Source of the DNA: an uncultured Bacteroidales bacterium
GTDB lineage: Bacteria > Bacteroidota > Bacteroidia > Bacteroidales > UBA932
Length of the DNA stretch: 38,813 nt
Assembly (NCBI GenBank): GCA_947630665.1
Contig: CANRID010000021.1
Location: 1-38,813, forward strand
Reading direction: 5' to 3'
Under the pieces are notes generated by a model. It was not told the origin of the DNA and did no database searches. It worked only from the letters and a program-made list of their open reading frames with translations. The position numbers and the translations under genes are program-made. Of this stretch, positions 1 to 38,813 are shown in pieces (the first letter of the stretch is position 1; each line of letters starts with the position of its first letter).

Positions 1-768
1 CTCCAGCAGTTCAATCGCTACATGATGCACGTTTTGGCGTATGTGGGAGGAAATTATCTCCAATATCCGGTTTATGGAGACGGAAAAGAAGCTTTCATTC
101 CCGTATCTCGGGAGAAGCAGAAAGAGGCAGTGGATTTTATTTTGAAGAGTGTCAAAGAACTGCCTCAATGGGCCTTGAACCCCGACGTACTCAAACTTTT
201 TGACCCCGGAAATGCACCGGTAAATGACTATCAGGTGTCGCTATTGCGTGCTTTGCTGGACAATAGTTTGTTAGGGAAAATAGGATTTACGGCCAAGAGT
301 TCCGCTGACCCTTATACGCCGGAAGAGTATCTCGACGACCTCTATGCGAATATTTGGGAAAGAACCATACAAGGCCAGGAACTCTCGGAGAATGACAAGA
401 TTTTGGAATATGCCTATGTCCATTCGCTTGTCGGGAATCTTGAACTTTACAAGAGCGAGGCAAAAAATAATGGACTGTATACAGAGTCTTTGGGGAACGA
501 AGAAACGCTGGCTGAATCCCTGCATTTCAACCCGGAAGAGATGATGCCTTGTGCGTACATCGAATATCAATACGCTCTTGAAAGGCGGGCACTGACGCCC
601 AATACGAAAGAATCCGATTTGAAAATCGTGAGCCGTTCCTTGTATTTCGATCAGTTACAACGCATCCGGAGTTTGGTAAAAAAACAAGCTAAATCCGCAC
701 GCGGAACAACAAAGAAACATTACGACTATTTAGTTTTCGAACTGGACAGGACCTTGGAAAGTTTCTGA
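1..768 (+). CDS. Zinc-dependent metalloprotease, C-terminal part (5' truncated)
   Basis: The reading frame is open from base 1 to the stop at 766-768, so this is the last 255 or so residues of a longer gene that begins outside the window. The helical tail (FNRYMMHVLAYVGG near the edge, then FIPVSREKQKEAVDFILK and a long run of charged helices) matches the C-terminus of the large secreted or lipoprotein zinc metalloproteases of Bacteroidetes (DUF4953/DUF5117, Met-zincin type), as I remember the family. The HExxH zinc site lies upstream and is not visible, so catalysis cannot be confirmed. A strong hairpin follows at 808-847. The ATG at base 22 is internal and not the real start. Confidence 0.72.
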   Translation, partial: LQQFNRYMMHVLAYVGGNYLQYPVYGDGKEAFIPVSREKQKEAVDFILKSVKELPQWALNPDVLKLFDPGNAPVNDYQVSLLRALLDNSLLGKIGFTAKSSADPYTPEEYLDDLYANIWERTIQGQELSENDKILEYAYVHSLVGNLELYKSEAKNNGLYTESLGNEETLAESLHFNPEEMMPCAYIEYQYALERRALTPNTKESDLKIVSRSLYFDQLQRIRSLVKKQAKSARGTTKKHYDYLVFELDRTLESF

Positions 769-807
769 AAAGATAAGATCTCACATAGGATAGTCTGGCA
801 ATAGCGG

Positions 808-853
808 AATGACGGAGGCCTCTGCCGTAACAGGAGCCTTCGTCATTTTGTTC
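808..853 (+). terminator. Rho-independent terminator after the metalloprotease
   Basis: A 12-pair stem joins AATGACGGAGGC (808-819) to GCCTTCGTCATT (836-847) with one G-T pair, followed by a T-rich tail (TTGTTCTT). It lies 40 bases after the stop codon of the metalloprotease and just before the 3' end of the convergent hepT-like gene, so it probably insulates both. Confidence 0.7.
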
Positions 854-901
854 TTACAATTTGAGGCTGAGATACGCACTTCTAAGATTATAACAGATTG
901 A

Positions 902-1282
902 TTATTTGCTCAACTCAGCAATAAAGAAACGCACGGCGGACAATAATGGCTCAATATCCTCTTGTACCGTGCAATAGATAATTTCAGCATCTATTTCGAA
1001 ATAGCCATGAGCGATATGATCACGCAGGCCCATTACCTGCTTCCACGGAATTTCGGGACGCTGTGGCAACAGCTCGCCTTTTGTATGTTTATCAATATTC
1101 TTGACTCCCTCGCCGATAGCCTGCAACTGCATACACGTTGCCGACAGCACCTGCACCCCGTTTGGATAGTGTAGATAGTCATCAATGTCGCTTATGCCGG
1201 CATTCCAGTCCCGAATCAGCAAAAGGGCCGACTCTATCTGACGAAATATCGACAACACAAGGCGATTGGAATCAGAATACAT
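902..1282 (-). CDS. hepT: HepT-like HEPN ribonuclease toxin
   Basis: A 126-residue all-helical protein. It carries the HEPN motif RX4HXY as R-DHIA-H-G-Y near residues 87-93, which in HepT toxins forms the RNase site and holds the tyrosine that the partner modifies. It overlaps the end of the mntA-like gene by 11 bases on the same strand, the usual antitoxin-then-toxin arrangement of MntA/HepT modules. In characterised pairs MntA transfers AMP to the HepT tyrosine and so blocks the RNase. Activity here is inferred from motif and pairing only. The pair sits just downstream of the NRPS operon's phosphopantetheinyl transferase gene. Confidence 0.85.
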   Translation of the reverse strand: MYSDSNRLVLSIFRQIESALLLIRDWNAGISDIDDYLHYPNGVQVLSATCMQLQAIGEGVKNIDKHTKGELLPQRPEIPWKQVMGLRDHIAHGYFEIDAEIIYCTVQEDIEPLLSAVRFFIAELSK

Positions 1283-1565
1283 AGACGCTGTTACGGTTTA
1301 TCTCCTCTTCGAGGATAGGATTCATATTGTGGTGCCGGCGAACTACATCAACCTGGCAGCCAAGCAGTTGTTCAAGTTTATCCTTCAATGCTATCAACAG
1401 GAAGATTTTGGGTTGCATCTCAACGCAAATATCCACATCACTTCCTTCGTGTTGCTCATTGCGGGCAACCGAACCGAATATGCACAATGAACGAACGCCA
1501 AACTCCGATCGAAGCTCGTCGCTATGGCTCTGCAATAAAGATACGTATTCGTCTTGCCGTTTCAT
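1272..1565 (-). CDS. mntA: MntA-like minimal nucleotidyltransferase antitoxin
   Basis: A 97-residue protein when started at the second in-frame ATG (MKRQDEYVSLL). It contains the nucleotidyltransferase signature GSX10DXD, seen as GSVARNEQHEGSDVD, with a further acidic residue (D in QVDVV) downstream, as expected for a minimal pol-beta-fold AMP transferase. I prefer this start to the ATG at 1583 because a promoter-like TATATTTG (1592-1599, minus strand) would put the transcript start near 1585, leaving almost no leader for the upstream ATG. It overlaps hepT by 11 bases. The gap to the preceding gene is only about 44 bases, so read-through from the operon is also possible. Confidence 0.85.
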   Translation of the reverse strand: MKRQDEYVSLLQSHSDELRSEFGVRSLCIFGSVARNEQHEGSDVDICVEMQPKIFLLIALKDKLEQLLGCQVDVVRRHHNMNPILEEEINRNSVYVF

Positions 1566-1591
1566 AGTACACCTGCCATGCAAATTCTACA

Positions 1592-1599
1592 CAAATATA
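1592..1599 (-). promoter_or_regulatory. Bacteroidetes -7 element upstream of mntA-hepT
   Basis: The minus strand reads TATATTTG, an exact match to TAnnTTTG, about 27 bases before the preferred mntA start. I find no clear TTTG at the -33 spacing, so the promoter call is moderate. It suggests the toxin-antitoxin pair can be expressed independently of the NRPS operon. Confidence 0.45.
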
Positions 1600-1609
1600 A
1601 CGACTATCC

Positions 1610-2191
1610 TTAAATTTTGAAAATAGTGGAAACCACATATCCCGCAGCCTTATTTACAGTTGTCTCAAAAGAGGCGCGAAACGGAGAATGAAGAATCTGC
1701 CGCAACTCCTCTTTAGACGGCAGCCCTGTACCTAACATCTTGCAAAGGCTTTCCTTTTTGGTCCATAACACCGTAAACGCAACCTCCGGTTCGGAAGAAG
1801 CCGAAATGGCAGCGAATTCTTCTCTGCTGCATACATATTCGGCCAGCTCGGCATCGAACGGACGAAGAGTCTCGATGTCGATCCCGATAGGACTTTCGCT
1901 AATCGCGCAAGCAATAGCCTTTTCACAATGGCTGAGGCTGAAGTATATTTGCGGGTAGTCCTTTAAAAAAGGTTTTCCGTATTCATTGAATATAAATTCC
2001 GGAGCCACATCGATTTGGTACTCGCAGTTTAACCCGTACTGAAGCAACCGGTATGACAAAACGCTCCGAATCCGGTCCTGCGCCCTCAAAAAGCCTTCTG
2101 CTGCCTTACGGCGCTGGTCAGACACTTTCGAGAGCTCCCTCCGATACATCTCGTCGGTGAAAGATTCCGGAGCATCTTGGATATAAACCAT
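1610..2191 (-). CDS. Sfp-type 4'-phosphopantetheinyl transferase
   Basis: A 193-residue cytoplasmic enzyme that moves the phosphopantetheine arm of CoA onto carrier-protein serines. Family motifs are in order: GKPFL near 72-76, FSLSHC at 84-89, the Mg-binding IGIDIE at 102-107, and WTKKES at 143-148 with its catalytic Glu. It is short compared with Sfp itself but normal for Bacteroidetes members. It is the last gene of the NRPS operon, 17 bases after the STAS gene, so its job is almost certainly to activate the three carrier domains of the NRPS. The only antisense ORF here is a shadow. Confidence 0.93.
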   Translation of the reverse strand: MVYIQDAPESFTDEMYRRELSKVSDQRRKAAEGFLRAQDRIRSVLSYRLLQYGLNCEYQIDVAPEFIFNEYGKPFLKDYPQIYFSLSHCEKAIACAISESPIGIDIETLRPFDAELAEYVCSREEFAAISASSEPEVAFTVLWTKKESLCKMLGTGLPSKEELRQILHSPFRASFETTVNKAAGYVVSTIFKI

Positions 2192-2208
2192 CTCGGCATA
2201 TTTCGTTT

Positions 2209-2523
2209 TTACCTGATATCGAACAATGCAGAGAATCCGGTCATCGAGAACACTTTTTTGATGTTGTCGCTGATATGTTCGATAGTAAGGGTGCTTCCGT
2301 TTGCTTTTGCACGTTTCAGGAGACTGAGGAATAGCCGCAACCCGCTCGATGATATATATTGCAAACCCGTGCAGTCAAGCACGATATTTTTTCCTTTGGA
2401 ATCCATCAACAATTGGAAATCCTTCTCTGTCTGAACAGCCGCTGCCGTATCGAGTTCTCCTTCAAGTACAGCAATCATTTTGTCGTTCTCTTCATTGATT
2501 GTCGTTTTCATGTTTTTATTCAT
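2209..2523 (-). CDS. STAS-domain anti-sigma-factor antagonist (RsbV/SpoIIAA-like)
   Basis: A 104-residue single STAS domain. The conserved loop is YISSSGLRLF (residues 56-65), where S59 aligns with the serine that RsbW/SpoIIAB kinases phosphorylate; the Asp usually before it is replaced by Ser. A beta strand (NIVLDCTGL) leads into the loop as expected. It starts 3 bases after the stop of the SpoIIE-type phosphatase gene, so the two are translationally close. In the family, the unphosphorylated form binds a HATPase-type kinase. Candidate partners in this same operon are the HATPase domains of the phosphatase and of the exporter. An alternative start at residue 5 (MKTTINEEN) is possible. Confidence 0.92.
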   Translation of the reverse strand: MNKNMKTTINEENDKMIAVLEGELDTAAAVQTEKDFQLLMDSKGKNIVLDCTGLQYISSSGLRLFLSLLKRAKANGSTLTIEHISDNIKKVFSMTGFSALFDIR

Positions 2524-2526
2524 TGA

Positions 2527-4740
2527 TTAGATTTTCGATTTCTTCCTTTTAATAAGCGTCAGGTGATTCCTGTCATCGCTTCGGACATACCGCACCTCAT
2601 CCATAATCCGGCGCACAAGAAAGATGCCGAGTCCGCCTATTTCGCGTTCATCCACATCCAGGCTCACATCGGCATCGGCAACGGCGGTCGGATCGAATGC
2701 CTTTCCGCTGTCGATAATCTCGAAGCGTATTTCCGCTTCATCAAAGCAGGCCTCAACAACAATTTCTGCCACTGTACCGGAAGGATAGGCATAATCGATC
2801 ACATTGGCCGTCGCTTCTTCCAAGGCGAGTTTCAAGTCCAATACCTCCGCATCATCAAAGCCCGCTTTTTCAGCGAAATGCACTACGAATCCGTTCAATC
2901 GCGGAATTTCTTCGAGACTGTTCTTCAACACTATTTTTTCGCCGTTTTCCGAGCAGCCCGTCCTTTTGCAACAGAATGCAAGCATGGTAAGATCATCGCT
3001 TTGCGGGGCAGTCTTGACAAACCTGTTCACTTCCCCGACCATATATTCAAGCAGTTCCGCCGGCAGCAAGCCATTGCCCTTTATCTTTTCTAACGTCCGG
3101 ATCATATTTTCCTCGCCGAATTCCGCATATTCCATATTTTTTGCCTCCGTCAGACCGTCTGTATATACGAACAATGTGCAGTCGGAAGGGAGCACCGCCC
3201 CCTGTCCCTGATACTTGAAGTCCGAATATACACCTAAAGGAAGGTTCGGTACGACATCGAGCCGTGAAACCTCTTTTCCTATCAAGACCGGAGCGCCATG
3301 CCCGGCATTGCAGTAGTCGAGTTTTCCGGAAATCAAATCGAGTACGCCCACGAACAACGTAACAAACATATTGGAGTCATTCATGTCCGACATCGACAAA
3401 TTCATATATTCCACCGTTTTCGCAGCGCCGGAGGCATACGTTGAGACGGAGCGGAACAGACTTCGCGTTACCGTCATCAGCAACGCGGCCGGAACGCCCT
3501 TCCCGCTCACATCGCCAATGCAGAAATATAGCCGATTGTCCTTGACATAATAGTCATACAAATCGCCGCCCACTTCCAGTGCCGGCACCAACAGGCCCTC
3601 GATTTCCAGCATTTCGCTGCTGCCTTTGAAGACTCCCCCTTTGGGCAGCATACCCATCTGTATGTTCCGGGCTATGGACAGCTCGCTGCCTATTCTTTCA
3701 CGCTCGACCGTAATCTTTTGCAACCTGCCTACATTCCGCACAAAACGGAAAACGATGAATCCCAAAATAACAATCCCGACAATACGAAGCCACAAAAAGC
3801 GTATCCTCATCTTTTCATATTCGCCAAAGACCTCATTTTCAGAGCTGACAACAGCAAGTGACCACCCCGTATTTCCCCCGATGGGCGAATAAAACACATA
3901 ATATTTGTCTCCCCGTGCATCGCTTACTGTCTCCATTCCGCTTTCTCCGGCAAGCATTCTGCGGTTGATGTCAAGGAGCAACGTGTCTTTCATCTCCGAT
4001 ACGACCTCTTCAAATGTGCTTCGCATGACTTTTCCTTTGTCGGGATAACTCATCAGCTGACCCGTACGCGACATCAGGATATGGTAGCTCGAAGGAGAAA
4101 CATATTGCATACTCAGAATATTGTCGAGCCAATCGAGCGAAACATCGGCATCGAGTACGGCCACCAACCTGCCCGAACTATCGTGCACAGGTTCGGAATA
4201 GGTAGTCAGCAGCATTCGCGCCCCGTCACTGTCCAAATAAGGGTTAGACCATCTGGCACGATCCGTCTCCACCGGTATTTCAAAAAACTCCATACCGGTA
4301 TAGTCATGCTCCGCCGATCCCAGCTGCATCGTTTCGATAGCGCCATTTTCTCGTCTGACAGCATAACTTTCAAACCAGTATCCTTTCGAGGAATAATAGT
4401 TCGGAATAAAAGAGAGGGAACTGCCGATGATATTGGAGTTTTGCTTTACAAGCCGGCGCGTAACGGCATAGCTCGAATCGGGATAGGCCAAAAGCCTTTC
4501 GGCATCCCACACATGATTTTCCACGGCTGTTTCTACCTGCTTCAAAATATTTTGAATGGCAAGGTCTTTGGCCCGAAGTTCACTTTCCGCCCTGAGTCGG
4601 AGATTTTTGGTAATCTCGTCATGAGAATACTTGTACTGAACGATGGCTATCAATTCAAGCAGCACGGCAGCCGTGATGATTAGCAAAACACCGCTGGTTC
4701 CAATGAGTCTCTTACCACGTTTTAGGGGATTGTATGCCAT
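2527..4740 (-). CDS. Membrane sensor SpoIIE-type PP2C phosphatase with C-terminal HATPase
   Basis: A 737-residue protein. Transmembrane segment 1 is at about 14-34, followed by an extracytoplasmic double-Cache-like sensor at about 40-305, then a second membrane segment at about 315-334 and a short signalling helix. The PP2C/SpoIIE domain (about 370-590) keeps its metal-binding acids in GGD (391-393), IGDVSGKG (D410), YTDG (D528) and SDD (581-583). An RsbW-like HATPase follows at about 605-735, with an N-box (EEATAN, 641-646), DSGKAFDP and GGLGI. Known relatives dephosphorylate STAS proteins, and the next gene is one. It lies 49 bases after the NRPS gene. The ligand is unknown. I infer that the sensor could read the exported product or envelope state. 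Confidence 0.93.
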   Translation of the reverse strand: MAYNPLKRGKRLIGTSGVLLIITAAVLLELIAIVQYKYSHDEITKNLRLRAESELRAKDLAIQNILKQVETAVENHVWDAERLLAYPDSSYAVTRRLVKQNSNIIGSSLSFIPNYYSSKGYWFESYAVRRENGAIETMQLGSAEHDYTGMEFFEIPVETDRARWSNPYLDSDGARMLLTTYSEPVHDSSGRLVAVLDADVSLDWLDNILSMQYVSPSSYHILMSRTGQLMSYPDKGKVMRSTFEEVVSEMKDTLLLDINRRMLAGESGMETVSDARGDKYYVFYSPIGGNTGWSLAVVSSENEVFGEYEKMRIRFLWLRIVGIVILGFIVFRFVRNVGRLQKITVERERIGSELSIARNIQMGMLPKGGVFKGSSEMLEIEGLLVPALEVGGDLYDYYVKDNRLYFCIGDVSGKGVPAALLMTVTRSLFRSVSTYASGAAKTVEYMNLSMSDMNDSNMFVTLFVGVLDLISGKLDYCNAGHGAPVLIGKEVSRLDVVPNLPLGVYSDFKYQGQGAVLPSDCTLFVYTDGLTEAKNMEYAEFGEENMIRTLEKIKGNGLLPAELLEYMVGEVNRFVKTAPQSDDLTMLAFCCKRTGCSENGEKIVLKNSLEEIPRLNGFVVHFAEKAGFDDAEVLDLKLALEEATANVIDYAYPSGTVAEIVVEACFDEAEIRFEIIDSGKAFDPTAVADADVSLDVDEREIGGLGIFLVRRIMDEVRYVRSDDRNHLTLIKRKKSKI

Positions 4741-4789
4741 TTGCGTCCGTTTTCTGTTTTCTGGTTTTGTTTTTCTGTTTTACATATCT

Positions 4790-7700
4790 TCATCTGTCGA
4801 AGAAGCCCAAACCGTTGATAGCCGTAAAGAACCGGTCGAGATAATCCCAGGACGTCGGAGACCAGCGATACCCCAACCTGTACAAAACCTGCATGGTGTA
4901 TGTATTCTGACGGGCCACATCGGCAGACTTTTGTCCTTTGGTCATATTCTGATAGGCGAGGAGACTTGAAAGCTGTTCCGCCTTTTTAGGATCTTCCTTC
5001 GCTTTGTCGAGCGCCTGCACAAATTCGTCGGCTTCCACAAAACGCACCCCTTCACCCACCACATGCAGCTCGCTGAGAACATCGCCGAGCAACATGGCAT
5101 GGTTGTTATAGGGATGGAACACAACACATTTGGGGGGCGTTGCAGTCAACCGGACAATGGCTTCGGCAACCTCGTCGATAGGAGAAAATTCCACCTGACT
5201 ATCGTGTGCATCATAAGGACAGCAACCAAGCATATTGTACACTTTCAGGCGTCCCATGAAAGAGTTGGTATTAAAATTAGCTTGAAACTCCCCGTCGGTA
5301 CTCCGTGCGGAAAGATTTCCCACCCGCATGATTTTAGCGTTCAGCCCACGGAGAGCGACCGCCTCCAACACAATTCGTTCGGCAATAAATTTGGAGTGAA
5401 TGTACTTGTTGCCCAAAAACTGCCCCATATAGAGTTTCTGCTCGTTAAATATCTCATCGGAAGCCGGAACGCCATTAACGCTCATGCCACGGGTGCTTGC
5501 CGTAGAAATCTGGATCATTCTGGCACCGGTCTGCAAACAGAAATCAACGCAATGACGGGTACCGCCTACATTGACATCCTCTATCTCGGTACCTTCTGAG
5601 AAATGTTTCACCACCGCAGCACAGTTGATGAGCGTATCCACCTCGATGGTAGGAGAAAGGACATCCGTAACATCGCCTGTCACAATGCGGAGACGACCGC
5701 CGAAAAGCGCTTCAAATGAATTTTCGAAGTAGTAGAACAGAAGCGTTTTCAAGCGGGAAGCGGCTTTTTCTTCATCTTTTCCGCGCACCAAACACCAGAT
5801 TTGTTCCGCATCCGAGTCAATGAGCCGGCGAAGGATATGAATGCCCAAATAGCCGGTCGCCCCGGTGAGAAGAACCCGACCGAGTTTCTGCAGCTCTCCG
5901 CAACGGAAAGCGTCGAGGGTGTTTTCCTTCAAAACAGCGTCGATAGCAGAGTAGTCATAATGAGCCACGTCATCATCCGTACCCTCCTTGTCTCCCGCAC
6001 CGAGAATGAAGTTTGCCAATTTGCGGGGCGTAGGGTGGGCAAAGACATCGCCATAAGCGACATTATAGCCTAACTTATCGGTTTCAATGATGATTCGGGT
6101 GGTCGCAAGCGACGTACCGCCCAACTCGTAGAAGTTGTCGGTAGCACCGACCTTTTCCAATTTAAGAATCTTCGCGAATATATCGGCGACAGCCTGTTCG
6201 GTAGCATTTGTCGGCGCCTCATACGTGCCGGACTGCACGAGTTCCGGTTCCGGCAACGACTTGACATCGGTTTTCCCGTTAGGTGTAAGCGGCATCTTAT
6301 CCATTTGGAGGTAAGCCGTCGGGACCATATATTTCGTGAGCGTCTTGCCGAGTTCGGCTTTAAGCGCGGAAATATCGATTTTTCTATCGGCGGTGAAATA
6401 GGCGCCCAAATGTTCTTCTCCCTTTATCCTGACAATTTTGACAACGACATTCCGGATGCCGTCGACAGCGGAAAGCGCGGCTTCCACCTCTCCTAACTCG
6501 ATACGCAAGCCGCGAAGCTTAATTTGGTTGTCGGTACGGCCCAGCACTTCTACATCGCCACCGGACGTCCAGCGGGCATAGTCGCCCGACTTATATACAC
6601 GAAGTCCTTTATAGTCGATAAACCGTTCGGCCGTCATTTCAGGAAGGTCGTTGTAGCCGGAGGCAACCCCCATGCCGCCGATATACAGTTCACCGACAAT
6701 ACCGGCCGGCAGCTCGTTCCCGTCTTTATCCGCAATATATTCCGTAACGTTGAGCAACGGACGACCGATATTCACCCGATTGGTACGGGTAAGCTCTTTG
6801 GCATTGGAGGAAACGGTTATTTCAGTCGGACCGTATGTATTGAAAATCCGTGCATCGGGAGCCGCTTCACGCAACTTGTCGAGAAGACCGTCGGCATATT
6901 TCTCTCCGCCGCACATCAATACCTTACACCTGCGCAAAGCTTTGACAAATGCGGGAAGTTCCATAAACTGCAACATTCTCGAAGGCGTGGTATTGAAAGC
7001 ATCGGTTTCTGTCTTTTCCAACAGTGCAGCCAAATGAATCGGGTTGGTCGTATGGTCTTCATCGGCGAACACGAGCGTCAGACCGTTGAACAATGCAGCG
7101 CCTATCTCTTTGAGCGACATATCGAACGAAACCGTAGTTATCGAGAGCAAGGTTTTCGCAGTAGTTGCCAATGCGTGAATATGGCTGTTGGCCGGATGAT
7201 CGGTCAGGTAGTTGGCAATGCTTTCATGTCGCAGCATGACGCCTTTCGGCTTGCCGGTAGAACCCGACGTATAAATCAGATATGCCAGATCCTTAGGCGT
7301 GATATGGATTTCGGGCTTTGTAACAGCCCCGTCAAGAAGCATTTCCACATCGATGGCATTCGGGAAATCGGGAACACGGTCGGCAGTGGTAATGATATAG
7401 GCGGCATGACTGTCGTTCAAAATATGTTGGATCCTCTCGACAGGATATTCCGGATCGCAAGGGATATAGGCAGAGCCGGCTTTCATCACGCCGAACATCG
7501 CCATGATCATTCTGGAAGTGCGGGGGAGCATCAGCGCAACACGGCTCTGCTCTTTCACGCCTCTATTTATGAGGCCATTAGCGATTCTGTTGGCATAGGC
7601 GTCGAGTTCGGAATATGAAAACTCCCCGTCACAAGCAATAAGCGCCTTTCTATCGGGTTGCGCGAGGGCCTGATGTTCAAGCCCTTCATGGAAGTAGCCG

Positions 7701-10700
7701 AATTTAGGTGCTGCGGTCGCAACAGCATGAAATTCATCGAGTTCCTTTTCACGCTCTTTGTCGATAAAATCTACATTCCGAATCTTCCCTTCCGGATTGG
7801 AAAGCATCTTCCCGACAGCAATCACGATACTTCTTGCCAATCCCTCCATCAGGGTGCCGCTATAAAGCGCATCATTATAGAAAACGACTACGCTGGGTTT
7901 GCCGTCAGCCGACTCGATGTGTATGGAGAGTTTGAATTTGGCCGAGTTCATTTCCAACTCTTCTATCCCTTTCATCTCCGGAAAATCGGTTCCGGTTATG
8001 ACGCCGAGCTGGTATTCGTAAACAATCTGAGGTTTGAAGCCGAAATCGGCGGCAATTTTCGCAAACGGGTATTTTTCATGTTCGATGACACCCTGAAAAA
8101 CGGCAGCGCTCTTACCGATAAATTCGGCCGATGTTTCTTCTCCGATCTTTATTCCAAGCGGAAGGGTATTGACAAACATTCCGAAGGTATCGCTCGTGCG
8201 GACATCGCTCCGCCCGCTGCTGATAGTGGAAAGATAGACATTGGAATCATTGATGTAGCGCGAGACCGTGTAAAATACAGCCGCCAGCATTATCGCGGCC
8301 GGAGTCGTCGCGTGATTGCGGGCATATTGCCCGACCTGAGCCATGTCGAACGGAGAATGGACGCTCGTGAGTTTGCCCTCAGCCTCTTTCCCTTTGAGAT
8401 CGGCGGAAATTTCGCTGGCGCTCTCCATCTCCGCCAGCATATCGGCATAGAAACGGCGGTTTTCCTCAAAAAGCGCCGAGTTCTCAAAACTCTTTTCATC
8501 TGCCACATACGCCGAATAAGGATATGTCTCTACGGCAGGATTCGTTCCGCGCAAGGCATCCCGCAGCTGGTTGATAAAAATATCGAAGGAGGTGCCGTCA
8601 AAAACCAGATGATGGAAATCGGTAAAAAGGCACGTGTCATTTTCACATTCGACCACAGCCAGACGATACAGGGGACCCGAAGAGAGACGGAACGGTCGGA
8701 CGAACTCGTTTTTGAATGCTTCAAACTCCCGAAGCGAGAGCCGGCGGCGCTCCACAACCACCTCCGTATCTCCATTATGCGACTGCATTACGCCGTTTTC
8801 GGTATTTTCGAATTTCGTGCAAAGGACCGGATGCGCCTTGACAATCGCCACGACAGCCTCCTGAAGTCTGTCGCCGGAGACGCTCCCGTCGAATCTGATT
8901 ATGGCGGGTATATTGTACAAGACATCGGTAGGGTGTTTCATACACTCGAAATAGACTCCCGTCTGCGGGAAAGAAAGCGGTACCGCTTTTTCCCCTTCTA
9001 CGGATACGGAAGGTTCAGGATCCGATGATGTTTTTTCCCGATGGTCCGGATTCATCCACCGCGCCAAAAGAATATTTTCTATTGTTTCGACGGAGCCTCC
9101 GTTAAGGAGCGTTTTCGATGGAATTTCCTCTCCAAAACGTTTATACAACTGCGAGGAAAGCTTTATGCTCAAAATAGAGGTAAGCCCTATGCCCGAGAAA
9201 GGCGTGGAAATGCCGAAGGCCTCCACTCCCGTCACCTTCGCTGCCATATCATGAAGTTCCTGCTCCAACGCATTCAAAGGCCGGTTATTGTCCGATTCCG
9301 TCTGTTCGGCTTTGAACTCAGGGGCCGGAAGCGCCCGACGATTGACTTTCTGGTTCTGGTTGAGCGGTATGCGCTCTATCTGCATAATCACAGCGGGAAC
9401 CATATAAGGAGGCTTTCTTTCCCGGATAAAATCCGCCACGGCCGAGGTGTCGAGCGACTGGTCGCTTACGATGTAAGCCGCTATGAATTTTCCTCCCGAC
9501 GGGTGATCGAAAGCCACTACGGTGGCATCCTTGATGCCCGGAAAATCCCGGACGACCTGTTCCACCTCGCTCAGTTCTATTCTGAACCCGCGAATCTTCA
9601 CCTGTCCGTCGATACGGCCGACAAAGTCGATATTGCCGTCCTGCCGATAGCGCACGACATCGCCCGACCGGTACAGCGGCGTATAATCTCCCTTTTCAAA
9701 AGGATTTTCCATAAACACTTCGGATGTCTTGTCGGGACGGTTCAGATAGCCGTCCGCCACATGAGGCCCGGCAATCCATAATTCTCCGATTGCCCCCACA
9801 GGCACGCGTTTTCCCTCCGGACTCACTATATAGCCTTTCAAGTTATCCAGCACTTTGCCTATCGGGACAACCGTCTCATCTTTTTGCAATTCATAGATTG
9901 TAGAGATAATCGAACATTCGGTAGGTCCATAGGCATTGAATGTCCGGTATGTGTCCGGTATCGGGAAAGAGATGAGTTTCTCACCGCCCATAGAGAGATA
10001 TTTCAACGATGTTTCGCGGATATCGGTTGCGAACTGCCGTCCCACCTGGGTAGTCATGAACTGGTGCGTTACTTTGTTCGCGACCATGTAGGCATTGAGC
10101 TGCTCCATATCGAGGCGTATATCTTCCGGAATGATGCAGACGGAAGCTCCCCGCGCAAGCGCCGGATACATATCCATCATATTGGCGTCGAAGCCATAAG
10201 AAGCATAAGCGCCCACGCAATCGCCGGGTTTCAGGTCGTAAAACCGGATATACCAGTCGATGAAACATACCAAATTGGAATGCGTCAGCCTGACCCCTTT
10301 CGGCACTCCGGTGGAACCGCTCGTATAGAGCAAAGTGAAAAGGTCTTCCGGTTTTCCCGTGTCATTCTGTCGGGAGCAAGATTGGAGTTTCTCAATATCC
10401 TTTATATACAATACGTCCCCTTCGTATTCTCCCGCCAGAGTACGCAATTCCTCCGTCGTAACGAGCAGTTTGGAGCCTGCATCTTTAATCATGAAATTGA
10501 GACGTTCCTCGGGATAGGAGCTGTCGAGAGGCTGGTATGCACAACCGGCTTTCAGTACGCCCAATGATGCTATAACCATCCATTCGCTGCGGGGTATCAT
10601 GATGCTGACCACATCGCCGGCGCCAAGCCCCCGTCTGTTCAATTCCGCCGCCATTGCATCCGTCAACAGGGCCGTCTCTTTATAGGAATATTTTTTATCC

Positions 10701-13700
10701 CGATAAATGACGGCTATATTATCGGGATATGCGGCAGCAGCGGCATCGAAAAGGGTTACGACCGTTTGCGTTTTGTCATAGGAGACTTCCGTGCCGTTGA
10801 AACGGTCGAGCCTCTCGGTTTGGGATTCGTCCGTCAATTCGATCCCGGACATCAGATCGGCTTCGAGCATCGACTTCAAGACTGCGGCATAGCTCCGCGC
10901 CATCTCGTCTATAAACGCTTCCGAATATCTGTTGAGCATGTATTCGGCATGGAGAGTCAATTCCCCGTCGTGAAGGAATACCTGAAAATCGAGCGGGGAG
11001 CCGGTGGCATTTCTTTCTAAGGAAACCGGCTGCACCGGTTTTCCGCAAACACGGTCGACGGCAAGATAATCGCCTTGATAGGCAAACAGTACATCGCTGT
11101 TGATACCCGTTGCGGCAGCCAGTTCGGCAAAAGAATAAATGTCGTTGCTCATGACATCCAACATCTGCTGCTTGACGCTCCGGAGATAGTCGGAGACCGG
11201 AGTGTCCGCATGCCAGCTGCAATAGACCGGCAATGTTTTGACCATCATATCCATGGTCCGTGCCACACGCGTACTGTTCCGGCCGTTGTAAATCGTGGCG
11301 AACAGCGATTCCGACATATTCGCATAGGCGCCTAAAAGGCGGCCGAACGCTGCAACAGCCAAAATATTGGGCGTAATGTCCAATCGCCGGCAGAAGCGGT
11401 CCAGTATCTCGCTCCCGATACCTGTTTTCCGGTCGCAGGAGGCGAAACGGATTTGCTCGTCATGCGTGTCCGGCATCGGAACGCTATTCACCTCCAAACT
11501 TCCGAATGTATTCATATACCACTCTTTCGCTTCCCGATAGGCATCGGTATCGCGCATGGCCATTTCCTCCATGGCGACATTAAAGCCGGTATATTCTTCG
11601 GGCTGGAGATTCCCGCCGTCATAAGCCCTGTCGACATCGGCAGAAAAAATGATCATCGATGTTCCGTCATAAATGATATGATGGAAATCGGTAAAATAAT
11701 ACAGGTTTTTCTCCGTGCGGATGATGCGGATTCGGAAAAGCCGGTCGGCGAGGAGGTCGAAAGGGAGGATAAGATGCTGTTTCATGGCCTCGAACGCCGT
11801 TTCAGTCATCCGTTCGATTTCCTGATTATAGGGCTTGTCATCGGCTATCATTACCGGATTCCCGTCTGCATCTTCCCGAATATGCACCTTTACGAATGCG
11901 TGCGCCTCCACAGCCTGCTCCACGGCCCGCGCCAACTTTTCTTCATCGAGGGAAGGGTCGAGTTTCAGCAGTATCGGATTATTGTAGGCCGCTTCGCCGC
12001 GCCGTGCCATACTCTCTGCAAAAATACCCATTTGCGTTTGCGACAGAGGTACAGGTTCTGTCGGGACGGCGTTTATAACCGTTCCGGCCGCATTCCGGCA
12101 CAACTCGGCAATTTTTCTCGGGGTACGCCCCTTATAAATAAGTTTGGAGGTAAGGGCCAGCCCTTTACTCATTTGCTGGAGAGACATCACCTTGATGCTG
12201 TCGCCGCCGAGCAGGAAGAAATCATCGTCAATGCCCGCTTTTTCCATTTTGAAGACTTTGGCAAAAGCATCGCAAAGGATTTTTTCCGTTTCGTCGGAAG
12301 GAGCCACGTATGTCGATTGCAGTTCCGAAGTTTCGGGCGGCAGGAGTATTTTCCGGTTTACTTTCCCGTTCGGCAAAAGCGAGAAACGCTCTACTTTCAA
12401 AATATGCAGCGGCACCATATAGGAAGGCAGCTTTTTGATCAATATATCGCGTATAGTCTGCGGAGCGATATCGGAATCGGGCGCCGCCGTATAGTAACCG
12501 CAGATATATTGACTGCCGTTTTTTGCCTTGAATCCCTTGACAATCGCCTCTTTCACCCCGTCGATACGCTTCATGGCCGATTCCACCTCACCCGGTTCCA
12601 CCCGCTGGCCATTTATCTTTACCATCCAGTCTTTGCGGTTGATGTACAACAGATTTCCGTCGGGAAGCTCGCGCATGATGTCCCCTGTATGCAGCCACCC
12701 GTCGCGAAGAAGCTGCGCCGTGCGTTCCGGATCCTTATAATATTCTTTGGCGAAAGTTCCTTTCAATATGAGCTCCCCTTCCTCGCCTTCGGGTACCGGT
12801 TTGCCCTCTTCATCGATCAGACGGTACTCTATGGAGGATTTCGGATCTATCCGTCCGATGGGAGTCGAGTCATACGGCCGTTCTACCAAAAACGGGCAGA
12901 ATCCGCCTACCACTTCACTCATTCCGTAAGAGTTATACAGTTTGTACCCCTCGCGGCTCGTCTGCATGGAAAGTTTCTCGCTTCCGGCAAAAACATATTT
13001 GAGCGATGTCGAATGGTTGTGGAAATTCGGAAGCACCGAAGGACTGATAAAGGTATGCGTAATGCCATGGTCTGCCACATAATCTGCCATCTTCTGCACA
13101 TCGAAGCGCACCTCGTCATCATACAAATGAAGCTCTCCGCCACCTATCAACACATTGAAATGAATGCTTATGCCGGCTATGAAATAGAACGGAGCTGCAG
13201 ACCCCCAGACCGAATCGGGACGGAAAGATTTCCTCATACCGTATTTACATGCAAGTTCAAGGCTTTCAAAATCATGGAGGATCCCTTTCGGCTCGCCTGT
13301 CGAACCGCTTGTATATATCAGCAGGGCATTACTCTCCATGTCGAGCGGCTCGTGCGCGCCGAACGCATCGGGAGATGCCGTTAATCGGGATAACATTTCG
13401 CTGTCTATGACCAAAGGTGCCTCGCAATGTTTCTTGATATGTTCCACCCGCTCGGAAGGGAATGTCATGCCCATCGGCACAATGGCATGACCCGCCATCC
13501 AAACCCCCATTTCAGCGGCAAGATACTCCATCGAAGCAGGGAGTAAAATCGGCAGGAACGAATGAGGCGGGAGATTCATTCCCTTCAGGCCTGTAGCGAT
13601 GCGCCTTGTCAGACAACCGAGTTCACCATAACTTGTGCTTCGCCGTCCTCCATAGTCGATCACGGCCGTTTTGCCGGTATTTTTTTCAAATGCTTCCCAT

Positions 13701-13726
13701 AGAAGCTGCAAATATTCGTTTGTCAT
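4790..13726 (-). CDS. Non-ribosomal peptide synthetase, A-T-C-A-T-C-A-T-R
   Basis: A 2978-residue assembly line. A1 spans about 1-460, T1 about 470-545 (GGDS, S510), C1 about 555-960 (HHIIYDG, H682/H683/D687), A2 about 975-1470, T2 about 1480-1555 (atypical GLTS, S1517), C2 about 1580-1985 (HHLVFDG, D1710), A3 about 2005-2495, T3 about 2505-2575 (GGTS, S2539) and a terminal NAD(P)H reductase from about 2600 (GATGYLG 2622-2628; YIHSK, Y2775/K2779). There is no thioesterase, so release is reductive. Hand-read pocket residues are IASFVASGG for A1, DAMFSGAII for A2 and DMKNMGTVS for A3. A1 has Ile where amino-acid-activating domains have Asp, and YGMSE in place of YGPTE, so it probably loads a carboxylic acid. 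Predicted product: an N-acyl dipeptide aldehyde or alcohol. Substrates are not assigned. The gene starts 9 bases after the exporter. Confidence 0.96.
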   Translation of the reverse strand: MTNEYLQLLWEAFEKNTGKTAVIDYGGRRSTSYGELGCLTRRIATGLKGMNLPPHSFLPILLPASMEYLAAEMGVWMAGHAIVPMGMTFPSERVEHIKKHCEAPLVIDSEMLSRLTASPDAFGAHEPLDMESNALLIYTSGSTGEPKGILHDFESLELACKYGMRKSFRPDSVWGSAAPFYFIAGISIHFNVLIGGGELHLYDDEVRFDVQKMADYVADHGITHTFISPSVLPNFHNHSTSLKYVFAGSEKLSMQTSREGYKLYNSYGMSEVVGGFCPFLVERPYDSTPIGRIDPKSSIEYRLIDEEGKPVPEGEEGELILKGTFAKEYYKDPERTAQLLRDGWLHTGDIMRELPDGNLLYINRKDWMVKINGQRVEPGEVESAMKRIDGVKEAIVKGFKAKNGSQYICGYYTAAPDSDIAPQTIRDILIKKLPSYMVPLHILKVERFSLLPNGKVNRKILLPPETSELQSTYVAPSDETEKILCDAFAKVFKMEKAGIDDDFFLLGGDSIKVMSLQQMSKGLALTSKLIYKGRTPRKIAELCRNAAGTVINAVPTEPVPLSQTQMGIFAESMARRGEAAYNNPILLKLDPSLDEEKLARAVEQAVEAHAFVKVHIREDADGNPVMIADDKPYNQEIERMTETAFEAMKQHLILPFDLLADRLFRIRIIRTEKNLYYFTDFHHIIYDGTSMIIFSADVDRAYDGGNLQPEEYTGFNVAMEEMAMRDTDAYREAKEWYMNTFGSLEVNSVPMPDTHDEQIRFASCDRKTGIGSEILDRFCRRLDITPNILAVAAFGRLLGAYANMSESLFATIYNGRNSTRVARTMDMMVKTLPVYCSWHADTPVSDYLRSVKQQMLDVMSNDIYSFAELAAATGINSDVLFAYQGDYLAVDRVCGKPVQPVSLERNATGSPLDFQVFLHDGELTLHAEYMLNRYSEAFIDEMARSYAAVLKSMLEADLMSGIELTDESQTERLDRFNGTEVSYDKTQTVVTLFDAAAAAYPDNIAVIYRDKKYSYKETALLTDAMAAELNRRGLGAGDVVSIMIPRSEWMVIASLGVLKAGCAYQPLDSSYPEERLNFMIKDAGSKLLVTTEELRTLAGEYEGDVLYIKDIEKLQSCSRQNDTGKPEDLFTLLYTSGSTGVPKGVRLTHSNLVCFIDWYIRFYDLKPGDCVGAYASYGFDANMMDMYPALARGASVCIIPEDIRLDMEQLNAYMVANKVTHQFMTTQVGRQFATDIRETSLKYLSMGGEKLISFPIPDTYRTFNAYGPTECSIISTIYELQKDETVVPIGKVLDNLKGYIVSPEGKRVPVGAIGELWIAGPHVADGYLNRPDKTSEVFMENPFEKGDYTPLYRSGDVVRYRQDGNIDFVGRIDGQVKIRGFRIELSEVEQVVRDFPGIKDATVVAFDHPSGGKFIAAYIVSDQSLDTSAVADFIRERKPPYMVPAVIMQIERIPLNQNQKVNRRALPAPEFKAEQTESDNNRPLNALEQELHDMAAKVTGVEAFGISTPFSGIGLTSILSIKLSSQLYKRFGEEIPSKTLLNGGSVETIENILLARWMNPDHREKTSSDPEPSVSVEGEKAVPLSFPQTGVYFECMKHPTDVLYNIPAIIRFDGSVSGDRLQEAVVAIVKAHPVLCTKFENTENGVMQSHNGDTEVVVERRRLSLREFEAFKNEFVRPFRLSSGPLYRLAVVECENDTCLFTDFHHLVFDGTSFDIFINQLRDALRGTNPAVETYPYSAYVADEKSFENSALFEENRRFYADMLAEMESASEISADLKGKEAEGKLTSVHSPFDMAQVGQYARNHATTPAAIMLAAVFYTVSRYINDSNVYLSTISSGRSDVRTSDTFGMFVNTLPLGIKIGEETSAEFIGKSAAVFQGVIEHEKYPFAKIAADFGFKPQIVYEYQLGVITGTDFPEMKGIEELEMNSAKFKLSIHIESADGKPSVVVFYNDALYSGTLMEGLARSIVIAVGKMLSNPEGKIRNVDFIDKEREKELDEFHAVATAAPKFGYFHEGLEHQALAQPDRKALIACDGEFSYSELDAYANRIANGLINRGVKEQSRVALMLPRTSRMIMAMFGVMKAGSAYIPCDPEYPVERIQHILNDSHAAYIITTADRVPDFPNAIDVEMLLDGAVTKPEIHITPKDLAYLIYTSGSTGKPKGVMLRHESIANYLTDHPANSHIHALATTAKTLLSITTVSFDMSLKEIGAALFNGLTLVFADEDHTTNPIHLAALLEKTETDAFNTTPSRMLQFMELPAFVKALRRCKVLMCGGEKYADGLLDKLREAAPDARIFNTYGPTEITVSSNAKELTRTNRVNIGRPLLNVTEYIADKDGNELPAGIVGELYIGGMGVASGYNDLPEMTAERFIDYKGLRVYKSGDYARWTSGGDVEVLGRTDNQIKLRGLRIELGEVEAALSAVDGIRNVVVKIVRIKGEEHLGAYFTADRKIDISALKAELGKTLTKYMVPTAYLQMDKMPLTPNGKTDVKSLPEPELVQSGTYEAPTNATEQAVADIFAKILKLEKVGATDNFYELGGTSLATTRIIIETDKLGYNVAYGDVFAHPTPRKLANFILGAGDKEGTDDDVAHYDYSAIDAVLKENTLDAFRCGELQKLGRVLLTGATGYLGIHILRRLIDSDAEQIWCLVRGKDEEKAASRLKTLLFYYFENSFEALFGGRLRIVTGDVTDVLSPTIEVDTLINCAAVVKHFSEGTEIEDVNVGGTRHCVDFCLQTGARMIQISTASTRGMSVNGVPASDEIFNEQKLYMGQFLGNKYIHSKFIAERIVLEAVALRGLNAKIMRVGNLSARSTDGEFQANFNTNSFMGRLKVYNMLGCCPYDAHDSQVEFSPIDEVAEAIVRLTATPPKCVVFHPYNNHAMLLGDVLSELHVVGEGVRFVEADEFVQALDKAKEDPKKAEQLSSLLAYQNMTKGQKSADVARQNTYTMQVLYRLGYRWSPTSWDYLDRFFTAINGLGFFDR

Positions 13727-13735
13727 ACAAAAAAA

Positions 13736-15514
13736 CTATTTATCCGTCTGAAAAGTAATTTGAACCATGTTCTGATTGTACATATATTTATAGCTGATAG
13801 CAGCACCGAGTCTGTTCACCAATTTCAATCCGAGATGCTCGTCATCAAGAGAAAACAAAATTCCGGAGTCCTGTTTTAATATCGGATTGAACGGCCGGCC
13901 GTCGTCTTTTATAAGGATATTGACCTTTCCGTCATGGCACCGGATATGAAGGTCGAAAAAATGTTTTTCGGGATTTTTCTCCACAGCATAGTTCAGCAGA
14001 TTATACATCAATTCTTCACACGCAAGCCTGACCTCGTAGGTCGTGGTCGCATCGATATGCTGCCGCCGGAGAAAATCGGCGATAGTACAGGTGGCATTTT
14101 CTATATCCTCCCTTTCCAACTTCACGGAAATATTGAGCGACTCGACCTTGTCTGTCTCCGGTATCAAGGTCAACATCCGGATGTTCCTGTTCCGGACATG
14201 AACCGCCCCTGTAAACACAAGGACTCCCGCGAAAAGGCAGAAAGAGGATAATGGGAACCCCCACCAAAGTGTCTTGGGACTGATAAAAGAGAATCCCCAT
14301 ACAAATGCCGCCATAAGCAGGAGTTGCGATACGCTTAGGAACAGGCTGAGAGAATAGCGGCCTAAAATCTGGTAATTGGAGCGTAACAGCGCCACCACAG
14401 AATACGGTATAATCATCAGACTGTAAATGCGGAGCGCCGCCGGCAGAAACTCGGAACCGTTGCCGTTTACACTGCCGAAAAGACGTCCGAACATATCGGG
14501 AGCTGAAAATATGAACAACATCACTACCGCCATCGCCGCGCATTGATAAAGCAAACATCTGTTATTGAGAATGGACAATCCTTGCATATCCTGCTCTCCG
14601 ACCAAAACTCCTCCGATGGAATATATGCTCGAACTTATTCCGGAAAGCGCCATCTGCATAATCAGGAATAGTTGAAGGCACACCGACCAGCAATACAAGC
14701 CCTCTGTGCCCTGCGCATGAAGCACGATGGCATTTATCGCCGTAATGCTAACCGCAAGGAGAAACGTGTTTATACTCATGGCAAAGCCTTGCGATACGCT
14801 TTGACCGACATACTTGAAGAGACGTTTCCTATCCAATCGCCATCGCAGCGAATTATATGGAGAACGGAAATGGGTACAGCAAATCAAAAGCGCCACAATA
14901 TAATTGAGTCCTGTAGCATAAGCCGATCCTCTGATGCCGAGAGAGCAATATTTCACAAAAACGATATCGAACGCCAAATTCAGCACACTCCCGACAATGA
15001 CCGCTATCATTACGATACGCGGATTCCCGTCGGTTTTCACGAAATTCTCCAGAACGCCGGCCAACATCAGAAACGGGACAAACAGACTCATGCTTCGGAG
15101 ATAAGGCAGGGCATACCTGTAAATGTCTTCATTTCCTTGCGTCAATATCTCTACGATGAAAGGGCTGAAAAAGAACATCAAGATCGCAAGCGCCACAGAA
15201 GTAACGCCCGATGAAATCAAGCAGGAGGTGAACATACCGTTGGCCGTTTCTTCATCGCAACGTCCGATTGCCTTTGCCGCCACGATGCTCGCTCCTATGC
15301 CGAAAAGAATCATCAAGCAGGTAAAAAGGGTCAACACAGGCATCACGACGTTTATGGCAGATATGGCGTCCGTCCCTATCAGATTGCTCACCACGACGGC
15401 ATCGGTGGTCGTTGCCAGCTGATTCGATACAGCAGCCAATATCGATGCCCACATGAATGTGCGGAGCGCACGGGTTATAAGGTAAGGATTTCGTTGTCCG
15501 ATAGTTGTTCTCAT
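13736..15514 (-). CDS. MATE-family exporter fused to an RsbW-like HATPase domain
   Basis: A 592-residue protein. Residues 1 to about 440 form a full MATE/multidrug-type transporter of about 12 hydrophobic segments, an ion-driven antiporter fold. After a short cytoplasmic linker, residues about 460-590 form a second, soluble domain with the GHKL ATP-binding hallmarks: N-box EELMYN (500-505), DDGRPFNP (537-544) and EHLGLKLV (559-566). This resembles serine kinases of the RsbW/SpoIIAB type. Ordinary MATE proteins end near residue 450, so the extra domain is the oddity. It is the first gene of the operon, 9 bases before the NRPS, so it probably exports the peptide. I infer that the HATPase binds the operon's STAS protein and gates transport or acts as its kinase. 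Confidence 0.93.
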   Translation of the reverse strand: MRTTIGQRNPYLITRALRTFMWASILAAVSNQLATTTDAVVVSNLIGTDAISAINVVMPVLTLFTCLMILFGIGASIVAAKAIGRCDEETANGMFTSCLISSGVTSVALAILMFFFSPFIVEILTQGNEDIYRYALPYLRSMSLFVPFLMLAGVLENFVKTDGNPRIVMIAVIVGSVLNLAFDIVFVKYCSLGIRGSAYATGLNYIVALLICCTHFRSPYNSLRWRLDRKRLFKYVGQSVSQGFAMSINTFLLAVSITAINAIVLHAQGTEGLYCWSVCLQLFLIMQMALSGISSSIYSIGGVLVGEQDMQGLSILNNRCLLYQCAAMAVVMLFIFSAPDMFGRLFGSVNGNGSEFLPAALRIYSLMIIPYSVVALLRSNYQILGRYSLSLFLSVSQLLLMAAFVWGFSFISPKTLWWGFPLSSFCLFAGVLVFTGAVHVRNRNIRMLTLIPETDKVESLNISVKLEREDIENATCTIADFLRRQHIDATTTYEVRLACEELMYNLLNYAVEKNPEKHFFDLHIRCHDGKVNILIKDDGRPFNPILKQDSGILFSLDDEHLGLKLVNRLGAAISYKYMYNQNMVQITFQTDK

Positions 15515-15551
15515 TTGATCAAGAACTTTTCATCCATCCGCTTTCTGTGTT

Positions 15552-15559
15552 CAAAGATA
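15552..15559 (-). promoter_or_regulatory. Likely promoter (-7 element) of the NRPS operon
   Basis: The minus strand reads TATCTTTG, an exact TAnnTTTG, 37 bases before the MATE start codon. The predicted transcript start near 15545 leaves a leader of about 30 bases. The -33 position is weak: I see no TTTG at 18-21 bases. This is the only good element upstream of the five-gene operon, and it lies in the divergent spacer shared with the DUF3089 gene. Confidence 0.55.
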
Positions 15560-15652
15560 AGAATTTTTTATGGCACTTCATTTATTTGTCCGGATAATTT
15601 CGTTTTGCTGCCATATTCTCCCATTGCAATTCTACAATCGCGGAATTCGATG

Positions 15653-15660
15653 TATCTTCG
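15653..15660 (+). promoter_or_regulatory. Near-match -7 element for the DUF3089 gene
   Basis: TATCTTCG matches TAnnTTTG at all but one fixed position and lies 26 bases before the chosen ATG at 15687. No TTTG is found at the expected -33 spacing. The divergent exporter promoter is about 95 bases away. Confidence 0.35.
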
Positions 15661-15686
15661 CGGCAGAATTAACCATGCACGATACG

Positions 15687-16760
15687 ATGAAACAGAAGCT
15701 CGGCCTGATACTGATTGTTTCCCTGCTGGCTATCTCCTGCAGCCGGGGATCTGTCGCCATGGACGGCGACCATATACCGAAAGCACCGGATTACGCCCTG
15801 TCAACCGCCTGGTTCGGCGGTACGGCGGAGGATGGATGCGCCTACGATGTCTTTTACATTGTCCCGACCTGCGTGTTCGACTGGAAGGACAGCACGGAAG
15901 CCGTATGCCATTACATGGACCCGGAAAAACCGGAACACCGGGCGGCCGTCGATGGGCCATTGCGGTTGGCCAAGGGGATTTTCGCCTCCGAAGCCAACTT
16001 TTTTGCACCGTACTACCGCCAAATTACCATCGAGTCATGGATAGAGAACGACCGCATCATCGAGGAACGTTTTGCCGTGGCTTACGAGGACATCGCGGCG
16101 GCCTTCCACTATTATCTCGACCACGTGAACAAAGGCCGTCCATTCATCCTGGCAGGACACAGCCAAGGCGGGAAGGCGGTGATTGAACTGTTGAAAAGAG
16201 AGATGGACGAGGGTCTCTATCGCCGCATGATAGCGGCGTATCCTTTGGGCTATCCCGTGCATGAGACGGATGTCTCGCCTTATCTCGTATCGGCCGCCGG
16301 CGCCGATGATACGGGGGTTTTCATTACTTTTAATTCCGTCTCCGCTCCGGACCGGCTTCCTATCCTGCTGTCGGGAAGCCGTGCTGCAATCAATCCTTTG
16401 AACTGGCGCACGGATACCTTGACGGCTCCGGCAGAACTGCATTTGGGTACCGTATTCATCGCTTCGGATGGCAGCATCAAATCCGAACAGGCACACATGA
16501 TAAGCGCCCGTTTAGACGCACAGACCCGCGCACTTGTCATCTCCGGAGTCGATCCGGCGTCCTACTATACGCCTTCGCTTTCCAAACTTTTTCCGGTGGG
16601 AAATTATCACGTAGTGGAACTGAACTTCTTCTACCGCAACCTGCAACAGAACGTGAAATGCCGTGCCGCCTCGTATTTCAATCATCAATACAAGCAGCCG
16701 AACATCCAAAGCGGAATCCGGTTGCCGCTGCCGGTCTCGATATCATCCAATGCGAGGTAG
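15687..16760 (+). CDS. DUF3089 alpha/beta-hydrolase lipoprotein with altered C-terminus
   Basis: 357 residues when started at 15687. That start gives a clean lipoprotein signal (MKQKLGLILIVSLLAISC, lipobox LAISC); the upstream start at 15570 has no signal-like character and lies before the promoter-like element. The core is a DUF3089 hydrolase: YDVFYIVPT early on, the nucleophile elbow GHSQG, and a late block ending YHVVELNFFYRNLQQNV that normally closes the family. The final stretch (about 30 residues, from QYKQPNIQ) overlaps an unrelated antisense gene fragment (16685-16843), so the native end was probably replaced. The substrate is unknown; relatives are esterase-like. It is divergent from the NRPS operon and could be linked to it only by position. 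Confidence 0.85.
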   Translation: MKQKLGLILIVSLLAISCSRGSVAMDGDHIPKAPDYALSTAWFGGTAEDGCAYDVFYIVPTCVFDWKDSTEAVCHYMDPEKPEHRAAVDGPLRLAKGIFASEANFFAPYYRQITIESWIENDRIIEERFAVAYEDIAAAFHYYLDHVNKGRPFILAGHSQGGKAVIELLKREMDEGLYRRMIAAYPLGYPVHETDVSPYLVSAAGADDTGVFITFNSVSAPDRLPILLSGSRAAINPLNWRTDTLTAPAELHLGTVFIASDGSIKSEQAHMISARLDAQTRALVISGVDPASYYTPSLSKLFPVGNYHVVELNFFYRNLQQNVKCRAASYFNHQYKQPNIQSGIRLPLPVSISSNAR

Positions 16761-16843
16761 CTGTCCGGAATACCCGCGATCTGCCCGAAGGTCTTGCGGC
16801 TGCCGCCTACCTCGACCTTCCCTAATTTTTGTTGACACTTTTT
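16685..16843 (-). pseudogene. C-terminal fragment of an unidentified gene, antisense to the DUF3089 tail
   Basis: The minus strand has an open frame of 52 codons without any ATG, ending in TGA at 16685-16687. It reads like real protein: KVEVGGSRKTFGQIAGIPDS, then YLALDDIETGSGNRIPLW and MFGCLY. Composition is balanced, with no low complexity. The upstream frame is closed by a stop at 16844-16846 and the start is missing. I do not recognise the family. It looks like the end of a foreign or rearranged gene left next to the DUF3089 gene, supplying that gene's last codons on the other strand. Confidence 0.4.
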
Positions 16844-16874
16844 TCAGTTAAAGTCAGTATTAATGGCAGCTAAT

Positions 16875-17115
16875 TTGCGATAGCCTTGACCTTTTTATTC
16901 TCTCGGTGTAAAAGTCTATCAATATATGTAAATTTGAGTGATTTCTATAAAATAGATTACTATCTTTACTGGTCAGAAACAACAGATAGATATTTTCAAT
17001 ATTGATTTTTGAGGAGCTTAAACGATTCTATCCTAATGCTGAAAAATCTTCTGATATATCTGTATCTGAAAGAATAATTGATTTTGGAAAAATAAAAGGG
17101 AAAAAGTTCCAGTGA
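16875..17115 (+). pseudogene. Frameshifted small-gene remnant in an AT-rich spacer
   Basis: Two adjacent plus-strand frames read like one protein broken by a frameshift near 16990. The first gives VNLSDFYKIDYYLYWSETTD then RYF before a stop. The second, open from 16990, gives IFSILIFEELKRFYPNAEK, SSDISVSERIIDFGKIKGKK and a TGA at 17113-17115. Neither part has an ATG. The family is not recognised. The rest of the 459-base gap (16761-17219) is AT-rich; I see no clear promoter for the next gene. Confidence 0.33.
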
Positions 17116-17219
17116 AATCAACGATGATATTTCTTATCTTGAGTGATTTGTCTCAATAGGGAAAATATCAAAAAAAGACTTTAATTATTATACGATATAA
17201 TCAACAAAAAACAACAAAT

Positions 17220-17906
17220 ATGAAAAAATGGCTTATCTATGTGCTTGGTATAATCACAGGTATTATAATCACATTTGCTTTCGCATTGTACGTTAATTTA
17301 TCTAACAAATCCGGACTTGAGATGTTTGAAGAACCTGGAGATTATATGGAATACTCACAATTTAAGGTGTTACAAGTGGTAGAATCGGGATGTGCATTAG
17401 CTCACGCCGATGACTCTTTTGACGCAATTGTTTTTATTATACCAAACAATAAACAACGATTTTATGACGGCCAAAAAATCGTTCTTAAAAGCGATCAATG
17501 TGCTCAACATGTGGGAATTTATAAATATCGCGTCACAATGGGAATAGAGAAAACAGTACCGGCTATTAGAATAATTGATAGTGTAGAACGACCGAAATCA
17601 GATAAGGTTACTACCTCTGGAAAAACATTATTCGACAAGCCGGGCGAATGTGTAAGCCGGAAAAATTTTGAGGTGCAGAAAGTTTTGGAGTCTGGAGATG
17701 CTATTGCTTTAGAAATTAGAGAAATTATTTCAGGACATATATTAACTTCTGATTTAGAAGTTTTAATCTTAGCTCACGAGGATACTAATTTTTATAACAA
17801 ACAAGTAGTTAAGGCTCCTCAAGGGACATGTGCAAGACAAATTGGAAACTATAAATATCAAAAATATGGAACCACAAAAGTAATTCCTATAATTGACTTC
17901 AAATAG
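17220..17906 (+). CDS. Membrane-anchored protein with two copies of one domain, unknown function
   Basis: A 228-residue protein with an N-terminal signal anchor (hydrophobic residues about 4-27). The rest is an internal duplication: residues about 33-120 and 137-227 each run FxxPGxxxxxxxFxVxxVxESGxAxA, then a strand-rich middle, then YxxQxVxxxxxxCAxxxGxYKYxxxxxxxxxxPxIxxID. Each copy holds a conserved Cys. I recognise no named family. It is AT-rich relative to the NRPS and biotin regions and is followed 37 bases later by a NERD protein, so the two are probably co-transcribed. It could be a periplasmic or surface-facing binding module. The function is unknown. Confidence 0.75.
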   Translation: MKKWLIYVLGIITGIIITFAFALYVNLSNKSGLEMFEEPGDYMEYSQFKVLQVVESGCALAHADDSFDAIVFIIPNNKQRFYDGQKIVLKSDQCAQHVGIYKYRVTMGIEKTVPAIRIIDSVERPKSDKVTTSGKTLFDKPGECVSRKNFEVQKVLESGDAIALEIREIISGHILTSDLEVLILAHEDTNFYNKQVVKAPQGTCARQIGNYKYQKYGTTKVIPIIDFK

Positions 17907-17943
17907 CTTATCACATTGCAAATTCTTCTCTCAAACGTAATTT

Positions 17944-18705
17944 ATGTTATTCTCACCTGTTATATTCCTAACATGTTTGACGGTTGGTATAGCATATCTT
18001 GTTTATATCAAACGAAAAGAGCGCAAGCTTATTGAGCAGGTTACACCTATTACTCGTGGAGAATGGTCTGAGCGTAAAGTAGTATTAAAGCTATTACAAG
18101 TAGGTATCAATCCCAAAGCCATATTTCACGACTTATACATACAGAAACCTAATGGGGAATATACGCAAGTTGATGTGGCGGTTGCTACAAAGGCGGGTAT
18201 TATCGTTTTTGAGATAAAAGATTACAGTGGTTGGATTTTCGGTAACGAAAATCAGAGATATTGGACCCAATTATTGGCTTATGGTAAAGAAAAGCATCGT
18301 TTTTATAATCCTGTCATGCAAAATGCCGGACATATTCAAGCGATTAGGCAATGTTTGCCACAAAATCCTGATATTCCAATTTATTCTGTCATCGTGTTCT
18401 TCGGGAGTAGTGAGTTTAAGAACGTTACTTGTCATGCCAATAATACTTTCATTATATATCCTCATTCTATTCAGCGAGTAGTATCTGAAATTCTGATTCA
18501 GCCCAATGCCGTTTTCGGCAACAAATACGAAATAATGAACTTATTTACTAAGGCAGTCCAAAATGGTAATGATCCGATGATCGTTGCTTCGCAAATCAAC
18601 TCTGCTGCATATTACGGTCGCAATACGCCACAATCCACCTACACAACATCCTTCGGTTCGTTATTCCGTTTTGGCGATTTCTCATTCCGAAGAAGATTCT
18701 GGTAA
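17944..18705 (+). CDS. Membrane-anchored NERD-domain protein
   Basis: A 253-residue protein with an N-terminal transmembrane helix (about 4-21) and a NERD (nuclease-related) domain at about 38-160. The domain has the family's conserved pieces: GEWSERKV, the acidic/lysine core QVDVAVATKAGIIVFEIKDY (a PD-(D/E)xK-like D...ExK), RYWTQL and FYNPVMQNAGHI. The C-terminal 50 residues are Ser/Thr/Arg rich and probably disordered. NERD proteins are suspected nucleases of unknown biological role, sometimes found in defence or mobile contexts. It sits in the AT-rich patch behind the duplicated-domain protein, and a terminator hairpin follows at about 18816-18848. Confidence 0.85.
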   Translation: MLFSPVIFLTCLTVGIAYLVYIKRKERKLIEQVTPITRGEWSERKVVLKLLQVGINPKAIFHDLYIQKPNGEYTQVDVAVATKAGIIVFEIKDYSGWIFGNENQRYWTQLLAYGKEKHRFYNPVMQNAGHIQAIRQCLPQNPDIPIYSVIVFFGSSEFKNVTCHANNTFIIYPHSIQRVVSEILIQPNAVFGNKYEIMNLFTKAVQNGNDPMIVASQINSAAYYGRNTPQSTYTTSFGSLFRFGDFSFRRRFW

Positions 18706-18815
18706 TTCTGCACACAAATATGTACTACTAACCATTATCTCTCATTCTTACGTCAATACCCAATACACATCCCGTATCGAATTCCGTTACATCCGTTACA
18801 AATAAAACACTTTTA

Positions 18816-18848
18816 GAAAAGCGAATTTTATGCAAAATTTCACTTTTC
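18816..18848. terminator. Bidirectional terminator hairpin between convergent genes
   Basis: GAAAAGCGAATTTT (18816-18829) pairs with AAAATTTCACTTTTC (18834-18848), leaving a four-base loop and two mismatches. It is flanked by T-rich or A-rich runs on both sides. It lies between the NERD gene and the convergent ATPase gene and overlaps the last codons of the latter. Confidence 0.5.
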
Positions 18849-19988
18849 CAAAAGCGACATCAATGTTAATTCCCGTTTCAGCCACTCTTTCATTACGGGA
18901 TCGGGAATAATGACTTGACGTTTTTCGATTTCGATCAGTTCCTTCTTTATCAATGCCCGCTTTACGATACTGACATTGGCTGATGAGCCGAGACGGTATT
19001 TTTGCAGAATATTTTGCGTGGTAAATTCGCCATGAACACCATCGATTACGGCGCGCAAGAAATTCATCTGATAAGTTGTCAGACTCTCGGTCTGCTTCTC
19101 AAACAACGGCGAGTTTTGATCGATAATATCCCGATATGCCGCCTCTAAATCCTGCTCCGCAGCAATCTTATCCGTATGAATCCATACCAGCCATGCCAAC
19201 TGCTGCACATACGATGAGTGGTTCTCTACTCTCTGACAGATTTTTCCTGCCAGGTCTTTCGAAATCTGCTTCCCGGTCGACTCGAACCGACTGCAAATGT
19301 AGTCGATCCAATCGGCTATGTCGATTTTCTGTAAATAAATGACATCGCCGAACTTATAAAAAGGCAGGCTTTTTCTCTCGAACAGTTCGTTCATCAAATG
19401 CTTCTTGCTGCCGAACAGGCAATAAGATACCGACTTTTGCAGTTGCCATACGGAACGCAATCGTTTTTGGAACGTCTTGGAATCCCTGAACTCGGCGATC
19501 TGCTGGAACTCATCGATGCAAACGACAATATTGCAGCCTTTACGCTGCGCTATTTTTTCGGGGAGTTGCAAAATTTCATCGATATCATCGCTCTTGGGAT
19601 TCACTTCAAGTGATAAGGAAAAGTCGGTCAGCGGATCGGGACCTAATGATATTTTAGGACTGATACGCGAAAGGATTAACTTGGCATTTTCCAACCACTC
19701 ATCCAACTTTGAAGACGTCTGTTTGAGAATCGCGGAAGCAAAAGCATCATAGAAATCCCGGTCGCTACGACAGGAAAAAGCATCGAAATAGACGACTTTC
19801 AATTCATCGGATTGCGCCAGATGGCAGACCTTCTGCACTAACGAGGTCTTGCCCCAACGACGGGGTGAAATCAGCACTGTATTTACACCGTGCCGGAAAT
19901 TCAACAACAGACGTTCGGTCTCTTTCTCCCGATCGGTAAAGTTGTCGCCCGAGGTCGCGACTCCGAATATAAAAGGCTTATTTTCCAT
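18840..19988 (-). CDS. AAA ATPase with C-terminal winged helix (unknown role)
   Basis: 382 residues when started at MENKPFIFGV (19988). A promoter-like TATCTTTG at 20012-20019 lies downstream of the longer ORF's ATG at 20087, so that upstream hydrophobic extension would be untranslated. The Walker A region is SPRRWGKTSL and Walker B is NIVVCIDEFQQI. A helical sensor region and a winged-helix-like C-terminus follow (residues about 300-380, ending VIIPDPVMKEWLKREL). This is a Bacteroidales-common family of stand-alone AAA/STAND-like ATPases, often near mobile or defence genes. No partner is evident. The N-terminus resembles FxFGVATSGDNFTDREKE of that family. Confidence 0.82.
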   Translation of the reverse strand: MENKPFIFGVATSGDNFTDREKETERLLLNFRHGVNTVLISPRRWGKTSLVQKVCHLAQSDELKVVYFDAFSCRSDRDFYDAFASAILKQTSSKLDEWLENAKLILSRISPKISLGPDPLTDFSLSLEVNPKSDDIDEILQLPEKIAQRKGCNIVVCIDEFQQIAEFRDSKTFQKRLRSVWQLQKSVSYCLFGSKKHLMNELFERKSLPFYKFGDVIYLQKIDIADWIDYICSRFESTGKQISKDLAGKICQRVENHSSYVQQLAWLVWIHTDKIAAEQDLEAAYRDIIDQNSPLFEKQTESLTTYQMNFLRAVIDGVHGEFTTQNILQKYRLGSSANVSIVKRALIKKELIEIEKRQVIIPDPVMKEWLKRELTLMSLLEK

Positions 19989-20011
19989 GATTCTCCAAAT
20001 ATATTTGATTG

Positions 20012-20019
20012 CAAAGATA
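20012..20019 (-). promoter_or_regulatory. -7 promoter element of the AAA ATPase gene, with upstream direct repeats
   Basis: The minus strand reads TATCTTTG (exact TAnnTTTG), 23 bases before the ATG at 19988. Just upstream, two copies of TTATTACTAATAA (about 20030-20042 and 20046-20058 on the plus strand) sit where a regulator or -33 contacts would be. No TTTG is seen at -33. Confidence 0.5.
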
Positions 20020-20177
20020 AGAAATAATCTTATTACTAATAATATTATTACTAATAAAAGTATTACAAGCAAGGCGTCTCCTGTCATCCATCCGGCGGTA
20101 GAGGCGGTCTATGGAAATCATTTTGCCTGATAGCGTCCACCTGTTTTCTGTAAAAATGCAAGAGATTCTGCCTATCC

Positions 20178-20207
20178 GCTTGCATGGAATCGAATATGAA
20201 TTAATTT
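20178..20207 (+). promoter_or_regulatory. Bacteroidetes promoter of the MFS transporter gene
   Basis: TTG at 20178-20180 and TAATTTTG at 20200-20207 are 19 bases apart, which fits the Bacteroidetes sigma consensus. The predicted transcript start is near 20213, 20 bases before the ATG at 20233. Confidence 0.72.
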
Positions 20208-20232
20208 TGCAGCGGAAAAATCATACGACACC

Positions 20233-21462
20233 ATGGCCGGAAAAAATGCGACTTCCGAAATAAAAGAACCTATCGCCGCCCGTCCCTCCGAGCGCCTTTG
20301 GAACAAGGAATATATCAAGGTAATGACGGGAAATTTCCTGCTATTCTTCTCGTTCTATATCCTCACTCCGCTCCTGCCGCTCTACCTCGACTCCCGGTTT
20401 ACGGCAAACAAAGACATGATAGGCTTCGTGCTGTCGGGATATGTGGTCGCCGCACTCGTGGTGCGCCCGTTCAGCGGATTCATCGTAGATACATTCGACC
20501 GGCGGAAAGTGCTGATGCTTTGCTTTTTCTGTTTCTTCATCTGCTTTACGGGGTATCTCGGGGCGGCATCGATATTGATGTTCGCCATCGTACGCACCCT
20601 GCACGGACTGCCGTTTGGCGCCACCACGGTAGCAAACAGCACGGTGATGATAGATGTGCTGCCGTCGCCGCGCCGCAACGAAGGGGTGGGCTATTACGGG
20701 CTGAGCAACAACCTCGCCATGGCAATCGCCCCTACGGTGGGCATTTACATCTACTCCGCAACCGACAATTTCCAGATGCTCTTCTGGCTCTCACTTCTGG
20801 TGGCTTTCTTGGGATTCGTTACCGTATCGACCATCAAAACCCGCCCCCGCAAACGTGTGGAGGGGAGACCGAAACTGAGCCTCGACCACTTATTCCTCGC
20901 CCGCGGGTGGCTGCTGGCGGTGAACATCACGCTGTTCGGCATGTGCTGGGGCGTGTTGAGCAACTATGTTGCGATATACAGCAAAGAAAAACTGGGCATT
21001 ACCGACGGTACGGGACTGTTTTTCGCCATCATCGCGACAGGGCTTTTCGTCTCGCGTCTGATAGGCGCCCGCTCGCTGCGGAAAGGGAAGCTCACGGAAA
21101 ACGCTCTGCAAGGGACGATACTTTCATCGTTAGGACTGACGCTGTTTGCGTGGTCGCCCGGTGCATGGGCCTACTACGTATCGCCGCTGCTGCTGGGCTT
21201 GGGCAACGGACGCATGTATCCGGCGTTTCTGAACATGTTCATCAACATGGCGCGCAACGACCAGCGGGGTACGGCAAACTCTACGATACTCACCTCGTGG
21301 GACATGGGCATGGGCATAGGCATATTGCTCGGAGGCATCCTGGCGGAATATTTCGATTACACGGTGGCGTTCTGGTTCACCGCCGTCTCGCAAGTGGCGG
21401 GGACTATTCTGTTGCTGTTGTTTACGCGCCGCTTCTTCCTGCGCCGCAAACTGCATGACTGA
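20233..21462 (+). CDS. MFS transporter (drug-efflux-like)
   Basis: 409 residues with about 12 hydrophobic segments and a central cytoplasmic loop near 200-215 (KTRPRKRVEGRPK). The MFS signature after helix 2 is degenerate but visible: GFIVDTFDRRKVL. Further family marks are RPFSG, the helix 5 region GLSNNLAMAIAPTVG, and the pore-lining GLGNGRMYPAFLNMF. It resembles small-molecule or arabinose-type efflux permeases; the substrate is unknown. The start is supported by the promoter 20 bases upstream. It is convergent with the AAA_14/DUF4143 gene, with only 15 bases between stops. A 386-residue ORF in another frame across it is a shadow. Confidence 0.9.
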   Translation: MAGKNATSEIKEPIAARPSERLWNKEYIKVMTGNFLLFFSFYILTPLLPLYLDSRFTANKDMIGFVLSGYVVAALVVRPFSGFIVDTFDRRKVLMLCFFCFFICFTGYLGAASILMFAIVRTLHGLPFGATTVANSTVMIDVLPSPRRNEGVGYYGLSNNLAMAIAPTVGIYIYSATDNFQMLFWLSLLVAFLGFVTVSTIKTRPRKRVEGRPKLSLDHLFLARGWLLAVNITLFGMCWGVLSNYVAIYSKEKLGITDGTGLFFAIIATGLFVSRLIGARSLRKGKLTENALQGTILSSLGLTLFAWSPGAWAYYVSPLLLGLGNGRMYPAFLNMFINMARNDQRGTANSTILTSWDMGMGIGILLGGILAEYFDYTVAFWFTAVSQVAGTILLLLFTRRFFLRRKLHD

Positions 21463-21477
21463 TATTCCGTTTTTCTG

Positions 21478-22782
21478 TCAATATTTTCCGAGCGCCCATT
21501 TCCATGCCGGTACAACATGGATTCTCTTGCCGTTTCTTTCAAGAGAGCGCTCCTCATCAATCGTTATGATGGATAACCTGTCGCATCGGGTCGCTTTCGA
21601 GGCTTCCAACAGACCGTTGATTTCCCGCTCTCTCGTATTGTCGTCCGACATATCCCATGTAACCTGTATCAACTCATCGATACGTTCATTCCGCTGAACC
21701 ACGAAGTCGCACTCGGAGGACTCTTGAAAATAAAAGATACGGTCAGCAGGTCTCAGACTACGATACAGATGCAGGAATACGATATTCTCCAACAACTTGC
21801 CGTTGTCATCGCTCTGCGGGAGCAATACGGCGCTGCGCAAGCCGTTGTCGATACAGTAATACTTTTTCCGGGACTTCTGCTCTTTTGCCAAAGAGCGTTC
21901 ATATTTGGATATGCGGACAAACAGGAAAACATCGCATACATAATCGGCCCATCGGTAAAGTTCGTCTTTGTTTATCCGCAGGCCCTGCGATTTGAGGTCG
22001 TTGTATATCGCCAATATCGAGGTCGGCTTGGACAGATTCGCCATAATGCGTTTGACAAAGTACCGGAGGACCGGCAAATTCGCTATTTCATAGTGCTCGG
22101 CAATATCTTTCAGCAGCATGGTATCGAAATAACCGTTCAGGAGTTGCAATTTCTCCATCTCCGACGGGGTCAATACCACTTCCGGAAATGCACTTGCCTG
22201 ATTATACTCGACAAAAGCATTCCTGACTTTCGCCCTGTCCTGTTCGAGACTGCTATCCGTACCGATACCTTTAAAACGGCAGTATTCATTAAAAGAGAGC
22301 GGATAGGTTTTATGCTCGAGCGGATAGCCCCGCAAAGCCGTAAACAGTTCCGTAGATAACATCGTGGCATTGCTGCCGCATATATAGATATTCTTGCAAT
22401 AACTTTTATACACCCGTAAAATGAAATATTCCCAGCCCTCGATAATCTGAATTTCATCGAAAAACATATACACGTCTTTTATAGACACATCGGGATACAT
22501 TTCCATATAGGAGACGATTACCTCGTCCAAGTCATCGGAGGTCATTTTGTTCAAACGCTCGTCATCGAATCCTATCCACAGAATGTTCTTCATCGGCACA
22601 CCGCTTTCGATCAGCGCATTAATCGCTATCATCATCAAAGTGGACTTGCCGCATCTGCGTACACCGGGTATAGTGATTATTTTCTTGCGGTTTAGCGGCA
22701 GTTCCTCGTCCCGATGAATAACCACAAACGGCATCTCGTGCTGTTTGAGTGCTATTAACGACTTAATAGTATCCTTTCTCAT
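21478..22782 (-). CDS. AAA_14/DUF4143 ATPase
   Basis: A 434-residue two-domain protein. The N-terminal AAA_14 ATPase has Walker A GVRRCGKST (about residues 40-48) and Walker B DVYMFFDEIQ (about 102-111), followed by the sensor stretch YICGSNATML. The C-terminal DUF4143 part includes YCIDNGLR, LENIVFLHLYR and a nuclease-like ECDFVVQ (a D/ExK-type fold, as the family is usually described). The biological role of these abundant proteins is unresolved. It sits behind an operator-like arrangement of repeats at 22828-22869. It is unrelated in sequence to the other ATPase at 18840-19988. Confidence 0.9.
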   Translation of the reverse strand: MRKDTIKSLIALKQHEMPFVVIHRDEELPLNRKKIITIPGVRRCGKSTLMMIAINALIESGVPMKNILWIGFDDERLNKMTSDDLDEVIVSYMEMYPDVSIKDVYMFFDEIQIIEGWEYFILRVYKSYCKNIYICGSNATMLSTELFTALRGYPLEHKTYPLSFNEYCRFKGIGTDSSLEQDRAKVRNAFVEYNQASAFPEVVLTPSEMEKLQLLNGYFDTMLLKDIAEHYEIANLPVLRYFVKRIMANLSKPTSILAIYNDLKSQGLRINKDELYRWADYVCDVFLFVRISKYERSLAKEQKSRKKYYCIDNGLRSAVLLPQSDDNGKLLENIVFLHLYRSLRPADRIFYFQESSECDFVVQRNERIDELIQVTWDMSDDNTREREINGLLEASKATRCDRLSIITIDEERSLERNGKRIHVVPAWKWALGKY

Positions 22783-22827
22783 AATCTCTCGAATGTTTCA
22801 AGTGCGAATATACAAAGTTTCCTGAAA

Positions 22828-22869
22828 TTACGGAAATTATTTGGAAAAATTTCCGGATTTTACGGAAAT
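22828..22869. repeat. Direct and inverted repeats upstream of the AAA_14 gene
   Basis: Two exact copies of TTACGGAAAT (22828-22837 and 22860-22869), 32 bases apart, flank the palindrome GGAAAAATTTCC (22843-22854). The block ends 46 bases before the ATPase start codon, an operator-like position. No regulator is assigned. The remaining gap to 23053 holds a Walker-A-like relic (see findings) and otherwise nothing I can name. Confidence 0.45.
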
Positions 22870-23053
22870 ATTGCAGCGCGTATTTTATCAATTCTTTCGC
22901 TTTCAGCGCATCAATATCAAAGCAGACTTGCCGCATCCCGACAGGGTTTCTGACCTACGGTCGCCGGAGGGAATTCCAGTCGGCAATCATATCGGATTCT
23001 CCGCCGCACAATAAACCCATGAAATAAAAAAACAATAAATCGAATAAAAATTA

Positions 23054-23061
23054 TAACTTTG
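23054..23061 (+). promoter_or_regulatory. -7 promoter element before the small ORF
   Basis: TAACTTTG is an exact TAnnTTTG. The predicted transcript start is about 23067, right at the GTG that opens the small ORF, which would make a nearly leaderless message. No TTTG at -33. Confidence 0.45.
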
Positions 23062-23066
23062 TTTTT

Positions 23067-23345
23067 GTGAAAAAACGACTCCATCCCGGCTATAGAAACC
23101 ACATCCCCTCCATACGCTTCAGAAGATGGAGCCGTACTTCATACGCCGTGTTCTCGGGTCTGAAAAAAAACATCACCATCGGACAGCTCTCCAAAGGAGT
23201 CATAGACCGGTTGTTTCTTAAAACCAACATACTCGAAATCATTGTTCCAAAAGGTTCCCACCTTTCACTCCAGCAAAAATCCATGGAGGAAATACTCTCT
23301 GCAGAAGGGAGCCTGATCGCCGGGCAATCTTGCATATTTGCCTAA
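23067..23345 (+). CDS. Small conserved-looking protein, GTG start, unknown function
   Basis: A 92-residue frame opening with GTG; no ATG is available before the core. The core reads RRWSRTSYAVFSGLKKNITI then GQLSKGVIDRLFLKT. I associate this RRWSR-x2-YAVF-x-GL-K block with small Bacteroidales proteins and with odd N-termini of some TonB receptors there, but I cannot verify it. The tail (LSLQQKSMEEILSAEG) is helical and polar, and there is no membrane segment. It lies on the same strand as the biotin genes, about 120 bases upstream, so a leader or regulatory role is possible but unsupported. It could also be a chance frame. Confidence 0.42.
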   Translation: MKKRLHPGYRNHIPSIRFRRWSRTSYAVFSGLKKNITIGQLSKGVIDRLFLKTNILEIIVPKGSHLSLQQKSMEEILSAEGSLIAGQSCIFA

Positions 23346-23398
23346 AAATCAAATTATTAAATAATAACTCACATTTTTGTTGGATTTTTTTGTGCAGT

Positions 23399-23447
23399 CA
23401 ATCGATAATTGACTATTTACACAAAATTGTCCGGCAATCGATCATTT
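23399..23447. repeat. Repeated CAATCGAT motif upstream of bioAB
   Basis: TCAATCGATAATTGA (from about 23399, itself with palindromic ends) and GCAATCGATCATT (from about 23435) repeat the core CAATCGATNATT within 70 bases of the bioAB start. The arrangement is operator-like. It does not match the TTGTAAAC-type BirA site I know, so the regulator is open. No exact TAnnTTTG is present near the start; CATTTTTG at about 23372-23379 is one base off. Confidence 0.35.
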
Positions 23448-23467
23448 TAACTTAATCGAATTTTTTC

Positions 23468-26050
23468 ATGAACCCGATCATTATAGAAAAAGCCCTGAAA
23501 GGGGAAATCCTATCTAAAGCCAATCTGCTTGAAATCGTCCGGGAAACCGGAGAACCGGGAAATACGGAAAATATAGAAAATATAGAAAAAATAAAAGCAA
23601 GGGAAAAAGTCGAAGAAATATATCGTCTGGCTCACCGGATCACCCGGTCTTTTATGGGGAACCGGTTCGACAGCTGCTCCATCGTAAATGCCAAATCCGG
23701 CAACTGTCCGGAAGATTGTAAATGGTGCGCCCAATCGGTGCATAACCAGACGACAGTGGGAATCTACCCCCTGATCTCTGTCGGGACCGCCGTAGAAAAC
23801 GCCCGGAAAAACTGCGATTACGGAATCCGGCGTTTTTCTTTAGTAACCAGCGGAAGAAAAGTCTCCAAAAAAGAAATCGGGGAAATTTGCGAAATTGTCA
23901 GGGCCATCCGCCGGCAAACAAATGCCGTTCCGTGTGTTTCCCTGGGGCTGGCGGACGAAGAAGATATGCAGAAACTATATGAAGCGGGCGTCACCCGGTA
24001 CCATTGCAATATAGAAAGCTCTCCGGCCTATTTCAAAAGCCTTTGCACCACACATACGACAGAAGACAAGCTCAAAACCCTGCAGGCGGCACGCAAAGCG
24101 GGTATGTCCTTATGCTCCGGAGGAATTATCGGAATGGGAGAAACCTGGGAGGACAGGATAGATATGGCTCTGTTTTTACGGGAACATGAAATATTTTCTA
24201 TCCCGATAAATGTACTCCACCCTATCAAGGGCACGCCGCTGGAAAATAACCGGCCGTTGACCGAAGATGAATATTTGCTGACGGTGGCTCTTTTCCGGAT
24301 CATAAACCCCCGCGCTTTTCTCCGATTTTCGGGAGGGAGGGCCCTGCTGAGCAAGGAGATCCAGGAAAAAGCGCTTTACACAGGCATCAATGCGGCTATT
24401 ATGGGAGACATGCTCACGACCACAGGAGCCGGAGTGCAGGAAGACATCCGTTTATTTACCCGGGCCGGATACGATTTTCATCGGAAGGATAACGAAGTCA
24501 GGAATACGGATGCCGGGGCCGGCGCATGTAATAGAACAAGCGGCAAGCCAAATATACCGTCCGGTCCATTGCCCGATGAACTGGAAAAACATATCTGGCA
24601 CCCTTATTCCTCTACGGAAAATCCTGTCCCGATTTTTTTTGTGGAAAGCGCCGAAGGAGTACGGATTAAAATCAGAAATCCGGAAGCAGGCTCCGCTCCG
24701 GTTCCCGGAATGCAGGCCGATGAAGGATACAGAAAAATCCGTAATCTTCCCCATAACAATGAAAATGAGAACCGGGACACATCTCCGGCATTTCTGGAAC
24801 TTATAGACGGCATGTCAAGCTGGTGGGCTGCCATTCATGGCTATAACCATCCCGTATTGAACCGGGCTATCTGGGAGCAAACAGATAAAATGAGCCATAT
24901 CATGTTCGGAGGATTCACGCACGCACCCGCCAGGGAACTTACCCGCCTCTTACTGGGAATCCTGCCCCCTCCCCTGACCAAAATATTTTATTCCGATTCG
25001 GGAAGCGTTTCGGTAGAAGTAGCCATGAAAATGGCCATCCAATATTGGGCGTCCCGGAATCAGCCCCAAAAAACCAAATTCGCTACCGTCCGCAGCGGGT
25101 ACCACGGAGATACCTGGCACGCCATGAGCGTCTGCGATCCCGTGACCGGCATGCACAGTCTGTTCGGGCCATCGCTTCCCATTCATTTTTTCGCTCCGGC
25201 TCCCGGCACGACATGGGGTTGGCATGTCCAAGGAAAATTCGCGCACACCAATCGTCCGATGAATCTTCCCGGGGAGTACCGGCAAGATCATCCCGACGAG
25301 AACATGCAGAAAAGCCTTTTGGATCGGGATGTGGAAGCGTTGGAGAAGATTTTCAGAGAACACGGGCAGGAAATCGCCGCCTTTATCCTGGAGCCGGTTG
25401 TCCAGGGAGCAGGAGGCATGCGTTTTTATTCGCCCCAATATCTGGTAAAAGCCAGGGAATTATGCGACCGGTACCGAATCCTGCTTATTTTCGATGAAAT
25501 CGCTACCGGGTTCGGCAGAACCGGCAAAATGTTCGCATGGGAACATGCGGGAATCGTTCCGGACATTATGACTATCGGGAAAGGCCTTACAGGCGGATAT
25601 ATGACCCTAGCAGCCACTTTATGTACGGATGAAGTAGCCGGAGCCATTTGCCGGGCGAAACCCGGTGTATTCATGCACGGTCCTACTTTCATGGGAAATC
25701 CGCTCGCCTGCGCCGTAGCCTGCGCATCAGTCAGGCTCCTGATTGAAAACGACTGGCAAAAGAAAATAAAACACATAGAAAAACTCCTTATCGAAGGACT
25801 CTCTCCGGCCCGGGAACTACCCGGTGTAGCCCAAGTACGGGTGCTGGGTGCCATAGGAGTCATAGAGTTGGACGAGCCGGCAGACCTGCGCGTCATCCAG
25901 CCCATACTGGTACGACACGGCATCTGGCTCCGGCCTTTCGGCAAACTGGTTTATACCATGCCCCCATACGTTATAAACGACACGGATCTGAAAACGCTGT
26001 GTCGGGAAACGGTGGAGGTGCTTAAAGAACTTGCCCTCCGGAAACAATAA
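23468..26050 (+). CDS. bioAB: Bifunctional biotin synthase / DAPA aminotransferase (BioB-BioA)
   Basis: An 860-residue fusion. Residues 1 to about 338 are BioB, the radical-SAM enzyme that inserts sulfur into dethiobiotin: the SAM-cluster Cys motif is C80-x3-C84-x2-C87, with YHCNIES, GGIIGMGE and INVLHPIKGTPLE. Residues about 368-860 are BioA, the PLP enzyme making 7,8-diaminopelargonate from KAPA with SAM as amino donor: WHPYSS, GMSSWWAAIHGYNHP, YHGDTWHAMS, FDEIATGFGRTG and the PLP lysine K705 in TIGKGLTGG. An Asn-rich insert (about 400-440) interrupts BioA. Auxiliary-cluster ligands are C156, C216 and R286, but the E. coli Cys97 position is Ser124, which suggests the anaerobe-type BioB. BioB-BioA fusions are known in Bacteroides. 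bioD follows. Confidence 0.96.
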   Translation: MNPIIIEKALKGEILSKANLLEIVRETGEPGNTENIENIEKIKAREKVEEIYRLAHRITRSFMGNRFDSCSIVNAKSGNCPEDCKWCAQSVHNQTTVGIYPLISVGTAVENARKNCDYGIRRFSLVTSGRKVSKKEIGEICEIVRAIRRQTNAVPCVSLGLADEEDMQKLYEAGVTRYHCNIESSPAYFKSLCTTHTTEDKLKTLQAARKAGMSLCSGGIIGMGETWEDRIDMALFLREHEIFSIPINVLHPIKGTPLENNRPLTEDEYLLTVALFRIINPRAFLRFSGGRALLSKEIQEKALYTGINAAIMGDMLTTTGAGVQEDIRLFTRAGYDFHRKDNEVRNTDAGAGACNRTSGKPNIPSGPLPDELEKHIWHPYSSTENPVPIFFVESAEGVRIKIRNPEAGSAPVPGMQADEGYRKIRNLPHNNENENRDTSPAFLELIDGMSSWWAAIHGYNHPVLNRAIWEQTDKMSHIMFGGFTHAPARELTRLLLGILPPPLTKIFYSDSGSVSVEVAMKMAIQYWASRNQPQKTKFATVRSGYHGDTWHAMSVCDPVTGMHSLFGPSLPIHFFAPAPGTTWGWHVQGKFAHTNRPMNLPGEYRQDHPDENMQKSLLDRDVEALEKIFREHGQEIAAFILEPVVQGAGGMRFYSPQYLVKARELCDRYRILLIFDEIATGFGRTGKMFAWEHAGIVPDIMTIGKGLTGGYMTLAATLCTDEVAGAICRAKPGVFMHGPTFMGNPLACAVACASVRLLIENDWQKKIKHIEKLLIEGLSPARELPGVAQVRVLGAIGVIELDEPADLRVIQPILVRHGIWLRPFGKLVYTMPPYVINDTDLKTLCRETVEVLKELALRKQ

Positions 26051-26111
26051 AACATAACATCCGTTCCTAATACGAAAAGGAACTATCAGAAAGACAAAAA
26101 AACGCAAACGA

Positions 26112-26852
26112 ATGCAAAAAAGACATAAAATGACAAAACTTTTTCAACTGAGCCGAGAACTGCCGCCACACTTAGCGGAGCATAAAGTCATTTTCATAAC
26201 GGGCATAGATACGGGCATAGGCAAAACTTATGCGACCGCCGCCATAGCAAACGCACTCACCCGGGCCGGATACCGTCCCATCACTCAGAAAATGATACAG
26301 ACCGGATGCGACACCGTTTCGGAGGATATAGCCATGCACCGGGAACTAATGGGCCTCCCCCTGATGGACATAGACCGGGACGGCACTACCGCCCCCGTAA
26401 TTCTCTCCTATCCCGCTTCTCCCCACCTGGCCGCCAAGCTGGATCATACCGTCATATCCCTGGAAAAAATAACGGAAGCCACCCGGAAGCTGACGGCCGG
26501 ATACGATAACGTACTGTTGGAAGGCGCGGGCGGGCTTATGGTTCCCATCCGGGAAAACTCCGCTACGACGGATCCCCCGTACCCTTTAGGAGGATATCTT
26601 ACTATCGACTATATACGGGAACGGAATTATCCGGTCGTACTGGTAACAAGCGGCAAGTTAGGGAGCCTGAATCATACCCTGCTGAGCATCGAGGCATGCC
26701 GCAGCCGGAACATTCCCATAATCCTGCTTGTTTATAATATGTATCCCGACAGCGATCCGATAATCACACAAAACACCCTGGAATACTTGTGTACACTGGA
26801 CATCCCGGTAGCGGTGATGGATAATCCGGGCCATAATGATAAAACATTTTGA
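26112..26852 (+). CDS. bioD: Dethiobiotin synthetase
   Basis: 246 residues (240 if started at the second Met, 26130, which is a common-looking N-terminus). BioD closes the ureido ring of dethiobiotin from DAPA, CO2 and ATP. The P-loop is GIDTGIGKT (about residues 31-39), with the catalytic Lys following in [10 protein letters not shown] and the conserved [12 protein letters not shown]. It is 61 bases downstream of bioAB and completes the last three steps of biotin synthesis with it. bioF and early pimeloyl genes are not in this window. It is convergent with ogt, with no clear terminator between. Confidence 0.95.
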
Positions 26853-26898
26853 GGGAATTTTTTTTGCAATCGCTCCCCTTCCGGCACGGAAAGCCCGG

Positions 26899-27393
26899 CT
26901 ATAAAGCCCCTTCCAACTGGAGAAGCCGCATCTTTCTCGAGAGGCCGCCGGCATATCCCGTCAGGTTGCCGCCACTTCCCACCACCCTGTGGCAGGGAAT
27001 GATAATACTGACAGGGTTACGAGCCACCGCACCCCCTACCGCCTGCGCCGACATGGAACATATTCCCAATTGCCGGGCGACCTTTTTTGCAATCTCTCCA
27101 TAGGTAACCGTCTCTCCATACGGGATTTGCCGCAATATCTCCCACACCGTCAACTGGAACGATGATCCGCTAAGAGCTATGGGTGGCGTAAACCCGGGAT
27201 TTGTGCCGCTGAAATAGCAATCCAGCCACTTTTTCGTCTGTTCAAATACGGGAAGCGTTTCCTCCCGATATTCCGGAGAAAGCGTGGATGCAAAATATTT
27301 TTGTCCCGCAAACCACAAGCCGTTCAGACACTTTCCATCGGAGGCCGCCGTGATTTCTCCTAAGGGAGATACATATTTGTAAATATATTGCAC
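26899..27393 (-). CDS. ogt: Methylated-DNA-protein cysteine methyltransferase
   Basis: 164 residues. It transfers an O6-alkyl group from guanine (or O4 from thymine) to its own cysteine, a suicide DNA-repair reaction. The active site is IIPCHRVVGSGG, with the acceptor Cys in PCHR. The helix-turn-helix region (SFQLTVWEILRQIPYGETVT, then YGEIAKKV) and the asparagine hinge (AVGGAVARNP) are present. The start codon is 1 base from the stop of the GNAT-like gene, so the two form an operon behind the promoter at 28583-28613. Confidence 0.95.
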   Translation of the reverse strand: MQYIYKYVSPLGEITAASDGKCLNGLWFAGQKYFASTLSPEYREETLPVFEQTKKWLDCYFSGTNPGFTPPIALSGSSFQLTVWEILRQIPYGETVTYGEIAKKVARQLGICSMSAQAVGGAVARNPVSIIIPCHRVVGSGGNLTGYAGGLSRKMRLLQLEGAL

Positions 27394-27394
27394 T

Positions 27395-28516
27395 TTATCC
27401 GATCTCTTTTATCCAGCACCGCCGGCGCATAAAGAACTCGTGATCGTAACTTTCCCAGACTTTAATGGCGGTATTGGTCTCGATTTGGGGATTGGTAATA
27501 GCACAACGGATATGATGTTCCCGGAAACTGGCCGCCAGATGCGCATGATAGATCGCAGACAATCCCTTAGAGGCCCAGGCGGGACTCGAGCCTACCAGCA
27601 TCAGATCTATGGTATCGTAATTTCTGAATTCTTTCAGCAAATGATACCACCCGACAGGGAAAATTTTTCCTCCGGCTTTTTTCAAGGCTTCCGAAAGGCT
27701 CGGCAGACACAAACCGAAGGCGGCTACCTCCTCATTCTGATCCACTACTAAACAGGTCAGTTCCGGACGAAGCATCCGGAAATAAAATTTCCCTGTTTTA
27801 GCAATCTCTTTTTCAGTAAAAGGAATGAAATTGTGAACGGAGCGGAAACACTCGTTATATATTTTAAAGAAATTGGAAATGATCCGGTCCCGTTTCTCCC
27901 CTTTTAACTCCCGCAAATCCAGCAAATGAAGATTATAACGCCGGAGCAAAATATCGGACATCCGGTTAAGTTTATCCGGAGCTCCCTGGGAAGCGTTCAG
28001 TTTATACTGGAGCCAGTCCGCCTCCTTTTGGAAGCCCATTTTCTCCATAAAATCGACATAATACGGATAATTATAAATGCAATTGAACGGCGGGGTGTTT
28101 TCGAAACCCTCTACCAGCATTCCCTGACGGCCCAAAGTATTATAAGCCAGCGGCCCGTGTATTTTATCCATGCCTTGTTCCCTGCCCCATTGCACGGCCG
28201 CCTCCATCAGGGCCCGTGCGATTTCCATATCCTCCTCGAAATCGAACCATCCGAACCGGAGATTGCGGATTCCGTACAATTCATTGTAGCGGGGATTGAT
28301 AATAGCCATGATTCTGCCTACGGCCCTGCCGCCGGCATAGGCCAGCCACATTTTGCGGGTACAATAATCCAATGCGGGATTACGGGTCAAAGTATTTTTT
28401 TCATCGAAATCCAATGTAGGCACATACGCCTTGCATCCCCGGTAAAGTTTATTTTGAAACTGGTAAAATATTTTAAGCTCCTTAGGGTCGCTTACCTCTT
28501 TTACTGAAATTTGCAT
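27395..28516 (-). CDS. GNAT-like acyltransferase family protein, unknown substrate
   Basis: 373 residues. The N-terminal half has an acetyltransferase-like core: a beta strand, WLAYAGGRAVGRIMAIINPR, then a helix with AVQWGREQGMDKIHGPLAYN, which is where GNATs bind the CoA pyrophosphate. The middle repeats a similar pattern (VVDQNEEVAAFGLCLPSLSE), hinting at a double GNAT fold. It belongs to a Bacteroidetes family usually annotated as hypothetical or N-acetyltransferase. The reaction is unknown. It is translationally close to ogt. Confidence 0.7.
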   Translation of the reverse strand: MQISVKEVSDPKELKIFYQFQNKLYRGCKAYVPTLDFDEKNTLTRNPALDYCTRKMWLAYAGGRAVGRIMAIINPRYNELYGIRNLRFGWFDFEEDMEIARALMEAAVQWGREQGMDKIHGPLAYNTLGRQGMLVEGFENTPPFNCIYNYPYYVDFMEKMGFQKEADWLQYKLNASQGAPDKLNRMSDILLRRYNLHLLDLRELKGEKRDRIISNFFKIYNECFRSVHNFIPFTEKEIAKTGKFYFRMLRPELTCLVVDQNEEVAAFGLCLPSLSEALKKAGGKIFPVGWYHLLKEFRNYDTIDLMLVGSSPAWASKGLSAIYHAHLAASFREHHIRCAITNPQIETNTAIKVWESYDHEFFMRRRCWIKEIG

Positions 28517-28582
28517 CTGACTATAGTTAAATCTGCTAGATTAAAATCCACCTTTCCGCAGGCCGCTGGATTATTAAGGAAA

Positions 28583-28613
28583 CAAAGGTAGCATTTATCA
28601 TTTATCTATCAAA
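28583..28613 (-). promoter_or_regulatory. Bacteroidetes promoter of the GNAT-ogt operon
   Basis: On the minus strand TTTG (28613-28610) and TACCTTTG (28590-28583) are separated by 19 bases, a full consensus match. The transcript would start near 28576, about 60 bases before the ATG at 28516. It overlaps the 3' end of the HAD-TcdA gene, so GNAT-ogt can be expressed separately from it. Confidence 0.75.
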
Positions 28614-30226
28614 AATTCACGCAGCAAAAATTCTATGGCGGCTTGCGCACAGGCGCATCCGAATACGGCCGGCAGATAGGAAATGGTGCCTGTACGGCTT
28701 TTTTTATTCCGTTCTTCTACGGGGACAATGGCGTTCCTGTCGGGAAGTTCCTCGGAAAAAACGACCGGAAATCCTTTCGAAATCCCTGCTTTCCTCAATT
28801 TTTTACGAAGCACGTACGCCAGGGGGCAATTATACGACTTGCTTATATCCGCTATACGTACCGCCGTAGCATCTAATTTGGCGCCCGCTCCCATGGAAGT
28901 CACATGAGGAATTTTGTTTTCCACGCAATACCGGATAAGGGCGATTTTGGGAGAAAGGGTATCTATCGCATCCACTATAAAATCGATCCGCTCGCCGGAA
29001 AGCAATCCGGACACATTCCCCTCATCCAGGTATTCTTCTTTCAGAATGAGTTCCGCCTGCGGATTTATGTCCCGTAGCCGGCGGGCCATCGCACGGGTCT
29101 TAAAGTCGCCCATCGTACTGTCTAACGCGATAATCTGCCGGTTCTTATTGGTCGCATGCACCCGGTCCGCATCCACCAGAACCAACCGCCCGATGCCGGC
29201 CCTGCAAAGCATTTCTGCCGCGTATCCGCCCACACCGCCTACGCCGATTACGGCTACCGAGGAGGCAGCCAGTTTTTCCATGCCCTCTTTACCCAATAAA
29301 ATACCGGTTCTCTCCTGCCAATCTTCCCCGCAATCTTCCCTACAATCATCTTCCGGACGCTCATCAGCCCGTTCATCTGCCAATCTATCCGCAGGCTTAT
29401 CCGCAGGGCCGCCTTTCCGGTTTTCCGACTGCACCGCAACAATATCTTTTTCTTCCAATATGCCCAAATGCAGCAATGCTTTCAGGATGCCATCCTCATC
29501 GACGGATGCGGTTACATAATCGGCCGCCCGTTTTACTTTTTCAGAAGCATTTCCCATCGCCACTCCGGTTTTTACATATTCCAGCATGGAAAGATCGTTC
29601 TCTCCGTCTCCGAATGCCATAGAGTCCTCCGCGGAAATACCGTAATACTGCAATACGGCTTCCATCCCCTTTTGCTTTCCTCCCCCTGCAGGTATGACAT
29701 CCGTAAACAAATCATGCCAGCGGGCGATCCGCACCCCTGTCGCACGGTCAAGCAGAATATGCTCGTGAAACCGGTCCAAAAAAACCGACACCTGATAGAT
29801 TTCTTCCTCCAAAGCCGTCTTAGGGTCTTTTACCGGCGGTATTTTCACATTTACCAAACCGAAAAGATTCCGGACCGTCTCGTCCGTACCGCTGATAAAA
29901 GAACCGTTTTCATTCACGAAGCTGCATATATATTCGCCCCCGATAACCTGTCCTACAATCACTTCCACATCCTGACGGGCCATGCTCCGTTTATAGATCA
30001 CCCCTTTTTCGTTCAGACAATACTGGCCGTTCAGGGTGATATAACCGTCGAACCGGAAGCATTCTCTTAAAAAAGCGGTATCGGCATACGGTCGCCCCGT
30101 GGAAATGAACAATAAAATCCCCTTGTTTCTCAGAGCGGCCAGCGCCAGCAGGGCCGACTCCGGAATCCGGTGTGTCTTAAAACTCAGCAGGGTGCCGTCG
30201 ATATCGAAAAAAACCGCTTTTATCAT
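28598..30226 (-). CDS. Fusion of Cof-type HAD phosphatase and TcdA-like tRNA t6A dehydratase
   Basis: 542 residues. Residues 1 to about 262 are a Cof-type HAD hydrolase: DIDGT (8-12 region), ISTGRP, the lysine in GGGKQKGMEA and GDGENDLSML. A low-complexity charged linker (about 268-301, repeats of ADERADERPEDD type) leads to a complete TcdA/CsdL-type E1-like enzyme from about 303: DWQERTGILLG, the ATP-binding GVGGVGGYAAE (328-338), NKNRQI, and the conserved SMGAGAK. TcdA cyclises N6-threonylcarbamoyladenosine at tRNA position 37. The domain boundary falls exactly at the usual TcdA N-terminus, so two genes appear joined in frame. A sequencing or assembly join is the alternative. Confidence 0.9.
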   Translation of the reverse strand: MIKAVFFDIDGTLLSFKTHRIPESALLALAALRNKGILLFISTGRPYADTAFLRECFRFDGYITLNGQYCLNEKGVIYKRSMARQDVEVIVGQVIGGEYICSFVNENGSFISGTDETVRNLFGLVNVKIPPVKDPKTALEEEIYQVSVFLDRFHEHILLDRATGVRIARWHDLFTDVIPAGGGKQKGMEAVLQYYGISAEDSMAFGDGENDLSMLEYVKTGVAMGNASEKVKRAADYVTASVDEDGILKALLHLGILEEKDIVAVQSENRKGGPADKPADRLADERADERPEDDCREDCGEDWQERTGILLGKEGMEKLAASSVAVIGVGGVGGYAAEMLCRAGIGRLVLVDADRVHATNKNRQIIALDSTMGDFKTRAMARRLRDINPQAELILKEEYLDEGNVSGLLSGERIDFIVDAIDTLSPKIALIRYCVENKIPHVTSMGAGAKLDATAVRIADISKSYNCPLAYVLRKKLRKAGISKGFPVVFSEELPDRNAIVPVEERNKKSRTGTISYLPAVFGCACAQAAIEFLLREFLIDK

Positions 30227-30248
30227 TTATCGTTTTGCCTTTATTGCA

Positions 30249-31166
30249 TTATTTCTCACCGGCTTTCCGCTCTGCCGCCTTAGCTTCATCCCATATCCGG
30301 TCCATTTCCTCAAGGGTCATATCCTTGAGGGATCTTCCTTTGCGGATAGTGGCGTTCTCGAGATAGGTAAAACGGCTTTTGAACTTTTTGTTGGTGCTTT
30401 CCAACGCGCTGTCGGGATTCAACTTATAAAGACGCGCCGCGTTGATAAGCGAGAACAGGACATCTCCCAATTCTTTTTCAGAGGCTTCCATGCTTTCCGC
30501 TTTCCGCAGCTTATAGTCCGCGATTTCCTCCGAATTCTCCCCCGCTTTCATTTTTTCCTCCCAGCTCCGCTCTTTCCCCTCCTTTTCTATCCGGCTCATC
30601 TTGTCCAATTCGACCCGCAACTCCCCTATCTCTTCCTGCACTTTATCCCAAACCTGCTCTTTTTCCTGCCAGTCGAATCCTACCGCACGGGCCTTGTCCT
30701 GCATGCGGTACGCTTTTATCACGCTCGGCAGACTGTCGGGAACCCCGCTCAAAACGGTTTTGTTGCCGTCTTTTTCCCGAGTCTTGAGCTGTTCCCAGTT
30801 CTGCACTACCTGGGCCGCATTTTCCACCTTTGTAGCGGCAAAAACATGAGGATGCCTGTATATCAATTTATTGCAAAGATTATCGATTACATCCACGATA
30901 TCGAACGCTCCCTGTTCCTGTCCGATTTTCGCATAAAAGATAATATGCAGCAGAATATCCCCCAATTCTTTGGAGATATCATGCGGGTCTTTTTGCAAGA
31001 TCGACTCGCTCAATTCGAATGTTTCTTCGATAGTCAGCGGGCGCAGGCTTTCCATGGTCTGTTCCCGGTCCCAGGGGCATTTTTCCCGGAGTTCATCCAT
31101 GATATCCAGGATCCGGCCGAATGCCTCCAATTCCCGGGTCCTGTCTTTTTTCTCAAAATTTTCCAT
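30249..31166 (-). CDS. mazG: MazG nucleoside triphosphate pyrophosphohydrolase
   Basis: 305 residues. It hydrolyses NTPs and dNTPs to monophosphates, clearing abnormal nucleotides. The start region GRILDIMDELREKCPWDREQ is diagnostic. The metal-binding EEXXE (IEETFELSE) and EXXD (ELGDILLHI) motifs are in the first domain, and KELGDVLFSL in the second. It is longer than E. coli MazG (263 residues), owing to a charged insert around residues 180-230 (RIEKEGKERSWEEKMKAG). It starts about 100 bases after the SAM hydrolase gene and ends 22 bases before the HAD-TcdA gene, so the three probably form one operon. Confidence 0.94.
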   Translation of the reverse strand: MENFEKKDRTRELEAFGRILDIMDELREKCPWDREQTMESLRPLTIEETFELSESILQKDPHDISKELGDILLHIIFYAKIGQEQGAFDIVDVIDNLCNKLIYRHPHVFAATKVENAAQVVQNWEQLKTREKDGNKTVLSGVPDSLPSVIKAYRMQDKARAVGFDWQEKEQVWDKVQEEIGELRVELDKMSRIEKEGKERSWEEKMKAGENSEEIADYKLRKAESMEASEKELGDVLFSLINAARLYKLNPDSALESTNKKFKSRFTYLENATIRKGRSLKDMTLEEMDRIWDEAKAAERKAGEK

Positions 31167-31169
31167 TAT

Positions 31170-31277
31170 TTTATTTTAACTTCGTTACAAACACGCGGCG
31201 CCTCGGCATAATCCAAATTTTCATTTGCCTTCTGCTCTCGGCTTGCAGTTTATTTTAATTTCATTACAATCACGCAG
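31170..31277. repeat. Diverged direct repeat in the SAM hydrolase-mazG spacer
   Basis: Two copies of about 28 bases, TTATTTTAACTTCGTTACAA... (from 31170) and TTATTTTAATTTCATTACAA... (from 31249), differ at a few positions. The second covers the last codons and stop of the SAM hydrolase gene, so its 3' end seems to have been duplicated into the spacer. Confidence 0.55.
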
Positions 31278-32133
31278 TAAACTTTATCATTACCTCCGCC
31301 GTAGTGTCGATATTTTCAACCCGGGAAAAGTTTCCGTTATTGACGGCTATTTCCAGCAATCCCAACGAGTTGAACAGGGCAAGTTCAGAGCCGCACGGCA
31401 CATCCGAATAAACCCGGGACACCGAGCGGAACTTCAAATAAGGCCCGCCCACATAAATGACGAAATCCGGCTTTTCACGGGAAGAATCCGTCCGGGCGGT
31501 ATAATGCTTGGCAAAAATTTCCCGGGAAATATTGGTTACGGCATTCCCGTACGAATCGATATAAATTACCCTCCCCAATATGCGGTCTTCCATCACTACC
31601 GGTCTCTCCATACCGGCCCCCGCCAGCGTACACGGGACCGTCTTGTCTCCGAATGTATTTTCCATTATAATCCCGACAGCTTCCGTAAACTGCTCCAGTG
31701 CCGCGAAGGTGGAGAACCCGTCGGGAGGAAAAAGCTTAAAACCCAAAGGGGGAAGCTTGTCGAACAGCAAAGAAAAACGGCCGTCGTTTATGCCTACGAC
31801 ATACCGGCCGGCCGAAGATACGATCGCCATAGGCTTTTCGGGCGAAGGCTCGCTATCGACCGCCAGCAGATGGATGGTCCCTTCCGGAAAATCCCGATAG
31901 CAATTCCGCAGGATAAAGCAGGCTTCAGCCACATCGAAAGGCCGGACGGAATGAGTTATATCCGTCACCGTTATTTCACAGCGCCCCAGGTGCGCACCGG
32001 CCTGGTCCCCGTCGGAGAGAAGAACGCCCTCCTTCGCCTGCAAATCATGGAAATAGCTATAAATACTCCCTTTTAACTTAGGAAGATACCAATCGTTTTT
32101 ATTCCAGTCGCTCGTAATGGTCACTATGGGCAT
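31270..32133 (-). CDS. SAM hydrolase (SAM hydroxide adenosyltransferase, DUF62)
   Basis: 287 residues of the family that includes fluorinase and chlorinase; most members hydrolyse SAM to adenosine and methionine. Family features: the N-terminal TSDWNKNDWYLPKLKG, ITDITHSVRPFDV with its conserved Asp/His, AEACFILRNCYRDFPEGTIH, VVGINDGRFSLLF and the C-terminal RVIYIDSYGNAVTNI. I cannot see the loop extension of halogenases, so hydrolysis is the expected reaction. The start lies just inside a divergent promoter shared with the CoA-transferase gene. Confidence 0.9.
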   Translation of the reverse strand: MPIVTITSDWNKNDWYLPKLKGSIYSYFHDLQAKEGVLLSDGDQAGAHLGRCEITVTDITHSVRPFDVAEACFILRNCYRDFPEGTIHLLAVDSEPSPEKPMAIVSSAGRYVVGINDGRFSLLFDKLPPLGFKLFPPDGFSTFAALEQFTEAVGIIMENTFGDKTVPCTLAGAGMERPVVMEDRILGRVIYIDSYGNAVTNISREIFAKHYTARTDSSREKPDFVIYVGGPYLKFRSVSRVYSDVPCGSELALFNSLGLLEIAVNNGNFSRVENIDTTAEVMIKFTA

Positions 32134-32141
32134 AACGGCCG

Positions 32142-32189
32142 CAAAGTTAAAAATTTCTGCCGGGTTATGACAGAATTTTCATACATTTG
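32142..32189. promoter_or_regulatory. Overlapping divergent promoters for the SAM hydrolase and CoA transferase
   Basis: The minus strand carries TAACTTTG (32149-32142) with TTCTG about 21 bases upstream. The plus strand carries TACATTTG (32182-32189) with TTCTG (32155-32159) about 22 bases upstream. Both are TAnnTTTG-type. The two promoters interleave within 50 bases, so their polymerases probably compete. Confidence 0.6.
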
Positions 32190-32236
32190 CAGCCATTACC
32201 GGAAACTTATTTCTAATTATCATAAAAAACTAAAAA

Positions 32237-33544
32237 ATGCACGCAAATATTAAATTTATCAGTGCCGACGAAGCTGTAAAAGTTGTGAAATCGGGTGACC
32301 ACATCCATTTCAGCAGCGTGGCAAGCGCTCCGAAAGTCCTGATCGACGCCCTTTGCCGCAGAGGGGATGCCGGGGAATTGAGAGATGTCAAAATCCACCA
32401 TCTTCATACGGAAGGAGCGGCTCCTTATACCGACGCCAAGTATGAAGGCATCTTCTTCCACCAGGCGTTTTTCGTAGGCGGCAACGTGCGCAAGAACGTT
32501 CAAGCGGGTTATGCGGATTACATTCCCATTTTCCTGAGCGAGACCCAGAAACTTTACCGTTCAGGCGTACTGCCTTGCGATGTGGCCATGATCCAGGTAT
32601 CCACTCCCGACAAACACGGATACGTATCCTTGGGAACCTCCGTGGACGCTACGCTGGCAGCCATCGAATGTGCGAGAGAAGTAATCGCCGTAGTGAATAA
32701 AAACGTACCCCGTTCTTTCGGAGACGCCATGATTCCGGTGAGCATGATAGATCATTTCGTCCAATGCGATACCGTGCTGGAGCCGGCCCATTTCGCCGCA
32801 CCGTCCGAAATCGAGACCGCTATCGGGAAAAACTGCGCGGAACTCATCGAAGACGGCGCCACCCTCCAAATGGGAATCGGAGCCATTCCGAATGCCGTAT
32901 TGGCCCAGTTGGGGAATCATAAAAATTTAGGTATCCACACGGAAATGTTCGCCGACGGCGTGCTGCCGCTCGTGGAAAAAGGCGTAATCAACGGAGCCAA
33001 CAAAGCCATCGACAAAGGGAAAATGGTTTCCACCTTCCTGATGGGTTCACAGGACGTATATGATTTCATAGACGATAACCCGATGGTAGCCATGATGGAC
33101 GTGGGATATACCAACGACCCGTTCGTTATCGCCAAGAACCCTAAGGTAACCGCCATCAACTCGGCTCTTCAGGTGGATATTACGGGCCAGGTATGCGCGG
33201 ATTCCTTAGGCACCAAATTCTATTCCGGAGTCGGAGGCCAGATCGACTTCATTTACGGAGCCTCCCTTTCACAGGGCGGAAAAGCCATTATCGCCATGCC
33301 GTCCACGACCAATAAAGGGATCAGCAAAATCGCTCCGGTGCTAACTCCGGGAGCGGGCGTGGTAACTACCCGTAATCATATCCACTGGTTCGTAACGGAA
33401 TACGGTGCGGTGAATTTATACGGCAAATCCCTCCAGGAAAGAGCTCGTCTGATGATCAGCATCGCGCATCCCGACAGTCGGGAAGAATTGGACAAAGCCG
33501 CTTTCGAGAGATTCGGTTCGCATTACCATTTCATCAGCAAATAA
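32237..33544 (+). CDS. Acetyl-CoA hydrolase/transferase family CoA transferase (4-hydroxybutyrate type)
   Basis: 435 residues. It swaps CoA between an acyl-CoA and an acid such as acetate, succinate or 4-hydroxybutyrate. The catalytic glutamate is probably E236 in GIHTEMFADG, preceded by the glycine-rich TLQMGIGAIPNAV. The CoA-contacting GGQIDFIYGASLSQGGKAII and the C-terminal ERARLMISIAHPDSREEL are as in the 4-hydroxybutyrate CoA-transferase clade common in gut Bacteroidales. Substrate cannot be fixed from sequence alone; succinate or propionate partners are possible. It is a single-gene unit with its own promoter and terminator. Confidence 0.93.
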   Translation: MHANIKFISADEAVKVVKSGDHIHFSSVASAPKVLIDALCRRGDAGELRDVKIHHLHTEGAAPYTDAKYEGIFFHQAFFVGGNVRKNVQAGYADYIPIFLSETQKLYRSGVLPCDVAMIQVSTPDKHGYVSLGTSVDATLAAIECAREVIAVVNKNVPRSFGDAMIPVSMIDHFVQCDTVLEPAHFAAPSEIETAIGKNCAELIEDGATLQMGIGAIPNAVLAQLGNHKNLGIHTEMFADGVLPLVEKGVINGANKAIDKGKMVSTFLMGSQDVYDFIDDNPMVAMMDVGYTNDPFVIAKNPKVTAINSALQVDITGQVCADSLGTKFYSGVGGQIDFIYGASLSQGGKAIIAMPSTTNKGISKIAPVLTPGAGVVTTRNHIHWFVTEYGAVNLYGKSLQERARLMISIAHPDSREELDKAAFERFGSHYHFISK

Positions 33545-33592
33545 CTACGGAAACTGTCGGGACATTCCAAATCGTCCCTACCAGATAATATC

Positions 33593-33646
33593 ATGCGTCC
33601 GGCATACACCTTTTACAAGATGAATTTGCCGGACGCATTTCATTTT
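33593..33646 (+). terminator. Terminator hairpin after the CoA transferase
   Basis: A perfect 12-base inverted repeat, ATGCGTCCGGCA (33593-33604) and TGCCGGACGCAT (33627-33638), with a 22-base loop, then TTCATTTT. It lies between the convergent CoA-transferase and FKBP lipoprotein genes. The T-rich side suits the plus strand. Confidence 0.68.
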
Positions 33647-33670
33647 AGATATAATCACAGCGTCACTGGA

Positions 33671-34642
33671 TTATTCTTCATCCACCCGCATGTAAAAGAA
33701 TAACGGCTGGAACGCTCCGATTTTGCCATTCCCATCCGATCCGTAGCCATATCCGGAATTGAAGAACGTAACGGCTTCATCTCCGTAAGTCATCTTTTTG
33801 GCAGCCCGGACGAATCCTTCCGTCAGACTGTTCAGCTCCGCCATTTCGCTCCACGTGGATTCATAAGTGACATCCAACGCCGTATAACTATTCGAGACAT
33901 CGTAAATTCCGTATTTTTTGGCCGTATCCGCGATATTGGTGTCGAACACCCAGCCGTCCAACAATTTACCCACATACCAGATCCCCGCTCTTTCTCCCTG
34001 CCCGATCGTATCCTTTCCGGAATCGTACAATTTTTTGAAATAAAATCCGGAAGATACGGAGTCCATGCCGTCGTAATATTTTTTGCTGTACGCTATAAGG
34101 GTATCGCGCTCGAATTGCAAAATATTGGAAATTACATGTTTCAACTGGATCTTATAAATCATATTCGTTACTTCCTGCTGGCCTTCCCCTCCGTACTGCG
34201 AAACGGTAAGCCACGGCGGAATGATAGCCGTCATGCTCCCTCCTTCCCTCATCATCAGCAGCAATTCCTCCAGACCGCTGTACGTAGTTCCATAGCCTAT
34301 TTCCATTAATGCAGGGCCGTAATAATTGGACGCCGAATAGCTTCCCAGCTGCCGGGCGACGTCGGCCTGGTTGGTATAAGTATATTGTCCCGACAAGGTC
34401 ATGGTGGAATATTCTATATATACGGCACCATACATTTCGGCCTGTTTCCCGGTTCCGTTTTCGCGGCTCAGAATATAATTTCCCAACGGCGTCCGCTCGG
34501 CATTCGGACAATTCTCCGTAAGATACGCCTCCAATATCCTTTGCTGCACGGAATTAGCCGATTCGCTCTTATCTTTCGCGCACGAATATACGGTCAAACC
34601 GGCGAAGGCAGCTACAATCATATTTTTTATCGTCCTATTCAT
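33671..34642 (-). CDS. FKBP-type peptidyl-prolyl isomerase-like lipoprotein, two-domain
   Basis: 323 residues when started at MNRTIKNMIV; the ATG nine bases upstream adds only MHP. A lipoprotein signal ends at LTVYSC. Two FKBP-like segments are visible: residues about 50-170 (AVYIEYSTMTLSGQYTYTN, GLEELLLMMREGGSMTAIIP with PPWLTVSQYG) and about 195-320 (ERAGIWYVGKLLDGWVFDTN, LTEGFVRAAKKMTYGDEAVT with FFNSGYGYGS). Both keep the strand-plus-PP-loop layout of FKBPs but are divergent at the active site, so isomerase activity is uncertain. It pairs with another FKBP lipoprotein 25 bases upstream in the transcript. Confidence 0.8.
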   Translation of the reverse strand: MNRTIKNMIVAAFAGLTVYSCAKDKSESANSVQQRILEAYLTENCPNAERTPLGNYILSRENGTGKQAEMYGAVYIEYSTMTLSGQYTYTNQADVARQLGSYSASNYYGPALMEIGYGTTYSGLEELLLMMREGGSMTAIIPPWLTVSQYGGEGQQEVTNMIYKIQLKHVISNILQFERDTLIAYSKKYYDGMDSVSSGFYFKKLYDSGKDTIGQGERAGIWYVGKLLDGWVFDTNIADTAKKYGIYDVSNSYTALDVTYESTWSEMAELNSLTEGFVRAAKKMTYGDEAVTFFNSGYGYGSDGNGKIGAFQPLFFYMRVDEE

Positions 34643-34666
34643 AGGGTGCAAATATACTCGTTTATC

Positions 34667-35188
34667 TTAATTTTTTATAACCTCCTCAATCCATATTTCA
34701 AAAAACAGGGGGGTCAGCTTCGGAATATTATAAACCACCGTATTGTCGAATCCGTATTTTGCAGAAAAAACGATATGGCAGGTCTCCCCTTCCCGGGCTC
34801 CGATCATTCCGCTATAAAGGCCGGGAATCAGGTCTTTTCTATCTATTCTCTTTTTTTCTACCGCCCCGTCCGTCACAAAATTATTTTCCTGCGCCACTTC
34901 CGCATTATTGGTAACGAACAAATCGCCTTTTCCTCCGGAAAAAACATAGCCGGCATAATAAAAGCGGACCGAGTCTCCGGCAGCCAGCGTATCGGCACCG
35001 GACGGTCCCTCCTTCACGACAATACGGTTGGACCCGTCCCTGCGCACCACCCGGACATCCGTCAGGGAGGAAATATAAGTATCGATTCTCTTTTCCTGGT
35101 CTATAACCGTATTTTCACGATCCTGTTTGGTACAGGAGAACAGGAATATGCCTATCAGAAAAGAGCTTATGTAGAATAAATGCTTCAT
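34667..35188 (-). CDS. FKBP-type peptidyl-prolyl isomerase-like lipoprotein, single domain
   Basis: 173 residues from MKHLFYISSFLIGIFLFSC, a typical signal with lipobox ending FLFSC; the upstream ATG (35209) adds seven residues before it. The mature part carries one FKBP-like domain: SVRFYYAGYVFSGGKGDLFV, LIPGLYSGMIGAREGETCHI with VFSAKYGFDN, then the closing strand PLFFEIWIEEV. It probably acts in the periplasm or on the outer membrane. It sits between nrnA and the two-domain FKBP gene on the same strand with short gaps, a recurring order in Bacteroidales. Confidence 0.83.
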   Translation of the reverse strand: MKHLFYISSFLIGIFLFSCTKQDRENTVIDQEKRIDTYISSLTDVRVVRRDGSNRIVVKEGPSGADTLAAGDSVRFYYAGYVFSGGKGDLFVTNNAEVAQENNFVTDGAVEKKRIDRKDLIPGLYSGMIGAREGETCHIVFSAKYGFDNTVVYNIPKLTPLFFEIWIEEVIKN

Positions 35189-35218
35189 GCCGGAATGTGT
35201 CAATAACAAAAGATATGC

Positions 35219-36229
35219 CTATTTTTCTTTTCCCATAAATTCCCCGACGGATTTTTTAAAATATTCCTCCACCTCGGAAACAGGAATATACAACTTGCCG
35301 CCGGCAGCCCGTTCATGCCCTCCCCCGTTAAAATAGAGCCGGCTCAGCCGGTTTACGGAAATATCGCCTTTCGAGCGGAGCGACACCCGTATGAAATCAT
35401 CCGACTCCGTAAACAGAGCGGAAACCTCCACTTCCCGGATACCGAGCGGAAGATTAACGAACCCTTCAGAATCCCCATCTTCATATCCGAAACGCTCCTT
35501 CATCTCTTTAGTCAGGATCATCAGCCCTGCGCGGTACTGCGGAAAGATTTTCATATTTTCATGCAGCATATATCCCATCAACCTCATTCTCCCCTCTGCA
35601 AAACTCCACAACACCCGGCTTTGTATATCCTCCTTATCCACTCCCAACTCCAACAACTCGGCGGCCATACGAAAAGTGGAAGGCCATACGGAATTGGCAA
35701 AATTATTCGTATCGGTCATCATGCCGGTATAAAACGCCCGGCCGCTCTCTAAAGAAATTTTTTCCCCGGGAGCCAGATTTTTGAATATCCGATAAGCGAG
35801 CTCGCACGTACTGGAAACCTCCGTTTCGGAGAAAACGAGAGCGAAAAGATTTTCCGGCTGGGGATGATGGTCGATAAGCACTTTGGGCACAGGGGAACGG
35901 CCGATAAGCTCTCCCAACTGTTCTATTCTTTTAAGTCCGTTAAAATCGAGGCAAATAATCAGATCCGCCCTGGCTACCGTCTCCCGTACCCTGTCGGGAT
36001 TCTCGCTATAAATCAATATCTCATTTTCAGGGTCCAGAAAGCCTAAATAATCCGGAAACCGGTTGGGTACGACGGCGGAAACATCTTTTCCAAGTTCCTG
36101 CAGATACTTTCCGACTCCGACAAGCGAGCCTATCGAGTCTCCGTCGGGATTAACATGACCTGTCAGCATAATATGCTTTGTATCAGCTATTAATCTCAAT
36201 AAGTCGTCCGATTTCAACCTTTCCTTCAC
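35219..36229 (-). CDS. nrnA: DHH-family oligoribonuclease / PAP phosphatase
   Basis: 336 residues from a GTG at 36229 (VKERLKSDDLLRLIADTKHI). The longer frame from 36328 runs through an AT-rich promoter zone and lacks family similarity, so I prefer the GTG; TTG at 36235 is an alternative. NrnA degrades short RNAs and dephosphorylates pAp. DHH motifs: GHVNPDGDSIG, the metal-binding LDFNGLKR, IDHHPQPEN, and TDTNNF. The DHHA1 domain ends with NGGGHERAAGG. A promoter-like TAATTTTG lies at 36256-36263, giving a leader of about 20 bases. Confidence 0.93.
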   Translation of the reverse strand: MKERLKSDDLLRLIADTKHIMLTGHVNPDGDSIGSLVGVGKYLQELGKDVSAVVPNRFPDYLGFLDPENEILIYSENPDRVRETVARADLIICLDFNGLKRIEQLGELIGRSPVPKVLIDHHPQPENLFALVFSETEVSSTCELAYRIFKNLAPGEKISLESGRAFYTGMMTDTNNFANSVWPSTFRMAAELLELGVDKEDIQSRVLWSFAEGRMRLMGYMLHENMKIFPQYRAGLMILTKEMKERFGYEDGDSEGFVNLPLGIREVEVSALFTESDDFIRVSLRSKGDISVNRLSRLYFNGGGHERAAGGKLYIPVSEVEEYFKKSVGEFMGKEK

Positions 36230-36255
36230 TTTCAAGGGTTCAAATTTTATTAATG

Positions 36256-36263
36256 CAAAATTA
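36256..36263 (-). promoter_or_regulatory. -7 element of nrnA
   Basis: The minus strand reads TAATTTTG (exact TAnnTTTG), 27 bases before the GTG start. No TTTG is seen at the -33 spacing. It lies back to back with the promoter at 36272-36302. Confidence 0.5.
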
Positions 36264-36271
36264 AAAATATA

Positions 36272-36302
36272 TTGCAAGGGTGGAATATATTTTTTATTTT
36301 TG
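36272..36302 (+). promoter_or_regulatory. Bacteroidetes promoter of the membrane-anchored hypothetical gene
   Basis: TTG at 36272-36274 and TATTTTTG at 36295-36302 are 20 bases apart. The transcript would start near 36308, about 30 bases before the ATG at 36339. This rules out the TTG start at 36300. Confidence 0.72.
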
Positions 36303-36338
36303 TCCAATAATAGAATATTAAAATTCATACATACTCAA

Positions 36339-36944
36339 ATGAAAAAAATTTTACAATTCGTAGTGCTTCCCTTAGCCATTATCGGCTTGGGATATGCTAT
36401 CTGGAGCAGTATTCAGGAGCCTGTCCAATTCAAGAAAAACAGAGAAATGAGAGAAAAGGTGGGTATCGAAAGATTAAAGGATATCCGGACTTTGCAGGTT
36501 GCTTTCAAGAGCAAATACGGAAGGTTTACTCCCAGCATAGATTCGCTGATTGATTTCTACAGAAACGGTGAAATTACGGTCATCAGACAGGTCGGTTCCT
36601 GGGATGACTCTGCGGCTGTAGCTGAAAAAAGGGTATATAGGGACAGTATTAAAATTGCAGTGAAAGATACTTTGTTAAAAGGGACCAACTTTATTCCGGA
36701 TTCTCTGAAGACCATTCCTTTCTCCGGCGGGCAACCGGTGGAAATGCAGGCGGTGGTTAAAAAAGTATCAGGTGTGGATGTACCGCTGTTTGAAGCTTCC
36801 ATGCCGTTCAATCTTCTGCTCAAAGGCTTGAACCGCCAGTTGATTATCAATCTTAATGCTGAAAGGAACGACACCAACCGGTATCCGGGACTGAAAGTAG
36901 GCAGCGTAGATGCTCCTAACAACAACGCCGGCAACTGGGAATAG
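36339..36944 (+). CDS. Single-pass membrane protein conserved in Bacteroidales, unknown function
   Basis: 201 residues with one N-terminal transmembrane helix (MKKILQFVVLPLAIIGLGYA) and a soluble domain outside the membrane. The early soluble part (GIERLKDIRTLQVAFKSKYG, RFTPSIDSLIDFYRNGEI) resembles the first helix of pseudopilins by pattern, but no prepilin cleavage motif is visible, so I do not call it a pilin. I recall this protein next to DUF3822 and rsmD in Bacteroidales. It has its own promoter and a strong terminator. Confidence 0.75.
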   Translation: MKKILQFVVLPLAIIGLGYAIWSSIQEPVQFKKNREMREKVGIERLKDIRTLQVAFKSKYGRFTPSIDSLIDFYRNGEITVIRQVGSWDDSAAVAEKRVYRDSIKIAVKDTLLKGTNFIPDSLKTIPFSGGQPVEMQAVVKKVSGVDVPLFEASMPFNLLLKGLNRQLIINLNAERNDTNRYPGLKVGSVDAPNNNAGNWE

Positions 36945-36995
36945 TCTGCACGAAAATATACGGATAAGCGAACTCTTCGCGCCGATGATTACGGG

Positions 36996-37029
36996 GCCGC
37001 CTGAGAAAGGCGGCTCTTTTATTATTTTG
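36996..37029 (+). terminator. Rho-independent terminator
   Basis: GCCGCC (36996-37001) pairs with GGCGGC (37009-37014) across a TGAGAAA loop, followed by TCTTTTATTATTTTG. It is a GC-rich stem with a U-rich tail 51 bases after the stop codon. Confidence 0.85.
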
Positions 37030-37055
37030 ACAAATTCCTTTTTTCATTAACTTTG
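37026..37055 (+). promoter_or_regulatory. Bacteroidetes promoter of DUF3822-rsmD
   Basis: TTTG at 37026-37029 and TAACTTTG at 37048-37055 are 18 bases apart. The transcript would start near 37062, 33 bases before the ATG at 37095. It rules out the upstream start at 37053. It begins inside the tail of the preceding terminator. Confidence 0.7.
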
Positions 37056-37094
37056 TCGCCTGTTACCTGTTATCCAAATGCAGTTCCGATCAGA

Positions 37095-37679
37095 ATGAAT
37101 TATTATTACATTACATCGAAATACTCTCTGATTCCGCAAATATTATCCAATAAGTATAATTACACGGAAGCCTTTAGGAAAATGTTCGATATAAGTCCGG
37201 ACGAGAGTATCGGAACCGTCTCCTTTCCGGAGCATCAGGCAACAATGATATATGCCCTTCCCGACAGTCTCCGGTGCGATTCGGGGGAACAAGGACCGGA
37301 AGAGGAGCAGGACCGGATTTATCCGCTTATATGCAAACTCTTGGAAACGGTCCAAAGTATCCAGAAATATAATAAAGTAGTATTTTCTTTCTGCCCGTCC
37401 GTACGGGGAGAAAATGAAAACCCGGAAAAACCGGCCCTCCATATAGTCATACAGGAAGGCGACAATCTTCTGCTGGCCAATTCATATCCCGCCGCACACT
37501 TCAATACGGCCCTGTATTTTCTGTTTCTGGCGATAAAACAGGTTCAATTCAATCCGGAACAAACCTGCATCCGGGTTTGCGGCTCTTTGAGCGGAGAAGA
37601 AAAAGAAACCCTCGAAAAATATTTCCAGGGAGTGGAAGCCTTTCCGCTCGAAAAAACGGGCCCCTATACCTATAAATAA
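37095..37679 (+). CDS. DUF3822 family protein
   Basis: 194 residues from MNYYYITSKYSLIPQILSNK. This is a Bacteroidetes-specific family with an actin/ribonuclease-H-like fold pattern (short strands such as LHIVIQEGDNLLLANSYPAA, then FNTALYFLFLAIKQVQF), nearly always found just upstream of rsmD. It keeps that order here, 23 bases before rsmD. No catalytic motif is visible and its role is unknown. The family call rests on context plus the YNTAxxxxYFxxxAxxQ-like block. Confidence 0.8.
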   Translation: MNYYYITSKYSLIPQILSNKYNYTEAFRKMFDISPDESIGTVSFPEHQATMIYALPDSLRCDSGEQGPEEEQDRIYPLICKLLETVQSIQKYNKVVFSFCPSVRGENENPEKPALHIVIQEGDNLLLANSYPAAHFNTALYFLFLAIKQVQFNPEQTCIRVCGSLSGEEKETLEKYFQGVEAFPLEKTGPYTYK

Positions 37680-37702
37680 GATTCTTAAATACTCTATTCA
37701 TT

Positions 37703-38236
37703 ATGAGAATCATAGGAGGAGAACTCAAAGGAAAGACCTTCAATCCCCCGGCCAATTATCAAGCCCGGCCGACCACCGATTTCGCAAAAGAAGGATTGTT
37801 CAATATACTTGCCAATGAATTCGACTTCTCCGAAATCTCGTTTCTCGACCTGTTCTCCGGCACCGGAAGCATCAGCCTGGAATCGGCCTCACGCGGATGT
37901 ACGGATATAGTAAGCGTGGAAATGAACCCCCGCCATTCCCGGTTTATAAGCCAGTGCGCTGCCGGTTTTAAAATTAAAGGCATGCAGGTGGTCCGGCACA
38001 ATGTTTTCGACTTTCTGAATATCTGTACCCGCCAGTTCGACATCATATTCGCCGATCCTCCTTATGCAATCGAAGGGTTAGACACTCTTCCCGACAAAAT
38101 CCTTTCCCGTCCTATCCTAAAAGATAACGGATATCTGATTTTGGAACATCCCGGTACATACGGATTCACGGAACATCCGTATTTTATCAAAGAGAGAAAA
38201 TACGGGAACGTGCATTTTTCTTTTTTCCGGAAATAA
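37703..38236 (+). CDS. rsmD: 16S rRNA (guanine-966-N2)-methyltransferase
   Basis: 177 residues. It methylates G966 of 16S rRNA using SAM. The N-terminus MRIIGGELKGKTFNPP and RPTTDFAKEGLFNIL are diagnostic. The SAM-binding motif I is DLFSGTGSISLESASRG, motif II is SVEMN, and the catalytic motif IV is FADPPY. It is co-transcribed with the DUF3822 gene. The tRNA-Asp promoter begins 37 bases after its stop. Confidence 0.95.
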   Translation: MRIIGGELKGKTFNPPANYQARPTTDFAKEGLFNILANEFDFSEISFLDLFSGTGSISLESASRGCTDIVSVEMNPRHSRFISQCAAGFKIKGMQVVRHNVFDFLNICTRQFDIIFADPPYAIEGLDTLPDKILSRPILKDNGYLILEHPGTYGFTEHPYFIKERKYGNVHFSFFRK

Positions 38237-38273
38237 TGAAAAGAAAAAAATCCCTCCATTTTGCAGAAGAATT

Positions 38274-38303
38274 TTTGCAGAATAAAAAAAATCTCTATAT
38301 TTG
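38274..38303 (+). promoter_or_regulatory. Bacteroidetes promoter of tRNA-Asp
   Basis: TTTG at 38274-38277 and TATATTTG at 38296-38303 are 18 bases apart. The transcript would start near 38310, 44 bases before the tRNA. Confidence 0.72.
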
Positions 38304-38353
38304 CAATCCCAAACGGAACAAACGGTTCCGCAACGGGGAAAGACCCTTCAAAC

Positions 38354-38428
38354 GGTGCGGTAGTTCAGCCTGGTTAGAATACATGCCTGTCACGCATGGG
38401 GTCGCGGGTTCGAGTCCCGTCCGCACCG
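38354..38428 (+). tRNA. tRNA-Asp (GTC)
   Basis: A full cloverleaf: acceptor stem GGTGCGG/CCGCACC with discriminator G, D-arm around GTTCAGCCTGGTTAGAAT, anticodon stem CATGC/GCATG with loop CTGTCAC giving anticodon GTC (38389-38391), and T-arm CGGGTTCGAGTCCCG. The 3' CCA is not encoded (next bases are CAA). It is closely similar to E. coli tRNA-Asp. Confidence 0.97.
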
Positions 38429-38466
38429 CAATAAACGCTAAAAATCAGCAAGTTGCAGAACGGACA

Positions 38467-38515
38467 CCCGATTTTACACCCAAGAATGTAAAATCGGGAG
38501 TTTTGTTTTATTTAA
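38467..38515 (+). terminator. Rho-independent terminator after tRNA-Asp
   Basis: A perfect 11-base inverted repeat, CCCGATTTTAC (38467-38477) and GTAAAATCGGG (38488-38498), with a 10-base loop, then AGTTTTGTTTTATTT. It lies 38 bases after the tRNA. The following stretch to 38723 is AT-rich with no gene I can support. Confidence 0.8.
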
Positions 38516-38723
38516 GATTCAGTTTTGCTATTTCTACATAATAATCGTTTAGCAATATATGAAATGATACAAGAAAGTATAGGAGTAAATTGATAATGTA
38601 TGTCCCTTCGTCCGGAGGTATATTTGTGGAGCGTTCGCTTGTAAAATTGTTTATCGGTTAGTTTCATAAATATTGATTTTGTATTCAATATTCATTTTGC
38701 TAAAATAAGGCTTGCCCCACCCA

Positions 38724-38813
38724 CTATTTGTTACTAACCTTTAATTGTAGTTTCCAAGATTCTGTTTCTTCTACGTTGTTATTGGATTTAATGCTGTTTG
38801 CAAATGGTAATAC
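38724..38813 (-). CDS. Possible C-terminal end of a gene entering from the right edge
   Basis: On the minus strand the frame is open from the window edge for 29 codons, then TAG at 38724-38726. It reads VLPFANSIKSNNNVEETESW then KLQLKVSNK. Too short to identify; it could be chance. If real, it is convergent with the tRNA unit. Confidence 0.28.
   Translation of the reverse strand, partial: VLPFANSIKSNNNVEETESWKLQLKVSNK

Follow-up and report, generated by a model that had tools for sequence, protein, structure and literature searches.

A Bacteroidales NRPS operon encodes a MATE exporter with a fused RsbW-type HATPase beside a partner-switch gene set that may act on it

Five adjacent genes encode an exporter, an NRPS, a candidate partner switch and a PPTase

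The window (the whole stretch of DNA analysed, 38,813 nucleotides) is the entire contig 21 of a 2.24-Mb genome that is 93% complete. Between positions 1610 and 15514 it contains five minus-strand genes encoding, in order of transcription, a MATE exporter that ends in a HATPase, an NRPS, a Cache-SpoIIE-HATPase protein, a STAS protein and a 4'-phosphopantetheinyl transferase (PPTase). Because the intergenic gaps measure only 9, 49, 3 and 17 bp, these genes probably form a single operon, with the following features.

13736..15514, minus strand: MATE exporter with C-terminal RsbW-type HATPase (MATE-H; P0002, 592 aa; Pfam MatE and HATPase_c_2)
13754..14110, minus strand: HATPase_c_2 domain of the exporter, over the Pfam cut-off, with E501, N505, D537, G539 and G562
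4790..13726, minus strand: NRPS with terminal thioester reductase (P0003, 2978 aa; domain matches)
2527..4740, minus strand: sensor phosphatase P0001 with PDC/dCache, SpoIIE PP2C and HATPase_c_2 (2548-2922) parts (Pfam)
2209..2523, minus strand: STAS antagonist P0004 (104 aa; Pfam STAS) with candidate phospho-acceptor S59 (codon 2347-2349)
1610..2191, minus strand: PPTase P0005 (Pfam ACPS)
15552..15559, minus strand: TATCTTTG, a match to TAnnTTTG, 45 nt upstream of the exporter start codon
1625..15525, unstranded: block of 89.3% identity common to the window and the G658 operon (L160, L042; DNA comparison)

The original prediction had placed the exporter, the NRPS, the SpoIIE-HATPase and the STAS protein in one operon, and Pfam bore out its coordinates and domain calls; it had also held that the operon encodes no sigma factor, and none was found among the five proteins in Pfam and domain searches. 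The five include no ABC protein of the kind found in an MlaFEDB-type STAS-regulated transporter. The PPTase gene, 17 bp after the STAS gene, was absent from that account.

The exporter tail is an RsbW-like HATPase domain

P0002 matches Pfam MatE at residues 24-184 (93.8 bits, cut-off 24.9) and HATPase_c_2 (PF13581) at residues 469-587 (about 48-52.2 bits, cut-off 27.4). Among 49 aligned exporters of this type the MatE match was present in every one and the HATPase_c_2 match in 47, and together with the recurrence of the genes in rearranged orders (see below) this puts the fusion and the gene set beyond chance. The NCBIfam matE score of 126.4 bits lies under that model's cut-off of 147.4, and the hydropathy plot has overlapping peaks in which the 12 helices expected of a MATE transporter are not cleanly countable. 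Residue D38, which we take to be the conserved aspartate of MATE helix 1, is kept in at least 90% of the 49 aligned rows; the best solved relatives in the PDB include BH2163 and PF0708, the latter presumably PfMATE.

The exporter had been predicted to end in an RsbW/SpoIIAB-like HATPase. This assignment was upheld by the domain match over cut-off and by a 14-row profile of exporter-type HATPases (A6), for which SpoIIAB and RsbW were the best PDB matches (E about 3e-4); a first profile of four rows that included the degenerate L036 (A2) had matched RsbW at chance level (E 0.32). Sequence alignment identified E501, N505, D537, G539 and G562, which we take to be the N-box Glu and Asn (E501, N505), G1 (D537, G539) and G2 (G562), with kinase and ATP-site roles. 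The exporter HATPase, over cut-off and with the Glu, Asn and G1/G2 residues all present, is a candidate kinase.

There are two readings of this domain. The original prediction was that the switch may act on the exporter through it. In a second reading the exporter HATPase would instead be an input, a membrane-tethered kinase reporting transport state or ATP level, and the STAS protein would act on the NRPS, the reductase, the PPTase or elsewhere; the domain has the Glu and Asn that a working kinase should have, which suits this reading, but the phosphatase already has a HATPase of its own.

The phosphatase, STAS protein and NRPS

Pfam divides P0001 into an MCP-like PDC/Cache part, a SpoIIE domain (144 bits) and HATPase_c_2 (90 bits), in agreement with its description as a SpoIIE-type sensor phosphatase with its own HATPase. 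The SpoIIE part contains GGDLYD, GDVSGKG, YTDG and SDD, presumably the PP2C metal-site motifs, and HATPase motifs are also there. Its nearest PDB entry is Rv1364c, and its NCBIfam matches (RsbW, Pseudomonas RssB and SiaA) are all under cut-off. HsbR was considered as the identity of its second PDB relative and rejected, since NCBIfam favours Pseudomonas RssB.

P0004 matches Pfam STAS with 59 bits. S59, put forward earlier as its phosphorylatable residue, is invariant across 11 STAS proteins and aligns with the corresponding serine of TM1442, which we take to be a phospho-serine position; the concern that S59 had been misassigned was dismissed. The relatives of P0004 also include RsbV and SpoIIAA, and a weak NCBIfam match to MlaB falls far under the cut-off.

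P0003 contains three A, two C and three T domains and a terminal reductase, presumably in the order A-T-C-A-T-C-A-T-R. Its top NCBIfam model is aureusimine synthetase AusA, and P0005 is AusB-like by NCBIfam. AusA and AusB are thus the nearest NCBIfam models for the NRPS (reductase included) and the PPTase, both matched under cut-off; compared with AusA/AusB, the window NRPS has three adenylation domains and the operon adds an exporter and a switch.

Genome inventory and a candidate promoter element speak against a sigma-factor output

A STAS profile search of the window's own genome found one STAS gene, and a SpoIIE-HATPase profile matched P0001 plus the exporter's HATPase, i.e. a single SpoIIE-type phosphatase. 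PF13581 was over cut-off in two domains of this 93% complete genome, one on the phosphatase and one on the exporter; a further match, in a 1204-aa frame, was weaker and under cut-off. With only two HATPase_c_2 domains over cut-off, the exporter tail would therefore be the sole such domain accessible to the STAS protein besides the phosphatase's own.

The PF13581 inventory was extended to 17 further genomes. Five relatives (G395-G399) contain the same closed set in the window's gene order, each with one SpoIIE-HATPase and one MATE-HATPase over cut-off and one STAS match, and in all six genomes the operon STAS is the only one matched. The closed inventories of the window's genome and of G395-G399 speak for gating of the exporter. 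The same set is spread over different contigs in G402; Fibrobacter G431 combines a free HATPase with a MATE-HATPase, one of each; G401, G404, G407, G414, G417, G427 and G430 have three or more HATPases each; and no MATE-HATPase over cut-off was found in G024, G749 or G034.

Sigma-factor control is the usual output of RsbU/V/W partner switches. The textbook expectation is accordingly that the STAS protein governs transcription of the operon by releasing a sigma factor from its anti-sigma factor, but no third HATPase_c_2 over cut-off exists in the window's genome or in G395-G399, and the operon is preceded by TATCTTTG. This sequence fits TAnnTTTG, which we take to be the Bacteroidota -7 element of housekeeping (primary-sigma) type, and an alternative sigma factor therefore need not be invoked; no good -33 element was seen by eye upstream of the exporter. 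Of 56 upstream stretches, each 150 nt long, 24 contain TAnnTTTG (500 single-base shuffles gave a mean of 3.3 and a maximum of 9), and in the close group defined below it occurs in 8 of 15, the window included, with 7 of 15 lacking a match. We regard the conventional output as highly improbable here.

The gene set recurs in three orders near NRPS genes

Related exporters were collected by a contig scan that gave 68 loci; the named carriers are mostly Bacteroidales assemblies from herbivore guts. The scan pattern was YKYMYGQN, the C-terminal mark of the family (YKYMYNQN at 575 in the window's exporter), and the sample is therefore limited to exporters bearing the motif. After addition of the window and further-genome loci, and removal of duplicates (L049, L067 and L107, the same loci as L034, L035 and L036) and of proteins under 540 aa, 61 proteins were aligned: a close NRPS group of 15, six further fusions linked to an NRPS, 35 with none in view, 1 from Fibrobacter and 4 divergent. 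In evenly drawn genomes such fusions are rarely met: among 296 genomes of the phylum (E 1e-60, at most four candidates scored per genome) the window's own copy alone was found, and among 393 of the order (E 1e-75, at most three) four genomes were found, its own, G658, G749 with a plain MATE and G086, where the tail is changed. No relative was confirmed among viral contigs scanned with the exporter as query.

In the close group a STAS gene lies on the fusion-NRPS contig in 13 of 15 loci, in three gene orders. The window and L042-L046 share the order MATE-H, NRPS, SpoIIE-H, STAS, PPTase, with a 450-aa ligase-like gene between NRPS and SpoIIE-H in four of them; STAS stands upstream of MATE-H and NRPS in L047, L050, L052, L053, L054 and L056; and L055 shows the third order. 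The PPTase gene comes after STAS in L110-L114 too. At L058 the contig ends early, and SpoIIE-H, STAS and PPTase lie on a 9.6-kb contig of the same genome. L057, with fusion and NRPS on a 61-kb contig, has no STAS there, as no contig of that length carries any of the seven STAS matches in its genome. The contigs of L053 and L056 begin at the expected phosphatase position, and that of L047 contains the phosphatase end only.

Outside this group the association is loose. STAS and SpoIIE are in view for one of the six other NRPS-linked fusions (L101), and neither gene lies near 30 of the 35 fusions for which no NRPS is in view (flanks of at most 10 kb, several contigs cut, that of L048 stopping 92 bp past the fusion gene); the exceptions are L073, with both, and L074, L089, L090 and L095, with SpoIIE. 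Scoring the neighbours of MATE-HATPase fusions, as had been proposed, upholds the link for the close NRPS loci and not for the fusions at large, which is in part the outcome that had been named as refuting. The 13 of 15 loci speak for gating; the 30 of 35, and the L057 contig, speak against gating as the whole story. So does the abundance of STAS in general: a genome-wide search (E<=1e-6) on the genomes of 44 chosen loci of the 68 gave a match in 43 of 43 genomes, and at E<=1e-8 a STAS was matched in 48 of the 100 relatives searched and, across the order, in 212 of 393 genomes.

The operon also recurs as a block. The window and G658, which is assigned to another family, share 89.3% DNA identity over 13.9 kb, with limits near the operon ends and one of them 11 bp before the exporter start codon. 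The L042 record is a MAG, and a binning error may therefore lie behind the shared block. Its presence in two families counts in favour of gating, and it would equally suit signalling genes that merely co-travel with the cluster and have no function in it. Co-travel alone is improbable, however, given that the set persists through three gene orders and that the operon STAS is the only one in six genomes.

Exporter and switch adjoin in Fibrobacter in the absence of an NRPS

A fusion that keeps the motifs was found in 2 of 80 genomes of the genus Fibrobacter (G431 and G815). In both, a HATPase-SpoIIE-STAS set divergently adjoins the MATE-HATPase, no NRPS is present there, and the genome has one STAS match. 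Adjacency of exporter and switch without an NRPS speaks for gating, and it argues against the reading of the exporter HATPase as an input to some other target in the cluster.

Ten Fibrobacter MATEs (L184-L193) have a tail lacking at least the N-box Asn, and neither STAS nor SpoIIE was seen in the stretches fetched around them (4.4 kb for L185). The idea that an eroded tail goes with absence of STAS was rejected: STAS is present in 61 of the 80 genomes, including all ten with a changed tail (G788, G801, G823, G828, G842, G852, G857, G860, G861 and G863), and adjacency alone differs. Contig 1 of G813 contains a further match of fusion length.

Plain-MATE clusters point to another use of the switch

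SpoIIE, STAS and a reductase NRPS also lie beside a plain MATE, in L039, L137, L115/L157, L148/L155 and L147/L156 (the STAS position in L147 was taken from the genome-wide STAS search). Two such clusters, in G024 and G749, belong to genomes without a MATE-HATPase over cut-off; the second strong HATPase of G749 is part of another SpoIIE-HATPase adjoining a STAS. The exporter HATPase is therefore not required everywhere, and in NRPS clusters the switch serves, or once served, a further purpose.

In a quick, long-branched MATE tree from which L037 and L040 were left out, the five plain cluster MATEs formed one clade (support 100) and fell with the fusions into a larger clade (support 99) that excluded the 24 ordinary MATEs; the divergent L038 grouped with the ordinary MATEs. 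A similarly quick and long-branched STAS tree of 46 rows, without STAS frames of at least 140 aa, gave a clade of 18 (support 99) comprising 8 proteins from MATE-H clusters, 8 from NRPS clusters without MATE-H and 2 others. The STAS proteins of the window and of L110-L114 formed a separate clade (support 97) drawn from MATE-H clusters only, which favours gating. The intermixing of the two cluster types outside that clade, like the plain MATEs that accompany the same switch, weighs against gating as the whole story.

These results bear on two alternatives. The first is the input reading, for which a non-exporter target shared by both cluster types would explain why the switch also occurs in plain-MATE NRPS clusters. 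It gains from precedents in which STAS-type proteins bind targets that are not RsbW-like (HsbD, PMC5085249; MlaF, PMC7367683). With the Fibrobacter loci and the phosphatase's own HATPase set against it, we consider it unlikely, though a serious contender.

The second is that the switch regulates a feature common to many Bacteroidales NRPS clusters, the fused HATPase serving to localise or buffer the STAS protein or being a relic of an ancestral partner. The single clade of plain cluster MATEs and fusions and the mixed STAS clade would be expected on this reading, as would the changed or eroded tails of L036, L037, L038, L040 and Fibrobacter L184-L193 and the loss of the G1 Asp from three of the six other NRPS-linked fusions (L094, L101 and L102). 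A relic would not, however, be expected to keep all five ATP-site residues in 15 of 15 close-group fusions, a count that also favours gating, or to keep each of them in 34 or 35 of the 35 fusions with no NRPS in sight. This explanation appears rather unlikely for the window's operon.

The proposal that the switch acts on the exporter is thus supported in part. Its basis in the want of an operon sigma factor stands, and the want of a third HATPase_c_2 over cut-off in the genome adds to it; a general rule for such fusions does not stand, given the 30 of 35 with neither STAS nor SpoIIE in view and the switch clusters with plain MATEs. For this operon, exporter control is the output favoured by elimination on the sequence evidence, and it may operate directly on export rather than via gene expression.

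A proposed scheme for direct control of export

The operon product would be a small peptide aldehyde, or a reduced or cyclised form of it, exported by the MATE protein, whose RsbW-like HATPase tail is predicted to lie in the cytosol. A periplasmic ligand at the Cache domain would tip a combined phosphatase and kinase, the SpoIIE-HATPase protein, towards one or the other activity, and this protein would control whether S59 of the STAS protein is phosphorylated. Without the phosphate, STAS would dock on the exporter HATPase and change transport, raising or lowering it; phosphorylation by the exporter HATPase would then release STAS and reset the switch. Docking on the exporter tail is the likeliest reading because no RsbW-like domain other than the tail and the phosphatase's own was over cut-off in the genome. 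We give the whole scheme a probability of roughly 40%. That it amounts to a sigma-free three-protein switch gating a secondary-active NRP exporter directly through a fused RsbW-type domain, so that a periplasmic signal controls release of the compound with no new transcription, is put forward slightly more tentatively.

Relation to known systems

The gene set resembles RsbU/V/W and SpoIIE/SpoIIAA/SpoIIAB in its PP2C phosphatase, conserved-serine STAS protein and HATPase_c_2 kinase-like domain, and differs from them in that one HATPase is on the MATE protein and one on the phosphatase, with no sigma factor in the operon. HsbR presumably unites a phosphatase with an RsbW-like kinase, and an anti-sigma factor is among the known outputs of the HsbR-HsbA-HsbD and SypE-SypA type. 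Unlike these systems, which act on a diguanylate cyclase, biofilm formation or an anti-sigma factor and sense through a receiver, the window's operon has a transporter-fused HATPase and a Cache domain. The likeness lies in the joining of phosphatase and RsbW-like kinase in one protein with one STAS, as described for SypE (PMC12826045), and in an output that is non-sigma, as with HsbA-HsbD, where the target of an antagonist-type protein is a diguanylate cyclase (PMC5085249). These precedents, together with SiaC-SiaD and MlaB, lend gating support by analogy. SiaABC-SiaD shares the logic, a PP2C phosphatase and a kinase controlling an antagonist-like protein whose target is an enzyme; the output is c-di-GMP synthesis, and the available portion of the source names no transporter (PMC7647112). 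MlaB is a STAS protein that binds a transporter ATPase and is needed for the MlaFEDB complex; it binds less well when its STAS site carries a phosphomimetic, and MlaB phosphorylation is reported to be without experimental evidence (PMC7367683). Its partner is an ABC ATPase, whereas here a secondary transporter bears an RsbW-type domain. In TciK/TciR (REC-RsbW) the control of indigoidine involves an RsbW-like domain, in a host described as without an RsbV homologue (PMC12826045). Unlike the window's operon, TciK/TciR has no transporter fusion.

In the open-licence PMC literature, judged by title and abstract start among the matches listed, we found neither a MATE-HATPase with STAS and SpoIIE nor such a switch in an NRPS operon. 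Partner switches are so far mainly regulators of sigma factors plus a few enzymes. If the switch acts on the exporter, the module would have a new output, post-translational control of natural-product release in gut and rumen bacteria. Indigoidine, the compound under RsbW-like control in TciK/TciR, is presumably also an NRPS product. The window's genome offers a small, nearly closed test system, in which one STAS, one phosphatase and two HATPases were found, all in one operon.

Genes accompanying the partner-switch components at other loci

At several loci from other genomes, the SpoIIE sensor phosphatase is immediately preceded by an NMT1/THI5-like periplasmic binding protein, which was recognized by Pfam at L123 and by sequence inspection at the remaining loci.

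NMT1/THI5-like periplasmic binding proteins
L039 12591-13538, sequence inspection
L040 8250-9221, sequence inspection
L123 2-877, Pfam
L125 8770-9714, sequence inspection
L129 3010-4035, sequence inspection
L152 3058-3999, sequence inspection

At other Bacteroidales loci (L123, L117, L124, L125, L126 and L129) the STAS gene adjoins a RelA/SpoT-type synthetase, and this pair is often accompanied by an HD protein. These identities were assigned by Pfam for L123 and by inspection of the sequence for the other loci listed. Such neighbourhoods suggest that partner switching in Bacteroidales is possibly tied to (p)ppGpp.

STAS gene with RelA/SpoT-type synthetase and HD protein
L123 2-5262, Pfam RelA_SpoT and HD_4

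A protein of ~450 aa is located between the NRPS and the phosphatase in four relatives that share the window-like operon order (L111, L112, L113 and L114), and it precedes the MATE exporter-HATPase gene in a further locus (L119 8648-10000). The L113 copy (1717-3069) gave no match when searched against Pfam; from the look of their sequences, the proteins of L111-L114 and L119 would be of the phenylacetyl-CoA-ligase type.

Variation at fusion loci

Near fusions of MATE with a C-terminal HATPase that have no NRPS in view (L060, L062, L065, L077, L078, L096 and L097), there is a stand-alone protein of 426-433 aa matching the condensation domain. The match was obtained with Pfam Condensation for L060 (5856-7133) and with phmmer for the other six.

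At L040 (genome G034; 2862-13840), a SpoIIE-HATPase-STAS-SpoIIE array is adjoined by three MATE genes, two of which carry an eroded HATPase-like tail, and no NRPS was found within the 16 kb retrieved. At L103, the fusion gene comes to only 86 aa (10169-10426), with the MATE start and the HATPase end, and is placed between STAS and NRPS; this short form reflects either a deletion or a collapsed assembly.

Other genes in the window

Immediately after the PPTase gene are HepT-like and nucleotidyltransferase genes (902-1583), a pair of the toxin-antitoxin type. Elsewhere, one 860-aa frame carries a biotin synthase-like radical SAM/BATS part joined to a class-III aminotransferase and is followed by a dethiobiotin synthetase-like AAA_26 gene (together 23468-26852), and a single 542-aa frame (28598-30226) combines HAD hydrolase and ThiF domains.
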